A stretch of 49,661 nt of DNA, from positions 1 to 49,661 of IMG/VR virus record IMGVR_UViG_3300025849_000054, one strand, 5' to 3'. Shown piece after piece: positions 1 through 49,661 of the stretch. The notes under the pieces were generated by a model. The model ran no database searches and had not been told where the DNA came from. It worked only from the letters and a program-made list of their open reading frames with translations. The position numbers and the translations under genes were made by a program. Within the stretch, counting starts at the first letter, position 1. Each line of letters opens with the position of its first letter. The DNA comes from a virus.

Positions 1-1464
1 ATACATTTTTGCTTTTTCACCACTGCTGTTTTTTGCACGTTTGCGTAATGCTGTAACACTACCATTGCAACTTGCTCCACTACGTTTTACTCTACCTGGT
101 CTGCTTTTGCCTTTCTTTTTACCATCGTCAAAGTTTTCTACAATGCTTGGGTTTATTTCTTGTGCTGTGAATTGTTGCATTAGTTCAACAATGTCATCAT
201 CATGGTCCAATATTTTATAATCAGCATCAACTATTAGTGCTACATTATCATCATAACCGTGATTCTCACCACTGAGTACATGCATGCCATTACTTAATTC
301 TATGTGATCTTCTTGATTGACCCATTGATGAATAACTGACTCTACTTCTTCATGTGGAAGTTTACCTAACTTGAAACCAGGACTTAGTTTTGTTGGTGGG
401 TTTCCGGGTTGTAATTTATTTAGTGCCTTATCATATAATGCAGTAAATGACACTTGTTTATTAGACTTTCTATATGCATCCTTGGCCATTTGCAATGCTT
501 TGTTGTGTATTTCTGGCGTTGATGCCTCGTCGCTTAGATGTTCGACCATTGTATCACTAGTGGTATGGCTAAATTGTTTCATTAATAATTCAATAGGCAC
601 ATTTACTTTTATTGCATCTACTTTTTCTATGCCTAATAATCTAGCCGCATCATATCTATGATGACCATTAACCAAGTAATTGTTTTTATCTAGTATAAAA
701 GGCTTGTCTTTACCGTGAAAGTCTTCTGCAACTTTTTGTGCTAATCCTGGTACTCTATCTGTTTGAACTGGTTTAATATTTGTTACACTTATTTTGCCTT
801 TTTTATAAGGTATATCATTATCTATTAAATCTGGTTCTTTGACTTGCGGCATTTCATTTCTACTAAAATGCTTGTCGCTAATGTTTTTATCTAAATCTGC
901 TATTGCTGATTGTGTTAATTCAGATAATTTTATTACACCGCATCCTGCTCTATCACCTGCGTTGCCTGTTTTTAAACTTTCCTCATCGCCGCCTTTGCCT
1001 AAGTCGTCTTCGTCTTGGTGTACAACAACTGCTCTACCAACTATGCTTGTGGCACCTTGTAATTGAATTGTTTTGGATTTTATTTTAAATTCTGCTACAC
1101 CTTTGCTGTTGGCTTCTATATTTCCTAAGTCGCCGATATGACCATTATCTACATCGCCATGATCGACACCATGCGGATTATAATGACCGCCTGCACTATC
1201 GCATCCATCACTGAGATCGCCAAATTCGTGTATGTGAAATCCATGTAAGCCTTCTGTTAAGCCGCTTATAGTACCGCTTATAATTGTTGCTTTACCTGGC
1301 TTTTGTACAAAATTAATTATGCCTTTAGCATCGCCGTGTTCTAGTACTGCAACTGCTTTTATAGGCTTTTCTGCTTCTGATAATTGCCTTAGCCTTTCGC
1401 AACTGCATTCGGTTGCTTTTGTTCTTGGGCATTGTCCAGGTTTAGTTACTTCGTATAATCTCAT
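1..1464 (-). CDS. sodC: Cu/Zn superoxide dismutase - ParB-like fusion, 3' end beyond window
   Basis: Open frame of 488 codons from ATG at 1464 to the left edge; the stop lies outside. Residues about 40-180 are a Cu/Zn superoxide dismutase: HGFHIHEFGD (about 72), GGHYNPHGVDHG and GHIGDLGN supply the copper and zinc His and Asp ligands, and GNAGDRAGCG carries the active-site Arg. About residue 266 there is a ParB/sulfiredoxin-type motif, NGHHRYDAARLLG. The visible C-terminus is basic (VKRSGASCNGS...), a style I associate with marine phage virion proteins. The N-terminus (MRLYEV..., then a Cys-rich CPRTKATECSC) resembles phage internal protein leaders, not an export signal. ATGA overlap with the giant gene upstream places it last visible in the late operon. 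SOD identification is secure; the role of the ParB-like part is unknown. Confidence 0.88.
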   Translation of the reverse strand, partial: MRLYEVTKPGQCPRTKATECSCERLRQLSEAEKPIKAVAVLEHGDAKGIINFVQKPGKATIISGTISGLTEGLHGFHIHEFGDLSDGCDSAGGHYNPHGVDHGDVDNGHIGDLGNIEANSKGVAEFKIKSKTIQLQGATSIVGRAVVVHQDEDDLGKGGDEESLKTGNAGDRAGCGVIKLSELTQSAIADLDKNISDKHFSRNEMPQVKEPDLIDNDIPYKKGKISVTNIKPVQTDRVPGLAQKVAEDFHGKDKPFILDKNNYLVNGHHRYDAARLLGIEKVDAIKVNVPIELLMKQFSHTTSDTMVEHLSDEASTPEIHNKALQMAKDAYRKSNKQVSFTALYDKALNKLQPGNPPTKLSPGFKLGKLPHEEVESVIHQWVNQEDHIELSNGMHVLSGENHGYDDNVALIVDADYKILDHDDDIVELMQQFTAQEINPSIVENFDDGKKKGKSRPGRVKRSGASCNGSVTALRKRAKNSSGEKAKMY

Positions 1465-4400
1465 TTTAACACTGATACCTGTACTGCTGGACCATTTTGA
1501 CTGTCTGCCATATCTAAACTTGTAAATGCTAAATGCTCACTGTATTTTGGAAATTCTTCTGTTGTACAATTTACTACTTTATCATATCTCCAATTTAAAA
1601 ATATTAATCTATTGAATCCTTTTTTGTTTAACATGTATGCATAATTTTTAAATGACATTAATCCTACAAGTGTTAAGAACCTTGTCTTATCCATATTCAT
1701 AAATGAACTTGTTAATTCTGCTTCTTCTTCTGAGTCAATAACAAATTGATATGTGCTAACAATTAATTTTAAAAATTCAGCACCTACACCTTGTTTTACT
1801 TGTTCTAATTGTTGTGCTTGATCTAGTATATGAGCCTGACCCTGATTACGGCCTCCGCCAACTGCACCTTTTAAATTGTAAATTCTTAATTCTTCTGGAA
1901 TATCATGCTTTTCATAAAATGGTACTAGTTGTGATTTGACCTGTGCTAATCCACTAAACTTAAAGTCGTCAATACCGTTAACCATTCTACCGCCACCTGA
2001 CGATACCTCACCTTTAACTTCTATTTCTTCGCCATTAACTTTGATATCACCTACCGAAGCAAGTTCTACATTAGGTGACAGTAAACACAATCCAAGTTCA
2101 CCTGGCCCTCTGTTTGATCCAGATATATTAATTCTAAAGTCAAATAATTTTTCATAAAGATCATCTATAAATTCTTTAGATACTGCATCAGTTCCGACAA
2201 ACATGTCTGAAATTTTAAATACACCAGACTTGTTTAATAATTCTGTGTTTACATAATCTGCATGTCCGTAAGTTTCAACAAATGCATCTATTTCGTCAAA
2301 ATCATGATCTAGTTGTTCAAGTGATAAAACTAATTGTCTCATAATATTCTTATTAATTCTATGATCGTTTTCCTTACCAGTGTCATTATTTTTAAGTCTA
2401 TCTTCAATATCCAAATGGTCTGCAGACTCTTTATCAAGTTTTAACATTTTGTAAACTCGTCTAGCAAAATTTGGATTTTTTTCTAATGCAGTCATTATGC
2501 TGTTTAATCTGTCTTCTGTTGCATCCTCTTTGATATAACTTTCATTGAGATTAAGTTGTTTTACTTCTGCATCTGGTAATCTATTTTTTGCAAAATGCAT
2601 TAGGATGTCTCTACCACATGCTTCTGGCCCTTCTATGCTTTTTAATTGGCTAAATGCTGTCATCATCCTTGGTATTGGTAATGCTAAGTATGCCTGGAAT
2701 TGCATATCTAAATTACCAACTGGAAAATGTTTTGATAATAATTTTTTTAGTATAGCAAGTTTGTTATTGTTAGGCATGTTTTCTGTTAGTCTTTTAGTTC
2801 TTAATAATACATCTATGCCTAACAAACTTTCTGTTTTTGATTTGTCAAAGTATCCACGGTCGATCATTTTATTTAACATAGCCTGTGCCTTTACTTCGCC
2901 ATGTTGTGTTTTAAACTTGTTGTAAGTATTTTTTATATGCTGTTCTTTATTATATGATCCGGCAGGCTTTTTAACACTTTTACTTACTTTATTATATTTT
3001 CCTACTCCTAGTCTTTTCTGTTCTTTGTCTATAGTATCTAAATTTTTAAAATAACCCTCAACAATAGGTGTGTTCAATAATTCTAATTGTTTTTGTATTG
3101 GTAATTTTTCAAATCTTTCAAAAACACTAGGCATAATATTATTTACATAGGTACTGTCATCTAATTCTTTGCGGATATCTGCTTTAATTTTTTTTCTATC
3201 GTAATCTTTTGGTGATTTGTGTGCGCCAGCACCTGGCATGTTTTTGCTGTTCTTTGCTACTGGATTATTCTGCTTTGGCATTTTTGGTTTTTTTGCTTCA
3301 CCTATTTGTGTTTCGTCCATATGAGCCATAACATCATATATAATGTCACTGCTACTGCAACAATCAATTACTCTGCCACTAGCAAAGTGCCCAATTGGTT
3401 GTCCGCCTACTTCCATCTCTGGGTCTACACAATCTTCTACATCTAGGTCTTCTAGTGCTTGGTATATTGCATATTCTAAATCATCTTTGTTTGCAAATTG
3501 ATTTTCTCTTCCACTAAACTCATCTACTAATTTTTCAACACAACTGTTAGCAATAATACTTCTTTCTTCGCCTTCGTTAAACTTTTTCATATTAGTATTT
3601 ATTGTATTTTCATTTCTTGTAAATTTTTCTAATACATTTGATTCGTGTAATATACGCAACTGTTCTTGTAAAGGCAGTTTATCAAACTTGGTAAAGATAC
3701 TTTCTTGTGAAATTTCTTTTGCCGCATTTACGGCACCCATAAACGTATCAAAAGGTCCATTAAGTCTAAGTATTGCTAAAACCTCTTTCTTAAAGTTGGT
3801 GTCTTGCTGAGGATTGTTTAAAAATGCTACCAATTTATTTACTTCGCCTTTTGGTAAGTAATTCTGCATTCCCTGTTGCATCATAATATTAAACAATCTG
3901 TGTTTCCTGGCTTTATCGTAATCTGTATTTGTCCAATCTGAACTTCCGTATACTCCGCTTACATCATCGTCATCATTACCGTCTGCATCTTTTCTAAAAT
4001 AGTTACCACCACTCACATTGTAGTTGTCTCTGATATATTTTTCTGCATCTCTTACTGCGGCACCCCATCTTGCTAATCCAATTACATTTTTGCCGTTCTC
4101 GTCGGTTTCAGCAGGTCTCCAGTTGTGGTCGCCATCAAACTGTTGATATACTTTTCTCAATAAGTTTACACCCTGGTCATTTACGCCACGTTCTATTCCT
4201 AAATGGTCTGCTAAATTGCCCCAATCTGTTTCACCTGCTATGCCATTTGAGGAACCACCATTGTCGGGTTCAATACCAGCCGCTATGGCCATCTTGTCTA
4301 TGGGTTTGCCTAAATCATTTTGGTCTATGCCTACATCACCGTCAAGTACTTTTTTAAGTATATTATCTAATGCTACCTTAAAACTACCACCACTGCTTTG

Positions 4401-7400
4401 TTTGTTGGCCATTTCTTTAGCAACTACATCTTTCATTTTTGCTGGGTACTGTTCCCAATCAAATGCATCAAAACGTTTTTGCTCTGCCTCGTCATCCATA
4501 TTCTCCCAACTTATACCACTGCTTCTGTTTAGTGGTTCACCGCTTTTGGGATTTTGTGTTTCTTCATCTGGGAATAAATCGTCTTGTCCAGGTGCACCTT
4601 TTCTGCTGTCGCCTTTGTGAGTGACTTCAATACCGATATTTTTTAATTTGTGGTATACATCACCATCGCCTTGAATGAATGCTTCTTTGACATTTAAGTC
4701 CTTCCAACTATAACCATATTTGTTGTTGAATCTATTTACTATTTTTTTATAACCCTTTTTACGCCAAGTGTGATAATAGTTTTTATTTTTTTCAAATGTA
4801 TCTATAAGTTCTAAACCGTTTGTGGCATCTTCGGCATCACTCCAGTGACTGGAAGGTATAACATAAACTTTACTCTGGTTTACTTTGTCGTTAAAATGAT
4901 CTAAATTGCTATCTAAATATGCTTCTCTGTCGTCATAGTCTTCATCTGTGATAGTATCAAAAAAGTCTCGGTCTATATACACCCAACTGTGACTTGGTAT
5001 ATTAAGTTTTGCTTTTGCGTTGTCTCTGACATTCTTTTCAAAGTCTCTATTTCTTCTATCTAATGTATTTTTTGCTTGTATTTCTTGTTTAAGATTTACA
5101 AATCCTTCTTTCTGGAATATTTTATCAAATCCTGATAAGAATTTTTTTATTGCCGCAAATCTTTCTTTATGTAATTGTCTTAGAACAGCACCTTGCTCAG
5201 GCCCGTTGTTTTCTTTCCAAGCAAAATATCTATCCATATGCATAGATCCTACTACATAATCATCTATAAGAGCAGGCAAATTAAATGTTTGTTCATCTGC
5301 CTCTATTTCACTGTCTGCTTTTACAAGCCTGTCCATTACATCGTTCCAACGTTCTAAACTACTATGCGAAGCCAAGTTTGATTCTCCATCGGAGCCACGG
5401 TTGATTTGTGTGTATCCATTTTCATCTTCGGCCCAAAGATCTGGTCTAGGTTTTAAGCCTTCCAATAATTCTAATCCTAATTTGCTTACTTGTTTAGCAA
5501 TAGTTACAAATTTTTCTTTGTCTTCCCTTTCTAGATCTTTCAAATGATCTAACCTGTCTCTTAATCTCTGTGTGAGCCTCATCTGGAATACGTCTGAATA
5601 TTTGTCATCACTTTTAATATTAACATGATGATCTCTGCTTGTTGGATGTTTGTAACCTTGATATGGTTCTAAGAATTTTAATAATTCTTGTGCTGAATCT
5701 TTTGTGGTAATTCTATTGCTTTTTAATAACTCGTTTCTTACATTCCATCCACGGCCTTTCAGTTTAGCAACAAAACTATTTTCTTGTCTTTCATGAGATA
5801 ATTCTCTTAATGTGTTTTCGACATCTATTTTTTTGTTTGCAGGGGTTAAAACAACCAGTAAGTCTGCAAGTTTATCTAATTTGACATTATCTTTGCTATC
5901 GTCTGATTGATAGAACTGCCACATTTTACTGGCAATGCGGTCTACATCTTGCGGAGATAAATATTCTGGGTTTTTAATTATGTCTTGCTTGAATAAAGTG
6001 TTTATTCCTTTTTGTAATATTAATACTTTGTCTTTGTCAGAACCTTCAATGTTATGATTCTCCATACTTGAAAAAACCAGTGTTTCCATGCTATCACTGT
6101 TTAGTTGTAATTCTTTGGCAAACTTTCTAAACGACGCAATGTTTTTAGCAGTAACAGGTGCTCTGTTATTACCGTCTGCTATGTCTTTTGCTAATAATGT
6201 TACTGCTGATCCAAATCTATCTTGTGCTTTGTCTAATTCGCCTGCCGCTCTCTTGCTTGGTGACATACTGTTAGGCTGTACATATCCTTTGATTGTTTCT
6301 TCTTCTATTTCTACTTTAGTACCAGTACCTTTTTCGAAATCTTTTATTTCCTGCTTCCATATTTTATCTGCATCTGGACTACTTAATTTTTCATAGTTTT
6401 GTAAATACTCAACACTGGCACTTAGAAATTTAATTACATCAAAGTAATCTTTTTTGCCTACAATGCTCTTGGCGGCATCTATTACTTCGTGATTAACTAC
6501 TTCTAAATTTTTTAATTTTTTAGGATCTATTTCCTGTGACTTACGCAATAATCTAAATACTGCTTTAACATATTCTGGTCTAAAAGCATCTTTACTATAT
6601 CCTGCTTTCATTACAGTAGCATATCTCACACATGCTTTAACAACTTTATCATACATTGTGTTATAGTCTACACCGCCGGCAATTCTAAACTCTATAAGGT
6701 TATTTCCTGAGTCTTTATCAGTCTCGCCTTTAAAATTTATACTGTTAAACTTACCAGGGTCTATGCCTTTAGCAAGTTCTTTCTCAAATGCTTCAAAACT
6801 TTTTGCATCACCACGTTTCATGCCTTCTGCATATTTTAATACATTTTGATATTGACTTTTTGTGTAACTGTTACGCAATCTACCAAACTCTGCAAGTAAG
6901 TATTCATCACCTAATAGCAATGCCATCTTTAATTTGTTTGGTTCTGATGCCTCATCTCCCCAAAATTCATCATCGTCTGTTTTTACTAAATCTCTTTTTT
7001 CACCTTGCCAACTCATAGTAACATGTAGTCCTGTAGAGTTGTTTGTGCCAAAGTTTTTTTCACTCCAGTCAAATAAACTTTTCATTTCTGTAAGCATTTT
7101 TCTAGGTGAATCAAATACTGGCGAAATTAATTCTGCACCTGCTCCTTCATCGGCTTCTATACTGCTATCAGTTTCTACTGACCAAGCAGTTGTGGTATTA
7201 GTGGAGTCATACTCACCTATTTCCGGATAGTCTGTAAATTTACTATTATCTTTTATCCAGTTGTATAACTCATCTGCAACACCTTCAACATTGCCTTCAC
7301 TGCTACTATTATACTCATAACCATAATCATCAAGGAAACTGCTCATGTAACTGTAGTTGTCGTATATCCAATCTTCTACACTATAATCATCTCTTGCGGC

Positions 7401-8366
7401 TTCTCTGGCCTCATCGTCTAGATCACCGTCTGCAACGTCTTTTTTTAACCAAGCCAAATACTCATCTTCGTATTCTTCTTCTACATATTCTCTGACCCAG
7501 TTCATATAGTCCCAACCATCTTCCTCACGGTTTTCGTATTCTTTTGGATCGTTTTCTTCAAAATCTTTTTTGTATATTTCGATTGCTTCTGAACTTGGTC
7601 CTGCCCCACTATCTATAAAGTCGTTTAGATAGTCTTCATCTTCTCTGACCTCATTTACTTTATCTTCTATTATGTCATCTAAATATTCGTCTTGTCCTTT
7701 AGTGTACAACCAGTCTTCAAAGTTTTCCCAAACTTGATCTGGCATATCACCGTATTCGTATTCGATATCAGAAATGCTCATGTTGTCTATATCATCACTG
7801 GCTCTTCTGCCGTCTACACTATAAAAAAATGTTTCTGCTTCAAAGCCACATTTTACAGGAGCATCCAAGGCCTCTATGGCTATTTCTTTTTTGTTGAAAT
7901 TTATTTCGAATAGTTTTGGATCCGCTTCTTTGAGTAATTTAGATCTTTTTTTGAATTTTGTTAAATTTTTTTTACCAGTTAATTTTTTTAATATTTTTTT
8001 AGCAAGTGTGCTTTCGTCAATATCCATGTCATTGGCTTTTTTAAGTATATTTGCTAACTGATTTCTCAATGCAGGAGTCTGCATTGCTTTTGTAAATTGT
8101 ACATCAATTGATAATTTTGATTGTAATTGTGCTGGTGTTGGCTTTTCGCCTTGTATGGTCTTGTTTATGCCTTTGGCGGCCATTTTAGGATTTATAGGCT
8201 TACCTAACTTGGCTCCTAGTGCCTTAAAACCTTTTGCTACTTCCTTTTCTTGGTCAGGTGTGAATGGCTCCATTTCCATTTCGTCGTCATTTTTATTTGA
8301 CTGCTTCGCGTTGGAATTTGGATCTTGTATTCCTTTATTATATTCGTACAAATCGTTTATTTTCAT
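1461..8366 (-). CDS. Giant virion-associated protein with amidoligase-like domain
   Basis: 2301 residues starting MKINDLYEYNKG, a possible capsid-targeting leader (LYE). Residues about 170-590 match the amidoligase_2 (COOH-NH2 ligase) pattern: GFEAE at the start, SSIEADEGAGAELISP, GLHVTMSW and NLIEFRIAGG. A very acidic stretch (Asp/Glu/Tyr-rich, about 185-370) is embedded in it. Near the C-terminus, GPGE (about 2087) followed by GDIKVNGEEIEVKGE (about 2110) is the E...D...ExK spacing of PD-(D/E)xK nucleases. Two copies of an FxxFxKLPxQxQLxxL motif lie at about 1555 and 1745. The middle is otherwise unrecognised. It overlaps its upstream neighbour and the SOD gene by ATGA, so all are translated together from the late operon. 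Probably an internal or ejected protein; enzymatic activity is inferred only from motifs. Confidence 0.8.
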   Translation of the reverse strand: MKINDLYEYNKGIQDPNSNAKQSNKNDDEMEMEPFTPDQEKEVAKGFKALGAKLGKPINPKMAAKGINKTIQGEKPTPAQLQSKLSIDVQFTKAMQTPALRNQLANILKKANDMDIDESTLAKKILKKLTGKKNLTKFKKRSKLLKEADPKLFEINFNKKEIAIEALDAPVKCGFEAETFFYSVDGRRASDDIDNMSISDIEYEYGDMPDQVWENFEDWLYTKGQDEYLDDIIEDKVNEVREDEDYLNDFIDSGAGPSSEAIEIYKKDFEENDPKEYENREEDGWDYMNWVREYVEEEYEDEYLAWLKKDVADGDLDDEAREAARDDYSVEDWIYDNYSYMSSFLDDYGYEYNSSSEGNVEGVADELYNWIKDNSKFTDYPEIGEYDSTNTTTAWSVETDSSIEADEGAGAELISPVFDSPRKMLTEMKSLFDWSEKNFGTNNSTGLHVTMSWQGEKRDLVKTDDDEFWGDEASEPNKLKMALLLGDEYLLAEFGRLRNSYTKSQYQNVLKYAEGMKRGDAKSFEAFEKELAKGIDPGKFNSINFKGETDKDSGNNLIEFRIAGGVDYNTMYDKVVKACVRYATVMKAGYSKDAFRPEYVKAVFRLLRKSQEIDPKKLKNLEVVNHEVIDAAKSIVGKKDYFDVIKFLSASVEYLQNYEKLSSPDADKIWKQEIKDFEKGTGTKVEIEEETIKGYVQPNSMSPSKRAAGELDKAQDRFGSAVTLLAKDIADGNNRAPVTAKNIASFRKFAKELQLNSDSMETLVFSSMENHNIEGSDKDKVLILQKGINTLFKQDIIKNPEYLSPQDVDRIASKMWQFYQSDDSKDNVKLDKLADLLVVLTPANKKIDVENTLRELSHERQENSFVAKLKGRGWNVRNELLKSNRITTKDSAQELLKFLEPYQGYKHPTSRDHHVNIKSDDKYSDVFQMRLTQRLRDRLDHLKDLEREDKEKFVTIAKQVSKLGLELLEGLKPRPDLWAEDENGYTQINRGSDGESNLASHSSLERWNDVMDRLVKADSEIEADEQTFNLPALIDDYVVGSMHMDRYFAWKENNGPEQGAVLRQLHKERFAAIKKFLSGFDKIFQKEGFVNLKQEIQAKNTLDRRNRDFEKNVRDNAKAKLNIPSHSWVYIDRDFFDTITDEDYDDREAYLDSNLDHFNDKVNQSKVYVIPSSHWSDAEDATNGLELIDTFEKNKNYYHTWRKKGYKKIVNRFNNKYGYSWKDLNVKEAFIQGDGDVYHKLKNIGIEVTHKGDSRKGAPGQDDLFPDEETQNPKSGEPLNRSSGISWENMDDEAEQKRFDAFDWEQYPAKMKDVVAKEMANKQSSGGSFKVALDNILKKVLDGDVGIDQNDLGKPIDKMAIAAGIEPDNGGSSNGIAGETDWGNLADHLGIERGVNDQGVNLLRKVYQQFDGDHNWRPAETDENGKNVIGLARWGAAVRDAEKYIRDNYNVSGGNYFRKDADGNDDDDVSGVYGSSDWTNTDYDKARKHRLFNIMMQQGMQNYLPKGEVNKLVAFLNNPQQDTNFKKEVLAILRLNGPFDTFMGAVNAAKEISQESIFTKFDKLPLQEQLRILHESNVLEKFTRNENTINTNMKKFNEGEERSIIANSCVEKLVDEFSGRENQFANKDDLEYAIYQALEDLDVEDCVDPEMEVGGQPIGHFASGRVIDCCSSSDIIYDVMAHMDETQIGEAKKPKMPKQNNPVAKNSKNMPGAGAHKSPKDYDRKKIKADIRKELDDSTYVNNIMPSVFERFEKLPIQKQLELLNTPIVEGYFKNLDTIDKEQKRLGVGKYNKVSKSVKKPAGSYNKEQHIKNTYNKFKTQHGEVKAQAMLNKMIDRGYFDKSKTESLLGIDVLLRTKRLTENMPNNNKLAILKKLLSKHFPVGNLDMQFQAYLALPIPRMMTAFSQLKSIEGPEACGRDILMHFAKNRLPDAEVKQLNLNESYIKEDATEDRLNSIMTALEKNPNFARRVYKMLKLDKESADHLDIEDRLKNNDTGKENDHRINKNIMRQLVLSLEQLDHDFDEIDAFVETYGHADYVNTELLNKSGVFKISDMFVGTDAVSKEFIDDLYEKLFDFRINISGSNRGPGELGLCLLSPNVELASVGDIKVNGEEIEVKGEVSSGGGRMVNGIDDFKFSGLAQVKSQLVPFYEKHDIPEELRIYNLKGAVGGGRNQGQAHILDQAQQLEQVKQGVGAEFLKLIVSTYQFVIDSEEEAELTSSFMNMDKTRFLTLVGLMSFKNYAYMLNKKGFNRLIFLNWRYDKVVNCTTEEFPKYSEHLAFTSLDMADSQNGPAVQVSVLK

Positions 8367-8641
8367 CTTCTTCTATTGAGCCTTGCAACTCTTTTGCTAA
8401 TTGGACTTCTTCTTTTAGTACGAGCGGCTTTCCTTGCCATCCTCTTACCAACTCTTGCTCTTGTCTTTTTGAGCGTCATACGTTTTTTTAGGTTGATAGG
8501 TTTCGAGCATTGGCCTACATTAGACACCATTCTGCCTTTGCGTGGACCACTGGTGCATCTAACCTTGCGAACAATTTTACTGCCTCGCTTGGCCCAGACC
8601 ATTTTGGCCTCCATTACTCCTTCTACTTCAACTATTTTCAT
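8363..8641 (-). CDS. Arg/Lys-rich small virion-type protein
   Basis: 92 residues, extremely basic, ending in an Arg/Lys-rich half (KKTRARVGKRMARKAARTKRR). It begins MKIVEVEGVMEAK, again a short leader with I-x-E. The centre VRKVRCTSGPRKGRMVSNVGQCSKP has two Cys about 16 residues apart. I recall similar small basic proteins in marine T4-like phages, without known function. Such charge suggests DNA binding inside the capsid, by analogy with T4 internal proteins; this is inference. Its stop overlaps the giant gene start by ATGA and it starts just after the stop of the membrane protein gene upstream. Confidence 0.75.
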   Translation of the reverse strand: MKIVEVEGVMEAKMVWAKRGSKIVRKVRCTSGPRKGRMVSNVGQCSKPINLKKRMTLKKTRARVGKRMARKAARTKRRSPISKRVARLNRRR

Positions 8642-8642
8642 T

Positions 8643-8885
8643 TTAAAATAACTTAAATATTAATGCAATTATCAAACTTGACATTGTTGCAAATACGCCT
8701 GCCATAATACCTACAAGCCAGTTTTCTATTTTAGTAAAATGTTCTTTTACTTCAACTTTGAATTCTTTGATTTCTGTTGTTACTTGCTCTATGCGAAGCA
8801 TATCAGCAATTACTTGCGATTTTAAATCTGGCTCATTAGCATACAACTGTTCTGCTGGTTTGCTATCTAACTTTTTGTCTACCAT
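8643..8885 (-). CDS. Small coiled-coil protein with C-terminal membrane anchor (XhlA-like)
   Basis: 80 residues. Residues about 25-55 are an amphipathic helix (IEQVTTEIKEFKVEVKEHFTKIENW) and residues about 57-79 a single hydrophobic segment, LVGIMAGVFATMSSLIIAL, ending in KLF. This is the layout of the XhlA hemolysin/holin-accessory family. A role at the host membrane in lysis or in ejection is possible; neither an endolysin nor a canonical holin is visible in this window. Starts with a TAATG overlap with the stop of the upstream gene at 8885, so it is translationally coupled. Confidence 0.7.
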   Translation of the reverse strand: MVDKKLDSKPAEQLYANEPDLKSQVIADMLRIEQVTTEIKEFKVEVKEHFTKIENWLVGIMAGVFATMSSLIIALIFKLF

Positions 8886-9289
8886 TATAATACATCCTGT
8901 TTAGAAAATTCAGTATTTACTGAACTTTTAGTATCTACAGTACCGCCATTGAGGACAATACCGTTTAATTCATCTTTCAATGTGTCTAATGTATGAGCAC
9001 CTTGTCTTTCAAATGCAAACTTGAATACCCAACCTGCACCTGTTAATGTTGGTGCACCGTAGTCATCTAATCCTGCCGAAACTCCGTCAACTACAATTGG
9101 TGTGTTCATAAGCATTGGTTGTGCTCTCAAACTTATTACCTGTACTAAACTTTCAAAATCTTTTTGTGTATCGTCTGTAAAATCGTCTGTGGCAGTTATG
9201 TCTAATGTGGTGAACAATGTAAAAAATTCTACGTCTCCTGTGAGTACTTCACTTGACGTTAATAATCCACCTGATCTTGTTTGTGCCAT
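8885..9289 (-). CDS. Hypothetical virion-type protein, first gene of late operon
   Basis: 134 residues, mostly beta-like composition (MAQTRSGGLLTSSEVLTGDV...), not recognised as a named T4 protein. The first gene after a T4-type late promoter (9317-9324), with a good Shine-Dalgarno AGGAGA seven to ten bases before ATG at 9289. Followed directly by the membrane protein, the basic protein, the giant amidoligase-like protein and SOD fusion, all overlapping or nearly so, so it heads a five-gene late operon. Late expression and composition suggest a structural role (inference). Confidence 0.7.
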   Translation of the reverse strand: MAQTRSGGLLTSSEVLTGDVEFFTLFTTLDITATDDFTDDTQKDFESLVQVISLRAQPMLMNTPIVVDGVSAGLDDYGAPTLTGAGWVFKFAFERQGAHTLDTLKDELNGIVLNGGTVDTKSSVNTEFSKQDVL

Positions 9290-9316
9290 ATGTGTCTCCT
9301 GTCACTGTTATAAGCA

Positions 9317-9324
9317 TATTTATC
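9317..9324 (-). promoter_or_regulatory. Late promoter for the 9289-1 operon
   Basis: GATAAATA on the - strand, predicted +1 about 9311, leader with AGGAGA. Drives the SOD/amidoligase operon. Confidence 0.75.
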
Positions 9325-9357
9325 ATTTTCTCAGTATATTATGACACTATTTCAATA

Positions 9358-9388
9358 GCCAAAAAAAACCCCCTTAAAAAAGGGGGTT
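9358..9388 (-). terminator. Intrinsic terminator
   Basis: Stem AACCCCCTT/AAGGGGGTT with a four-base loop and a run of eight T on the - strand, right after the gene at 9412. Ends the transcript before the next late promoter. Confidence 0.92.
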
Positions 9389-9411
9389 AAAATTTCTAAA
9401 TTTTATAGTTA

Positions 9412-9654
9412 TTAACTTGAGAAAGTTGCCACTACTGCTGTTACGTTAGCGAATGCTAATACTTCCGCCGCTGTAAGTGTAGTTTGAACTGCTATGTTAG
9501 TTGTTGAAACGTCAACACCTGCAATTGAACCACCTGCTGAACACTGAGCGATCGCTAAATCTAAATCGTCATATGTTGCTATATGTGTTTGTGAACCTAA
9601 TCCGTTACCTTCACCTGCTGTTGCTGAGTTTGCCTCTAATCTTACTAATGCCAT
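9412..9654 (-). CDS. Small hypothetical late protein
   Basis: 80 residues, low in charge, rich in Ala, Thr and Val (MALVRLEANSATAGEGNGLG...). Monocistronic: a late promoter GATAAATA at 9719-9726, a leader of about 60 bases with AATTAGGAG before ATG, and a strong intrinsic terminator (9358-9388) 20 bases after the stop. A short gene insulated by its own promoter and terminator is probably made in large amounts, which would suit a decoration or other structural protein; the family is unknown to me. Confidence 0.7.
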   Translation of the reverse strand: MALVRLEANSATAGEGNGLGSQTHIATYDDLDLAIAQCSAGGSIAGVDVSTTNIAVQTTLTAAEVLAFANVTAVVATFSS

Positions 9655-9718
9655 TATTGGTCTCCTAATTCTGTGTAATAGACTATTTTGTTTAACTATT
9701 CTATTACTTGGTTACTTT

Positions 9719-9726
9719 TATTTATC
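9719..9726 (-). promoter_or_regulatory. Late promoter for gene at 9412
   Basis: GATAAATA on the - strand; +1 predicted near 9713; leader carries AATTAGGAG before ATG. Confidence 0.7.
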
Positions 9727-9775
9727 CAAAATAGTAAGATTTTTGGGGTTTTGATTTTGAAATATATTGAGATTT

Positions 9776-10363
9776 TTACTTTCCAGACAGTAAATCTTTG
9801 AATTTATACCTTAAATTAGCCATTGTATCACTTGGATTTCTCATATAAGATGCTACTGTATTTCTTACTTTTTTAATACCTTTTTTAACACCAAAATTTG
9901 GTAGTATTGTATCGTATTCTGCATCGGGATCAAATGCAGGGTTACCATAGTATTTTTGATGTTTTAATTTTCTACCATCGCTACCAGTTCTAACACCATC
10001 GCTGTCGCCGTCTTTAGTGTTTAATCCTCTACGTGATGTACCTTTTAGTGCGTCTGCTCTTGCTTTGCTTCTTAACTCAGCATCACTAGGACCTTCTTTT
10101 TTACGAGGCTCTTCCCTTTTATTAATTTGAGATTGTTGTGACTTGTTTCTTACATCAACATCAGTACTACCAACATTAGGTACATTTTTTAAATCTCCTA
10201 CCTCTACATCTGTTCCAATTGACTGCCCCATATCGCGACCATATGTAGATGTATCAGTACCAACACCCTGTATTCTTCGCTGAGTATGGATATCTCGCAT
10301 CTGTTTCATTGCATCTTTTTGTGCTTTACTGATTTCTTTGATTATTACTTCGTCGATTCTCAT
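9776..10363 (-). CDS. Hypothetical internal-type protein with leader peptide
   Basis: 195 residues, strongly basic and low-complexity, starting MRIDEVIIKEISKAQ. The leader ends in I-x-E, the T4 prohead protease type of site. The centre has a KDGDSDGVRTGSDG segment that looks like a calcium-binding DxDxDG loop, and the C-terminus is Lys/Arg-rich. No family recognised. A late-type box CATAAATA (10369-10376) ends six bases before the ATG, so transcription is predicted to start on the ATG itself; there is no Shine-Dalgarno. Confidence 0.7.
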   Translation of the reverse strand: MRIDEVIIKEISKAQKDAMKQMRDIHTQRRIQGVGTDTSTYGRDMGQSIGTDVEVGDLKNVPNVGSTDVDVRNKSQQSQINKREEPRKKEGPSDAELRSKARADALKGTSRRGLNTKDGDSDGVRTGSDGRKLKHQKYYGNPAFDPDAEYDTILPNFGVKKGIKKVRNTVASYMRNPSDTMANLRYKFKDLLSGK

Positions 10364-10368
10364 ATTAC

Positions 10369-10376
10369 TATTTATG
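10369..10376 (-). promoter_or_regulatory. Late promoter, leaderless, for gene at 9776
   Basis: CATAAATA followed by five bases and ATG at 10363. The predicted +1 is the A of ATG. Confidence 0.7.
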
Positions 10377-11139
10377 ACCTTTTTCTACTTTGCCAGTATG
10401 CGGCAATGCCTGCCAACCCAGCCGCGGATTTAGGTCCTAACCTTCCGCCTGTTATTCTTGGGCCAAATTCTGCACCAACGTATGCCGATGCACCTGCTAC
10501 TGCTAAACGTTTTAGTGTTGTTTGATCGGTTGCTTTGTCTAATTCTGTGTTAGTTGCATTAACTAATTTATAATTTCTTTCTTTAGCAAATTTATTTAAT
10601 GTTTTATACAGGTCACTTCTTACTGCTTTGGCTCGCATTATGTGTAACATTTTTGTGACTGCTAATTGCTTTTGCCTATATTTTAATCTGCTCCAATCAG
10701 ATACCAATCTTCTGACATTTTGTATGACCATGTCATTAATTTTAAGTTGTCTTTGCAATCTCAAGAAGTAAATTGAATTTGGAATTTGTCCTTTTGCTAT
10801 GCTGGTCATAAACTGATGCATCAGTTGTTCGTTAAATTTATAATCTTTTTTATACTTAGAATTAATTGTGTATGCAATCATGTAATGATCGTTAGCACCT
10901 AATCTACTTGCACGATATTTTCCGTGTCTTACATTTGCATTTGCATATTGTATTGCAAATGGTCTATATTTTTTATCTTGTGCAAACACATACACCAACA
11001 TGGTTGTTACCATTAGTAATTCTGCCATATCATCTTTGGTATATGGCTTGAATCCATCAGTTGTTCTGTATAATCTACTTTCCTGTAGATCGCCTAAAAA
11101 TTGATATTGTGCTTGTTTTTGTTCTTTAGGTGTTTCCAT
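10372..11139 (-). CDS. Hypothetical late protein
   Basis: 255 residues, METPKEQKQAQYQFLGDLQES..., helical and basic in the middle (repeated Leu/Arg-rich segments at about 120-190). The C-terminus, about 205-245, is Gly/Ala-rich and mildly hydrophobic (VAGASAYVGAEFGPRITGG), perhaps membrane-interacting. Not recognised; I recall similar unnamed proteins in marine T4-like phages. Start overlaps the stop of the nucleotidyltransferase-like gene (TAATG at 11139), so the two are coupled in the 13457-10372 late operon. Confidence 0.65.
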   Translation of the reverse strand: METPKEQKQAQYQFLGDLQESRLYRTTDGFKPYTKDDMAELLMVTTMLVYVFAQDKKYRPFAIQYANANVRHGKYRASRLGANDHYMIAYTINSKYKKDYKFNEQLMHQFMTSIAKGQIPNSIYFLRLQRQLKINDMVIQNVRRLVSDWSRLKYRQKQLAVTKMLHIMRAKAVRSDLYKTLNKFAKERNYKLVNATNTELDKATDQTTLKRLAVAGASAYVGAEFGPRITGGRLGPKSAAGLAGIAAYWQSRKRS

Positions 11140-12407
11140 TATGCGCCTGGTCTCCCTGTGCCAAAGTTTTTAACACTAAAGTCTAATCTGTCGACTAATT
11201 TAATTGCGTTTCCAATATGATCAACAGCAACAAAGCCTTCTTCACCTGTGACATCATAGTCGCCTTCTTGGTTTTGTACAAACGTGTCTATTTGTTTTAT
11301 GTTTGCTAATTTTTTAATTATCATTTCTTTTGCTTTGATTAAATCTAAATACACAACGTATGCTTTTTCTATTTCTTCTTGATTGCTTTCTAAAAATTTA
11401 ATGCCGTCTATCATCAATTTTGTTTTTCTTACTTTACCGTCATCGCTTTTTAGTTTTTCAACTGCTGATTTCAGTGTGCCTTTGTACTCTGCAATAAATC
11501 TTTGAGCAAATACTTTTGGATCTTGTTCAAAGCCTACTAATTCTCTAATAATTTTATTTACACTTGCCTTAATTCTTATTCTCAAGTCATCTCCAAATTC
11601 ATTATTTTTAAGAAAGTCTAAATCTGTAACTGCTTTTAAGTTTTGATCTGCATTGTTAATGAGTTCGGCCATCTCTCGTGATTCATCTTCAGTGAAAGTT
11701 ACTTGCCCTGAGTAGTCTCTTATGATTGCATCTCTGTGCCAAACATCTGGATGACTGCCTAAACTACTTGCATCAAACCCAAACTTTGCTGACATGTCTG
11801 CTAATTCGCCGCCTCCAACATATTCTGTGTGAAACACTATGCCTATTTTAGAACGTAAAATATCTTTTGCAAGATTACTGTTTTTTGGAATTGCATATAT
11901 AATTGTATTTGGTTTAAATACTATAAATTCTTCGCCTTTGATATTTGCATCTGATATGCTGTCGTCTGTGTATAGTAAATCTCCTTGTACAATTTTTCCT
12001 TTAAAATTTAATTTTTGTAAATGCATAAATGCACTAATTAATTTTTCTTGTAAGCCTTCTGCTTCGTGATTTGCTTTGATGTCTTGTATGCTTTTGTTTA
12101 CTAACGGATTTCTTTTGTTGAATACACTTTTAGTACCTACAAAAAATTTACCGTCTGCTGGATCAGTGCCTACAAATACTGCTGGAGCACCGTCCCATTT
12201 TGTTGTTAAGTTGAATTTGGTTTTTGCACTACCCTTCAGCATCTCATGAAAACTGTAAAGATATTGTATTGCTTGTTTACCACCAGGTAACCCGTCATTA
12301 AAAATTAAATCTTCTAAATGTTCAAGGTGAGTGTTTTTGCTTTCATCTAGTCTGTGATGAATTACACATTCAGTTAAGTACCCTTTAGTAAGATCAACTG
12401 CTCTCAT
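11139..12407 (-). CDS. KxDG nucleotidyltransferase-superfamily protein (ligase-like)
   Basis: 422 residues. Begins MRAVDLTKGYLTE, a leader ending in L-x-E. Residues about 67-75, TTKWDGAPAVF, are motif I (KxDG) of the covalent nucleotidyltransferase superfamily of DNA/RNA ligases and capping enzymes. Later motifs fit the fold: a Gly/Lys strand FFVGTKS, GKIVQGDLLY (about 137-146) and GEEFIVFKPNTIIYAI (about 158-173). The C-terminal half is helical and unrecognised. I cannot tell ligase from another AMP/GMP transferase. It lies in a late virion-type operon, coupled by TAATG on both sides, not in the replication region, which argues against a role in normal DNA replication. Confidence 0.7.
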   Translation of the reverse strand: MRAVDLTKGYLTECVIHHRLDESKNTHLEHLEDLIFNDGLPGGKQAIQYLYSFHEMLKGSAKTKFNLTTKWDGAPAVFVGTDPADGKFFVGTKSVFNKRNPLVNKSIQDIKANHEAEGLQEKLISAFMHLQKLNFKGKIVQGDLLYTDDSISDANIKGEEFIVFKPNTIIYAIPKNSNLAKDILRSKIGIVFHTEYVGGGELADMSAKFGFDASSLGSHPDVWHRDAIIRDYSGQVTFTEDESREMAELINNADQNLKAVTDLDFLKNNEFGDDLRIRIKASVNKIIRELVGFEQDPKVFAQRFIAEYKGTLKSAVEKLKSDDGKVRKTKLMIDGIKFLESNQEEIEKAYVVYLDLIKAKEMIIKKLANIKQIDTFVQNQEGDYDVTGEEGFVAVDHIGNAIKLVDRLDFSVKNFGTGRPGA

Positions 12408-13201
12408 TAATAACTCGTGTCTATTTTTTCTATTCCTGAATCTGCAGGATCTAGTGTAGTTAATTTTTGCTTTTGTTTGCCTGATAGTTTTTGTGGTACA
12501 AGTTTAACACCGTTAATAGAAATAATTTTTTTACTAGGAATACCTGTTGTAGTTGATTGTTTTGGATTTTCTGGATTAAAGAATCCTTTTATTTGTACAT
12601 CTGGTACTCCGTCGCCGTCTGAATCTGCTGTAAATTGTATAAATTCACCAGTTCTTAATACATTATCACTAGTGGTCCATTGTATTTTGTCACCGGGTTT
12701 TGGAGGTTGGACGCCATACACTTGTTCCCATGTAGTGCCCTGTTGTTTATTAGTTCTTTTATTTTTAATAATATTGTCTAGTTTACCACCTGCTCTGGCT
12801 CCGAGTGTTGCCATTCCTTTTACAAACCAGTTATCATCTTTATATCTAGCGGCAACTCCTGCTCCCGCTTTGGCTTGATTAGTAGGATCCCACCATGCTT
12901 TAACATCATCCCATCTTTTTAAGTTTAATAGATTTTTTATTCTTGCTGATGTATTTTTTTGAAACGCTCTTCTAGTAAAAGAAGGATCTGCCGGGATAAA
13001 ATCTTGTGCCCTGTCATCGTATACATAGAATATATTTTGTGCATTATCTATATATCCTTTATACTCGTAACCATCAACTTCAAATTCTACATGAGAATAT
13101 TTAGGATCACTAACAATGCTTTTCCATTTTTTAGCAGGTGCTTTTTTTTGATAGTCTGATAAACTATCATCTTCGCGTAATATGACTTCGTTAATCTTCA
13201 T
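12407..13201 (-). CDS. Hypothetical internal-type protein with leader peptide
   Basis: 264 residues from the ATG at 13201 (MKINEVILREDDSLSDYQ). A longer frame opens at 13246, but the internal start gives the same leader style as its neighbours and overlaps the upstream gene by only 11 bases, so I prefer it. The leader ends in LRE. Residues about 35-75 hold a Tyr-rich beta segment; about 190-205 TADSDGDGVPDVQI looks like a calcium-binding DxDxDG loop. No family recognised. TAATG overlap with the nucleotidyltransferase-like gene. Confidence 0.7.
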   Translation of the reverse strand: MKINEVILREDDSLSDYQKKAPAKKWKSIVSDPKYSHVEFEVDGYEYKGYIDNAQNIFYVYDDRAQDFIPADPSFTRRAFQKNTSARIKNLLNLKRWDDVKAWWDPTNQAKAGAGVAARYKDDNWFVKGMATLGARAGGKLDNIIKNKRTNKQQGTTWEQVYGVQPPKPGDKIQWTTSDNVLRTGEFIQFTADSDGDGVPDVQIKGFFNPENPKQSTTTGIPSKKIISINGVKLVPQKLSGKQKQKLTTLDPADSGIEKIDTSY

Positions 13202-13457
13202 TTGTATTAGACCTTGATTCTTTGATAATCTGTACACCCTTAACAAATCTTTCAGGCCTATTGCCTTTAATTGAATTAATTAAACGTCTTTGCAAGTCTA
13301 ATGCTTCATTTTCATCAAAATTTTCTTGAATTAATTCAATTAAATTTAAGGCACTTTTAATAATATGGTTGCCTCTAGACTCAATTACATTGAGTTTGTC
13401 TCTTTCTGAAACAATTGAATTTAATTCGTCTAGAATTGATCTGTGATTTAAGGACAT
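13191..13457 (-). CDS. Small hypothetical protein, first gene of late operon
   Basis: 88 residues, helical (MSLNHRSILDELNSIVSERDK...NLIELIQENFDENEALDLQRRLINSIKG). I recall similar proteins in T4-like cyanophages, unnamed. Starts 13 bases after the predicted +1 of the late promoter at 13476-13483, with CGGAG as Shine-Dalgarno. The stop overlaps the next gene. It therefore leads the operon that runs to the gene at 10372. Confidence 0.7.
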   Translation of the reverse strand: MSLNHRSILDELNSIVSERDKLNVIESRGNHIIKSALNLIELIQENFDENEALDLQRRLINSIKGNRPERFVKGVQIIKESRSNTNED

Positions 13458-13475
13458 CTTATCTCCGTTTAAGCA

Positions 13476-13483
13476 TATTTATC
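13476..13483 (-). promoter_or_regulatory. Late promoter for the 13457-10372 operon
   Basis: GATAAATA on the - strand with CGGAG ribosome site after it. Lies between the operon and gp41's stop codon. Confidence 0.72.
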
Positions 13484-13487
13484 TATT

Positions 13488-14873
13488 TTACTTCTTCTTG
13501 AGGAGATTCCTAAGTGCCAAACCTTGTTGTACTATGTCAACATTGTCCTCTGTTGCATCTTCATCGCTTCTTATTACTGAAGATCTTTTCATAGCATCTG
13601 TCATTGTTATCGTATTAATAGTATCGTAAGTATCTTCGTCCTCATCTAAGTCTTCAATTCTCAGTGTTTCTGGGTTGAATTTTAAGTCTACTTTACTGCC
13701 AACACCACTACTAGAACGTGTTTTCATAAACTGTATTTGATATCTACCACGTTCTCGCATGGCGTTACTTGTAAATATGCCTATAACATTGTCTGCTGTT
13801 TGTATTTTACTAATACCACCTGCAATATGACTGTGATCAAACTCTATTTCTTCTACTGCACCTCTGTTTAACTGTGATGCTGTTACTAATAGTATGTTTA
13901 ATTCTACTGCTAAGTTACGCAACTCCTCTGATACATACTTGTCTTTAATAAACAAGTCACTTGCTGATACTTTTCCACTTATTGGCATCATTAAATCAAG
14001 ATAGTCAACTAATAAACAGTCTACTTTTACACCTGTCTGTATTTCATACTCTCTCAAAAACGATCTAATATCACTAGCATTAATACCATTGCTCATCTGT
14101 TTTATGCGGAATTTACCTGCACCTTTGCCTTTCATTACTACTTTTAGATGGACATCGTCCATATTTTTCATAACATCTCTGGTTGCATACTCACTAACCA
14201 TAGCATCAATACGCATACTTGACAGTTGCTCACTTAACTCTAAACTCAAATATACTGTGTTAAGTCCTGCTTGACTCCAGTTTACACCTAAGTTTTGTAG
14301 GAACAAACTTTTACCAGCACCTGATCCTCCGGCAAATACAGTTAATTCACCTCTATTCAGTCCACCATATAGTTTTTGATCAAAGTTTTTCCAACCTGTA
14401 CTAATTGCACCTGCTTGATCTTTGATCCATTGTAACCTTTCTTTGGGATTTTCATAATAATCTAAACCAAAGTCACTTACTAGGCCAACACTGGTTGCTT
14501 CTTTAATAAGTGCTTCTACACTTCCATAGTCTTTATTTTCTAATAAGTCTGTGCTGTCTAGTATTGCTTTTTCTAATGCCTTATGTCTGCAGAATGTTTC
14601 GAACTCATCCATAAACCAACTCATATGACTGTCATGTGCGTCTTCAACCGGTTTTAAATTAATGCCGTTTACTGCTTCTAACTGTTCTAGTGTTGGAATA
14701 CTGTTATAATTGTTAGCATGTTCTTTTAAAAACTCTACTGCTTCTCTATATTTTCTATTAAACATATAAGGTTGAACAATATTGTTTACCCTTACAAATA
14801 CATCAGGATCTGTAACTAAAAATCTTAGAAACAATTCTTGTATATCTTCACCGTATTCTTTTATATCACTCAT
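13488..14873 (-). CDS. 41: Replicative DNA helicase, T4 gp41 / DnaB family
   Basis: 461 residues, close to T4 gp41 length (475). N-terminal helical domain, then a RecA-type core: Walker A GGSGAGKS at about 182-189, Walker B LLVDYLDLM at about 286, a Gln-containing TASQLNRG sensor at about 332, and a C-terminal Arg-rich part. It unwinds DNA at the fork as a hexamer and works with the gp61 primase, whose stop codon overlaps its start by ATGA. Both genes are driven by the early promoter at 15867-15895. Confidence 0.96.
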   Translation of the reverse strand: MSDIKEYGEDIQELFLRFLVTDPDVFVRVNNIVQPYMFNRKYREAVEFLKEHANNYNSIPTLEQLEAVNGINLKPVEDAHDSHMSWFMDEFETFCRHKALEKAILDSTDLLENKDYGSVEALIKEATSVGLVSDFGLDYYENPKERLQWIKDQAGAISTGWKNFDQKLYGGLNRGELTVFAGGSGAGKSLFLQNLGVNWSQAGLNTVYLSLELSEQLSSMRIDAMVSEYATRDVMKNMDDVHLKVVMKGKGAGKFRIKQMSNGINASDIRSFLREYEIQTGVKVDCLLVDYLDLMMPISGKVSASDLFIKDKYVSEELRNLAVELNILLVTASQLNRGAVEEIEFDHSHIAGGISKIQTADNVIGIFTSNAMRERGRYQIQFMKTRSSSGVGSKVDLKFNPETLRIEDLDEDEDTYDTINTITMTDAMKRSSVIRSDEDATEDNVDIVQQGLALRNLLKKK

Positions 14874-15859
14874 AACATTTTGCTCTGTACTTCAATTTTA
14901 ATTTTATTTGCTACAGCATACTTAATTATACTAGATAATGTTAATAGTCTGCCATATTTGAGCACCGCATCACCTACATCTTTTATATCTGTGTGCCAAG
15001 GTGGGAAACTTACTTCCCACCCTAGTTCAGCGGCCTGCCTTATCAAGTCCTTGCCTGGTGCATCTCTGTCAGGGCAAAGGATTACTCTTTTATTTAATGA
15101 ATTTATCTGCTGTATCTGTCTTTCGTTTATGGTATTACCCAACACACTAACGCCATCTATTAGAATAGCATCAATTACACCTTCTGTTACTACCACTATA
15201 TCTCTATCTGAGTATATGTACTTGTCTATGTTAAACACATACCCTGCTTGACTGTTGTTGATATACTTAGGCGTTTCCTTTGTAGGTGGATTTATGTGCC
15301 TTCCTACATAGCCTACTATTTCTTGGTTATAGTAAAACGGTATTATCAGTCTATTCTTTAACATAAAGTCGTCACAAATAAACAAATCATAATCTGTTTC
15401 TAACAGTTTTCTTTCTTCTGCATACAACATTATTTTTTCATGTGCTTCGTTATATGGAAGTTTAGGAATATCTCTAACATTTATAACACTTGGCAATTCT
15501 ACAGGTTTAAATTTTTCATAATTTATTACAATATCGTCAACTTCGTTATCAAACTCTTCTATCTTCATTAGTTCTAGAACAAGTTTCTTGACACTTTCGT
15601 TAGTTGCGCCTAACTTTACTGCAAGGTCTTTGTATTTTTTACCAATTTTTTTACTTGGCGACCATCCAGTTGAAAAGCCACAATTAAAACAGTTGTATGC
15701 AATTTTAGGACCTGTAGCAATAATACCTGCTCTGCCTCTTTTATCATTGCACATAGGACAACTAAAAGTTACCCAGCCGGCTGGTGTCTTTTTGTGTTTG
15801 TGAGGCAAGTGAGATGTTAGTAACTCGTGTACCTGTTGTATTGCGTCAGAGTGCTCCAT
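14870..15859 (-). CDS. 61: DNA primase, T4 gp61 / DnaG-like
   Basis: 329 residues. N-terminal zinc ribbon CPMCNDKRGRAG...YNCFNCGFSTGW (about 34-65, four Cys), then a TOPRIM core with VVVTEGVIDA (about 197) and VILCPDRDAPG (about 236), the Glu and DxD metal ligands. Makes the RNA primers for lagging-strand synthesis in complex with gp41. The ATG at 15859 stands only seven bases after the TATAAT box of a consensus sigma70 promoter, and no Shine-Dalgarno precedes it, so the message is probably leaderless. Confidence 0.95.
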   Translation of the reverse strand: MEHSDAIQQVHELLTSHLPHKHKKTPAGWVTFSCPMCNDKRGRAGIIATGPKIAYNCFNCGFSTGWSPSKKIGKKYKDLAVKLGATNESVKKLVLELMKIEEFDNEVDDIVINYEKFKPVELPSVINVRDIPKLPYNEAHEKIMLYAEERKLLETDYDLFICDDFMLKNRLIIPFYYNQEIVGYVGRHINPPTKETPKYINNSQAGYVFNIDKYIYSDRDIVVVTEGVIDAILIDGVSVLGNTINERQIQQINSLNKRVILCPDRDAPGKDLIRQAAELGWEVSFPPWHTDIKDVGDAVLKYGRLLTLSSIIKYAVANKIKIEVQSKML

Positions 15860-15866
15860 TGCTGTT

Positions 15867-15895
15867 ATTATACTGGATTATATATATGAAGTCAA
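15867..15895 (-). promoter_or_regulatory. Early sigma70 promoter of primase-helicase operon
   Basis: TTGACT (15895-15890), 17-base spacer, TATAAT (15872-15867). ATG of the primase begins seven bases after TATAAT. Confidence 0.88.
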
Positions 15896-16408
15896 GTCAA
15901 AATTTATCAGTTTTATGTCTTCATCATATTTTTCTAATACACGATCTTTTGATTTATTTGTATATGCATTTATATCGTCTAGATCATCTGCTGGTACATG
16001 ATAATCTAATATGTAATTAGCATCAATATCAAATACCTTTTTTAAAAAAATGTTTATATCTTCGAGATGTATAAATTTGTCTATTAATTTAATTTTTTCT
16101 TGATAAGTGCCTACAAAAGAAGGTTCATGATAAAACAGATCACTGTGTACATACTCATCAAAATCTATCTTTTCGTATAAATCTTTTTCAATTATTTTTT
16201 TCCAACGAAATATGCTTCTTTCTCTAATAAACGGATTTCTGACAAACATGATATTTTGTAAATTTTTATCGTATTGTGAATCATCAAAAAAATGATTTGG
16301 TGCAATATAATCTAATAAGTCATTTTGAAAAAATTTCTGTGCTATCCACCTAGTTCCGCATCGGGTAGGAAACACACAGGCGTGAATGCCGTTGTTTAAT
16401 TTGTGCAT
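15878..16408 (-). CDS. Sulfotransferase-like protein
   Basis: 176 residues. The N-terminus CVFPTRCGTRWIAQ matches the 5'-phosphosulfate loop of PAPS sulfotransferases (P-x-x-x-G-T-x-W), and FVRNPFIRERSIF (about 58-70) matches the 3'-phosphate motif R-x7-S. The family moves sulfate from PAPS to hydroxyl or amino groups of carbohydrates or other molecules. Short for the family but both cofactor motifs are present. A PAPS source is hinted at by the APS-kinase-like gene at 22185-22961. No Shine-Dalgarno; a late-like box (16414-16421) stands five bases before the ATG. Target unknown; next to a fibre-like gene, so virion or host surface sugars are possible. Confidence 0.65.
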   Translation of the reverse strand: MHKLNNGIHACVFPTRCGTRWIAQKFFQNDLLDYIAPNHFFDDSQYDKNLQNIMFVRNPFIRERSIFRWKKIIEKDLYEKIDFDEYVHSDLFYHEPSFVGTYQEKIKLIDKFIHLEDINIFLKKVFDIDANYILDYHVPADDLDDINAYTNKSKDRVLEKYDEDIKLINFDLTSYI

Positions 16409-16413
16409 ATTAT

Positions 16414-16421
16414 TATTTAAT
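16414..16421 (-). promoter_or_regulatory. Possible late promoter of sulfotransferase-like gene
   Basis: ATTAAATA, six of eight to TATAAATA, with the same five-base spacing to ATG at 16408 as the stronger boxes. Weak alone in AT-rich DNA. Confidence 0.45.
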
Positions 16422-17235
16422 TTCTTAAAAGAATTTTATCGAATGATCCTGAATTAGATGGACCAGGAGAATATTTAAATCTTAAGTAATTGAAGTTGCC
16501 TGTGAAACTGTAATAAGTTACACCAGACACATTTGCCATTGGTATTCTTTCTAAATTGTTTACTACAGGTACACTTGCCCAATTTGAATCATCGCTTGAA
16601 GGTGCTTGTAGACCTAAACTGGCTTCAACATAAACGTTACCTGTAAATGTTGTTGAGTATAATCCTATTGTGTGAGTAGCATCTCTAAAGTTTTTATGCT
16701 GATTACCAGTAAAGGAACCACTTGTAAATACGTTTGCAGGATCACCGTTGTGAGTATTTTTTGTTTGATTCCAGACGTTTGCAATCTGTGTTGCAACTGG
16801 CGAAGGATTTGCATCGTTTTTAACTATTAATGTACAAAGTATTCCGTTGTTGTAATCAGAATAAATAGGTGTTTTGGTTCCGTCTTCGGCTACATTCTTG
16901 AATGAAACTTTGTATTGGCCTTCCACCAAAGAATTCATATCTTCTTCAGATAGTTTAAGTTCTGCTGTGCCTTTATTAAGTCCAGGTACTGCATAACGTG
17001 TTAAAACTTTTTCATTAGTTGAGTACTTAATAATATCTGCTTGTATATCATTATTGTACACATTTTGTTTTTTTCTATCTTGATTTGTGATATTGATGTA
17101 CACAATATTGTCCATGCCTTTGTGTACTATAAATTCTTTTCTGTTCATACTTCTGTTATCCACATAATAATTCTCCTGTTTTCTTACAAGATTTATTGTA
17201 TTTGATTGATACATTAATAGTGTTAAATTGCTCAT
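16417..17235 (-). CDS. Probable tail fibre / baseplate-associated structural protein
   Basis: 272 residues, beta-rich. Residues about 25-140 resemble N-terminal domains of phage receptor-binding or baseplate upper proteins: FIVHKGMDNIVYINITNQDRK, then a strand-rich domain ending ILCTLIVKND. Residues about 185-272 read as a jelly-roll-like domain (FTGNVYVEASL...SVPVVNN...GVTYYSFTGNFNYLRFKY). Late promoter GATAAATA at 17257-17264 and Shine-Dalgarno AAGGAA give an ordinary leader. Function inferred from composition and lateness. Confidence 0.6.
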   Translation of the reverse strand: MSNLTLLMYQSNTINLVRKQENYYVDNRSMNRKEFIVHKGMDNIVYINITNQDRKKQNVYNNDIQADIIKYSTNEKVLTRYAVPGLNKGTAELKLSEEDMNSLVEGQYKVSFKNVAEDGTKTPIYSDYNNGILCTLIVKNDANPSPVATQIANVWNQTKNTHNGDPANVFTSGSFTGNQHKNFRDATHTIGLYSTTFTGNVYVEASLGLQAPSSDDSNWASVPVVNNLERIPMANVSGVTYYSFTGNFNYLRFKYSPGPSNSGSFDKILLRN

Positions 17236-17256
17236 ACATGTTCATTCCTTATAATG

Positions 17257-17264
17257 TATTTATC
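17257..17264 (-). promoter_or_regulatory. Late promoter of fibre-like gene
   Basis: GATAAATA on the - strand, leader with AAGGAA, ATG at 17235. Divergent from the + strand box nine bases away. Confidence 0.78.
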
Positions 17265-17272
17265 TACAAAGG

Positions 17273-17280
17273 TATAAATA
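17273..17280 (+). promoter_or_regulatory. Late promoter, leaderless, of gene at 17286
   Basis: Perfect TATAAATA, then five bases, then ATG at 17286. +1 predicted on the ATG. Confidence 0.82.
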
Positions 17281-17285
17281 AAAAT

Positions 17286-17657
17286 ATGCAGGACCAACAG
17301 GAAATACAAGAAAAGTTTCCTTTCTTTACTATGCTTACTTATGGTGAGAAAGAATACTTTGGTATAATTCAAAACCAAGATAATGCAGTTACATCATTTT
17401 ATGATTATAATGTGCTAGTAGCACCTGAAGATAAAAAACAATTTGTAGAACTTGCCGAAATATGGTGGTGGGAAAGTAATCGACAAATTCCAATTGACGT
17501 GTTTTTATTTAATGAAATGAGAGAATTTAGGAATTGTTTAAAAACATTCAATAACAAAGATATAGATGTTATATTTGGTCCAGTGACCAGTACACATAAT
17601 CTAGTTAAGAAACGAATTAAAAGAAGAACAATTCAATTAGTCAAGAAGACTGACTAA
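17286..17657 (+). CDS. Conserved marine T4-like phage protein
   Basis: 123 residues from ATG at 17286 (MQDQQEIQEKFPFF). The frame is open further upstream, but that start would lie inside the divergent promoter region. Pattern TMLTYGEKEYFGIIQNQD...EIWWWESNRQIPIDVFL...IFGP...KKRIKRRTIQLV is one I recall from T4-like cyanophages, without known function. A perfect TATAAATA ends six bases before the ATG, so the mRNA is predicted leaderless. The only + strand gene before 43593; its 3' end overlaps the convergent DnaE-like gene by 21 bases. Confidence 0.8.
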   Translation: MQDQQEIQEKFPFFTMLTYGEKEYFGIIQNQDNAVTSFYDYNVLVAPEDKKQFVELAEIWWWESNRQIPIDVFLFNEMREFRNCLKTFNNKDIDVIFGPVTSTHNLVKKRIKRRTIQLVKKTD

Positions 17658-18212
17658 TTTATTTAATTGAACAATTATAGCCATTGCGTAACTATATGCG
17701 TGAGACTTCTTAAAGGAGTACGTTTCATTGTCACTTTTAATCCACACTTCCTTCTCAATGTCACTCCAACTTTTACCTACTAAGTATCTCTTACCGGGTC
17801 TTATCATTGCAAGTATCATTGCTAGTTGATCTATGTTTGTGGGTCTGTGTTGACTAACAATGTCATAATGATTGCTTATGTGGAATAATTGTTCTACTAT
17901 CTCCTTGGCGCCAAATAATTCCCAAACAGGTTCTTGATTACACAACCTATCTAACTCTTGTTCTGACTCTATATTGTTGTAAACACTATTGTTAAGTATA
18001 TCTAGTTTGAAATATCCTAAATCGTCTGCTTCCTTATGATCAATATTACTTAACCCAGTCACTGGATCATGGGGTATAGGCTGTATATAAACGCCTGTGT
18101 TGTGTTTTTCCATGCCACCAGGACGTTTGATACTGCCCGTGATATTATCTAACACACAAAGCAGTTTATCGCGGTTAGCCATATCAATATCTACATCAAA
18201 ATCAATCTTCAC
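17637..18212 (-). CDS. DnaE (Pol III alpha) finger-like fragment protein
   Basis: 191 residues starting at GTG (18212), MKIDFDVDIDMANRDK. DIDMANRDK resembles the DIDxDF...R catalytic strand of DnaE/PolC; DDLGYFKLDILNNSVYNNI resembles the ELGLLKxDFLGLRTL segment; residues about 165-185, FKKSHAYSYAMAIIVQL, closely resemble FxKSHAAAYAxxxYxTA. It is thus a condensed palm/finger fragment of a bacterial replicative polymerase, far too short (about 1,160 expected) to be a polymerase. The pieces appear in family order, so it is an evolved small protein, not a frameshifted remnant. Last gene of the metabolic operon, overlapping MazG by 11 bases. Function unknown. Confidence 0.65.
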   Translation of the reverse strand: MKIDFDVDIDMANRDKLLCVLDNITGSIKRPGGMEKHNTGVYIQPIPHDPVTGLSNIDHKEADDLGYFKLDILNNSVYNNIESEQELDRLCNQEPVWELFGAKEIVEQLFHISNHYDIVSQHRPTNIDQLAMILAMIRPGKRYLVGKSWSDIEKEVWIKSDNETYSFKKSHAYSYAMAIIVQLNKLVSLLD

Positions 18213-18453
18213 TAAACAATAAACTCCACTTCATTAGTTTTTCTTTTTTAACTGCCATACGTTTTTGTATTTGTTCATCTGTAACAAGACCGCCATCTTT
18301 AAGTATTTCTATCATACACATAACATCGCCAATTTCATCTTGTAACTGTGTTGTATCACATGGTTCATCGAACCTTATCATTTTGCTACATGCCTGAATA
18401 AGTTCTCCACATTCTTCCATTGTGATTACTAACATTTCTTCTTTCTTTTTCAT
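18202..18453 (-). CDS. MazG-like nucleotide pyrophosphohydrolase (small)
   Basis: 83 residues. EECGELIQACSKMIRF and LQDEIGDVMCMIEIL are the ExxE and ExxD metal-binding helices of the all-alpha NTP pyrophosphohydrolase superfamily (MazG/dUTPase-2). Hydrolyses NTP or dNTP to the monophosphate. Beside ThyX, a dUTP- or modified dNTP-cleaning role would fit, feeding dUMP to thymidylate synthesis; the substrate cannot be read from sequence. ATGA overlap with thyX. Confidence 0.8.
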   Translation of the reverse strand: MKKKEEMLVITMEECGELIQACSKMIRFDEPCDTTQLQDEIGDVMCMIEILKDGGLVTDEQIQKRMAVKKEKLMKWSLLFSED

Positions 18454-19121
18454 ATTTCTTTATCCTTAAATTCTTCTGCAAGTGGAAATATGTTTGCTAT
18501 AACATCTGCTACTGCATGAGCAATATCAATATGTTCTTTTTGTGTACCATTAGCACCACGTAATTCAATGTAATGAATCCAACTACGCAACGTACCATTT
18601 ACATACAACCTGCTTAACGTGTTTCCTTCAGGCAGTACTGCTCTGGCCTGCTCTTTGGCAATACCGTTGCTTATAGCCCACGTGTATGCGTCTGTGGCGG
18701 CTTTAATTACCTCTCTTTGGCGTTTATGCCACTCTATTTCTAAACCATCATTGTCTGCTTCTATGCTGTTCTGCCTGTTCTTAGGATCTTGCAGTCTTGC
18801 TTGTCTAGTTTCAAAACTTAAATCCTGTGTAGGGTCAGCATAACGTTGACTGAACTCTTGGAAACTAAAACTTCTATGCCTTAGTATTTGACGTGCAATG
18901 TCTCTGGTTGTTTCTATTTCCAAACATGCTGATACCATTTCAAGTGGTGACCAATGTTTGTGTTTCATCAAATACTTCACAAGTTTTTCATTTGTTTCTA
19001 TATTATTTTGATTGTTTGGGTTACTTACCCTGGCGCAATAGGCTATTAAGTCTAATGCTGAATGTTTGTGCAAAGCATCATTATATGGTGCTTGGCTGTG
19101 ACTTACTATTTTTACGTTCAT
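18450..19121 (-). CDS. thyX: Flavin-dependent thymidylate synthase ThyX
   Basis: 223 residues. RHRSFSFQEFSQRY (about 81-94) is the ThyX signature RHRx7S, and YARVSNPN-type, HKHWSPLEMV and LPEGN...LYVNGTLRSWIHYIELR segments also match. Makes dTMP from dUMP with FAD, NADPH and methylene-tetrahydrofolate. Common in marine T4-like phages in place of T4 td. Overlaps both neighbours by ATGA, in the 24246-17637 operon. Confidence 0.97.
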   Translation of the reverse strand: MNVKIVSHSQAPYNDALHKHSALDLIAYCARVSNPNNQNNIETNEKLVKYLMKHKHWSPLEMVSACLEIETTRDIARQILRHRSFSFQEFSQRYADPTQDLSFETRQARLQDPKNRQNSIEADNDGLEIEWHKRQREVIKAATDAYTWAISNGIAKEQARAVLPEGNTLSRLYVNGTLRSWIHYIELRGANGTQKEHIDIAHAVADVIANIFPLAEEFKDKEI

Positions 19122-19792
19122 AATCCTGACGCCTCCGCTATGTCTTGTACTAGATTAACTTCTTCTGTGTTTTTTAAAAATATTCTTTTCCAAAAGCCTG
19201 GATCTGCAATATCCTTAATTAGTTCAACATGTTCGCTGTTAAACTTTCCCCATAAATCTTGTCCGCTTTCACTTAAGAACAAAAACCATGGAGAAATTTT
19301 ACCACCTCTTATGTGATAGACTGCAAGTTGCGGAGATACTTTTCTAAAGTAATCCGACCAGTCTTCGCCTTTCTCTACGCCCCATGCCTGCATACATTTT
19401 ACACTTCTTTCAATGCCTCTTTGAGCCGGTTCCTTTTTAATTAATTCTTTCAAATAGATATCATATGTTGAATCTTTTGTCCAGTCTGCTAATTTTACAC
19501 TTTCTCTAATTAGCCATTCTGCATAATTGTTAGGTTCTAATAAATCTTCTTTAACCATCTTTCTACCAAACTTAACAAATCCTTGATAATATTTACTGTC
19601 TGCAAATTCTTCATATGATTTTGTCTTTGAATTATGCATGTTTATTTCATAAAACTTTTGATAAGTTCTAAATGCTAATCGTACATGTGTAAGATCTTTA
19701 TCAGTGTGTCTTCTTTTATTCACGCACATATGAGCACTTAGAGTTCTTTCACTCATAAATGTCTTTTTACAATATGTGCATGTTAAACTCAC
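19118..19792 (-). CDS. Hypothetical protein with N-terminal C2H2 zinc finger
   Basis: 224 residues starting at GTG (19792), within a GTGA overlap with the gp62-like gene. Residues 5-23, CTYCKKTFMSERTLSAHMC, form a C2H2/C2HC finger. The rest is a helical, Trp- and Tyr-rich domain (FVKFGRKM, YAEWLIRESVKLADWT, MQAWGVEKGEDWSDYF) that I recall from T4-like cyanophages next to clamp loader genes. Position between gp62-like and ThyX suggests a DNA or nucleotide role; the function is unknown. Confidence 0.7.
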   Translation of the reverse strand: MSLTCTYCKKTFMSERTLSAHMCVNKRRHTDKDLTHVRLAFRTYQKFYEINMHNSKTKSYEEFADSKYYQGFVKFGRKMVKEDLLEPNNYAEWLIRESVKLADWTKDSTYDIYLKELIKKEPAQRGIERSVKCMQAWGVEKGEDWSDYFRKVSPQLAVYHIRGGKISPWFLFLSESGQDLWGKFNSEHVELIKDIADPGFWKRIFLKNTEEVNLVQDIAEASGL

Positions 19793-20256
19793 TTAAATAT
19801 TTCCTTTATTTCTTTTTCATCAACACCACTTGTTTCTGCTAAGTCTTTTAACTCTTCTTTGGTGTTAATACTTAGCAACAATTCTACTTCATCGTTTTTT
19901 GCTAACGGAAATATTTGTCTAATTAATTCTTCGACTTTATCTTTTTTACGTTTTGCTTTGGGTACCTTAACAAATGGATGAAATTGACTTTTGCCTACAC
20001 CTGCTAGACACATTAGTTTCCATTGCAATTCTGGGTGTTTACTTACGTCACTCCAGTTTGTATTCATAAACTCATTAATCATTACTAGATAATGTCCAGC
20101 AAATTTGCCTTGTACACTACTTGCATATCGCTGAGTCATCCACAAATTCATACTCTTGCGTTGCTCGTCTGTAAGATTAATATAATAGTTGTAGTCCTTA
20201 CGGTCTACAGCCGCCATGATATCTTTAATTTGCAGTAATGGTTTCTTTGCCATCAT
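19789..20256 (-). CDS. 62: Probable clamp loader small subunit, gp62-like
   Basis: 155 residues. The central part VMINEFMNTNWSDVSKHPELQWKLMCLAG, the basic linker FVKVPKAKRKKDKVEELIRQIFPLAKNDEVELLLSI and helical C-terminus follow the layout of T4-like gp62 (187 in T4), a poorly conserved subunit that pairs with gp44 to load the gp45 clamp. No gp44 or gp45 lies in this window, so the call rests on the sequence pattern alone. Two adjacent ATGs overlap the apt stop (ATGATG); GAAGGTG is a plausible Shine-Dalgarno. Confidence 0.5.
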   Translation of the reverse strand: MMAKKPLLQIKDIMAAVDRKDYNYYINLTDEQRKSMNLWMTQRYASSVQGKFAGHYLVMINEFMNTNWSDVSKHPELQWKLMCLAGVGKSQFHPFVKVPKAKRKKDKVEELIRQIFPLAKNDEVELLLSINTKEELKDLAETSGVDEKEIKEIFK

Positions 20257-20801
20257 TCACCTTCATATTCTATAAGTGCCCCGGCATTATATCCTTTCTC
20301 AGTTATTTTAGCAAATCCACCTAAGTCTGTCAAGTCAATTACTGCCAATACTGTTATTTGATTTTTTGGTACATTGAAATTTTCATGTATTAAATCTGCA
20401 CAGGCAATTGCTGTACCGCCTGTTGCGATTAAGTCGTCTATGATTACAACTTTATCTTCTGGAACTATATGTGTATTTTTTTGTATTTCTAAACTAGTGC
20501 TACCATATTCTAAATCAAAATCTCTCTTGTGTGTTTCGTTAGGTAGTTTACCAGGCTTTCTTGCCATTATAAAAGGTAAGTCTAGGTCTCTGGCAATTGG
20601 TGCTCCAAACACAAAACCTCTGCTTTCAACACCCACAATCTTAGTTGCCTTAAATGAAAGACTGGTTAAGTCTACAAGTGCTTTATTAAATGCTAATGGA
20701 TTTTCTATTAGGCTGGTTATATCTCTAAATTGTATTCCTGGTATTGGAAAGTCAGGTACAGTTCTTATGGCATTTTTTAGGTCTTGATAAAATTCTTTCA
20801 T
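20253..20801 (-). CDS. apt: Adenine phosphoribosyltransferase
   Basis: 182 residues, the usual length. Residues about 15-28 FPIPGIQFRDITSL, about 58-88 VESRGFVFGAPIARDLDLPFIMARKPGKLP and the PRPP loop VVIIDDLIATGGTA (about 119-132) are typical of Apt. Converts adenine and PRPP to AMP. A salvage enzyme directly downstream of metK (TAATG overlap): S-adenosylmethionine use releases adenine-containing products, so a methylation-recycling link is plausible but inferred. Confidence 0.95.
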   Translation of the reverse strand: MKEFYQDLKNAIRTVPDFPIPGIQFRDITSLIENPLAFNKALVDLTSLSFKATKIVGVESRGFVFGAPIARDLDLPFIMARKPGKLPNETHKRDFDLEYGSTSLEIQKNTHIVPEDKVVIIDDLIATGGTAIACADLIHENFNVPKNQITVLAVIDLTDLGGFAKITEKGYNAGALIEYEGE

Positions 20802-21892
20802 TAAAATAAATCAATGTGTTCCCATGGAAGTTCATCTTTACCAAAATGCCCATATAATGTTGTAGTGGTTAAGTCTAACTTAAATAAGTCAAATTTGTCA
20901 ATAATGCCTTTTGGTGTTAAGTCAACATTTTTGCTAATCCATTCTACTAAGTCTGGTCTAACTTTGCCGTCTGCATATACATAAACACTAGTAGGCTCTA
21001 CTACACCGATTGCATAACTTAGTTGTACTGTACAGTTATCTGCTTTACCAAATGCAACAATATTCTTTGCTAAGTAACGTGCCATGTATGCCGCACTTCT
21101 ATCAACTTTGGTACAGTCTTTACCACTAAATGCTCCGCCACCGTGTGGTGCATAACCACCGTATGTATCAACAATAATTTTTCTGCCTGTTAATCCTGTG
21201 TCTCCATCTGGTCCACCAATTACAAATCTGCCTGTTGGATTTATTAAAAATTCAGTTTCACTTAAATCCCAATCTGTTATTTCATCTCTAATAATTTGCT
21301 CAATTCTATCACGTACCATTTGAATACTTACATCATCGCTGTGTTGCGTACTACATACAATTTTAGTAATACCAGTTGGTTTGTTTACATTGTCATACGT
21401 CATAGTTACCTGACTTTTACTATCAGGACCTAACCAAGTTTCATTGCCTTCTCTTTCTGCTTGTAGTCTTTTTAAAATTTTATGACTGTAGTAAATAGCA
21501 CTTGGCATATAATTAGGAGTTTCATTGCAGGCGTACCCAAACATAAGTCCTTGGTCACCAGCACCAAAGTCATCTGTGCCTAATGCAATGTCAGGTGATT
21601 GACCATGTAGTTCGTTATATACTTTTAATTTTTCCCAATGGAAGCCATCTTGTTCATAACCAATATCTTGTACAACTGCTCTAACAATGTCCTCAATGAC
21701 ATCCTTGTCAAACTTGTCACTTTTGTATTCACCTGCAAGTGTAACCATGTTAGTAGTTACCAATGTTTCTACAGCCGCTCTGTGATTTTCTTTGCCGTCT
21801 ATTAAATATGTTGCTACTGCATCCGAAATCAAATCTGCGATTTTATCTGGATGTCCTATGCTAACACTTTCGCTTGTAAATTCATAAGTCAT
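20801..21892 (-). CDS. metK: S-adenosylmethionine synthetase
   Basis: 363 residues against about 384 in bacterial MetK. N-terminal ESVSIGHPDKIADLISDA (ATP/methionine site), GAGDQGLMFGYA (signature 1, about 109-120) and GGGAFSGKDCTKVDRS (signature 2, about 249-264), flanked by the conserved GGPDGDTGLTGRKIIVDTYGG. All three domains seem complete, so an active enzyme is expected. Makes SAM from ATP and methionine, here perhaps to supply phage DNA methylation or other SAM use. Coupled by TAATG to mazG upstream and to apt downstream. Confidence 0.97.
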   Translation of the reverse strand: MTYEFTSESVSIGHPDKIADLISDAVATYLIDGKENHRAAVETLVTTNMVTLAGEYKSDKFDKDVIEDIVRAVVQDIGYEQDGFHWEKLKVYNELHGQSPDIALGTDDFGAGDQGLMFGYACNETPNYMPSAIYYSHKILKRLQAEREGNETWLGPDSKSQVTMTYDNVNKPTGITKIVCSTQHSDDVSIQMVRDRIEQIIRDEITDWDLSETEFLINPTGRFVIGGPDGDTGLTGRKIIVDTYGGYAPHGGGAFSGKDCTKVDRSAAYMARYLAKNIVAFGKADNCTVQLSYAIGVVEPTSVYVYADGKVRPDLVEWISKNVDLTPKGIIDKFDLFKLDLTTTTLYGHFGKDELPWEHIDLF

Positions 21893-22185
21893 TATTGCTC
21901 CTCTTTTATAAAGATACCATCAACCATTTTTCCTTTACGGTCTTTGATATCTTCGTATGCTACTTCTAAACATTCTTCTAATGTTAATTTGTTTCTGGCA
22001 AGTATGTTAATCATTACAACTAACATATCACCGATGTCGTCCCTGATGTCATTGCCCTTACACACATTATCACTGAGTTCTCCGAGTTCTTGTAATAATT
22101 TAAGAACTTGATCTTTGTCAGTGGCTCCGTCGATAAGGTTTCTATCGTAATGCCATTGTTCAACTTTTTTGACTAATTCGTCCAT
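21892..22185 (-). CDS. mazG: MazG nucleotide pyrophosphohydrolase
   Basis: 97 residues. LLQELGELSDNVCKG (ExxE-type helix, about 29-43) and IRDDIGDMLVVMINILARN (ExxD helix, about 47-65) define the MazG fold. Similar to the marine phage MazG group, which has been linked to dNTP cleaning or to altering host nutrient signalling. Second MazG-type protein in this operon, different in sequence from the one at 18202. TAATG at both ends. Confidence 0.88.
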   Translation of the reverse strand: MDELVKKVEQWHYDRNLIDGATDKDQVLKLLQELGELSDNVCKGNDIRDDIGDMLVVMINILARNKLTLEECLEVAYEDIKDRKGKMVDGIFIKEEQ

Positions 22186-22961
22186 TATAGTTTGCCTTCT
22201 TCTCTCATTTGTTCACGTATTTTAGTAGCACTGATATCGTGTGTAGCATCGTCAAAAACTTCTTGCTCAATCTTATACCCAACATCTCTACCATACGTTA
22301 TGTTTAACAAGTTTGGTACAACTTGTATTTTTACTTTACCAGCAAATTTGTATAAACTTTGTTGTAAGTTTTCTACAACTTCATATGCTGGAAAAGGATT
22401 CTTGTCATCTGTTGGCATATCTCTAACCATTAAAAACACTTGATTGTGTTTAGCCAATGCTCTATCGAACAATGCTTGGTGCCCAGGATGCCAAGGCTGA
22501 AATCTACCAAGCATTTGTGTTGTGGGTGCCTGGTTATCCCAAATAAATTTTTGACCAATTTCATAAGCAATTATTTTAGCATCTACATCACCACGTTGTT
22601 CTAGTACGTTGTAATCTGTTGCTACTGGTCTTTGAAATACTTTGTTAGTATCTTCAAATCTGCCTTCTTCTATTGTGTCTACAAAAATTTCATAGTCAGC
22701 AAAGAATTTATTCCTAGCATTTTCAAAAGGTGCTACAAAGTCTGCTATGGCAATCTTGCCTTCTAATTCAGCATTTACACATAAATCAATCATTCGTTGA
22801 TTTTGTCTTAATCTACCTTCTTCAGAAAAGTCCCAGTCGTCTGCTTCTTCTCTGACTTTATCTGCGTTGAACCAGGCTACTTTATCGCCTAAGTATTCAA
22901 CTAGTCGTTCTGCTAAATATGTCTTACCACTTCCTGGTAATCCAAATATTAATACTCTCAT
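22185..22961 (-). CDS. APS kinase-like / nucleotidyltransferase fusion
   Basis: 258 residues, two domains. Residues 1-140: P-loop GLPGSGKT (7-14) followed by FNADKVREEADDWDFSEEGR and IAIADFVAPFENAR, which align with the GDNVR, GFSxEDR and FISPYRxxR motifs of adenylylsulfate kinase (APS to PAPS). Residues about 145-258: LGRFQPWHPGH and ISATKIR are the HxGH and ISxTxxR motifs of NMNAT/cytidylyltransferase-type enzymes. PAPS production would serve the sulfotransferase-like gene at 15878; an NAD- or sugar-related function is an alternative. Starts directly after the upstream stop (GGAGAATAAATG). Confidence 0.82.
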   Translation of the reverse strand: MRVLIFGLPGSGKTYLAERLVEYLGDKVAWFNADKVREEADDWDFSEEGRLRQNQRMIDLCVNAELEGKIAIADFVAPFENARNKFFADYEIFVDTIEEGRFEDTNKVFQRPVATDYNVLEQRGDVDAKIIAYEIGQKFIWDNQAPTTQMLGRFQPWHPGHQALFDRALAKHNQVFLMVRDMPTDDKNPFPAYEVVENLQQSLYKFAGKVKIQVVPNLLNITYGRDVGYKIEQEVFDDATHDISATKIREQMREEGKL

Positions 22962-23732
22962 TTATTCTCCGTTTTGTTCACGTTCCCATTCTGCGTTATC
23001 GTCGAAGTCTTGTAAATAAACTTCATCAAGTTCATTATACTTGTCATCTGAGTCGTGCCACTTTTTATTTAACCAGCCAACTTCTGCATGATAACTTTTA
23101 CCGGTGCTGTCATTTTGCTCGTATTCTGCGTCTAATTCAACCTTGTTGTAATACACTCTATCAATGAATTCACCTAAATTAGTTTCTACAATGCCCATGC
23201 CTAATTTGTATTGATCAAAGTCTTCACCATCTGTTTCTACAAAGTAACTGGCAAACGTACCTTTCTCACAACTATGAAATGCTAACACTGGTACATAATG
23301 ATTACCTTCGTCGTCGTCTTCGTTTACAACATTAGGTTCTTCATTACTAAAGTAACCGCCTTCTCTTCCATACATGTGAATAGCACTAAAACTTCCAACT
23401 TCATTCTCATAATCATAATCATTTTCGCCATCTGATGGAACTTCGAAAACTGTTAGTTCTGAATCACCGTATGCACTATTGATATGTTCGATATCATCAC
23501 ATTCCCACATATAGTAATCTTCTCTTGGTGCAGGAATTTGTTCAGGATCATCGTGTTCCGCATTTTCGTCAAGATCGTCGTTGCCACCCCAGTCATCAAA
23601 TGATAAAACTGTGTCTACTAACTCACCTTCGTCCATGCCTATAGTTTTTGCAACGAACTCATTTGCTACTTCTCCAATAACTAATTCGCCGCCATAATAA
23701 CCGCTATCGATTCTAAATCTTCTTTTTGCCAT
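22962..23732 (-). CDS. Acidic hypothetical protein
   Basis: 256 residues, very acidic (Asp/Glu clusters at about 50-70 and 130-140), with aromatic-rich strands (GYYGGELVIGE, YYMWECDDIEH, VPVLAFHSCEKGTFASYFVE, VGWLNKKWHDSDDKY). Good Shine-Dalgarno AAGGAG. Between two metabolic genes and an unknown, in the early operon. I recall similar acidic proteins from marine T4-like phages, with no known function; negative charge could mean DNA mimicry but nothing else supports that. Confidence 0.65.
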   Translation of the reverse strand: MAKRRFRIDSGYYGGELVIGEVANEFVAKTIGMDEGELVDTVLSFDDWGGNDDLDENAEHDDPEQIPAPREDYYMWECDDIEHINSAYGDSELTVFEVPSDGENDYDYENEVGSFSAIHMYGREGGYFSNEEPNVVNEDDDEGNHYVPVLAFHSCEKGTFASYFVETDGEDFDQYKLGMGIVETNLGEFIDRVYYNKVELDAEYEQNDSTGKSYHAEVGWLNKKWHDSDDKYNELDEVYLQDFDDNAEWEREQNGE

Positions 23733-23742
23733 ATTTTTCTCC

Positions 23743-24246
23743 TTACATTACGTCGCTTAAATTTACCACCTCTGGTATTTTGTTTGCCTCTTTTACAAAT
23801 AACACACTTTTAGGAACAGATTTTTGCTCTATTGGGGTTACTAGTAAATGCCCTGGTTTTAACTTTGGAAAAAACCATTTAATATCCTGATAATAATTAG
23901 TGATAAACACTTCTTCTATCTCTGGAATCTTGTTATTCATAGGATTAAACACTGGTGTTTTAAAACCTCTATTATTTAAACTTGTAAGTGGCACTATTTC
24001 TATTTCTGTGTGATATTCGTCATCGCAAATTGCTATACTCCAATCCATTGGCATCTTTACTTCGTGCCCGCCAATGTTTAGTACAACTGCTGGTGAATAA
24101 AAACTTTCTAGGAAGATCAGTTCTAACCAATAATAATCATAGAATTCTGGGTCGCTAACATCTAAGACGCAATACCGTAAGTCATTAATTTGATCTGGTA
24201 CACTATCTAAATCATAAACGTTGTTTTCAATTGTTAAAATATTCAT
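23743..24246 (-). CDS. Conserved phage protein, first gene of the metabolic operon
   Basis: 167 residues: VPLTSLNNRGFKTPVFNPMNN and WFFPKLKPGHLLVTPIE are segments I recall from a protein widespread in T4-like cyanophages, function unknown. Its ATG follows a normal leader with CGGAG, 19 bases or so after the predicted +1 of the TTGACT-N16-TATAAT promoter at 24265-24292, so it is the lead gene of an early operon of about 11 genes reaching 17637. Confidence 0.7.
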   Translation of the reverse strand: MNILTIENNVYDLDSVPDQINDLRYCVLDVSDPEFYDYYWLELIFLESFYSPAVVLNIGGHEVKMPMDWSIAICDDEYHTEIEIVPLTSLNNRGFKTPVFNPMNNKIPEIEEVFITNYYQDIKWFFPKLKPGHLLVTPIEQKSVPKSVLFVKEANKIPEVVNLSDVM

Positions 24247-24264
24247 ATCTTCTCCGTAAACATA

Positions 24265-24292
24265 ATTATAGCACCTTTATTTTAAAAGTCAA
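24265..24292 (-). promoter_or_regulatory. Early sigma70 promoter of metabolic operon
   Basis: TTGACT (24292-24287), 16-base spacer, TATAAT (24270-24265), then a leader with CGGAG before ATG at 24246. Confidence 0.88.
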
Positions 24293-24299
24293 TCTATAT

Positions 24300-25763
24300 T
24301 TAAATATATTCTATTTTTGTAACCTTAAACGGATACTCTGCTTCTCTGTAAAATTTCTTTCTTTCTGTTAAATGCTTTTTACTGTATTTTAGTGTGCTAG
24401 TAATATCGAACACATTTACAAAGTCTTTGTCTTTGGCTTTCCTTATACCCCTGCCAATACTTTGTATTACCCTAACAAAACTTTTGCCAGGTTCGATTAA
24501 TACCAAATTAAATATCCTTGGTATGTTAATACCAACTGATGCCACTCCATAAGTAGCAACAATTACTTTGCCTTCTGCTTCACTAATTTCGTCATAGTTT
24601 TCTTTTCTTTCTGATGCTTTCATTCCACCACTTACAAATACCCAGTCTGGGTTTTGTTCTATAAGTAATTCGCCTGTTTTTATTCGGTCTACTAGTATTA
24701 ACGTATTACCGTTATCAGTCATGCCATTGATAAGTTGACTTATGAATTTTATTCTTTCAGGATTAGTTGTTATCCATTTTAGTTCTTGTGCATAGTTACT
24801 AAATCCTACATGAGTGTCTACTAACTGTAATACATTTACTTCTAAGTTAGATAGTACGCCTTTGTCTTGTAATTCTTTTGCACTTAATTGTCCTATTACA
24901 GGTCCTATAGTGCTAGTCATTGCAACTGCTTCGTGTTGGTCTTTTGGTATTGTACCTGTTAGTCCCCAGCGAATAGGAACATTAGAAAATACACTACTTA
25001 ATAATTGTTTTAAAATATCTGCTTTTGCTTTGTGTACTTCGTCAATCATTATGCACACTACACCATCAATAAATTCACTGATATCAAAGTCTACTGCTTC
25101 CTTGGCTTTAGATTTTTTGTGTAGTATTTCTAAACTTTGCCAAGTGCAAATTGTGTGCGTTTTATTGTATTCTTTTCTGTCCCCGTAGAAAACACCAACA
25201 TCAAGTCCTAAATGCTTGTAGTCCGCTTCTGTTTGCGTTACAAGGTCCTTATTAGGCACTATCACTATTGTTCTACCGTACTTCTCACATTGGTGACTAA
25301 GTGCGGCCGTTACTAGAGTTTTACCAGCACCTGTGGCAATCTCTTGTATGCATTGTGGGTTTGCTAAAAACTTGTTAATTATTTCTACTTGATAATCTCT
25401 AAGTATAATAGGCAAACCTTCTGCAGGATGTTTCTTAGGCCAACTAAACTCTTCATATGTGTCTTGTTTTACTTCCTCAAACTCAAAATCCCATTTTTCT
25501 CTTTTGTCATCTAACACTACTTCGTAACCCAAACTAGTTACTACTGGAATAAGTTGGTCTAATAAATTCAAATAACTCCTACCACCGACATCACAAAATC
25601 TCATAAAGCCGTCCCAACGACCTAACTTGTAAGCCGGCATATGATATGCATATGGTAAAAAGTATTTGCAAGTATCAGAAAGTTTTCTGCGTGTGGCTAC
25701 ATCTAAGTCGTGAAACTTAATGTTTACTTCGTCTCTTATTTCTAATCTTGTTTGTCTAGCCAT
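24300..25763 (-). CDS. uvsW: DNA/RNA helicase UvsW
   Basis: 487 residues, T4 UvsW-like superfamily 2 helicase. N-terminal DNA-binding region, then motif I QEIATGAGKT (about 139-148), motif II MIDEVHKA (about 240), motif III GLTGT, and C-terminal SIGRGIRKAK (motif VI, about 445). UvsW drives branch migration, fork regression and R-loop removal, turning off origin-type replication late in T4. The start ATG is seven bases after the TATAAT of a near-perfect sigma70 promoter, with no Shine-Dalgarno. Near gp32, UvsX and UvsY. Confidence 0.95.
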   Translation of the reverse strand: MARQTRLEIRDEVNIKFHDLDVATRRKLSDTCKYFLPYAYHMPAYKLGRWDGFMRFCDVGGRSYLNLLDQLIPVVTSLGYEVVLDDKREKWDFEFEEVKQDTYEEFSWPKKHPAEGLPIILRDYQVEIINKFLANPQCIQEIATGAGKTLVTAALSHQCEKYGRTIVIVPNKDLVTQTEADYKHLGLDVGVFYGDRKEYNKTHTICTWQSLEILHKKSKAKEAVDFDISEFIDGVVCIMIDEVHKAKADILKQLLSSVFSNVPIRWGLTGTIPKDQHEAVAMTSTIGPVIGQLSAKELQDKGVLSNLEVNVLQLVDTHVGFSNYAQELKWITTNPERIKFISQLINGMTDNGNTLILVDRIKTGELLIEQNPDWVFVSGGMKASERKENYDEISEAEGKVIVATYGVASVGINIPRIFNLVLIEPGKSFVRVIQSIGRGIRKAKDKDFVNVFDITSTLKYSKKHLTERKKFYREAEYPFKVTKIEYI

Positions 25764-25770
25764 AAAGTTT

Positions 25771-25798
25771 ATTATACATTAAATGTGTGTGATGTCAA
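25771..25798 (-). promoter_or_regulatory. Early sigma70 promoter of uvsW
   Basis: TTGACA (25798-25793), 16-base spacer, TATAAT (25776-25771), ATG seven bases on. Leader predicted one or two bases. Confidence 0.88.
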
Positions 25799-25804
25799 TC
25801 TTAT

Positions 25805-26716
25805 TCATATGATACTTTTACAGATTTCAATACTTCTTCTGTTGTATCCTGATTGCGATACAGTACCAAACCCCAAAGAAAAACCGGTATTGTCTTGCTT
25901 ATGATATGGCAAGTAGTAATGCAACTTTTCTATAGTTGCAACAGGTCCAAATGCAATTATATCGACGCCATTGTTATACAGTTCTTTACCACGTAAAAAA
26001 TCTTCGTATGATGCAATTTTAATTACAAATATATTGTAATCTTTTACAACGTCACATATATCTTTTATGTTCTCAACTTCATCTGGTAATATAATACAAG
26101 ATATAAATTCTGCTGATTCTTTGCAATGAGATTTTAATGTGTCAATATCAATTTTATTATCTGTATATCCTACAGCAAGTCCTGTGGAGTTAGAGTTTGA
26201 TAATGCATTTATTGTGTGCATGTCAGCATTATTAACTGTTATAACACAATCCTTATGTGCTAACATGTTGTGTCTAAAATACTCTCTCGCGGTCATAATT
26301 GATGTAAAAATATCATTGCCGTTATTAGTTGATTGGAACGTTATATCAAAAAAACCTGTTAATGATAATATACTTTTTTTAACATTAGACACGTCGATAT
26401 CTTTTTCTAAGTTGTCGTAAAAATATGAAAAAGATTTCTTTTCGTCTGATTCTAGTATTAGTCTACTAGGTGATTGATGTAATGTAGCAAAGACATTTTT
26501 ACCTTTTGCATTAGGTATTACTTTTACTTGGTGCCATTTGAGATAAGATTTTAATACATCTTCTAATGTTGACTCGACAGATTCGTCTAACGATAGTACG
26601 AATTTTTCTTCTTCTTTAATTTCGTGTATTGATTCAAGCAGTTCATCTAATATATCTAAATTGATATATCTTCCATACCTGCTGTCCTCAATTTCACTAT
26701 GTGTCCTATCTGCCAT
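25805..26716 (-). CDS. Unknown protein between uvsY and uvsW
   Basis: 303 residues, no recognised family. The C-terminal third alternates helices and strands ending in GVDIIAFGPVATIEKLHYYLP, reminiscent of a TIM-barrel phosphate-binding edge (as in aldolase or IMPDH-type barrels), and the central VITVNNADMHTINAL fits the same idea; this is weak. The only ATG in frame gives a 61-base overlap with the 3' end of uvsY, much longer than any other overlap here, so the true start may be later at a non-ATG codon. Confidence 0.6.
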   Translation of the reverse strand: MADRTHSEIEDSRYGRYINLDILDELLESIHEIKEEEKFVLSLDESVESTLEDVLKSYLKWHQVKVIPNAKGKNVFATLHQSPSRLILESDEKKSFSYFYDNLEKDIDVSNVKKSILSLTGFFDITFQSTNNGNDIFTSIMTAREYFRHNMLAHKDCVITVNNADMHTINALSNSNSTGLAVGYTDNKIDIDTLKSHCKESAEFISCIILPDEVENIKDICDVVKDYNIFVIKIASYEDFLRGKELYNNGVDIIAFGPVATIEKLHYYLPYHKQDNTGFSLGFGTVSQSGYNRRSIEICKSII

Positions 26717-27114
26717 TGTTTGGTGTCTAATCCTTTCATTATACCGAGATACTTGTTTCTTAATAAGCCAAACTGATTTGTCAATGATGTTAGTGTTACT
26801 ACTTCGTCATCGCCATCTACATATTTGTCAGCATCTCTTGAGGTTAACTGTCTGTTATAACTTTCTAAAAAGTTTCTAAATACTTTACTGCGTGTTTTAC
26901 GCAATTGAATGTTTATGTGTTCTAGAATTGCTTCTATTTCTTGTAATTGATTGAACCTGTGTTCTGTAATGCCAGGCAATGAGGCACTATTACGTTCCAC
27001 ATTGCCCTTGATATAACATTCTTTTTTTGCCTCTAGTAATTCTTCTTCAAAATAATCTATTGCATCTACAATGTTACTTAAATTACCAGATACTTTGTTA
27101 TACCATCCTGCCAT
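26656..27114 (-). CDS. uvsY: Recombination mediator UvsY
   Basis: 152 residues (137 in T4). C-terminal WQIGHIVKLRTAGMEDISI, central Arg/Lys-rich LRKTRSKVFRNFLESYNRQLTSRDADKYVDGDDEVVTL and the conserved NKYLGIMKGL helix match UvsY of marine T4-like phages. Loads UvsX onto gp32-covered single-stranded DNA. Follows uvsX and a small gene in the same order as other T4-type recombination clusters. Confidence 0.85.
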   Translation of the reverse strand: MAGWYNKVSGNLSNIVDAIDYFEEELLEAKKECYIKGNVERNSASLPGITEHRFNQLQEIEAILEHINIQLRKTRSKVFRNFLESYNRQLTSRDADKYVDGDDEVVTLTSLTNQFGLLRNKYLGIMKGLDTKQWQIGHIVKLRTAGMEDISI

Positions 27115-27116
27115 TA

Positions 27117-27344
27117 CTAATCCCAGTCCTCTTCGTCTTCTTCATGATCTTCTACTTCAAAGTATTCTTCAATTGCTTGACGTAAATGTTTATCACAGTC
27201 ATTGATACTTACTTTGTCATAGTCTACCATTCCTTGATCATCAAATACTCTAACCAAGTTAGCACAAACTTCGTCACGTTCTTTAACGTTTACCGAAGGT
27301 TTAACACATTCCCAAGATTCTATTATTAAAGTTAAATCTATCAT
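27117..27344 (-). CDS. Small acidic protein between uvsX and uvsY
   Basis: 75 residues, ending in an acidic tail (FEVEDHEEDEEDWD). No family recognised. ATGA overlap with the uvsX stop and a two-base gap to uvsY, so it is translated with both recombination proteins. An acidic tail of this kind in T4 gp32 and gp59 partners mediates protein contacts; whether it does so here is a guess. Confidence 0.65.
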   Translation of the reverse strand: MIDLTLIIESWECVKPSVNVKERDEVCANLVRVFDDQGMVDYDKVSINDCDKHLRQAIEEYFEVEDHEEDEEDWD

Positions 27345-28450
27345 TCAACATTCTCCTCGTATACTGAAGGGTCGTCAATTTCATTTTCATCAAAGTCATC
27401 TTCTACTACTTCTGCAATTACTTTAGGATTTTGACCCCATTCATCAATAATTACCTGAAGTTTATCTCCTGTCCAGCCTTTTCTGAACTCTTTAATCTCT
27501 TCACCTGTTACTGGTGAAACATAAGAGAGTTTGTTACCAACTTTATCTACAATACCTTTTGCTTCTAACATTTCTAACATACCACTGTATGGGTCCATGC
27601 CGGTCTCATACGGAATCTTAATTTGTACACCTTCAAAAGGTTTGCTGTATCTTGACTTCATTACTTTACATGCCGCTCTAATACCTTGCACAGTAGACAC
27701 TTTGTTTCCGTCTGCATCTTCTTTTAGTTTTAGTTTCTTGATAGCAACCACTATGCTACTTGCGTACACAAAGCCTTGTCCGCCACTGATTTTATCATCT
27801 GGGTCAAACATATCTTGTGATGCGTATGTGTGGTTAGTACAAACTAATCCAATTGGATAAGGTGCTAGTTGGTTAACTGTATTCCTAACTAAGGCTGTTA
27901 ATGCCTTTGGTTTTCTACCCATGTCACCTTTCATGTCACCTTTTTCAAATTGAGCAACATCGGTTGGTGTAAGTAGCATACCTAAACTATCAACAACAAA
28001 TAACAACTTAGGCATTTCTTCATACTCTAAATCACCGTAGTTACTTTTATAGTCTTTCATAAACTCTGAAATAGCCTTTGCTACATCGTCAATCATTGAT
28101 ACACTAATTTTTAATAGTTTAGATGGATCTGTGTCAACGTTTAGTGCTTTTAGCCAATCTTCGTCTAACGCATTCTCTGAGTCAAATAACACTACCTGAC
28201 ATCCTTGTTCCTGTGCGTTTCTTACTAAATTACCCGAACAGATAAAACTTTTACCCGATCCGGACTCGCCGGCGAACACACTAACTTTTCCTAGTGGTAC
28301 GCCTCTGTTAAAGTCACCACTGATCAAATAGTTGAGTGTGTGGTTACCTGTGCTGATCCAATCTACTGGATCATGGAAGCCGGCACTAATACCACTAATA
28401 CTTTTAGTGATGCCGGTTCTAAATTTACTTAAATCAAATGGTTTTTGCAT
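27341..28450 (-). CDS. uvsX: RecA-like recombinase UvsX
   Basis: 369 residues (391 in T4). Walker A FAGESGSGKS at about 59-68; Walker B LLFVVDSLGML at about 148-158; QLAPYPIGLVCTNHTY and a Gly-rich DNA loop KISGGQGFVYASSIVVAI follow in RecA order. Acidic C-terminus. Strand exchange in recombination-dependent replication and repair, with UvsY and gp32 in the same region. Shine-Dalgarno CGGAG; the stop of the SGNH gene is one base before ATG. Confidence 0.97.
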   Translation of the reverse strand: MQKPFDLSKFRTGITKSISGISAGFHDPVDWISTGNHTLNYLISGDFNRGVPLGKVSVFAGESGSGKSFICSGNLVRNAQEQGCQVVLFDSENALDEDWLKALNVDTDPSKLLKISVSMIDDVAKAISEFMKDYKSNYGDLEYEEMPKLLFVVDSLGMLLTPTDVAQFEKGDMKGDMGRKPKALTALVRNTVNQLAPYPIGLVCTNHTYASQDMFDPDDKISGGQGFVYASSIVVAIKKLKLKEDADGNKVSTVQGIRAACKVMKSRYSKPFEGVQIKIPYETGMDPYSGMLEMLEAKGIVDKVGNKLSYVSPVTGEEIKEFRKGWTGDKLQVIIDEWGQNPKVIAEVVEDDFDENEIDDPSVYEENVE

Positions 28451-28451
28451 T

Positions 28452-29186
28452 TTATACTCCGTATATATTTCTTTCTTTTAATTCTTCGACTAGTTTCTGT
28501 GCCCATCTTTCGTGTCCTGCCTCATTGGCATGGCCTCCGTTAATTCTAACTTCTGGAAATTGTCCACTCATTATCCAGTCCCAATAACTTGTTTCCATGT
28601 AATGGATTTTATCTATTGCATTATGTAATGATTTATCTACTGGGTGATCACCAGACCAAAATTTTACGTCTTCGTCTTCTAGTGGTGCTTGATCCTTTGT
28701 GTTTGTCATTACATCAAACATTAGATATGGAATGTTATTGTTTTTGCATATATTTTCACATATATACATTGTCCTATATTTTTGTGCTAATAAGTCATCT
28801 GCTAAACAGATAGGCAAAAACTGTTTGTACGTTTCATATCTTTCTGAGCCTTCTGTCATTTCTGGTGCTCTCCAACTGTTCACTAAATTGTAATGATACG
28901 AACCATCTTCGTCAAATCCGTCTGCATATTCAAATCTGCCTAAACAAGTCCAACCTAGTATAACTAAGTCTGGTTTAGGGTTACCTGCAATGTATTCAAC
29001 TAACAATCTTTCAGTTCGCATAATACTAGCACCAGGTTGCCCTAGATTAATACATTCATCTATTTCTAAAAGTTGTCTTAATTTTTCTGGGTAAGCCTTG
29101 TATATTGATTCAGGACGATTGTCACCTTCGCCGTATATTTCTGCACCAAATGTGTGGCTATCACCTATTGCTAATAATGTACTCAT
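28452..29186 (-). CDS. SGNH/GDSL-type hydrolase
   Basis: 244 residues. Block I LLAIGDSHTFGAEI gives the catalytic Ser in GDSH; LGQPGASI supplies the Gly block; ILGWTC the third; NGGHANEAGHERWAQKL at the end supplies the His (with Asn/Asp) of block V. Typical SGNH esterase/acetylhydrolase fold with no signal peptide, so it acts in the cytoplasm or in the virion. Shine-Dalgarno AAGGAA. Placed between gp32 and uvsX in the recombination cluster, an odd place for a hydrolase. Confidence 0.85.
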   Translation of the reverse strand: MSTLLAIGDSHTFGAEIYGEGDNRPESIYKAYPEKLRQLLEIDECINLGQPGASIMRTERLLVEYIAGNPKPDLVILGWTCLGRFEYADGFDEDGSYHYNLVNSWRAPEMTEGSERYETYKQFLPICLADDLLAQKYRTMYICENICKNNNIPYLMFDVMTNTKDQAPLEDEDVKFWSGDHPVDKSLHNAIDKIHYMETSYWDWIMSGQFPEVRINGGHANEAGHERWAQKLVEELKERNIYGV

Positions 29187-29203
29187 TTTTATTCCTTAAA
29201 AAT

Positions 29204-29265
29204 GTAGCCATACTAGTTCTCTGAAGTAAACAGGACCAAGTATTCAAATCCCTAAGTATGGCTAC
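29204..29265. repeat. Inverted repeat between gp32 and SGNH genes
   Basis: Arms GTAGCCATACT (29204-29214) and AGTATGGCTAC (29255-29265), 11 of 11 complementary, loop 40 bases. On the - strand the second arm is followed by ATTTTTA, then the SGNH ribosome site. Could be a leaky terminator or mRNA end-protecting structure reducing readthrough from gp32. Confidence 0.75.
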
Positions 29266-29268
29266 TAG

Positions 29269-29288
29269 TCGTCAACTACTGCTGACGA
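29269..29288 (-). repeat. Hairpin over the gp32 stop codon
   Basis: TCGTCA, eight-base loop, TGACGA on the - strand; includes the last gp32 codons and the TAG stop. Adjacent to the larger inverted repeat. Confidence 0.65.
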
Positions 29289-30283
29289 TTCCTAATCATC
29301 TGCAGGATGTCATCTGCAGATGCTTTACCAGTTTCATTAGAAGTGTTTTCGGCAGAAGCACTTACTGTTTCTGTTACTGGTTCAACTACCGGTGCAGGTG
29401 CTACAGGCTCAGCCGCTGGTGCTGGTGCCGGAGTAGTTTCTGCTACTGGAGTCACTGGAGCCTGAGCCGGTGCTGAAGGTGTTTGTACCTTAGCAGGTGC
29501 GGCCTGGCCAATAGGTCTAAAAAAGTTACCGTACTTATCGCTGTCATAAAGTTCGCCATTTACAGAATCTTGGAACATGTTGTAAATAACATCTACTTCC
29601 TCTGCTGTTGGCTTCTTAGGTAAGAAATCTTTAAGATCAAATAAACCATGTGTATCAACACTGGCAAGTTCATTTTCATCTAATGATCTTTCTTTCCTTG
29701 CCCACTTACTTGTTGAATAGTCAGCATACTGACCTTTTGTGGTTTTTGTTAATCTAAAGTCTGTGCCATTTACATAATCTGTTGGAATGTTTTCCATGTC
29801 TGGGTCCATTAATGCACCCTTGATTATATTAAAGATTTGAGGTCCAATAATGAATCGTCTAATTGGATTCTCTGGAGTTGTATCCTCTTGAAGTGGACTA
29901 TCTACCACAAATCCTTGGAATATATAACTTCTTTTTTTCCAGTACTTGCGACCCATATCTTCTAATGAAGGATCTTTGAACCAAGGTCTGATTTCATTAT
30001 GAACCGGACATTGTTCTCCCCACATTTCCATACAAGGTACTTGTACAGTTGTAGGTTTCATGTCACCACCCTTTATGCCAGGGAACTGTAAACGAATCAT
30101 TTGTCGTTCAGTCCAAAAGAATGTGTTGTTGGGGTCTCCGTCTGGTAAGAATCTCATTGTAGCACTAGTGCCCTCTGAGATGTTCCAAAATGGGAAGATA
30201 GCATTATCGCCACCTGTTTGTGAACCGCCTGGTTTAGTATCCATTGCGGCTAGTTTTGCTCGTATTTCAGCCAATGTTGCCAT
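29276..30283 (-). CDS. 32: Single-stranded DNA-binding protein gp32
   Basis: 335 residues (301 in T4). N-terminal cooperative domain, then the OB core with FFWTERQMIRLQFPG and a zinc site VPCMEMWGEQCPVH (Cys84, Cys92, His95). WKKRSYIFQGFVVDS and FIIGPQIFNIIKGAL are core strands. The linker before the C-terminal tip is unusually long and rich in Pro/Ala (residues about 250-315), replacing T4's acidic tail; the end ADDILQMIRNRQQ is presumably the partner-binding tip. A consensus early promoter and two copies of an 18-base repeat lie upstream. Confidence 0.95.
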   Translation of the reverse strand: MATLAEIRAKLAAMDTKPGGSQTGGDNAIFPFWNISEGTSATMRFLPDGDPNNTFFWTERQMIRLQFPGIKGGDMKPTTVQVPCMEMWGEQCPVHNEIRPWFKDPSLEDMGRKYWKKRSYIFQGFVVDSPLQEDTTPENPIRRFIIGPQIFNIIKGALMDPDMENIPTDYVNGTDFRLTKTTKGQYADYSTSKWARKERSLDENELASVDTHGLFDLKDFLPKKPTAEEVDVIYNMFQDSVNGELYDSDKYGNFFRPIGQAAPAKVQTPSAPAQAPVTPVAETTPAPAPAAEPVAPAPVVEPVTETVSASAENTSNETGKASADDILQMIRNRQQ

Positions 30284-30297
30284 GTTTTTTCTCCTTG

Positions 30298-30315
30298 TTT
30301 GCCATGTTGTGTAAT
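30298..30315 (-). repeat. 18-base direct repeat, copy near gp32 start
   Basis: ATTACACAACATGGCAAA on the - strand, between the promoter and the gp32 ribosome site. Matches 17 of 18 bases of the copy at 30375-30392. Candidate gp32 operator. Confidence 0.6.
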
Positions 30316-30339
30316 ATTAATTCTTACACTTGTTTGCCT

Positions 30340-30368
30340 ATTATAATGCCTTTTGAAGTTGAAGTCAA
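30340..30368 (-). promoter_or_regulatory. Early sigma70 promoter of gp32
   Basis: TTGACT (30368-30363), 17-base spacer, TATAAT (30345-30340). Leader of about 50 bases, Shine-Dalgarno AAGGAG. Confidence 0.9.
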
Positions 30369-30374
30369 CCTCTT

Positions 30375-30392
30375 TTTGCCATGTTATGTAAT
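30375..30392 (-). repeat. 18-base direct repeat, upstream of gp32 promoter
   Basis: ATTACATAACATGGCAAA on the - strand, just upstream of the -35 box; second copy at 30298-30315. Confidence 0.6.
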
Positions 30393-30441
30393 CTAATTTA
30401 AAATTTCTTTTAAACTAACTTTACTATATTATATATCAAAA

Positions 30442-31677
30442 TTAGCAGATTTTGTTTAATTTTTCGGTAAAATCAACAAATTCTACTAAATCTTGGTCTA
30501 TATTACTTTCTACTCTTTCATTTACTTTACTGATTAATTTCTTAACCATGTTTACAGTAAATTCGTCAAGTTTCTGATCTTTCAGAATCTTAACTGTTGT
30601 GTTGTTGATAAATTCTTTTAAAATTTTGTCATCAATGCTTTCACTAATTGTATTTAATTTGTATGCAATTTCTGATTTTTTATTAGGAAATTCAACAGCA
30701 TCTTCGTTAATTGCTGGTACACTAAATCTATTATTTTCAATAGAATGCTCAATATACTCTGCAACTGAACGTTGAATATTAACTAATCTATTAATGCTAG
30801 GAAATGCAGATTGTACAGTATTGTCAACATGCTTTTCTGTGAATAAACCTGATAAATCGTGTTCGTCTTCACTTAATGTCAATGTATTCATTGCGTCAAT
30901 TGTATCTACTGCTTTAGCATAAGACTTTGCTCCACTTAATTGTTTTAAGTTTTGCCTCATTGTAGATATAGATTCTTTTGCTATTTGTACATACTCGTTA
31001 TTTTGTTCATTCACTAATCCTTTTTTGTCTACATATCTAACAAATTGTGACAATTCGGAAATGTTTTGTACCATTTCATTAATTGAATTGCCTACTTGAT
31101 CAAAAGGATTGCCACCATTATGTACGTGGCGTGCCATTGCTCTGGCACCTGCTAAACTTTTATGAGGTAATGCAAATCTTTCATCTGCACGTTGTATAAA
31201 GATCTTTGATATTTGTCTACTTCTTGATCCTCTGACTTCTTCGTTAACTGGTTTGTTGTGTCTTACAACTATTTTTACTGCGTCTAGAGGTTGGTAACTT
31301 GTTTTGGTGCTACCATACATTTTTCCTAGACTTGCTTCTGTTACTTCTGCTTTCACTTTATACTCATCGTGTTTTGGCGTAATGTTCTTGCCATAGATTT
31401 TATACTTAAAACTGTATAAACCATTATGTGCAATTTCTTTTATACCTTTATGTATTTTATTTATGATGTCTTCATCGACAACCTTCGATCTGCTTAACTT
31501 AACTTCTTTTTCTGCTGAATCTACAGTGACCATTACATTTGGATCACTGCTAAAAAATCTTTCAGCAATATCAACATCTAATGTATCGTTGCCTTGATCG
31601 TCTTTTAAAGTCAGTTTTAATCCATTACCTTTTAGGAAATCAAAGATTTTGGTATTAATTTCTGCTTTATTATTCAT
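30442..31677 (-). CDS. Conserved marine T4-like hypothetical protein
   Basis: 411 residues from ATG at 31677 (MNNKAEINTKIFDF). A longer frame from a TTG runs through the TATA box, so I chose ATG. Contains SRQISKIFIQRADERFALPHKSLAGARAMARHVHNGGNPFD, a block I recall in T4-like marine phage virion proteins. Helix-rich C-terminus. The late box GATAAATA (31683-31690) ends six bases before ATG; predicted leaderless. Function unknown. Confidence 0.75.
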   Translation of the reverse strand: MNNKAEINTKIFDFLKGNGLKLTLKDDQGNDTLDVDIAERFFSSDPNVMVTVDSAEKEVKLSRSKVVDEDIINKIHKGIKEIAHNGLYSFKYKIYGKNITPKHDEYKVKAEVTEASLGKMYGSTKTSYQPLDAVKIVVRHNKPVNEEVRGSRSRQISKIFIQRADERFALPHKSLAGARAMARHVHNGGNPFDQVGNSINEMVQNISELSQFVRYVDKKGLVNEQNNEYVQIAKESISTMRQNLKQLSGAKSYAKAVDTIDAMNTLTLSEDEHDLSGLFTEKHVDNTVQSAFPSINRLVNIQRSVAEYIEHSIENNRFSVPAINEDAVEFPNKKSEIAYKLNTISESIDDKILKEFINNTTVKILKDQKLDEFTVNMVKKLISKVNERVESNIDQDLVEFVDFTEKLNKIC

Positions 31678-31682
31678 ACTTA

Positions 31683-31690
31683 TATTTATC
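31683..31690 (-). promoter_or_regulatory. Late promoter, leaderless, of gene at 30442
   Basis: GATAAATA, five bases, ATG at 31677. Confidence 0.75.
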
Positions 31691-31701
31691 AAAAAAACTA
31701 A

Positions 31702-33273
31702 TTATAAAACACCTATTGGCATAGGACCGCTATAATCGTCGTCGTCCCCGCCGACACTGGTTTCTATTTCGTCGTATATAGCATCTTCGTATTGTGCTAT
31801 GTATGTGATCATTCTTACTGTAACTAAAGTAGCCATAACTAAGTCATCACTACCTCCTGGTTTTGCGGCAAATGTTGTACCACGTGCTACAAATTCTTTT
31901 AATTCTCTAATTATATTTTTACTGCGTAATGATAATTTACCGTTTTCAATTAAACGTTTCATTGCCAACGCACCTTCCATTTTATTTTTATGATGGGTGT
32001 GATATCCTTTGCGACCTTTCTTGCCCTGTACTTTGTTAGGTTCATGCAGGAATGTTCCAGGGAAACTTTCTTCACCAGTGTCTCTAATAACCACAAGTGC
32101 CGCTTCACCGATAGCATTGTTTTCTACTGTCCAGTATATTTCATTAGCACCGTAACTCTGTATTTCTAATGCTATGTCTCGCAGTAGTTTTACTTGCCCT
32201 TCAATTGGTGTTTTGTTGTGTTGCCATTCACATACTTGATTCATACTAGGTAAGTCGTAACACACTATGGCGGCATTGTCTCCCCCTGTTCCTGTGCTAG
32301 GATCTAATGTAATTGTATATATTTTGTTTGGGTTAATGTTTTCATACCAACGTATTTGACCGCTACGTCTAATTGGGTCAACTCCTTTCATATCAACTAG
32401 TTTAAGTGAATCAATAAGTGTTTCATCGTATATGATAAATTCGCATTCGTGTTCGCGTCTAAATCTTTCTTCGCCAATCCTACTACGTTCTGCTTTTGCC
32501 CACAGTTCGTCTCTGTCCGGGTGCTCTTGCCAATTTACCCGGAATGCTTTGAATCCATTTGTGCCTACATCGCTTTCATTACCGTGATCATCTACTTCTC
32601 TGATTGCTTGATGCCAGATATTAGCAAATGTATCATCGTCACTGTTAGGTGTAGATGTTACTATACATTTACCACCTGTACTTAATGTTGGTGATAATGA
32701 TGTCCAAAATTCAGCCGCTATCCTTGGTGGCACAAACGCAAACTCGTCTAAGTAGACTAACGAAAGTGACATACCCCTACCAGTATTTTCAGTTGTTGTA
32801 GCACTTACTATTCTGCTACCGTTATCAAAACTCAAACTACCTTTATTATATTCTGTTACACCTGCTCTAATATGATCTGGAACACTTTCATACGCATAAC
32901 GTATACGTTGCATAATTTCCTGTGCGCCTGTGTGCTTATGTGCCGCTACAAGTATTGTGCTGTCAGCGACAAACATAGCATACCAAAGTAAGTATGCGGC
33001 CGCACACGTTGTTTTACCTGTCTGTCTAGGTAACATGTTTATACTATATCGATATTGCGAGTAAGTGTGTATTAACCTTTCTTGGAATTCAAAAGGTTGA
33101 AAATCTATACCACCTTTTGTAGGATGTTGTATTTTTACAAATTTTCCCATAAAGAATGCTGGTCCACTTATTGGATCCATGCAATTTTGTAATTCCACGA
33201 TTTGATCTTCAGTGAAGTTTTGCTTTGCAAATGCTCGTTTGGTTAAACTATAATCCTGCGTTCCTTTAGGCAT
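31702..33273 (-). CDS. 17: Terminase large subunit gp17
   Basis: 523 residues (610 in T4). ATPase: MLPRQTGKTTCAAAY (Walker A, about 100-110), SLVYLDEFAFVP (Walker B with catalytic Glu, about 170) and TSTPNSDDD (motif III). Nuclease: YTITLDPSTGTGGDNAAIV (first Asp, about 315), YWTVENNAIGEA and GSDDLVMATL. Cuts concatemers and drives ATP-dependent packaging with gp16 and the portal (portal not in window). CATAAATA (33279-33286) with five-base spacing to ATG predicts a leaderless late message. Confidence 0.97.
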   Translation of the reverse strand: MPKGTQDYSLTKRAFAKQNFTEDQIVELQNCMDPISGPAFFMGKFVKIQHPTKGGIDFQPFEFQERLIHTYSQYRYSINMLPRQTGKTTCAAAYLLWYAMFVADSTILVAAHKHTGAQEIMQRIRYAYESVPDHIRAGVTEYNKGSLSFDNGSRIVSATTTENTGRGMSLSLVYLDEFAFVPPRIAAEFWTSLSPTLSTGGKCIVTSTPNSDDDTFANIWHQAIREVDDHGNESDVGTNGFKAFRVNWQEHPDRDELWAKAERSRIGEERFRREHECEFIIYDETLIDSLKLVDMKGVDPIRRSGQIRWYENINPNKIYTITLDPSTGTGGDNAAIVCYDLPSMNQVCEWQHNKTPIEGQVKLLRDIALEIQSYGANEIYWTVENNAIGEAALVVIRDTGEESFPGTFLHEPNKVQGKKGRKGYHTHHKNKMEGALAMKRLIENGKLSLRSKNIIRELKEFVARGTTFAAKPGGSDDLVMATLVTVRMITYIAQYEDAIYDEIETSVGGDDDDYSGPMPIGVL

Positions 33274-33278
33274 ACAGT

Positions 33279-33286
33279 TATTTATG
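33279..33286 (-). promoter_or_regulatory. Late promoter, leaderless, of gp17
   Basis: CATAAATA, five bases, ATG at 33273. Confidence 0.75.
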
Positions 33287-33310
33287 TGGGTTTTTGGTTA
33301 AGAAAAGTGT

Positions 33311-33784
33311 TTACAGGCTTTTGTAACGATTCATTAATGCGTTAAGAATCTCTTTTTTATCACCAGCAACTGGGTCGTAACCTGTTGCTTTTGGTTTGAG
33401 ACTTATAACTTTCATTTTCATTTTTGATTCTTCGTCATCGCCGTGTTGATCGCAGTCTGAACATTCGCACTCATCACCAGGCTTTCCACAACCATCACAA
33501 ACATCTGCGTACTCGCCTTGTTTTGGTTCTTCATCGTGATCATGTTCTTCTTCTGAATCTTTGCCTTTAGGTAATGTGATACCTGCAAGTTTTAAAATGT
33601 CGTGTAGTTCGTCCATGCTGTCAGCATTAGCACTAACAGTAACAGTATTATCGCCTTGCTTCTTAGTCTTGCTATAAGTTACTGTTTCTTTGTCATCTTG
33701 GTCGTCTGCACCTTGCATTCCATAAGGTGATGAAGTATAAAATGACTCCATCAGTGACATATATTTTCTAATTTCTTCTGACAT
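33311..33784 (-). CDS. Hypothetical protein with Cys-rich knuckle
   Basis: 157 residues, MSEEIRKYMSLMESFYTS..., acidic. Residues about 95-117 contain CDGCGKPGDECECSDCDQH, a Cys cluster able to bind zinc. The ADSMDELHDILKLAGITLP helix is a segment I recall in marine T4-like virion proteins. Between the gp16/229-residue genes and terminase; TAATG with the upstream stop. Function unknown. Confidence 0.65.
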   Translation of the reverse strand: MSEEIRKYMSLMESFYTSSPYGMQGADDQDDKETVTYSKTKKQGDNTVTVSANADSMDELHDILKLAGITLPKGKDSEEEHDHDEEPKQGEYADVCDGCGKPGDECECSDCDQHGDDEESKMKMKVISLKPKATGYDPVAGDKKEILNALMNRYKSL

Positions 33785-34473
33785 TATTGTACCACTGGTC
33801 CTTGATTAATGTGATATTCGTTACCTTGTACACTTGGATCGTGTGCTAAACCTACTGCGTCTGCTAAAGGTTTTAGGTCGTCTCCCATCATCATGCTTTT
33901 GCTTGGATAGTTACGGAAATAGTCTGCACCTTTTTCGTTTTTAACTTTTTGTAATTCATCTAAAAACTTAGAATTGAACTCTTCGCCGTACATGCCTAAT
34001 TCTGCAAAATCTAAATCTTTGTTTTCAATTTCGTAATGTGCTTGTTCTTCATTAGTTAATTCGGCATTTTCCATGTCTGCATATCTATCCTTGTCATTTT
34101 CGATTCTGTTTTTAGTAACTTCATCTTCTAATGTTCTTGGACTTTCTACTGGTTGAATAACAACATGCTCTGACATCATTTGCATATTTACTGCTACCCA
34201 AACTTCTAATAATCTTTCATTAATTGGATATTGTAATACAACGTCTACACTTGTTACTTCTGTTGGTCCTTTAAGTTTTTTGTTTTTAAAATCTAAAGGT
34301 TCTTCTTGAATAGGAGTTCTTTTAGCACTACTAACACTTTGTACACCGTATTTACCTAGAATATTTTCCAACTGCTTTATACCTTCGTTAGATATATCTC
34401 CAGCGAATTTAATTCTATAGTTAAAAGTTTTTTCAAAACTTTCTGTTATAAATTGTTTAAAAGGTGTTTTCAT
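33784..34473 (-). CDS. Hypothetical internal-type protein with leader peptide
   Basis: 229 residues starting MKTPFKQFITES, which closely resembles the leader of T4 internal protein III (MKTYQEFIAE), including the I-x-E cut site. The rest is acidic, with SSAKRTPIQEEPLDFKNKKLKGPTEVTSVDVVLQYP and WVAVNMQMM strands; no family. Late promoter 34491-34498 and a Shine-Dalgarno AGGAG. Probably packaged in the capsid (inference). Confidence 0.7.
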   Translation of the reverse strand: MKTPFKQFITESFEKTFNYRIKFAGDISNEGIKQLENILGKYGVQSVSSAKRTPIQEEPLDFKNKKLKGPTEVTSVDVVLQYPINERLLEVWVAVNMQMMSEHVVIQPVESPRTLEDEVTKNRIENDKDRYADMENAELTNEEQAHYEIENKDLDFAELGMYGEEFNSKFLDELQKVKNEKGADYFRNYPSKSMMMGDDLKPLADAVGLAHDPSVQGNEYHINQGPVVQ

Positions 34474-34489
34474 AATCTCTCCTATGTAG

Positions 34490-34954
34490 TTATTTATCTT
34501 TTTTGTTTAAAATTTGAAGGATGTGGTTTCTGTCCATAACTCCTCCTTCGCTTTTAGATTCCGAACCTTCTGTTTGATCTAGTCTCATTTTGCGTATTTG
34601 TAAGTCAATCATTTTTAATTTTTTGTCAACTTTAGCATTTTTGCTGTCCATTGCTATTTGTAACATCTTACTTGCTGTTTCAAAAACTCTACCGGCATGA
34701 GCATCTTGCACATTCATACCTAAGTTCATAAGTTCGTCATAACTGTCTAGTGCCTTTTGTGCAATGTCTTCCATTTCATTGTCATGTGCTGTTAAATCTT
34801 TAACCTTAGGTAGTGCCGAATCTATTTTTTCAGCATTTGTAAGTGCCTCTTTAACTTCTACTTCTGTGATTTCTTTGCTTTGTTCTTTTGTATCAGCAGG
34901 TAACACGTCTTCTATAGGCGGTAAATTAAATTCTTCTTCCAGTTTGCGTGTCAT
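34490..34954 (-). CDS. 16: Terminase small subunit gp16
   Basis: 154 residues (164 in T4). N-terminal part variable and acidic; residues about 70-125, AQKALDSYDELMNLG...GRVFETASKMLQIAMDSKNAKVDKKLKMIDLQIRKMRLD, are the helical oligomerisation core of gp16. Position near gp17 supports this. The stop codon region GAT AAA TAA is itself the late promoter of the next gene. A weaker TATA-like box, ACTAAATA (34960-34967), stands five bases before ATG. Confidence 0.78.
   Translation of the reverse strand: MTRKLEEEFNLPPIEDVLPADTKEQSKEITEVEVKEALTNAEKIDSALPKVKDLTAHDNEMEDIAQKALDSYDELMNLGMNVQDAHAGRVFETASKMLQIAMDSKNAKVDKKLKMIDLQIRKMRLDQTEGSESKSEGGVMDRNHILQILNKKDK
34491..34498 (-). promoter_or_regulatory. 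Late promoter inside gp16 stop region
   Basis: GATAAATA is made of the final gp16 codons GAT AAA and stop TAA plus one base. Serves the 34473 gene through a leader with AGGAG. Confidence 0.75.
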
Positions 34955-34959
34955 AGTTG

Positions 34960-34967
34960 TATTTAGT
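34960..34967 (-). promoter_or_regulatory. Possible late promoter of gp16
   Basis: ACTAAATA, six of eight, five bases before ATG at 34954; overlaps the 3' end of the gp4 gene. Confidence 0.45.
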
Positions 34968-35403
34968 TCTTTCTCTTCTTGGTGTTCATGTATATGTGAT
35001 TCTCATTCAACACTCTAAAACGTACACCTTTGCGTTGACACCATTCATTTGCGGCTGTCCATTTTGCTAAATTAATAGCAACTTGTATTTTTTCTGCACT
35101 ACTTCTTGCACTTTCCATTGTACTTTGACTGCCAGGTTTGATCTCAATTACTTCCATATGATTCTTGCCATTTTTATCAGTGTAAATTACTGTGAAGTCA
35201 GGCACATAAACTGTGTGCTTACCTGTCACAGGGTGTCTATATGGTATTTTGATATTTTCACTTGCCCATTGTGTAATGTTTGGATGGCTATCACACATGT
35301 TCATAAATGCTAATTCCCAACTGCTACGATAGTAAGGAGATTTTGCACCTGCATACTTATTTGGGTTTTGTGGTTCGAATGTGCCTTTGGCGTATTTTGC
35401 CAT
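34963..35403 (-). CDS. 4: Head completion protein gp4 (nuclease-like)
   Basis: 146 residues (150 in T4). YRSSWELAFMNMCDSHPNITQWASENIKIPY, VYVPDFTVIY and EVIEIKPGS give the Glu...Asp...ExK pattern of the TnsA-like PD-(D/E)xK nuclease fold shared by gp4. Closes filled heads before tails attach. GGGG Shine-Dalgarno. Flanked by gp16 and a probable tail gene. Confidence 0.9.
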   Translation of the reverse strand: MAKYAKGTFEPQNPNKYAGAKSPYYRSSWELAFMNMCDSHPNITQWASENIKIPYRHPVTGKHTVYVPDFTVIYTDKNGKNHMEVIEIKPGSQSTMESARSSAEKIQVAINLAKWTAANEWCQRKGVRFRVLNENHIYMNTKKRKN

Positions 35404-35404
35404 G

Positions 35405-35836
35405 TTACGCCCCTATAAGTAGGCGAACGTATTTGTCTGATGTAGTATTTACAGAATTTTGAAATCTTACTGAATTTGGTAAAGTATTATTGATAAGATT
35501 TAGTACATCATTGCTTATTGATATCTTGTTATCTTCTTTTGTATAAAGTGATAGTACATTAACTTCTGTGCTATCTGCGATTTCTTTTAATGTGATTGTA
35601 TAAAAGTTTGCTAATTTGTCTGTCAAACCAGCACTTTTAAAATCTGCAAATACCTGTTCGATTTTATATCCGTCTAGGCCGTTTTTAACTGTGTTTGCCT
35701 GTGTTGTTAATTGTTTTATTTGCAGTACTTCAGGATTAATATTTAATTCTTCACCTGTTTTAGATATAATTTTGTAGGAGTTATTAGACTTATTTGTATC
35801 AAAATCTACTCCAAAATTTTTGTATATATTACTCAT
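35405..35836 (-). CDS. Hypothetical protein between gp54-like and gp4
   Basis: 143 residues, MSNIYKNFGVDFDTNKS..., Thr/Asn-rich with several beta segments and a C-terminal RLLIGA. I could not match it to a T4 protein; the position of gp53 or another baseplate component is possible but sequence support is lacking. Starts with TAATG overlap with the gp54-like gene and ends one base before gp4 starts. Confidence 0.55.
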   Translation of the reverse strand: MSNIYKNFGVDFDTNKSNNSYKIISKTGEELNINPEVLQIKQLTTQANTVKNGLDGYKIEQVFADFKSAGLTDKLANFYTITLKEIADSTEVNVLSLYTKEDNKISISNDVLNLINNTLPNSVRFQNSVNTTSDKYVRLLIGA

Positions 35837-36903
35837 TAGTTTATATTAAACTTGTTAAGATTTTTATTGTTTTTCTTTAATAAGCCATCTGTGAGTTCAT
35901 TTGCTTTTTTTCTTACAGCATTACGCACTAAATTACCAAAGAATCCAATTTCCTCTGGATCGTCCCCTGCTGTTTTAATTGATTCTAAACTGCCGCCATA
36001 GTCTTGTCTTTTTGCTGTATTTACATCACTTAAATCTTTGGCTCTATTGCCGGCACGTTGAGTTAACCCAAATAACCCTTTTACAATTCCTCTAAGTCTA
36101 TCCCCTCCTGGATTAAATGGCGTTGACTTAGTATAATCCTCTATAGCCCCTTGTAAGAATGTACTTTCTTCGTCATAATCAAAATTTATAACAGGAGAAT
36201 AGTGTAACTTTTCGTATTCGAATGAAAAGGTTATTTCTTGTGAACTTCCTGAGCCTGCATAATCTAGAGGCGTAAACGAGACGTCACCAATCATTGGATT
36301 GACTGCTGTTGTACGTTGTACTGTTTGGCCGTGCATTTGATATACATGAATATTATTAAAAAATTGTGAATTTTTTGCATCATGCATGTCTATGCCATCA
36401 AATTGACTCATGTGGTCGCCTTCGTGTCTTATTAATTTACTATTATGTACGACACTATTCCAGTCTTGTATTTGACCACTTGCAATACCTGGTGTTGTTT
36501 GAGTATGTCTACCGTCGGTAAAATGATAGTTATAATATACTTGCCATAGTTCTTGCCATGTGCTTGATACATCATCATGTACCGTTACATTAAACGGCTT
36601 GAACTCTTTTGTTAGAATTACTGGAACATTTTTATTATATTTTGGTCTTTTTTCAATAGTCACAGCCATAGTTGGTATGTCTATTGTTTTAACCATTTGT
36701 GCTAAATCAAAAGGCCCAGTCGTGTTTAAGAACAATGCCTGCAATGTGGGGTTTAGTTCAAAATGAACTATATATTGAAACGGCAAGCGAGGGGGGTTAC
36801 CGGAACTAAAACTACCAAGTTTACTACTTGCGTGTCTAGGTCCGGCTACATAAATCCCGTTTTTAACTTGTCCGCCGATTAACTCTTTCCAGAATTTTGC
36901 CAT
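35836..36903 (-). CDS. 54: Probable baseplate tail tube initiator, gp54-like
   Basis: 355 residues. MAKFWKELIGGQVKNGIYVAGPRHASSKLGSFSSGNPPRLPFQYIVHFELNP... opens a gp19-like tube domain: FDLAQMVKTIDIPTMAVTIEKRPKYNKNVPV, VTVHDDVSSTWQELWQVYYNYHF, GDVSFTPLDYAGSGSSQEITFSFEYEKLHY. T4 gp54 (320 residues) is a gp19-like initiator that starts the tube. Adjacent to gp19, as expected. Shine-Dalgarno GGGAG. Some uncertainty between gp54 and gp48. Confidence 0.6.
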   Translation of the reverse strand: MAKFWKELIGGQVKNGIYVAGPRHASSKLGSFSSGNPPRLPFQYIVHFELNPTLQALFLNTTGPFDLAQMVKTIDIPTMAVTIEKRPKYNKNVPVILTKEFKPFNVTVHDDVSSTWQELWQVYYNYHFTDGRHTQTTPGIASGQIQDWNSVVHNSKLIRHEGDHMSQFDGIDMHDAKNSQFFNNIHVYQMHGQTVQRTTAVNPMIGDVSFTPLDYAGSGSSQEITFSFEYEKLHYSPVINFDYDEESTFLQGAIEDYTKSTPFNPGGDRLRGIVKGLFGLTQRAGNRAKDLSDVNTAKRQDYGGSLESIKTAGDDPEEIGFFGNLVRNAVRKKANELTDGLLKKNNKNLNKFNIN

Positions 36904-36930
36904 CGGTTCTCCCTATAGAATAGGCCTAAA

Positions 36931-37551
36931 TTATACTCCAGTGCCTGGTGTTGCTGGTAGTGGTGATACTAATGGGAATGGATCACCTGCGGCAACTTTA
37001 CCACCGAGTGTATTAGGTCCAGCCACATGTACCGCGTTATCGTATCTGACGGTCAAGTCTAATTGAACAATTTCGCTGGCATCATATGAATGATCACTAT
37101 AGTTAACCTGTTGTAGCATACATCCTTCTAGTTCCCATTGCTCTGTTGGCTCAGCATTTGTACCATCTAAGACTTGGATAAGCATATCAAACTTGTAGTC
37201 TCCACCACTAACTGCGGTAGTTTGTTCGAAATGGTTAAATTGTCTTTGGATTTGCTGACCGACTAAAGCGGAAACTTGGTTAGTAATATCATCCCTTAAA
37301 CTGAGATTAATCGCTTCCCATTGATGTTTACCTGATATATATGCACGAGAGTTATAACTGTGAACTTCAACTTCGTCAACATTAAATGTTGGTCTAGTTA
37401 CACTCACGATGTTACTTGTGAACTCATCGGTTCTACCACCTGCTCCAAATCCAGTTACGAGTACACGGAATCTGTATTTGAGTTTAGGTTGTAAGATACC
37501 TAATCGAGCACCTTCAATAGGTACACCAAATTTATCTTTTGTTACTGCCAT
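36931..37551 (-). CDS. 19: Tail tube protein gp19
   Basis: 206 residues (163 in T4). LKYRFRVLVTGFG, SVTRPTFNVDEVEVHSYNSRAYISGKHQWEAINLSLRDD and LQQVNYSDHSYDASEIVQLDLTVRYDNAVH are the tube fold of the gp19 family. Polymerises to form the tube. Leadered late gene: GATAAATA at 37593-37600, leader of about 36 bases with TTAGGAG. A terminator stands between its promoter and the sheath gene upstream, so it is expressed on its own transcript. Confidence 0.93.
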   Translation of the reverse strand: MAVTKDKFGVPIEGARLGILQPKLKYRFRVLVTGFGAGGRTDEFTSNIVSVTRPTFNVDEVEVHSYNSRAYISGKHQWEAINLSLRDDITNQVSALVGQQIQRQFNHFEQTTAVSGGDYKFDMLIQVLDGTNAEPTEQWELEGCMLQQVNYSDHSYDASEIVQLDLTVRYDNAVHVAGPNTLGGKVAAGDPFPLVSPLPATPGTGV

Positions 37552-37592
37552 CTTTCGATCTCCTAATCACATGTTATACATGCTATTGCATT

Positions 37593-37600
37593 TATTTATC
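37593..37600 (-). promoter_or_regulatory. Late promoter of gp19
   Basis: GATAAATA with a leader of about 36 bases and TTAGGAG before ATG at 37551. Confidence 0.78.
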
Positions 37601-37611
37601 TCTTTTCGGCC

Positions 37612-37640
37612 AAAAATAAAGGGTGGAAAAATCCACCCTT
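37612..37640 (-). terminator. Intrinsic terminator after gp18
   Basis: Stem AAGGGTGGA/TCCACCCTT, four-base loop, then TTTATTTTT on the - strand. Separates sheath from tube transcripts. Confidence 0.9.
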
Positions 37641-37659
37641 CATAATTTTTAGAATAATC

Positions 37660-40536
37660 TTATTCTGAGCCTGTTTGACCAAGTGTTGACTGAATTCTAA
37701 TCGGAATGTATATAAATTCAACTGCTTTAGTTGGCTGAATTGCTATATCCAAGTATAATTCGTTTTTATCAATCCTTGCAGGTGTGTTATTTGTGGTATC
37801 ACAAACACTAATGAAGTCAAATAAACCTCTTAGTGTAACTAGTTCTGATAATAATTGATCAGCAACTCGTTTTACACCGGATCTTGTTATTCCATCGTTT
37901 GGTTCAAATAAGAAAGGCTTAACTGCGATATCTAATTGATATCTAATATAGTTTACAAGCCTTGCTACGTTGATTCTATCTAATGCACTTGCAGTTGGGT
38001 TAAGAGTTTTCTGCCCAAATACAACTAAGCCTCTTCCTGGGAAGTTTGCTATTGGATTAACTTTATTTGCATAAAGTGTATCTCTTTGTCCATTGTTAAG
38101 TGAAACTGGAACAAACTCGCCTGCTGTTCCGTCTACATAACCGACACTAGTTGCGTTTTGTACGATACCTCTTTGATACCCTGCTGGTGCAAACCATTGA
38201 TATGCCACATTGTCATTGAATGCAAATGTTCTTAATGCAATATGTGAAGCCGGTACAGCCACACTAGCACCATCTAAGTTTGTTGTTAAACCTGATGGAT
38301 AGTGTACTGAAACGTATGGATTACTTGTAATAAGTCCATCTTCACCGTTTTCACTTGCGTTATTGGCATTGGTTGCCCAATTTTTCATGCTTGTTGCATC
38401 TGATTTCAATCTCATTGGACTATCAGCAACAATAAATGCGACTTCTTTCTTATCTGTATTAAGAGTAACCATCTCATCTATTAATTCTGGATATCCAGGA
38501 GAGGAAATCAAGTTATAGAAATTAACTTCACTTCTTATTTCGCTATTGTTTGCTATTGCGGCCTGCAATGATTGTACAATAACTTTTCTCTGTGCTTTTC
38601 TACCCATGTAAGGTGAACCGTCTGCTTTATTGCCTGACTCACTTACCCATACATTAGTTAATGTTCCACCGCTGTATGCATATGATGTGTAGTATTTCTT
38701 AACGTTTTTACCACTGGCTCTAAAGTTCCATGCTAAAATACCAAATGGTACTGTTGCTGGTGCTATTGCGTCTGCATCAACAGATGCTGAACCATATGAT
38801 GCTAAATCTAAGAACTGAATACCGTCTGCAGACACTTGGTCTGTGTTATCAACTAGTATCCATGCACTTGATTTTCTTTTGTAAATTTTTGGATAGTTTT
38901 CCAAATCATCTGAATCAACCCAAAGGTCGCCGTCCACTAAAGAACCGCCATCGCTTTGTGTTGTAGGCTCACTCGCCGCTACGTTTACATCGTAGTCTGA
39001 AGAGTATTTTGTCCATGTTGCAGTTCCGCCAACATTTTTGTTGTACCAAATGTCAACTGCTGAACTACTGTCATACCAAAGTTTACCTGTTATTAAGTCA
39101 CCTACTGGTGCTGAAGTACCAAATTCATAGTTTTTACTATCAATTGATGCAACTGTTCCAGATACGTCTGCAACTTTAAAGTTACTGTAATTACCAGTAG
39201 CAATGTTTAAGTTTGTGAACACGTTAAATGCTACACCACCTACACTACCATTGAAAACATCAATGTCTTTACCGTCACTAGCAACGATTGTGATTTTACC
39301 AGATACATTTGATGCTACAACATTTGTAGCACTTCCTGATGCTAATGCATCATTTATATCTTGAACCATGTCGTCAACACTTACATTACCGTCGCCACTT
39401 GTATCAGTATTAAATTTAACATCAATGTTTGATGCACTATTATTAATTTTCAATCTGATGCCGTAATCTGACCCACCAGTTTGTTGTGATATTGTTGTGT
39501 CGCTTAAAGCGGATGAACTTTGTATTTGTAAACTGCTTTGACCGTTATGTCTTCTTAAAGCAAACCTTCCGTGTACATCTGAATCAAGTTTATTACCTGA
39601 ATCGTACTCTACAAAGAAAGTACCTGCATTTGGTGTAGCACCAATACTTGTACTTGCATAAGCACTTGCTGAATTGGCATAACCTTCTGCTGTTGTACTG
39701 ACCCATGAAGCAGTAGATGTGTTATAAACTTTAAGTCCATATTTTAATCCACTTGCGGCTGATGTTGTTTGTACAATTAAATCACCACTTTGAAGAGCAC
39801 TACTATCTTTTCGTGCAGTTGGTCTGTTTAAATGTGTAACAAACTGACAGTCTTTACCAGTGTTTGCTTCGAATGTACTTGCATCTGTGAACTCATGCCA
39901 TACAGATGATGCTTTGTAGAAATATACTACTTCTGCTGTTGCTTTACCGTTTTGATCTATACCTAAGATTCCAATGTCTCCAGTTTTACCTACTGATGGT
40001 TTTGGTACGCCACCGGCAGTAATTTCATCTTTTGAAAAAATCTTAGGGTCTGTTTTTTCTACATACTTGGGAATAGTCCCAGATGTGTCATATGTAAAGA
40101 TACCCCACTTAGTAGCACTTGAGTCTACCCATATTGTTGCATTTGCCGGGGATTCCGACGGTGCACTTGACAATGGTTTTAATTCATCTAAGTCTACATC
40201 TGATCTAAGAACGTATGCTCTTGAAGCCAGACCTAGAAAACTGTGTGCGGCTAATAAACCGTACTCGTTTAATTCGTAACCATGTTGTGGAGTTCCTCCT
40301 GTGCTGTAGAATTGTGGATTTCCGTATTGCTGTAACAATTCTCTTTGACTTGTAATTAAGTAAAGTTGGTTATCTGACTCTGCTTTAGAATAAGGTGCTA
40401 GACCTGATCCATCGGGGTTAGATTTGTTCTTTGCTGTTGCGATTACAATCAAAGGTACTGTTCCAGGACCTCCAGGCGAATAAAACGATTCGTCTGATAC
40501 TGAAATGTCTACACCAGGTGATACTAATGTTGCCAT
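37660..40536 (-). CDS. 18: Tail sheath protein gp18
   Basis: 958 residues against 659 in T4. Ends are conserved: MATLVSPGVDISVSDESFYSPGGPGTVPLIVIATA, and the C-terminal handshake region with YIRYQLDIAVKPFLFEPNDGITRSGVKRVADQLL and DIAIQPTKAVEFIYIPI. The extra length is in the middle, about 130-620, including three beta repeats of the GDLWVDS type (about 131, 487, 527). Contracts to drive the tube through the envelope. Late promoter AATAAATA at 40571, leader with TAGGAGA, terminator after the stop. Confidence 0.96.
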   Translation of the reverse strand: MATLVSPGVDISVSDESFYSPGGPGTVPLIVIATAKNKSNPDGSGLAPYSKAESDNQLYLITSQRELLQQYGNPQFYSTGGTPQHGYELNEYGLLAAHSFLGLASRAYVLRSDVDLDELKPLSSAPSESPANATIWVDSSATKWGIFTYDTSGTIPKYVEKTDPKIFSKDEITAGGVPKPSVGKTGDIGILGIDQNGKATAEVVYFYKASSVWHEFTDASTFEANTGKDCQFVTHLNRPTARKDSSALQSGDLIVQTTSAASGLKYGLKVYNTSTASWVSTTAEGYANSASAYASTSIGATPNAGTFFVEYDSGNKLDSDVHGRFALRRHNGQSSLQIQSSSALSDTTISQQTGGSDYGIRLKINNSASNIDVKFNTDTSGDGNVSVDDMVQDINDALASGSATNVVASNVSGKITIVASDGKDIDVFNGSVGGVAFNVFTNLNIATGNYSNFKVADVSGTVASIDSKNYEFGTSAPVGDLITGKLWYDSSSAVDIWYNKNVGGTATWTKYSSDYDVNVAASEPTTQSDGGSLVDGDLWVDSDDLENYPKIYKRKSSAWILVDNTDQVSADGIQFLDLASYGSASVDADAIAPATVPFGILAWNFRASGKNVKKYYTSYAYSGGTLTNVWVSESGNKADGSPYMGRKAQRKVIVQSLQAAIANNSEIRSEVNFYNLISSPGYPELIDEMVTLNTDKKEVAFIVADSPMRLKSDATSMKNWATNANNASENGEDGLITSNPYVSVHYPSGLTTNLDGASVAVPASHIALRTFAFNDNVAYQWFAPAGYQRGIVQNATSVGYVDGTAGEFVPVSLNNGQRDTLYANKVNPIANFPGRGLVVFGQKTLNPTASALDRINVARLVNYIRYQLDIAVKPFLFEPNDGITRSGVKRVADQLLSELVTLRGLFDFISVCDTTNNTPARIDKNELYLDIAIQPTKAVEFIYIPIRIQSTLGQTGSE

Positions 40537-40570
40537 ATTTTTCTCCTATAATACCTTGTTTGGTTACATG

Positions 40571-40578
40571 TATTTATT
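40571..40578 (-). promoter_or_regulatory. Late promoter of gp18
   Basis: AATAAATA (seven of eight) with a leader of about 29 bases and TAGGAGA before ATG at 40536. Confidence 0.65.
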
Positions 40579-40650
40579 AAAAAATGCAATAATCATGGTA
40601 TTATAAAAATAACTATTCAGTAATTTTTAGGAAAAATGATAAATAAGACC

Positions 40651-41331
40651 TTAAATTATCTCTATGGTATTTTCAGTGAATATTTCTGGTTTTGTTGGAA
40701 GTTTTTCTAATATTTGATCTATTTGTTCAAAAAGTTCTTCTTTTGTGCTATTATTTTTTACAGTAAAGTCAATGTGACAGCCGATCCAATCCCATTCACT
40801 GGCGTGAATCTGTTTGAAATCTCTATTCATTATATGCCTTGCTACTGCATCGCCTTGATTGGCCTTTAGAGCAATTTCATACCATTCTGGTTTTTCTTCT
40901 CTTTCAACAAGAATAATTGTGCCATTCATAGCCTGTATAATTTTTACTTCGTTTTGAAATCTACAATCACTGATAACAACACACTCGTTTTGATGATGTA
41001 GTTTTTTAACTCTGTATTCTAAACTGCTGATCCAGATGTTTTCATTGAAATGATTACGCATTACATCTGTGCCTATTAATTGTAATGCTAATCTAGGTGT
41101 AAAATTAGATATGCTTAATTTTTTGCTCCAAAACATATCAACAGTTTCTCTAAACTGTCTGCTTTCGTCTGTTTCACCTTCTAGTAAATCTCTATCCCAG
41201 CCAAATACATTTGCACATAAGTCTTTTAGTGGGCCTGCGAATGAAGTTGGAATGCAATCTTTAGTTGCCAAGTATTGTGCTACGGTGTTTTTACCTGATC
41301 CTATATTACCTAATAATCCTATTGTGTTCAT
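40651..41331 (-). CDS. 1: Deoxynucleoside monophosphate kinase, gp1-like
   Basis: 226 residues. P-loop GLLGNIGSGKNT (5-16), then FAGPLKDLCANVFGWDRDLLEG, LQLIGTDVMRNHFNENIWI and VVISDCRFQNEV, the pattern of T4 gp1/phage dNMP kinases, which phosphorylate dNMPs to dNDPs. Sits between gp13 and gp18 among late genes. Start ATG follows the gp13 stop directly (GGATAAATG), AGGA serving as ribosome site. Confidence 0.88.
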   Translation of the reverse strand: MNTIGLLGNIGSGKNTVAQYLATKDCIPTSFAGPLKDLCANVFGWDRDLLEGETDESRQFRETVDMFWSKKLSISNFTPRLALQLIGTDVMRNHFNENIWISSLEYRVKKLHHQNECVVISDCRFQNEVKIIQAMNGTIILVEREEKPEWYEIALKANQGDAVARHIMNRDFKQIHASEWDWIGCHIDFTVKNNSTKEELFEQIDQILEKLPTKPEIFTENTIEII

Positions 41332-42087
41332 TTATCCTATAACAAAGCCGTAATTTTTATTTCCTTCTTCCATATTAATTATTGACGTTAGTAATCTTTC
41401 TTTCTCAGTCATGGCCTCTTGCTTTAAAGCCTCGCCATTTAATTGCACTGAACCTTGTGGCCCTGGTAAGCCTGAAGTATATTTACTTCTTGCTTCACCG
41501 AGCATCATTTTTGCTTCTGCTAATGCCCAATCTGCCATCCAAGGTCTAGAATACTCATTCTCTAATAAATTTTGTTCTGGTACTAAATTAGAAATCTGTA
41601 TCATTATGTCTTCTGTTATAGATATCTTACGCAATAGTTTTAACACTTTGGTATTTGTATTGAATGTGAAGTCATAATCTCCACCAAATATTCTGTTAAG
41701 TGTTTCTTTATATTGGGTAAATGCATCATAGTTGGCTAGACCGCCAACAACACCTGCATTGATTAGATATGTGTTTTGAAATGCTACATCAAACGGATCA
41801 AAGTTTGTGCCTGTTCCTATATTACCACCACCAACACCTCTACGATATACTTTTCTGATATTTAATACTTCACCTGGAAGTGTGTATTCTTGTACATCTG
41901 GTTGTGTTTGCAAAAAAGCATAACTTTCTTCAACAGCGGAATCACTTCTACTTCTTAAAGTCTGTATTGCTCTGTCTATTGCTAGATTGTAGTGTTCTGG
42001 ATCTAATTCCACATCGATCATTCCGTCACCTAATCGTAACTTGATCTCTGTAATTAGTCTATCTCTAGGGGTTTCTGTTGCACTCAT
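41332..42087 (-). CDS. 13: Neck protein gp13
   Basis: 251 residues from ATG at 42087 (MSATETPRDRLITEIKLRLG). A longer frame starts at 42102 but would include the TATA box. AIDRAIQTLRSRSDSAVEESYAFL, LPGEVLNIRKVYRRG and the C-terminal RPWMADWALAEAKMMLGEARSKY with LNGEALKQEA match gp13-type head-tail connector proteins of marine T4-like phages (309 in T4). Binds the portal with gp14. GATAAATA (42093-42100) with five-base spacing; predicted leaderless. Confidence 0.82.
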   Translation of the reverse strand: MSATETPRDRLITEIKLRLGDGMIDVELDPEHYNLAIDRAIQTLRSRSDSAVEESYAFLQTQPDVQEYTLPGEVLNIRKVYRRGVGGGNIGTGTNFDPFDVAFQNTYLINAGVVGGLANYDAFTQYKETLNRIFGGDYDFTFNTNTKVLKLLRKISITEDIMIQISNLVPEQNLLENEYSRPWMADWALAEAKMMLGEARSKYTSGLPGPQGSVQLNGEALKQEAMTEKERLLTSIINMEEGNKNYGFVIG

Positions 42088-42092
42088 ACAAC

Positions 42093-42100
42093 TATTTATC
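42093..42100 (-). promoter_or_regulatory. Late promoter, leaderless, of gp13
   Basis: GATAAATA, five bases, ATG at 42087. The box overlaps the stop of the gene at 42099. Confidence 0.75.
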
Positions 42101-43262
42101 AAAAAGTTCTTAGTATGATTGTGTGCTCATTAAATCTACCGTTCATTTTAGTAGGGGTTGTAGTAAGTTCTTCAAATGATTTTTTGCATTTCATTTTACC
42201 TGCATCAAATCCTTTAATCATTTCTGCTGGTTTTCTCAAAGTTTTTTGTATGCTGGTATCTTCGTCATAGTCTTGTAATGTTGTTCCTTTTACCATAATG
42301 CCTGTACCAGGTCTTTGCATGTTCTTAGGGTCAATGTTTTTTGCACGATATACACCTATTTTTCTAGTTTTAGTGTTGTATATCCAAACTTCATTTGCGT
42401 ACACAATGTCTGTTGGGTGCAAACTTGCTAGTCCTAGTTCAGGAAAGTTTACTGCATACTTTAATTTCTTCACGATAGCCTCTTTAGACCGTGCCTTAGG
42501 CTTACGAGCCTTGCGTGTAGTGGCTTTTGTTGCTATGATAGTATCACAAGCAGTATTAATCGTTTCGTAGTACTGTACGAAGGCTTTACGCATTTTAGCA
42601 TCGAAGTGGCTGTATGCTTCTTTTAGTTCTTCGTCCTTCCATTCTAATACTTCTAGTGCTTCGGCATGTTGAGCCGCAAATTCTTCTTTTATAATTTTAG
42701 CATGTGGGCCTTTAATTTCAGGTTGATATGACATCATCATTTTATAAGGATCAAAATCTTTAATTGTTTTAGAACCGTCAACCATCTCGTCTAAGAAGCC
42801 TTCGATATTACCGCATAAATCACTTACTTGTTCTTTCATTCGTTCTTGAATGCTGATTACAGGCTTTGCTAATTTTTGCTCAATTTTTTCAACCTTTTCT
42901 TCTAAAGCCTTTTTGCCACGTGGTAACCACTCTTCGTTTTTACGTTTTTCGTAGTGTTCTCTTAAATGGTCTGGCATATAACCTAATTTGTGCCATACAA
43001 AAATTGTGCTAATGCATGAACTAAATGTCCAGTCTGGATTTGCTAAAATAATCTTTACTTCTTCTGGCGTCCATCCTGTGTGGTTTTTAAGCCAATCTTT
43101 TACAATAGGCAGTCCTTTAGTTTTACTAACCTCTGTCCTGGCAAAATATTCGCAACTGCGAAATGCGTTTACCTGTTCTTCTTTATCCGTTACAAGTTTA
43201 AGAGTCTTCCAATCAGGCTCTGTTGTAACATATATAGATCTCTGTGTTTTCTTTCTAGCCAT
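42099..43262 (-). CDS. Hypothetical protein
   Basis: 387 residues, MARKKTQRSIYVTTEPDWKTLK..., basic, helical in the middle (KALEEKVEKIEQKLAKPV coiled coil, about 125-150). FEYFARTEV-like, WTPEEVKIILANPDWTFSSCISTIFVWHKLGYMPDH and ASLHPTDIVYANEVWIYNTKTRKIGVYRA are conserved-looking. Not recognised. A TTGACA element (43315-43320) upstream suggests early expression, although it sits between neck genes. The late promoter of gp13 overlaps its stop codon. Confidence 0.65.
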   Translation of the reverse strand: MARKKTQRSIYVTTEPDWKTLKLVTDKEEQVNAFRSCEYFARTEVSKTKGLPIVKDWLKNHTGWTPEEVKIILANPDWTFSSCISTIFVWHKLGYMPDHLREHYEKRKNEEWLPRGKKALEEKVEKIEQKLAKPVISIQERMKEQVSDLCGNIEGFLDEMVDGSKTIKDFDPYKMMMSYQPEIKGPHAKIIKEEFAAQHAEALEVLEWKDEELKEAYSHFDAKMRKAFVQYYETINTACDTIIATKATTRKARKPKARSKEAIVKKLKYAVNFPELGLASLHPTDIVYANEVWIYNTKTRKIGVYRAKNIDPKNMQRPGTGIMVKGTTLQDYDEDTSIQKTLRKPAEMIKGFDAGKMKCKKSFEELTTTPTKMNGRFNEHTIILRTF

Positions 43263-43289
43263 ACCAATAATTACTCATTTTAAAAACTA

Positions 43290-43320
43290 TATATAATTTT
43301 TCTGGCAAAAACGGTGTCAA
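43290..43320 (-). promoter_or_regulatory. Possible early promoter of gene at 42099
   Basis: TTGACA (43320-43315) with TATATA 19 bases on, or ATTATA 17 bases on. Less perfect than the others. Confidence 0.55.
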
Positions 43321-43331
43321 ATAAAGATTAA

Positions 43332-43541
43332 TTATAGTATAATCTCGTCTTTTGTCATTTCAACGTATCTTATTTGAGGGTCTCTTTTACGTGGTTTACC
43401 CATAATCCAAAACTTCTCAAACATAAAACCAGCACCTAGTTTGATGCCCACATCTATGCCATCTTTATGACCGATATTGTACGAAGTGTAGCCTACACCT
43501 ATTATACAAATACCAAATATTATGTATTCTGTAATTTCCAT
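43332..43541 (-). CDS. Small membrane protein
   Basis: 69 residues with one N-terminal transmembrane helix (YIIFGICIIGVGYTSYNIG) and a cytoplasmic basic tail (GKPRKRDPQIRYVEMTKDE). No family. Promoter TTGACA-N17-TATTAT (43548-43576) with the ATG one base after the predicted +1 and no Shine-Dalgarno, so leaderless early expression is predicted. Divergent from gp14. Confidence 0.65.
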   Translation of the reverse strand: MEITEYIIFGICIIGVGYTSYNIGHKDGIDVGIKLGAGFMFEKFWIMGKPRKRDPQIRYVEMTKDEIIL

Positions 43542-43547
43542 GTTCTT

Positions 43548-43576
43548 ATAATAGCAAAAAATTAAACCGTTGTCAA
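43548..43576 (-). promoter_or_regulatory. Early sigma70 promoter of small membrane protein gene
   Basis: TTGACA (43576-43571), 17-base spacer, TATTAT (43553-43548), ATG six bases later at 43541. Confidence 0.82.
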
Positions 43577-43579
43577 TCT

Positions 43580-43587
43580 GATAAATA
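43580..43587 (+). promoter_or_regulatory. Late promoter, leaderless, of gp14
   Basis: GATAAATA, five bases, ATG at 43593. Three bases from the -35 box of the divergent early promoter. Confidence 0.8.
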
Positions 43588-43592
43588 CAGTT

Positions 43593-44666
43593 ATGCCTAA
43601 AATTAGTTTATGGAATCCGGTCAAAAGAAACGACTATAAGTTTGTCGGCGGTATTGTAGCGGAGAATATTTATGCTGGTGGTACTGGGGTAAATGTACAC
43701 AAATATCTGGGTGTTCACGATCAAGGGGACACTAAAGACTTCACGCAACCACAACAAGGTAACAATTACGGTTCAGACGGCGATCAAAAAACTGGTGAAA
43801 CATTCATACAGGATGTATTATTTTTAGAAAATAGAGACAGAAAGTATGATGATGACATATATGAACTCAGAGGAACATATACTGTAAGTGATTCAGACTT
43901 TGATTTAACACAATTTGGTATGTTCTTACAAAATGACACATTGTTCATCAATTTTCACATTGACACAATGGTATCAACATTAGGCAGAAAACTTATGGCA
44001 GGCGATGTTATAGAATTACCTCATATGAGAGATGATTTATTACTCGATGAACGCAAAGATGCCATAAACAGATTTTATGTAATTACAGATGCAAGTAGGC
44101 CTTCAGAAGGATTTGATCCAAATTGGTGGCCTCATATGTGGAGATGTAAATTAGGTCCAATAAGCGACAGTCAAGAATACAGAGATATTATTGGCTATGG
44201 TGATGAAGAAGACGATTTACGAAATATCATCAGTACATACAAAGATGAAATTGATATTTCAGATGCTATTATAAAACAAGCAGAAAATAATGTTCCACAG
44301 GATCCTTATTATGCCGCAGGTACTCATTTATTTGTGGATGAAACTGCCAAAGGCAAACCATTTATAGGAACTATTGAAGGTGCACCAAATGGTGCTACAC
44401 TATTGGGTAGTGGAATAACATTTCCATTAGCCGCAGTTGATGGTGATTATTTCTTAAGAACAGACTTTTCACCTAGTAGGATATTTAAGAAATCAGGTAA
44501 TCGCTGGGTGAAAGTTGCAGATGACAGCAAGAGAGTGTTCTCTAGTGCAAACAGAATCCTTGATGGCTTTATAAATAACACGACAGAGACAACAAACACA
44601 GATGGTACTGTAACTAATGAAAGAACAAACCTAAGTAAAGTTGTTAAACCTAAGACGGACAATTAA
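43593..44666 (+). CDS. 14: Neck protein gp14
   Basis: 357 residues (256 in T4). Central GTYTVSDSDFDLTQFGMFLQNDTLFINFHIDTMVSTLGRKLMAGDVIELPHMRDDLLLDERKDAINRFYVITDASRPSEGFDPNWWPHMWRCKL is the gp14 family core. The C-terminal extra part contains DGDYFLRTDFSPSRIFKKSGNRWVKV, similar to the sheath repeats. Connects head and tail. GATAAATA (43580-43587) is five bases before the ATG; leaderless. First gene of the + strand late operon. Confidence 0.85.
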   Translation: MPKISLWNPVKRNDYKFVGGIVAENIYAGGTGVNVHKYLGVHDQGDTKDFTQPQQGNNYGSDGDQKTGETFIQDVLFLENRDRKYDDDIYELRGTYTVSDSDFDLTQFGMFLQNDTLFINFHIDTMVSTLGRKLMAGDVIELPHMRDDLLLDERKDAINRFYVITDASRPSEGFDPNWWPHMWRCKLGPISDSQEYRDIIGYGDEEDDLRNIISTYKDEIDISDAIIKQAENNVPQDPYYAAGTHLFVDETAKGKPFIGTIEGAPNGATLLGSGITFPLAAVDGDYFLRTDFSPSRIFKKSGNRWVKVADDSKRVFSSANRILDGFINNTTETTNTDGTVTNERTNLSKVVKPKTDN

Positions 44667-44668
44667 AT

Positions 44669-46030
44669 ATGCAGTACTGGTATGATGAACAAATTAGAAG
44701 ATATATTCTACAATTTATTAGAATATTTCATGCATTCAAAGTCAAAGAAGGTAGTAGAGACGGCGAAGACGAAAGATATAATACTGTGCCTATAAGATAT
44801 GCAGATCCAAGTAGAATGGTTTCGCATATACTTAGACAAAATTCAGAAAATGTTATTAACAGCACACCTTTTATAGGTGTGAGTATCCAAAGTTTACAAA
44901 TTGCCAGAGATAGGACACAAGATCCTTTCTTTACAGATACCAAAAGTATAACAGAGCGTAAATTTAACGAAGATACACAAAGTTATGAAAGTACGCAAGG
45001 CAACCAATATACTATTAACAGGTATATGCCAGTACCTTACAACTTAACAATGCAAGTTGATATATGGACACCTAATACTGATACAAAATTACAATTAATG
45101 GAACAGATATTAGTTCTATTTAATCCAACAATACAATTACAACAAAATTCTAATCCGTTTGATTGGACCTCAATTGTTGAAGTCGAATTAACAGATATAC
45201 AGTTTACTAATAGAAGTATTCCGGCAGGAGTAGATGAGCAAATCGATGTAACAACATTAACATTTATATTGCCTATATGGATTAATCCTCCTGCAAAAGT
45301 TAAAAGACAGAGTATTATACATGAGATTCACAGTAATATAATAACTGATTTTGGTGGACAATCATTGAGCGAAATTGGATATGATGAAGACATACATGAT
45401 TTCTTTAGAAGTTTTGATATACAATCACGTTTAATTGTTTCGCCAGGTAATTACAAAGTTAGTATATTGGGCAACTCTGCAACTTTATATGACTCAGGAG
45501 GTATAGAGACTAAGAGTTGGTCTGATTTACTAGCATTGTATGACAAGGAATTAAAAGATAACACCAGTATTTTAAAATTAAAAATCACTAATGATATGGA
45601 GGATGACTCACAGGATATTGCAGGTACTATTGCAAAACATCCATCAGATGATAGTCAACTTATATTTAATTTGGATACTGACACATTGCCTGCTTCTACA
45701 ATAGGTAATATTGATAAAATTATTAACCCTCATAGTAATGTACCAGGCGATGGTACAATACCAAACCTTGTAATTGGACAACGATATTTAATAACAGAAG
45801 ATCTTTCCAAAACAGGTTATCCAGAGTGGAATGTTGATGCATCAGAAAACGATATTATTGAATTTGATGGTGCAAAATGGACAGTATCATATGATGCAAG
45901 TGCCAACTTTGGTACTACAGCAATTACGAAGAACTTAAATACAAGTAAAGTATACAAATGGACAGGAACACAATGGCTGAGCATATACGAGGGAGAATAC
46001 AATCCGGGATATTGGACTCTAGTCCTGTAG
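44669..46030 (+). CDS. 15: Tail completion / sheath terminator gp15
   Basis: 453 residues against 272 in T4. N-terminal IRRYILQFIRIFHAFKVKEG, VPIRYADPSRMVSHILRQNSENVINSTPFIGVSI, YTINRYMPVPYNLTMQVDIWTPNTDTKLQLMEQILVLFNP and IWINPPAKVKRQSIIHEIH match gp15. The C-terminal 180 residues are extra; the last part FDGAKWTVSYDA...SKVYKWTGTQWLSIYEGE looks like the sheath beta repeats. Follows gp14 by two bases. Caps the tail tube and sheath at the head side. Confidence 0.88.
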   Translation: MQYWYDEQIRRYILQFIRIFHAFKVKEGSRDGEDERYNTVPIRYADPSRMVSHILRQNSENVINSTPFIGVSIQSLQIARDRTQDPFFTDTKSITERKFNEDTQSYESTQGNQYTINRYMPVPYNLTMQVDIWTPNTDTKLQLMEQILVLFNPTIQLQQNSNPFDWTSIVEVELTDIQFTNRSIPAGVDEQIDVTTLTFILPIWINPPAKVKRQSIIHEIHSNIITDFGGQSLSEIGYDEDIHDFFRSFDIQSRLIVSPGNYKVSILGNSATLYDSGGIETKSWSDLLALYDKELKDNTSILKLKITNDMEDDSQDIAGTIAKHPSDDSQLIFNLDTDTLPASTIGNIDKIINPHSNVPGDGTIPNLVIGQRYLITEDLSKTGYPEWNVDASENDIIEFDGAKWTVSYDASANFGTTAITKNLNTSKVYKWTGTQWLSIYEGEYNPGYWTLVL

Positions 46031-46473
46031 AACCTTTCACAGGTGTTATAGGGGTAGGCACATTATTTCTTGCTCTTGATACCAACCGTGTACTTTTACA
46101 ATTCAGAAACAGCGACAAACGACATAAACACACTTGGGGATTTTGGGGAGGACTTGTTGAAAAAGGCGAGTCTCCATATGAAGCCTTAACACGTGAACTT
46201 GATGAGGAATTAGGATTAGTTCCAGATATTAATAAACTAAATCCTATTGATGTTTATCAAAGCAAAGACAAGAACTTTATGTATTACAGTTTTGTTGCAG
46301 TCATAGAACACGAATTTATGCCAAATTTAAATGGTGAAAGTTGTGGGTATGCTTGGGTAGACATCGGTACATGGCCAAAGCCATTACACGAGGGTGCCAG
46401 AGCAACCTTAAGTTACAATAAAGGTAACGAAAAACTTAATACTATATTAAATTTACATAAATGTCAGATATAA
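45973..46473 (+). CDS. Nudix hydrolase
   Basis: 166 residues from ATG at 45973, preceded by AGGA with six-base spacing; a second ATG at 45958 is less well placed. The Nudix box GGLVEKGESPYEALTRELDEELGL (G-x5-E-x7-R-E-x2-E-E-x-G) is complete. Hydrolyses nucleoside diphosphate derivatives; substrate not predictable. Overlaps the gp15 3' end by 58 bases and the next gene by 13. Confidence 0.92.
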   Translation: MAEHIRGRIQSGILDSSPVEPFTGVIGVGTLFLALDTNRVLLQFRNSDKRHKHTWGFWGGLVEKGESPYEALTRELDEELGLVPDINKLNPIDVYQSKDKNFMYYSFVAVIEHEFMPNLNGESCGYAWVDIGTWPKPLHEGARATLSYNKGNEKLNTILNLHKCQI

Positions 46474-47084
46474 TAGATTTTAAAAAGATAAGATTAGAGA
46501 ACTTACTAATAAAGTTTGCAAAGTCTAACGAAATACCGCCCGAATTTATTGACGGCCGTATGAATCCTGATGATTTATTTAATGTTTATAATGAATCGTT
46601 ATCTGAATATCACTTAAAACTATTAAGTAAACTAAGACGCATACTAGCAAGTAGAATGCGTAAAAGTCAAAAAAACATATATGAATCATTTATGGAAGAA
46701 TACTTGTACTTTTATAAGCATCAATGTACCAAAGAAGACAAGTGGAGATTTCCTGTTGTAAGTTCTAAATACAGAGATAATTTAAATCCTATCAGAGCAT
46801 TATATTATGAATTACTTAATATAATGAACAGTTATAATCCTGAAAGTCATGTACATACATTTGTTTTAGACTTGTTTACAGATGCAGAATGGCGTAACAC
46901 TATAATTAATTGTGTGCAAAAAGACATTAATGCAATAGATCATATAACATCAACATATCATTACCCATTAGAAAAAATTGGCGAGAAGCCTTTTGAATTT
47001 CTTTATTTAATGGAACTTAAAAAAGATCTAGTTACTGCAAGAAGTGTGTTCCGTTCCATGGGACACTGGTCACCAGACGAATAA
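46461..47084 (+). CDS. Hypothetical protein, end of + strand operon
   Basis: 207 residues, MSDIIDFKKIRLENLLIKFAKSNEIPPEFIDGRMNPDD..., helical and charged with LLSKLRRILASRMRKSQKNIYESFMEEYLYFYKHQ. No family recognised. Starts inside the Nudix gene end and its stop abuts the convergent cyclase gene stop with no base between them, leaving no room for a terminator. Confidence 0.65.
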   Translation: MSDIIDFKKIRLENLLIKFAKSNEIPPEFIDGRMNPDDLFNVYNESLSEYHLKLLSKLRRILASRMRKSQKNIYESFMEEYLYFYKHQCTKEDKWRFPVVSSKYRDNLNPIRALYYELLNIMNSYNPESHVHTFVLDLFTDAEWRNTIINCVQKDINAIDHITSTYHYPLEKIGEKPFEFLYLMELKKDLVTARSVFRSMGHWSPDE

Positions 47085-48950
47085 TTACTTGTAAAGTTTT
47101 CTTATTTCGCCGTCAAATAATGGGGCGTACATTTTTACAGGATCTACTTTACCTTTAACAGTAACTTCTCCTATATTACCAAATGCTATGTTAGGGCATT
47201 CCATATAAGTATATTCAGAAACAATAATTGGTGTGTCTTCTGCTCTTGTTTGTGCTTCTAATCTAGCACCTAAGTTTACAGCATCACCTACCACACTATA
47301 ATCTAATCTAGTTTCAGCACCCATGTTGCCGACAATACATGTACCTGTGTTTACACCTGTACCAAATTTTACTCTTGGCAAGCCACGTTCTTCCATTTCT
47401 TTTTCTAATTCGTCACCTAATAGTTCAATCTCTATTGCTGTTTTAACGGCCATCTCAGCATGATTCTCACATGGTAGTGGTGCATTCCAAAATGCCATTA
47501 TACAGTCACCCATGAACTTGTCTATTGTGCCACCGTTCTTTAAAACTATCTTAGTCATTTTATCTAAGAAACTGTTTATTAGTTCTACTAGTCCTTCTGG
47601 GTCATCTGCTTTCATATACTTTTCTGATATGGGTGTAAAGCCGACTATGTCAGCAAACATAAAACTCATTTCTTTTCTTTCGCCACCTAGTTTCATTAGA
47701 CTAGGATCTTTAACTAACATATCAACATAGTCCGGGGATATATAAGTACCAAACTGTCCTTTGATTTGTTGACGTAATTTGTATTGTTTATAGAAGTTAT
47801 TAAATGCTGATTGTGTAAACACTAAAAATCCACTTAACACAGGAAAAGTTGCATCTACTAATTGTAATTTATTTTGATATAACCACACACTACCATATGC
47901 TTCTCCACCTAAAATCAGCAGTGAAATCGGTGCTGTCCACAGCAATGGTAACTTATACACCGCTAAGGCTATTAAAATCATACCACACAACGCACACAGA
48001 AGTTCTATAAGCGACGATAACTGGCTCCGCTGTATATTTGATCCATCTATAAAGTTCTGTAGCATGTGTGCTTGTATATGCTGTGGATACATGTTGCCTC
48101 TTGGAGTAGGTACAGGGTTAGCAATACCTTCTGCTGTAACACCTACTATAACAAACTTTCCACCCATATTAGGTAAACTGTTTATGTCCGTATATTCTAC
48201 TTCTTCAAACGTATTATTGTAACGTATATATGCATCGCCTTTTGGCAATGTTACTATAGGATCAAAAGGCGGAACTGCAAATTCGTTTATGCCTATCTCT
48301 GTTGTTTTAATCATGTAACTGGGTTTGCCTGTTTGTACTCGTAACATTTCTATAGCAAAACTAGGATATATTTTTCCCTCTACTCCTATTGCTAATGGAT
48401 ACGTTCTTGTAACAAAATCAGGTTGTGGTGCTGATGCATTTACGCCTATGCCAAGTGCTTCTGCTTCTAGTTCAGGTATGTTTGTTACTAAATTTGGCCA
48501 AGTTAGGAGAAAGTCCTGTGCTGTTGTAGGACCGATTACTCCAGTGCCAATATGAGGTCCTGTGGTCTTGATTCCTCTTGTGCTTGGTGTCTGAGATAAC
48601 ACTATTCCGTTACCCTTTATCCATGAAGCAAAAACTTCGTCTCCTCCAAATCTATCTGCTTCAGGAAACATAAGAGTGAAGCCTACTATGCCTTGATTCT
48701 TTTGTCTAATATCATATATGAGTTGAGCGTATGTAGTTCTAGGAAAAGGATACTGCCCTAATGTTTCTAGACTTTTTTCGCCTATGTTAATAATAACAAC
48801 TTCGTTGCTTTGTTTAATTTCGTCTAGTTTTTGATATGCATCAAATGTTTGATTTCTTAAATTCTGTATTGGTGTAGGATCAACTACTTGGAGTGCTGTA
48901 AGTAATAATATAGATACTATTACAGCATAACCACTATAAACCCATTTCAT
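47085..48950 (-). CDS. CHASE2-domain adenylate/guanylate cyclase (class III)
   Basis: 621 residues from ATG at 48950, which gives the usual ATGA overlap; a second ATG at 48974 adds eight residues. One N-terminal membrane helix (about 5-20), a periplasmic CHASE2 sensor (about 25-310, DAYQKLDEIKQSNEVVIINIGEKSLETLGQYPFPRT...), three helices (about 315-385), then a class III cyclase. FADIVGFT and FMGDCIMAFWN give the metal Asp pair, GTIDKF and LDYSVVGDAVNL the Lys/Asp ATP-selecting residues, NLGARLE the transition-state Asn and Arg. Complete, so likely active and adenylate-specific. Confidence 0.93.
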   Translation of the reverse strand: MKWVYSGYAVIVSILLLTALQVVDPTPIQNLRNQTFDAYQKLDEIKQSNEVVIINIGEKSLETLGQYPFPRTTYAQLIYDIRQKNQGIVGFTLMFPEADRFGGDEVFASWIKGNGIVLSQTPSTRGIKTTGPHIGTGVIGPTTAQDFLLTWPNLVTNIPELEAEALGIGVNASAPQPDFVTRTYPLAIGVEGKIYPSFAIEMLRVQTGKPSYMIKTTEIGINEFAVPPFDPIVTLPKGDAYIRYNNTFEEVEYTDINSLPNMGGKFVIVGVTAEGIANPVPTPRGNMYPQHIQAHMLQNFIDGSNIQRSQLSSLIELLCALCGMILIALAVYKLPLLWTAPISLLILGGEAYGSVWLYQNKLQLVDATFPVLSGFLVFTQSAFNNFYKQYKLRQQIKGQFGTYISPDYVDMLVKDPSLMKLGGERKEMSFMFADIVGFTPISEKYMKADDPEGLVELINSFLDKMTKIVLKNGGTIDKFMGDCIMAFWNAPLPCENHAEMAVKTAIEIELLGDELEKEMEERGLPRVKFGTGVNTGTCIVGNMGAETRLDYSVVGDAVNLGARLEAQTRAEDTPIIVSEYTYMECPNIAFGNIGEVTVKGKVDPVKMYAPLFDGEIRKLYK

Positions 48951-49198
48951 TCTTTTGGATATCCTTCGTACCATTCTTTGATAGTATTGACTCTTACATC
49001 ACGCCATGCTTTTTTATCTAATGCATACATAATAATTGTATCACTAGTAGTATCGTATTTTTTTATATCAATACTTTGTTTATGTATTTCTTGATTAAGA
49101 GTACACGGCATAGTTCGAATTTCTTTTGTGTCTATCTTTTCAAATACTACTGTTACTACTCCTTGCCTAAGAGCATCTATAATTTTGTTTGAATCCAT
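48947..49198 (-). CDS. Small SH3-like (DUF2693-type) protein
   Basis: 83 residues from ATG at 49198. GVVTVVFEKIDTKEIRTMPCTLN (about 14-36) and IIMYALDKKAWRDVRVNTIKEW (about 55-76) are the two halves of a small beta-barrel phage protein family that I associate with T4-like phages (DUF2693-like, SH3 fold). Function unknown. Coupled by TGATG to the reductase upstream and ATGA to the cyclase downstream, linking it to the three-gene end cluster. Confidence 0.7.
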   Translation of the reverse strand: MDSNKIIDALRQGVVTVVFEKIDTKEIRTMPCTLNQEIHKQSIDIKKYDTTSDTIIMYALDKKAWRDVRVNTIKEWYEGYPKE

Positions 49199-49661
49199 CA
49201 ATCTACAAATGCTCTTTCTAACATAAAGTCACCCATTTCGCCTGTATTACCTTCTTGCCAATTTAGTGTTTTAAACAAAGTACGACATTCCTTATTCATA
49301 CCTGGAGAACCGCACACCATTATGCCGTCTCTTTCTTTGAGGAAGCCACCTGGTAAAAATTCTTCAACATATTGCCAAAAGCGACCAGTTCTACCATAGT
49401 CTTCTCTAGTTACAGTTGGTATGTAAGTAAAAGGTAAATCTTCTTCTATACTATTTAGCGATTCTATGTATGCTAATTCGTTTACATTTCTTACTGTGTG
49501 AAACAAATATACTTTTTTAAATCTGCTGTATGTATCAGGGTCGTTGACAATACTAACAAATGGTGCTACTCCAGTGCCAGTTGCTAATAATACTAAATTA
49601 TCTTTAGGGTTCAAATAATCACATACCAAACTACCTGTGACTTTTGGATTAATTAATATTT
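49198..49661 (-). CDS. fpr: Ferredoxin(flavodoxin)-NADP+ reductase, N-terminus beyond window
   Basis: 154 codons to the right edge, with no stop: the frame continues upstream of the window. The visible part is the NADP-binding domain of bacterial Fpr: NPKVTGSLV, LVLLATGTGVAPFVSIV, FKKVYLFHTVRNVNELAY, GIMVCGSPGMNKECRTLF and the C-terminal GDFMLERAFVD, typical of proteobacterial-type Fpr. Transfers electrons between NADPH and ferredoxin or flavodoxin. The FAD domain lies outside. Coupled to the SH3-like gene. Confidence 0.9.
   Translation of the reverse strand, partial: ILINPKVTGSLVCDYLNPKDNLVLLATGTGVAPFVSIVNDPDTYSRFKKVYLFHTVRNVNELAYIESLNSIEEDLPFTYIPTVTREDYGRTGRFWQYVEEFLPGGFLKERDGIMVCGSPGMNKECRTLFKTLNWQEGNTGEMGDFMLERAFVD

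Follow-up and report, generated by a model that had tools for sequence, protein, structure and literature searches.

Examination of a 49,661-base virus record (IMGVR_UViG_3300025849_000054, possibly a fragment; hereafter, the window, meaning this entire stretch) raises the question of what a Cu/Zn superoxide dismutase (SOD) fused to a ParB-like domain might do in a phage. The genes for a tail sheath protein, terminase, UvsX, helicase and primase in the window point to a T4-like, contractile-tailed phage, in line with the original prediction, which placed the fusion in a phage. The SOD-ParB gene lies close to a head structural gene and, judging from this position, is plausibly a late gene. Not mentioned in that prediction are the Cys cap, the cleavage-like site, the CTS-like N-terminus, the shared tag, the fusion to the giant upstream protein in a relative, and the separate occurrence of SOD and ParB. 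The interpretation that we tentatively favour, at somewhat less than even probability, is that the intact, cytosolic-type SOD would be a capsid-packaged, ejected polyvalent cargo module of T4-like phages.

The SOD-ParB gene and its surroundings

The relevant features, all on the minus strand, are as follows (the arrow marks a predicted cut).

1..1464 (-): SOD-ParB protein, first 488 of 676 residues; the frame is open at the window edge
1447..1464 (-): N-terminal signature MRLYEV (M[KR]xx[EDQ][FLIVM]), resembling a capsid targeting sequence (CTS)
1399..1431 (-): three-cysteine cap CPRTKATECSC, residues 12-22
1372..1383 (-): prohead-protease-like site LSE↓A, residues 28-31, immediately ahead of the SOD fold; predicted cleavage
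919..1359 (-): Cu/Zn superoxide dismutase domain, residues 36-182
460..909 (-): ParB/Srx-fold domain, residues 186-335
655..669 (-): NGHHR nucleotide-site motif, residues 266-270, invariant in 48 relatives
100..459 (-): variable middle region, residues 336-455, differing in length among close relatives
1..99 (-): start of the basic tag, KSRPGRVKRSGASC...YHWCANMKSGKKK, residues 456-512, interrupted by the window end
1461..8366 (-): giant upstream gene, 2301 aa, MKINDL start; fused to SOD and ParB in the relative L034
8363..8641 (-): very basic 92-aa protein of the same gene run, starting M-K-I-V-E-V, then VMEA
11139..12407 (-): DUF6267 protein, MRAVDL start; DUF6267 is fused to SOD in L043

The complete protein, 676 aa long, is encoded in an IMG/VR contig that is identical to the window over the shared part (L002:6001-8031). 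In this protein, the basic tag (456-512) is internal and is followed by a 160-aa domain; thus, of the basic tail originally predicted, the basic segment is there but its C-terminal position is not, although most relatives do end with the tag. A single ATGA holds both the start of the gene and the stop of the 2301-aa gene ahead of it. Structure prediction for the full protein, proposed earlier as a check, was confident only in the SOD and ParB domains (mean pLDDT 59.7; below 50 in the cap), and we accordingly make no structural claim for the cap, the middle region, the tag or the C-terminal domain.

An intact dismutase of cytosolic type

The Pfam family Sod_Cu matches residues 47-178 with an E-value of 8.5e-44 (149.6 bits against a gathering cut-off of 28.9), and the best PDB matches, by sequence as well as by fold, are animal SOD1 structures. 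All the ligands (H46, H48, H63, H71, H80, D83 and H120 in human numbering) are present, along with R143 and the C57/C146 disulfide pair, and every metal ligand, R143, D124, T137, G141 and C57/C146 are invariant in 52 of the 52 distinct homologs, and the claim of an intact SOD with all metal ligands and the active-site Arg holds. Pairwise dN/dS is about 0.05-0.09 (Nei-Gojobori script), and the SOD evolves under purifying selection. The sequence strongly suggests, but does not prove, that the encoded enzyme is catalytically active. A metal-carrying or other non-SOD role, with the fold retained as a Cu/Zn reservoir or sensor and catalysis irrelevant, appears very unlikely: the unusual CxC-containing cap does suggest special metal handling, but the disulfide and residues R143, D124, T137 and G141 show the same invariance as the ligands.

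A hydrophobic N-terminal leader above the threshold was detected in none of the 45 distinct phage SODs, compared to 70 of the 72 bacterial relatives; by this comparison, the phage SOD is of the cytosolic type, without an export signal, as had been proposed. A tree built with 72 bacterial SODs plus human SOD1 places the phage sequences in a single clade (support 100/95); they connect to human SOD1 through long branches, and no origin is read from that connection. The lack of a signal peptide and the separation from the bacterial SODs rule out the prophage SodC type. The SodC proteins of the prophages Gifsy-2 and Fels-1 are likewise phage-encoded Cu/Zn SODs but are only about 30% identical, whereas the family described here lacks a signal peptide and stands as a separate clade relative to bacterial SODs; the Gifsy-2 protein carries an annotation as precursor and virulence determinant, and we take it to be exported.

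In an alignment-based scan, at least 262 IMG/VR stretches were found to encode relatives of this SOD, many with the same ParB fusion, the sequence collections overlapping such that contig counts are not counts of independent lineages. Recurrence of the fusion in these contigs also settles the concern raised in the original prediction that absence from relatives would point to an assembly chimera. An assembly chimera, which is ruled out by this recurrence, or a dead remnant can be given practically no credence: the open reading frame (ORF) is interrupted by the window end, but the same fusion is found in many independent contigs and dN/dS is well below 1. Among the 80 best matches from 84,980 bacterial and archaeal genomes, the phage-form SOD was found at four loci only, involving three marine-type MAGs (Pelagibacter, TMED41 and MED657 bins) in which the neighbouring genes are phage-like. 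The isolated phages in the collection yielded only distant annotated SodC proteins of the prophage or Acinetobacter/Acetobacter type and no close relative. Thus, uncultured viruses commonly carry the family, and the isolates examined lack it. In the open-access library searched, no earlier description of such a phage SOD came to light, including in marine or pelagic phages.

The ParB-like partner and mosaic architectures

The second domain is matched weakly by PHROG ParB families; a profile-to-PDB search retrieved a ParB-N nuclease at 1.5e-5 and SerK at 0.009. Predicted with 48 relatives, the domain attains a pLDDT of 85.6, and a Foldseek search with this model returned ParB-N at 3.8e-5 and also Noc, Srx and SerK. 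The relatives were collected by an alignment-based search, a single-sequence search having returned close kin only. Residues P47, Q49, G82 and R85 are invariant and R52 is nearly so; P-x-Q..R and NGHHR are conserved, and the P-x-Q..R and GxxR elements are what we take to be the nucleotide motifs of the ParB/Srx domain. The predicted fold and the invariant NGHHR corroborate the initial assignment of a ParB-like domain with a ParB/Srx motif.

The phage domain shares the fold and the GHHR-type nucleotide-site motif with SerK/SbnI, Srx and ParB, but differs from SerK in the invariant Gln at the position of the catalytic Glu30, and from Srx in the absence of the catalytic cysteine of GGCHR, all relatives having NGHHR. 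A serine kinase is therefore unlikely, and a Srx-like peroxiredoxin repair partner for the SOD is ruled out by the missing cysteine. Given these substitutions, ParB-type NTP binding is more likely than kinase or reductase activity. The suggestion that the fusion might modify DNA or nucleotides draws on the ParB part only. About half of the ParB ORFs found are without SOD, so the pairing is not obligatory, and a clear homolog of the domain lies within the giant gp60 of Pseudomonas phage H66, whose annotation describes a structural protein confirmed by mass spectrometry.

Some of the SODs stand alone, and others are joined to ParB, to a 5'-nucleotidase-type domain plus GH19, to DUF6267, or to DUF5824/DUF5754; comparison of these architectures shows the SOD to be a movable module of mosaic proteins. 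Its partners ParB, GH19, the nucleotidase and DUF6267 are typical of polyvalent or lytic cargo. In one relative (L034:1-7197), a homolog of the giant upstream ORF and the cap-SOD-ParB arrangement form a single 2398-aa frame. The 2301-aa protein itself (window 1461-8366) has no Pfam, PHROG or NCBIfam match and is conserved, at 31-99% identity, immediately ahead of the SOD-ParB genes of many contigs; by eye only, some stretches of it look like amidoligase motifs.

These proteins resemble the polyvalent proteins of phages and conjugative elements (Iyer et al. 2017, PMC5512222) in being multi-domain mosaics with a ParB/Srx-family domain and lytic-enzyme fusions, and in their late or virion context with proposed packaging and ejection. 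Because disparate enzyme domains are exchanged within one polypeptide, they fall within the architectural definition of polyvalent proteins given there. Unlike polyvalent proteins, the SOD mosaics contain no MPTase or helicase domain that we could recognise. Relative to the published polyvalent proteins, in whose description (PMC5512222) the word superoxide does not occur, the additions are the SOD module, the Cys cap and the basic tag.

About half of the listed SOD loci lack ParB, and many of these carry stand-alone genes, 182-212 aa long. A gene of the flavodoxin-like/FMN-reductase type (MKFIIYNGTLKADAESNT...) directly follows a stand-alone SOD in L054, L056-L059, L067, L104 and L105, a possible redox gene pair. 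Such genes bear on the main rival to the packaged-cargo reading, which equally requires an active enzyme, namely that the SOD is an unpackaged intracellular antioxidant made during the late phase of infection that keeps the stressed host metabolically alive, with the tags serving otherwise. The stand-alone SODs fit a plain intracellular role equally well and so count against packaging; the adjacent flavin-reductase-like genes suggest a small redox unit, and the lack of an export signal is also compatible with this role. However, a purely soluble antioxidant has no need of fusion to large multi-domain proteins, and the SOD has its N-terminal signature and C-terminal tags in common with the neighbouring large mosaic proteins. 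On balance, the intracellular antioxidant is a possible but rather improbable explanation.

Terminal signals and a putative packaging route

The signature M-[KR]-x-x-[EDQ]-[FLIVM] starts 58 of the 618 nonredundant complete phage genes of the loci, as against 3.9 +/- 2.1 in shuffled sequences, and the same pattern occurs only 2-5 times at other offsets. Among the signature proteins, [ILVM]xE by residue 25 is found in 43 of 58 (193 of the 560 others), and strongly basic C-terminal ends in 16 of 58 (36 of 560). The basic C-terminal tag SRPGRVKRSGASC...YHWCANMK, common to many otherwise unrelated phage proteins, was identified in 110 ORFs, 77 of which end within 6 aa of it; the distinct tagged bodies include the N-terminal signature in 37 of 48 cases, the SOD in 19 of 48 and the NGHHR motif in 32 of 48. 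No match to the tag was detected among the isolated phages in the collection. Two tagged ORFs consist of little beyond signature and tag, mini-proteins of 66-67 aa with the signature and the basic Cys tag (L026:5276-5476; L080:8147-8350), which hints at a tag able to function on its own. Additional short proteins with the same N-terminal signature have other basic tails (INCNNPKGFSQKAHCAGRKKK; L106/L107:7308-8510), which suggests several tag families.

A parallel is offered by the T4 internal proteins, for which the CTS function is known (PMC3012670, PMC9958956). In the T4 record, both IPII and IPIII start with MKTYQEFIAEA, or MKTYQEFIAE↓A with the cut marked. Much as in IPII, IPIII and Alt, a short N-terminal M-K/R...[ED][FLIV]..E signature precedes a putative Glu cleavage site, and the cargo varies while the signal is shared. 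In the phage SODs, however, the signature is offset by one position from the T4 CTS, with [ILV]xE present downstream, the propeptide is longer, a basic C-terminal tag is added, and processing is predicted.

Between the signature and the SOD fold lies the cap, C-[PEQK]-[RKV]-T-x(about 4-5)-C-x-C, present in 52 of the 52 distinct members with the T and all three C invariant. It was found before an SOD in 92 of 92 occurrences, and nowhere else, among about 3900 ORFs of the scanned loci; these loci were chosen for holding SODs, and the check covered all their other ORFs together with two longer genomes. For the ORFs scanned, a general phage module is thereby ruled out. By analogy with the CxC of eukaryotic CCS (PMC6383938), the cap may help to load copper or to form the disulfide; alternatively, it may bind zinc or be part of a targeting propeptide. 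The likeness to CCS is an analogy only, a CxC adjoining an SOD-fold domain: CCS combines an MxCxxC domain I with a C-terminal CxC, whereas the phage protein has no MxCxxC domain and only an N-terminal C-x7-CxC, on an apparently active SOD.

Immediately ahead of the SOD fold, the cap gives way to [ILV]-x-E in 52 of 52 members, with A or S as the next residue in 47 of 52. A cut between E and A would leave the N-terminus almost exactly at the start of mature human SOD1. Cleavage after Glu is the rule of T4 gp21 and related prohead proteases (PMC5694885, PMC7411985), and from the resemblance to this rule we infer that [ILV]-x-E↓[A/S] is a prohead-protease-like site. Pfam searches for gp23 and the S77 protease produced no match in 15 related records, nor in the positive controls, and hence are uninformative.

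The route that we infer, from packaging and cleavage through ejection to enzyme activity and the timing and target of action, would run as follows. The MRLYEV signature and the basic tag would steer the protein into the prohead core, where the prohead protease would cleave [ILV]-x-E↓[A/S] directly ahead of the first SOD strand, in the manner of the T4 internal proteins. Loaded with metal, the SOD would be packed together with the ParB-like NTP-binding domain and the DNA, and ejected along with them; from the very onset of infection it would clear superoxide in the host cytoplasm, while the ParB domain would act upon host or phage DNA. The arguments for packaged cargo are that the SOD is intact, constrained and signal-less and that the phage sequences form one clade; that the N-terminal signature is enriched, goes with basic C-terminal ends, is carried by most of the distinct tagged proteins and resembles the start of T4 IPII and IPIII; that the domain partners are typical of polyvalent or lytic cargo; that, as indirect evidence, a ParB homolog lies in H66 gp60, mass-spectrometry-verified by annotation; that the giant neighbour is fused to SOD-ParB in L034; and that a Cu/Zn SOD is packaged in a virion elsewhere, in chlorovirus PBCV-1 (PMC7019647). 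A more elaborate version, which we consider doubtful, has the cargo shipped as a self-maturing holo-SOD: the cap would load copper and form the disulfide in cis, in a CCS-like manner, the cut at [ILV]xE↓A would occur on head maturation, and the active dismutase would enter with the genome and neutralise an infection-triggered superoxide burst.

The PBCV-1 protein, A245R, is an active, late-expressed, virion-packaged Cu/Zn SOD associated with less superoxide in infected cells (PMC7019647). It is likewise a virus-encoded SOD1-type enzyme, but of an algal virus and with no fusions described there, in contrast to the cap, tag and fusions of the phage SOD. With this precedent, protection of the virion or the infected cell from superoxide, as initially envisaged, is the leading, if unproven, idea. 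The SOD might also stay in the virion, where it would keep superoxide or metals from damaging the packaged DNA in sunlit water, or would serve with ParB as DNA-binding packing modules. The basic tag, the head-gene neighbourhood and the packaged PBCV-1 enzyme (PMC7019647) are compatible with such a role. The strict conservation of the catalytic residues argues for catalysis rather than structure. Moreover, superoxide arises mostly in respiring cells, and we regard retention in the virion as unlikely.

If the packaged-cargo reading is correct, an antioxidant enzyme would join the known repertoire of phage-delivered cargo, and phage entry into bacteria would seem to involve superoxide as a hazard or a defence. 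The combination of signature, basic tag and Glu site would then allow the packaged cargo of uncultured T4-like phages to be listed from sequence.

Elsewhere in the window, the tail sheath protein (37660-40536) is very long, at 958 aa, and belongs to phrog_10581, whereas ordinary sheaths belong to phrog_23. The replication region includes a metabolic-looking gene pair, 20801-21892, encoding a 363-aa protein of phrog_1569 (unknown function), and 20253-20801, encoding a protein of 182 aa in which inspection by eye suggests a likeness to adenine phosphoribosyltransferase.

Follow-up and report, generated by a model that had tools for sequence, protein, structure and literature searches.

The closest described counterparts of the protein analysed here are the polyvalent proteins (Iyer et al. 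2017, PMC5512222), a known class of large multi-enzyme injected proteins that includes phage P1 DdrB and the Dar proteins and for which processing by zincin-like metallopeptidases has been proposed. A second point of reference is phage T4, in which the role of the capsid-targeting sequence (CTS) is described (PMC3012670) and the prohead protease has the specificity L/I-x-E (PMC9026906). The CTS-targeted, gp21-cut T4 proteins IPI-III and Alt are an otherwise unrelated set with the leader alone in common (PMC3012670, PMC9026906), and the T4 internal proteins are small (95-193 aa in the ORFs seen).

The window, by which we mean the whole 49,661-nucleotide stretch of IMG/VR record IMGVR_UViG_3300025849_000054, derives from a marine T4-like virus of bacteria and encodes a giant protein that is an apparent string of enzymes. 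Like the polyvalent proteins, the giant is very large, links unrelated enzyme domains, is predicted to be packaged and injected, is associated with a ParB-like domain and varies in composition between relatives. At least two unrelated domains share its chain, an amidoligase and a C-terminal domain, with a Cu/Zn superoxide dismutase (SOD) in addition in the relatives L084 and L086, and the surrounding group of leader-bearing genes of a T4-like phage would fit packaging and injection. The ParB-like domain here sits in the adjacent gene and is assigned as ParB-like in general rather than to the DdrB-like ParB family. The giant differs in its processing signals, which point to targeting by a T4-type leader and to cutting by a prohead protease; for the polyvalent proteins, zincin-like metallopeptidases were proposed (PMC5512222). 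An earlier note on this DNA had held that coupling an amidoligase to a possible nuclease in a virion protein would be new; multi-enzyme injected proteins were in fact already known, and what stands of the novelty is that neither amidoligase nor superoxide dismutase is named in the main text of PMC5512222. Among the papers searched, none dealt with the giant protein's family. We put at about 70% the probability that a T4-like marine phage packages the giant in its capsid as a multi-enzyme 'polyvalent' polyprotein, which is processed inside the prohead and injected along with the DNA.

The giant reading frame and its neighbours

The 2,301-residue frame runs uninterrupted on the minus strand (8366 to 1461), a single open frame as the earlier note had reported without giving the strand, and is intact in relatives at 57-100% identity. 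Relatives occur in at least 150 IMG/VR contigs; among isolates, only jumbo phage Atu_ph07 gave a match, to a protein that stands alone. When the whole giant was scanned directly against Pfam and PHROG, nothing useful came back. The features of the locus are as follows.

1-1464, minus: Cu/Zn superoxide dismutase domain and ParB-like domain (domain matches), running off the window; LSE(30)/AE directly before the SOD
1461-8366, minus: giant ORF, 2,301 aa; overlaps by ATGA both the basic-protein gene upstream and the SOD gene downstream
8343-8366, minus: capsid-targeting-like leader MKINDLYE, aa 1-8, with a putative prohead-protease site after LYE (leader statistics, T4 comparison)
7926-8366, minus: variable pro-region, aa 1-147, basic ahead of its end, a unit exchanged between relatives, ending in conserved LKE147 (LKE in 43/48)
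7905-7913, minus: LFE, aa 152-154, on the N-terminal border of the amidoligase domain; putative second cleavage site (48/48 sequences)
6447-7904, minus: Amidoligase_2-like, glutamine-synthetase-fold domain, aa 155-640 (homology, model, fold searches)
7833-7847, minus: motif 1, GFEAE, aa 174-178; E176 and E178 invariant (alignment)
7230-7793, minus: acidic all-helical insert, aa 192-379, between motifs 1 and 2 (composition, model)
7116-7139, minus: motif 2, GAELISPV, aa 410-417; E412 invariant (alignment)
7008-7034, minus: motif 3, TGLHVTMSW, aa 445-453; H448 invariant (alignment)
6672-6698, minus: motif 4, LIEFRIAGG, aa 557-565; E559 and R561 invariant (alignment)
4377-6446, minus: conserved, mostly helical middle, aa 641-1330, no assigned role (alignment, model)
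3687-4376, minus: conserved module, aa 1331-1560, NLADHLGIERGVNDQG ... MMQQGMQNYL ... LVAFLNN (relatives)
3657-3698, minus: linker motif copy 1, FTKFDKLPLQEQL, from aa 1557 (sequence)
3084-3125, minus: linker motif copy 2, FERFEKLPIQKQL, from aa 1748 (sequence)
2541-2702, minus: module QFQAYLALPIPRM...LNE, aa 1889-1942; LNE1942 is the putative cut site ahead of the exchangeable C-terminal domain ([LI]xE in 18/19)
1464-2540, minus: PD-(D/E)xK-like C-terminal domain, aa 1943-2301; in L070/L073/L091 and L082/L096 other domains take its place
2097-2099, minus: E2090 of GPGE, invariant in 20
2046-2048, minus: D2107 of GD, invariant in 20
2013-2021, minus: E2116-x-K2118, invariant in 20
8363-8641, minus: very basic 92-aa protein whose N-terminus, MKIVEVEGVME/AK, resembles a leader (sequence)
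9776-10363, minus: 195-aa protein with leader MRIDEVIIKE (leader scan)
11139-12407, minus: DUF6267 / phrog_455 protein, leader-like MRAVDLTKGYLTE (profile matches, leader scan)
12407-13201, minus: protein with leader MKINEVILRE, its start an internal ATG (leader scan)

The SOD is present in all eight records compared, and in L084 and L086 it is fused, with its ParB-like neighbour, to the giant, there also behind [L/I]xE. Within the giant, the duplicated FxxFxKLPxQxQL picked out by the earlier note does occur at aa 1557 and 1748; since most relatives hold one clear copy, inside a linker of variable length, the duplication is local variation. The motif was considered as a protease site and ruled out, [L/I]xE being retained in only some copies (LPLQEQL vs LPIQKQL). 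The T4 late promoter TATAAATA is rarer in the window than expected by chance, and a related promoter-like CATAAATA, found ahead of 9776-10363 and of the terminase gene, was too weak for use.

Amidoligase and C-terminal domains

Homology and modelling support the assignment of residues 155-640 as an amidoligase, in both fold and active site, with amide-bond formation as the predicted activity. The motifs on which the domain was first proposed (GFEAE, GAELISP at 410-416, TGLHVTM at 445-451 and LIEFRIAGG) are present, and E176, E178, E412, H448, E559 and R561 are identical in all 44 aligned relatives. We take these residues to map onto those of glutamine synthetase in the metal/ATP pattern ExE, E, H, ExR. 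The giant itself has no match to Pfam Amidoligase_2 (PF12224), being too divergent, and a PDB sequence-profile search with the domain returned nothing convincing; the family link runs through the Atu_ph07 protein AUZ94978, which matches the giant (E 2e-9; hhalign 9e-15) and matches PF12224 above the cut-off (5.2e-7). With a 1,191-aa model containing the domain (pLDDT 83), glutamine synthetases took ranks 1-10 in Foldseek against PDB, at an E of only 0.015, and all 50 VIA-align rows (best Z 10.3 over 194 residues, rmsd 3.9), and a BFVD search matched phage 'Amidoligase enzyme' entries (best E 4e-15). Residues ~155-640 are thus predicted to adopt the glutamine-synthetase fold, and the fold check proposed in the earlier note came out in favour of its amidoligase.

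The domain shares this fold and the motifs GFExE, GxEL(I/V)SP, TG(L/F)H(V/I) and (I/L)EFR with AUZ94978 and other phage amidoligases of Amidoligase_2; unlike them, it lies inside a 2,301-aa chain and contains a 188-residue acidic helical insert, whereas phage amidoligases are otherwise usually stand-alone proteins among the matches seen here. The acidic insert that had been described is real (63 D/E against 14 K/R), but it is a conserved helical subdomain, confidently predicted rather than disordered.

The C-terminus is likely, from its motif, to be a PD-(D/E)xK nuclease. The E...D...ExK motif seen near the end by the earlier note was confirmed: E2090, D2107 and E2116xK2118, an E...D...(D/E)xK signature, are invariant in 20 sequences, most of them only about 20% identical to that of the window. 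As in the PD-(D/E)xK superfamily, the invariant E falls in a predicted helix and the D and ExK in successive strands; unlike its members, the domain matches no named family or solved fold. Divergent members gave no Pfam, PHROG or PDB-profile match, and hmmscan with 20 divergent C-terminal domains returned weak, scattered matches only. Foldseek and VIA-align with a C-terminal model of 971 aa found no PD-(D/E)xK match (best VIA Z 5.0, to a helical stretch); because that model is weak (mean pLDDT 61), this null result does not count against a nuclease. The earlier note had made its proposal depend on a fold match for both domains, and one was obtained for the amidoligase and none for the nuclease, which is supported only by its invariant PD-(D/E)xK-like signature and by the succession of predicted secondary-structure elements. 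Relatives have swapped the C-terminal domain for others, and such an exchangeable module suggests an arms race.

Leader, putative cleavage sites and probable packaging

The N-terminus of the giant is a T4-type capsid-targeting leader, common to neighbouring genes and newly recognised here. It ends in a gp21-type [L/I]xE, as in T4-type CTS-targeted internal head proteins, and 46/47 relatives have [LI]xE somewhere in their first 24 aa, compared with 17% of internal 21-mers. The window holds two leaders that match those of T4 ipII and ipIII in length and form, and leader-bearing genes are enriched near the giant in three records (Fisher p 0.0005, 0.010 and 0.002). A 250-kb relative encodes an S77 prohead protease together with gp23, the latter with LSE/AA at 39-41; an S77 protease was detected in only one of the eight records, the other seven (window included) being fragments or without a match and possibly incomplete. 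Taken together, the leader, the leader-bearing neighbours, the protease of the relative and the pattern of [L/I]xE indicate that the giant is likely to be a virion protein. As in T4 ipII/ipIII, a short leader at the N-terminus closes with [L/I]xE, and it is shared by otherwise unrelated genes; the contrast is between small internal proteins and a 2,300-aa multi-enzyme chain with extra conserved [L/I]xE at internal borders.

Along the alignment, only six columns retain [LI]xE in at least 70% of sequences, and four of these lie at module borders, although the motif is short and the sequences compared belong to one family and are not independent. Among ten other third residues used as a control, only K and R gave conserved columns at the border windows, one each, and the two lie within the basic residues leading up to E147. 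This border is also where sequences are exchanged: from about aa 146 onward, identity with the DNA of L002 rises abruptly to 99.1%, and other sequence pairs from different contigs swap at the same place. Misassembly could account for a mosaic of leader and body in the L002 contig alone; the other contig pairs show the same border. Further along, [LI]xE stands directly ahead of the SOD domain in 17/18 homologues, fused L084 and L086 included. LFE154 adjoins the folded domain, and its conservation could be structural.

The strongest competitor, still an unlikely one, is that the giant is packaged and injected as one uncut polypeptide, the border [L/I]xE motifs, the leader excepted, being coincidental or structural. 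The N4 virion RNA polymerase, of about 3,500 residues, is ejected and works as a single chain (PMC12633501), and both the shortness of the motif and the contact of LFE154 with a folded domain would agree with this; the conserved columns are nevertheless few and mostly at borders, and [L/I]xE also parts the SOD from the nuclease in the fused relatives.

Rather less probable is an unpackaged, late intracellular enzyme, whose amidoligase would alter host cell-wall peptides or receptors and so block competing phages, a proposal for the phiEco32 amidoligase as cited in PMC11318856. The usual stand-alone form of phage amidoligases would suit such a role; the leader, however, is conserved and common to unrelated neighbours, and the Atu_ph07 homologue lies near portal, prohead-core and capsid genes, in its authors' virion-protein cluster. 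We regard as slightly more doubtful again an internal assembly or structural protein, in which the amidoligase fold would cross-link or modify the head or scaffold and the C-terminus would be a module that binds DNA for packing and does not cut it. The late-type neighbourhood, the very basic partner protein, the lack of a nuclease fold match and the long helical middle would accord with it, but an essential structural part would not be expected to be swapped for other domains, as the C-terminal domain is; the invariant residues are of catalytic-site type, and no structural role is evident for the fused SOD. An artefactual ORF, through misassembly fusion or read-through of unrelated genes, is conceivable for a metagenomic contig and is refuted, to near certainty, by independent relatives with the same architecture at 57-100% identity in many contigs from different samples.

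A possible route from prohead to host

Starting from the computed fold and leader, we infer the packaging, cleavage, injection and substrates of the polyprotein as follows. The MKINDLYE leader and the basic pro-region would bring the giant into the prohead core, like the capsid-targeting sequence of a T4 internal protein. A gp21/S77-type protease would then cut after [L/I]xE, removing leader and pro-region at E8 and E147/E154, freeing the C-terminal domain at E1942 and cutting the SOD from its own pro-region. The mature pieces would exit the head alongside the genome to work in the host cytoplasm. There the amidoligase may form an amide bond on a substrate of host or phage origin, a reaction that would depend on ATP and metal, and the PD-(D/E)xK-like domain, so called from its motif, may cut DNA, with the host's or a rival's as the likeliest target. 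The companion SOD would remove superoxide, and the ParB-like domain may act as a nuclease or an NTPase.

A broader version for T4-like marine phages is tentative, and we rate it somewhat below even odds. One packaged chain, or a translationally coupled operon, would be cut in the head into leader, amidoligase, exchangeable nuclease and, in some phages, Cu/Zn SOD and ParB-like parts, all co-injected; the head-maturation protease would double as the processing enzyme, and cargo would be swapped at the protease sites.

If this is true, the leader and the [L/I]xE borders would provide a sequence-level guide to the packed and injected proteins of T4-like marine phages, marking the cargo and predicting its mature ends with single-residue precision. 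The list of likely injected activities would gain an amide-bond-forming enzyme and a superoxide dismutase, and the capsid-maturation protease is suggested to release enzymes too.

The giant protein and its amidoligase-like domain

The 49.7-kb IMG/VR virus record encodes a T4-like terminase, tail tube, head closure and sheath stabilizer, along with DnaB-, primase-, UvsX- and UvsW-like proteins identified by eye, and its minus strand carries the uninterrupted ORF of a giant protein (1461-8366). Relatives of the giant were found at 15 loci (57-100% identity), and an alignment of its amidoligase region retrieved at least 150 related stretches (80 of 150 retained). Across 50,697 phage records, the sole match to the giant was one region of the Agrobacterium jumbo phage Atu_ph07.

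This Atu_ph07 homologue matches Pfam Amidoligase_2 above the curated cut-off (5.2e-7) and aligns with the window's domain (tblastn 2e-9; hhalign 8.8e-15), which itself gave no Amidoligase_2 match, single-record search included. An AlphaFold2 model of residues 140-1330, built from 44 sequences, had a mean pLDDT of 83. Glutamine synthetases occupied ranks 1-10 in Foldseek against the PDB (best E 0.015 with a probability of 0.97). Each of the 50 VIA-align rows was a glutamine synthetase or an enzyme closely related to it (best Z 10.3, for 194 residues at rmsd 3.9); the top BFVD match was an 'Amidoligase enzyme' from an uncultured Caudovirales phage (4e-15). E176, E178, E412, H448, E559 and R561, invariant in 44/44 sequences, form the metal/nucleotide-binding pattern expected in the glutamine-synthetase/amidoligase superfamily; the acidic insert separating motif 1 from motif 2 forms a helical subdomain. 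The fold match and the six catalytic-type residues support the amidoligase-like region proposed in the earlier note, and the domain is likely an active enzyme, as predicted from sequence and model.

Other genes of this phage group were also recorded. A 629-residue window protein (47085-48974, minus strand), by eye membrane-sensor and nucleotide cyclase-like (MFADIVGFTPISEKY), matches the function-unknown family phrog_35576 and is unusual for a phage. Consecutive genes at 20253-22961 (minus strand) appear adenine phosphoribosyltransferase-like, S-adenosylmethionine synthetase-like and nucleotidyltransferase/kinase-like by eye. A 250-kb relative, G005, carries at about 162-177 kb (L126 1-20000) a series of proteins sharing similar CxxPWxH...CC motifs and resembling radical-SAM/SPASM-type proteins.

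Exchange of terminal domains

The C-terminal domain was compared across 20 sequences, the majority with roughly 20% identity to that of the window, and its invariant residues are limited to G, G, E2090, L, G, D2107, E2116, K2118 and R. In a weak model, E2090 lies within a helix and D2107 and ExK lie in or beside successive strands, an arrangement that fits a PD-(D/E)xK core. The previously suggested nuclease-like C-terminus has an invariant E...D...ExK motif and a compatible strand/helix order, but the domain had no fold match with this model and no family match in the searches run.

The same body carries a different C-terminal domain in L070, L073 and L091, and also, in another order, in L082 and L096; the L082 version matches the function-unknown family phrog_3560 (6e-21).

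L082 11481-13817; L096 2420-8338: alternative domain with DVFLTH...MSVKVG motifs, which could be another nuclease type judging by sequence
L070 11511-14102; L073 8247-10889; L091 9558-12107: third kind, GAEVGISSKGGKG motif, no family match
L107 7296-8443; L108 7275-8786: PD-(D/E)xK-like domain in a separate 503-residue protein beginning MRINEVNIFE, which resembles a giant-type leader

Being swapped among giants and also standing alone, the C-terminal domain is a mobile unit. Compared with the window, L030 or L016 is 96-97% identical in this domain and just 64-65% in the middle. At the other end, L002 is 99.1% identical over 7,931 bases from about residue 146 of the giant onwards and 28% identical over the first 145 residues. 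A single misassembly does not explain this, since several other pairs likewise combine a swapped N-terminal part with a near-identical body, or vice versa.

Leaders, companions and module borders

The neighbouring gene encodes a Cu/Zn superoxide dismutase (SOD) with a ParB-like domain (PF00080, 2.3e-46; 2.8e-44 in L008). SOD was present in 8/8 giant-bearing records searched, and is fused to the giant in L084 (2,472 residues; Pfam 1.6e-44) and L086 (2,404 residues); in isolated phages, tblastn gave three weak matches to the SOD-ParB-like protein and no others.

1-1464, minus strand: SOD with ParB-like domain, window
L084 7518-14936; L086 7527-14741; L070 14106-17455: SOD with ParB-like domain, adjoining or fused to the giant

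Relatives of the giant have two main leaders, MKFxDVKTLEHLLKE... or MKINDLYE..., each ending in [L/I]xE. This motif falls within the first 24 residues of 46/47 relatives, against 17% of internal 21-mers, and the lone exception has FLE. Similar N-termini begin neighbouring window proteins (MRIDEVIIKE, MKINEVILRE, MKIVEVEGVME, MRAVDLTKGYLTE). In three records, leader-bearing genes are over-represented near the giant (Fisher p 0.0005, 0.010, 0.002), in regions picked after the pattern was seen and with a regular expression that gives false positives elsewhere too. Two window genes with leader-like N-termini are as follows.

8363-8641, minus strand: very basic 92-residue protein (MKIVEVEGVME/AK, slash marking the putative cut), ATGA-coupled to the giant, which looks like a DNA-condensing internal protein
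11139-12407, minus strand: DUF6267/phrog_455 protein, which carries a KWDG motif like that of ligases and has relatives in 467 phage records, chiefly cyanophages

In T4, gp21 cleaves on the C-terminal side of L/I-x-E, and a stretch of about ten residues is enough for targeting (PMC9026906); the internal proteins are described as varied defence proteins with only the leader in common (PMC3012670); ipII and ipIII begin MKTYQEFIAE in the T4 record. G005 encodes an S77 prohead protease (3e-27) and a gp23 with LSE/AA at 39-41.

Only six columns of the giant-family alignment keep [L/I]xE in 70% or more of the sequences: the leader (42/47), E147 (43/48), E154 (48/48), E1942 directly N-terminal to the exchangeable domain (18/19), and two inside the amidoligase fold, E427 and the catalytic-type E559. 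With ten alternative third residues, the border windows gain two columns in all, K140 and R142, both within the basic stretch preceding E147; this count describes the pattern and does not test it, because the windows were picked after the E columns had been seen. In SOD homologues, [L/I]xE directly precedes the SOD domain in 17/18.

A putative packaged polyprotein

The analysis shows the ORF, fold, motifs, leaders, borders, neighbours and fusions, and their simplest account is a capsid-packaged polyprotein, for which we infer packaging, cleavage, ejection and substrates. A nuclease and DNA could share one head, since T4 heads can hold a packaged nuclease that digests DNA only upon calcium addition (PMC3012670). 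The giant fits the description of polyvalent proteins (PMC5512222), so the novelty claimed earlier does not extend to the multi-enzyme class; however, the main text of that paper names neither amidoligases nor superoxide dismutases, and according to its abstract zincin-like metallopeptidases would do the processing, a role proposed here for a prohead protease. The leader would bring the polyprotein into the prohead core, the prohead protease would release its modules, and the freed enzymes would pass into the host along with the DNA.

Follow-up and report, generated by a model that had tools for sequence, protein, structure and literature searches.

A CHASE2 class III adenylate cyclase at the end of a curli gene cluster in a PA5oct-related jumbo phage

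The window, an IMG/VR virus record 49,661 bases long, carries the gene of a 621-residue CHASE2 class III adenylate cyclase (47085..48950, minus strand), which closes a cluster of curli-fibre genes. The source is a marine-type, PA5oct-related jumbo phage of the T4 superfamily, and the CHASE2 and catalytic halves of such phage proteins have been exchanged between lineages. The cluster also encodes a FecR protein, most likely the periplasmic partner of CHASE2 and tied to curli by a curlin-like tail, so that the cyclase would report curli secretion or the state of the fibre.

The cyclase gene and its protein

The longest open reading frame in the cyclase frame spans 47085-48974 (minus strand), with its upstream end at 48974. 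Relatives have a stop within the first 8 codons of this frame, so the start is assigned to the ATG at 48950; the alignment of the HTVC008M cyclase begins at Met9 of the longest frame. After this correction the start coincides exactly with the one given in an earlier note made from the sequence of this DNA. The coding sequence is supported by the reading frame, its relatives, Pfam matches, the AlphaFold2 model and dN/dS values.

The N-terminal transmembrane helix occupies residues 7-23 (48882..48932, minus strand; AlphaFold2 helix and hydropathy). The CHASE2 sensor domain, placed by genome search, covers residues 15-326 (47973..48908, minus strand) and matches PF05226 with 125.9 bits and E=2.7e-36, far over the curated cut-off. 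Three further transmembrane helices extend from residue 312 to about 390 (47781..48017, minus strand; AlphaFold2 and blastn), and the exchange of sensor and catalytic halves falls in or near this stretch. In the AlphaFold2 model, which has a mean pLDDT of 88, these helices are at 312-333, 336-361 and 368-about 390, and the cyclase fold follows. CHASE2 lies between the N-terminal helix and the helix set, as in CHASE2 sensors, and is periplasmic by topology; Pfam and the model thus bear out the complete membrane sensor described earlier. CHASE2 is a widespread sensor domain, and no CHASE2 structure is among the matches listed by Foldseek with this model as query.

Against close relatives dN/dS (Nei-Gojobori) is 0.03-0.09 for the catalytic part and 0.06-0.23 for CHASE2, so the protein is maintained, under strong purifying selection. 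Relatives of the cyclase are encoded on 401 stretches in IMG/VR.

Active site of the catalytic domain

The class III nucleotidyl cyclase catalytic domain is formed by residues 426-608 (47127..47675, minus strand), as indicated by Pfam, residue conservation and the Foldseek match to CyaB. It matches Guanylate_cyc (PF00211) with E=3.3e-19 and 69.6 bits, against a curated cut-off of 21.9. Residue alignment places the active-site codons, all on the minus strand: the metal-binding Asp434 (47649-47651) and Asp482 (47505-47507), Lys478 for adenine recognition (47517-47519), Ser552 for specificity (47295-47297), and Asn559 (47274-47276) and Arg563 (47262-47264) for the transition state. The metal, purine and transition-state residues of class III adenylyl cyclases are therefore all present, and Asp434, Lys478, Asp482 and Arg563 do not vary across 52 phage and 80 bacterial homologues. 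The second purine-specificity position, for which adenylyl cyclases accept Asp, Thr or Ser, is Ser552 in the phage protein and Ser or Thr in all 80 bacterial homologues. The position of Lys478 is glutamate in the guanylyl cyclase Cya2 (2w01), which is closely similar in the alignment.

CyaB and other cyclases head the structural matches, which, from their lengths and descriptions, correspond to the cyclase part of the protein. The domain shares 36-38% identity with the solved CyaB of Pseudomonas aeruginosa, at a TM-score of about 0.87 (Foldseek). With its active-site residues intact and PF00211 above the cut-off, what the earlier note called an apparently catalytic cyclase holds up, and the phage membrane sensor very probably makes cAMP.

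Identity of the phage

The window encodes T4-superfamily proteins, namely tail sheath, tail tube, a gp15-like protein, terminase, a T4-type ssDNA-binding protein and helicase, and these genes agree with the phage origin and T4 relationship first proposed. The nearest cultured relatives are PA5oct-group jumbo phages (59% identity for the terminase, 42% for the tail sheath); the next relative of the terminase is that of Sinorhizobium phage Phosso (49%). The curli/cyclase cluster is also found in the 250.5-kb contig of a relative, L063. These matches and the contig size identify a jumbo phage and not an HTVC008M-type pelagimyophage, an identity that was considered and rejected. The window phage therefore belongs to neither of the types published for the curli module, pelagimyophages and HTVC023P, and the PA5oct-related group is not named in earlier phage curli or cyclase reports, as far as the available text of the literature searched shows.

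A join between phage and host contigs, which would have made the reading frame an artefact, has nothing in its favour except the general risk of metagenome contigs. The same junction recurs at 98-100% identity, flanked by the same tail genes, in contigs with their own IMG/VR identifiers, for example over 10,140 bp at 99.95% in L009 and over 12.6 kb at 98.6% in L004 and L006. The join that the earlier note had named as a possible refutation is ruled out by this recurrence. A phylogeny against bacterial cyclases, proposed in the same note, places the phage CHASE2 sequences in a separate clade (SH-aLRT 100), which also counts against an artefact, and the probability of one is negligible.

Elsewhere in the window, a Cu/Zn superoxide dismutase domain (PF00080, E=8.5e-44), unusual in a phage, is part of a protein of at least 488 residues that runs off the window end (1-1464, minus strand). 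An open reading frame of 2301 residues (1461-8366, minus strand) has no Pfam match, and a complete S-adenosylmethionine synthetase with three Pfam domains is encoded at 20801-21892 (minus strand).

The curli gene cluster

The gene immediately upstream of the cyclase has the same orientation and encodes a WYL_2 / Sm-like small protein (48947..49201, minus strand; PF10902, E=2e-7), an order kept in the contig L008. Next upstream is the C-terminal part of an FAD/NAD(P) oxidoreductase (49198..49661, minus strand; PF00175 and PF08030), cut by the window end. L008 overlaps this end with 98.5% identity over 5,971 bp and contains the full-length oxidoreductase (246 residues, 9037-9777). The window stops just before the genes csgF-csgG-curlin-FecR-curlin, which are seen on longer contigs of the same phage. 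In L008, csgF (3152-3664), csgG (3664-4698), a first curlin (4685-5476) and FecR (5445-6611) lie upstream of the cyclase and on its strand, and they are followed by a second curlin (6623-7465), small open reading frames, the oxidoreductase, WYL_2 and the cyclase.

The backbone csgF-csgG-curlin-FecR-curlin-cyclase is also present in HTVC008M and Melnitz. Of the phage contigs anchored on csgG that extend at least 8 kb downstream of it, 22 of 22 have FecR and 21 of 22 the cyclase; the 22nd does carry a cyclase, L030 being the same contig. The CHASE2 cyclase is thus encoded with a putative envelope partner, as in the NsrA-CyaK system. The available text of PMC9599517 describes phage curli clusters that lack the CsgE gate. 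A csgG match in the Salmonella phage S.Kent 1-2-1 record OR851715.1 (1499 bases) is probably bacterial DNA.

One rival reading, in line with the earlier note's view of a sensor that raises host cAMP, is a free-standing enzyme of host manipulation: a receptor cyclase acquired by the phage would detect a ligand from the environment through CHASE2, and would share no more than a hypervariable region with the curli genes. The protein has the full receptor layout and all active-site residues that such a role needs, and in many jumbo loci other genes are inserted between FecR/curlin and the cyclase. Nearly every csgG-anchored jumbo contig nevertheless has the linkage to csgG and FecR, as do HTVC008M and Melnitz, which makes a free-standing sensor quite unlikely. 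A curli/FecR cluster immediately beyond the window end makes it likely that the function of the cyclase differs from the one first proposed.

A second reading links the cyclase to lysis, the cAMP output or the curli pore working with a proposed pinholin-like function of CsgGF. The module adjoins structural genes, and a lysis role has been proposed for the curli pore of Melnitz (PMC9004378). That proposal, in the available text, leaves out the cyclase, and nothing in the present analysis ties the cyclase to lysis genes, so a part in lysis timing is improbable.

A zero-mismatch sigma-70-type promoter, TTGACA-N17-TATAAT, is located at 7470-7498 of L008, directly after the second curlin and upstream of the distal part with the cyclase. 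The same position is occupied in L027 and L030, and zero-mismatch sites are present in most other jumbo loci examined, where less than one chance match is expected from base composition. Promoter calls are restricted to such sites; at 3 mismatches the pattern occurs at chance level over L008 (43 against 42 expected). The site hints at transcription of the cyclase part by the host RNA polymerase, independently of the csg genes.

Domains that bind cyclic nucleotides were searched in the phage records, which may be fragments where they come from IMG/VR, and were found in none (PF00027 in 0 of 7, PF00325 in 0 of 17). A phage-encoded cAMP receptor is rejected on this basis. The receptor would thus be the host's, and a redirection of host transcription, as the earlier note suggested, would require it.

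FecR and its curlin-type C-terminus

The phage FecR protein has a signal-peptide-like start, as read from the sequence, and a FecR domain (PF04773, E=6e-11). It ends in a motif shared with curlins, scored as [VIL]x[VIL]xQx(0-2)-end, that is hydrophobic-x-hydrophobic-x-Gln followed by 0-2 residues. The C-terminus of Escherichia coli CsgB is similar. The motif is found in 16 of 19 distinct FecR sequences and 35 of 38 curlins, against none of 22 CsgF/G proteins, none of 62 cyclases and 6 of 524 other phage open reading frames of at least 150 residues. The difference between FecR and these other frames is strong (Fisher p=3e-23), the FecR proteins being homologous to each other and the 16 cases not independent events. 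The remaining three FecR proteins end in IIIRQQSG, which is the motif with three trailing residues. Its positions Ile385 and Gln387 are invariant across FecR proteins that are only 33-34% identical over their length, and gene overlap does not produce it, since FecR and the next curlin do not overlap in L008. The structure prediction of FecR has a pLDDT of 46.5, too poor for use, and the C-terminal strand is accordingly proposed from sequence.

FecR and CHASE2 in bacteria

In bacteria FecR genes accompany CHASE2 genes. Among 53 CHASE2-cyclase loci whose flanks are complete, 26 have a FecR open reading frame within 7 kb, mostly directly upstream and on the same strand. A FecR domain lies within 10 kb of 33 of 52 bacterial CHASE2 genes in 20 genomes (0.83 expected); without the high-scoring ones, among them the query cyclases, the figure is 18 of 31. 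These counts are indicative, given the relatedness of the genomes and the choice of some of them once the adjacency had been noticed, though the effect is large. Some of the bacterial FecR are N-terminal domains on cadherin, Ig or RTX adhesins. In L203 (3410-7449, minus strand) a bacterial FecR gene lies directly beside a CHASE2-PAS-GGDEF-EAL gene. The association therefore follows CHASE2 and not the output domain, which suggests that the pairing extends to c-di-GMP outputs. Evolutionary distances of FecR and CHASE2 correlate with r=0.87 over the complete set; among the jumbo phages the correlation is weak (r=0.35) and no better than that of FecR with the catalytic domain (0.45), which gives no sign of co-evolution of the pair there.

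Small bacterial FecR genes were considered as the source of the curli-associated FecR and rejected, as 8 such loci have no csgG or curlin nearby. L153, a SAR86 single-cell genome contig, was considered as a phage contig and also rejected, its neighbours being bacterial genes. In its stretch 6959-12118 a CHASE2 cyclase with the C-terminal end DDWxGVxxATTK, common to the Melnitz cyclase, has as a neighbour a potassium channel whose C-terminus resembles a cNMP-binding domain, recognised by eye from the sequence.

According to a reading proposed in 2022 (PMC9599517), cAMP would boost curli expression and FecR would sense iron, with no direct signalling between FecR and CHASE2. The available text of that source notes that cAMP activates curli genes in Gammaproteobacteria, and also that the phage records lack CsgD; the records searched here lack a cNMP-binding regulator as well. 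Such regulation accounts poorly for the signal peptide and curlin-type end of the phage FecR, and for bacterial FecR genes that track CHASE2 genes, one of them without a cyclase domain. The perfect promoter after the second curlin in several jumbo loci, suggesting separate transcription of the cyclase, also speaks against it, and this reading is considered unlikely.

Exchange of sensor and catalytic halves

Phage CHASE2 proteins carry three catalytic types. Type A is that of the window, type B, which has a C-terminal extension, is found in L056 and L059-L070, and type C, in which the transition-state Asn is replaced by Ser, is found in L071-L076 and Melnitz. In type C domains (Melnitz, L003 12016-14064; L071, L073, L075) this Ser is accompanied by Asp at the specificity position, and they may be weak or altered cyclases.

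The CHASE2 domains of L071 and L075 are 77% identical to that of the window, against 34-35% for the catalytic domains, which are 83-84% identical to that of Melnitz. The CHASE2 of Melnitz is nearest to that of HTVC008M (55%). In DNA alignments the similarity breaks off where the two domains meet: by blastn, homology to L071 and L073 ends at 47947 of the window and homology to L079 begins at 47804. Types A, B and C each fall on one side of a branch in the tree of catalytic domains and are interleaved in the CHASE2 tree, with all phages apart from bacteria. Non-recombining alternatives are rejected by AU tests (p=2.9e-5, 2e-48 and 4.5e-88). No earlier report of such an exchange in phages was found in the literature searched. 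The swapping of domains shows phages re-pairing sensors with outputs.

A possible signalling route

The cluster may work as an outside-in signalling system, with curli and FecR acting on CHASE2, cAMP acting on a host receptor and the cyclase as the inner-membrane output end; the chances that this is correct are judged about even. In its favour are the intact active site, the purifying selection, the linkage to csgG and FecR, the motif that FecR and curlins have in common, the bacterial pairing of FecR with CHASE2 genes and the published precedents described below; against it speak the missing CsgE gate, the failure to find a cNMP-binding domain in the phage records searched and the weak FecR-CHASE2 correlation among the jumbo phages. 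Curlin subunits would leave the infected cell across its outer membrane by way of CsgG and CsgF. By its curlin-type C-terminal strand, the FecR protein would bind or compete for curlin assembly and bring its FecR domain up to CHASE2 in the periplasm. Altered secretion of curli, or an altered state of the fibre, would then act on CHASE2 and, via the transmembrane helices, lead the dimeric cyclase domain to make cAMP from ATP. The cAMP would act on a host receptor, either CRP-type or an ion channel, and change the physiology of the infected cell, possibly to the benefit of the phage. The wider proposal, that marine phages build a curli fibre, read its state by a curlin-tailed FecR and convert it to cAMP, with the CHASE2 cyclase halves as cassettes interchangeable between lineages, is put forward tentatively.

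Relation to known systems

The csgF-csgG-curlin-FecR-curlin-cyclase order is shared with the T8SS/curli module of pelagiphages (HTVC008M YP_007517885; Melnitz QZI94833), and their cyclases are alignable to that of the window over 98% of its length, with 42% and 33% identity, respectively. The jumbo phage differs in having the oxidoreductase, WYL_2 and small open reading frames between curlin and cyclase, and Melnitz in its other catalytic domain, with the Asn to Ser change at the transition-state position.

The CyaK, CyaD1 and CyaD2 proteins of Sinorhizobium meliloti are likewise CHASE2 class III cyclases, and there the outer-membrane protein NsrA relays an outside signal, feeding CyaK (PMC7529298, PMC13001267). 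NsrA is a beta-barrel, whereas the phage partner would be a small secreted FecR with a curlin-type end. In Campylobacterota, clusters of CHASE2 cyclase, FecR, phosphodiesterase and TPR genes (PMC9239204) have a FecR-domain protein adjoining the cyclase, as in the phage, but name no curli genes and include a cAMP phosphodiesterase. Alphaproteobacterial CHASE2 cyclases (L086, L109, L119, L160) have a FecR open reading frame directly upstream on the same strand; there FecR is fused to cadherin, Ig or RTX adhesins, csgG is absent nearby, and the cyclases are at most 37% identical to that of the phage in the alignment.

That phage curli genes can have an adenylate cyclase and FecR as neighbours was already reported in 2022 (PMC9599517), and no mention of CHASE2 was found in the available text of PMC9599517, PMC7029224 and PMC9004378. 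The top matches of the literature search held nothing on a phage adenylate cyclase and nothing on jumbo-phage curli. The earlier claim that no phage cyclase of this architecture is characterised stands for biochemistry in the literature searched, but such cyclases are annotated in HTVC008M, Melnitz and the curli clusters of PMC9599517. Measured against the literature searched, four things look new: the lineage of jumbo phages, the exchange of domains, the motif at the C-terminus of FecR and the interpretation of the phage cluster through FecR and CHASE2.

A second messenger produced by a phage-encoded transmembrane receptor has, in that literature, been annotated but not studied as signalling. 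If the link between FecR and curlin is true, it would provide a testable role for the phage curli genes, unexplained since 2020, for which the available text of the sources proposes iron/CsgD-type regulation (PMC9599517), sibling capture or an uptake pore (PMC7029224) and a pinholin (PMC9004378). It would also suggest that CHASE2 binds FecR-domain envelope proteins.
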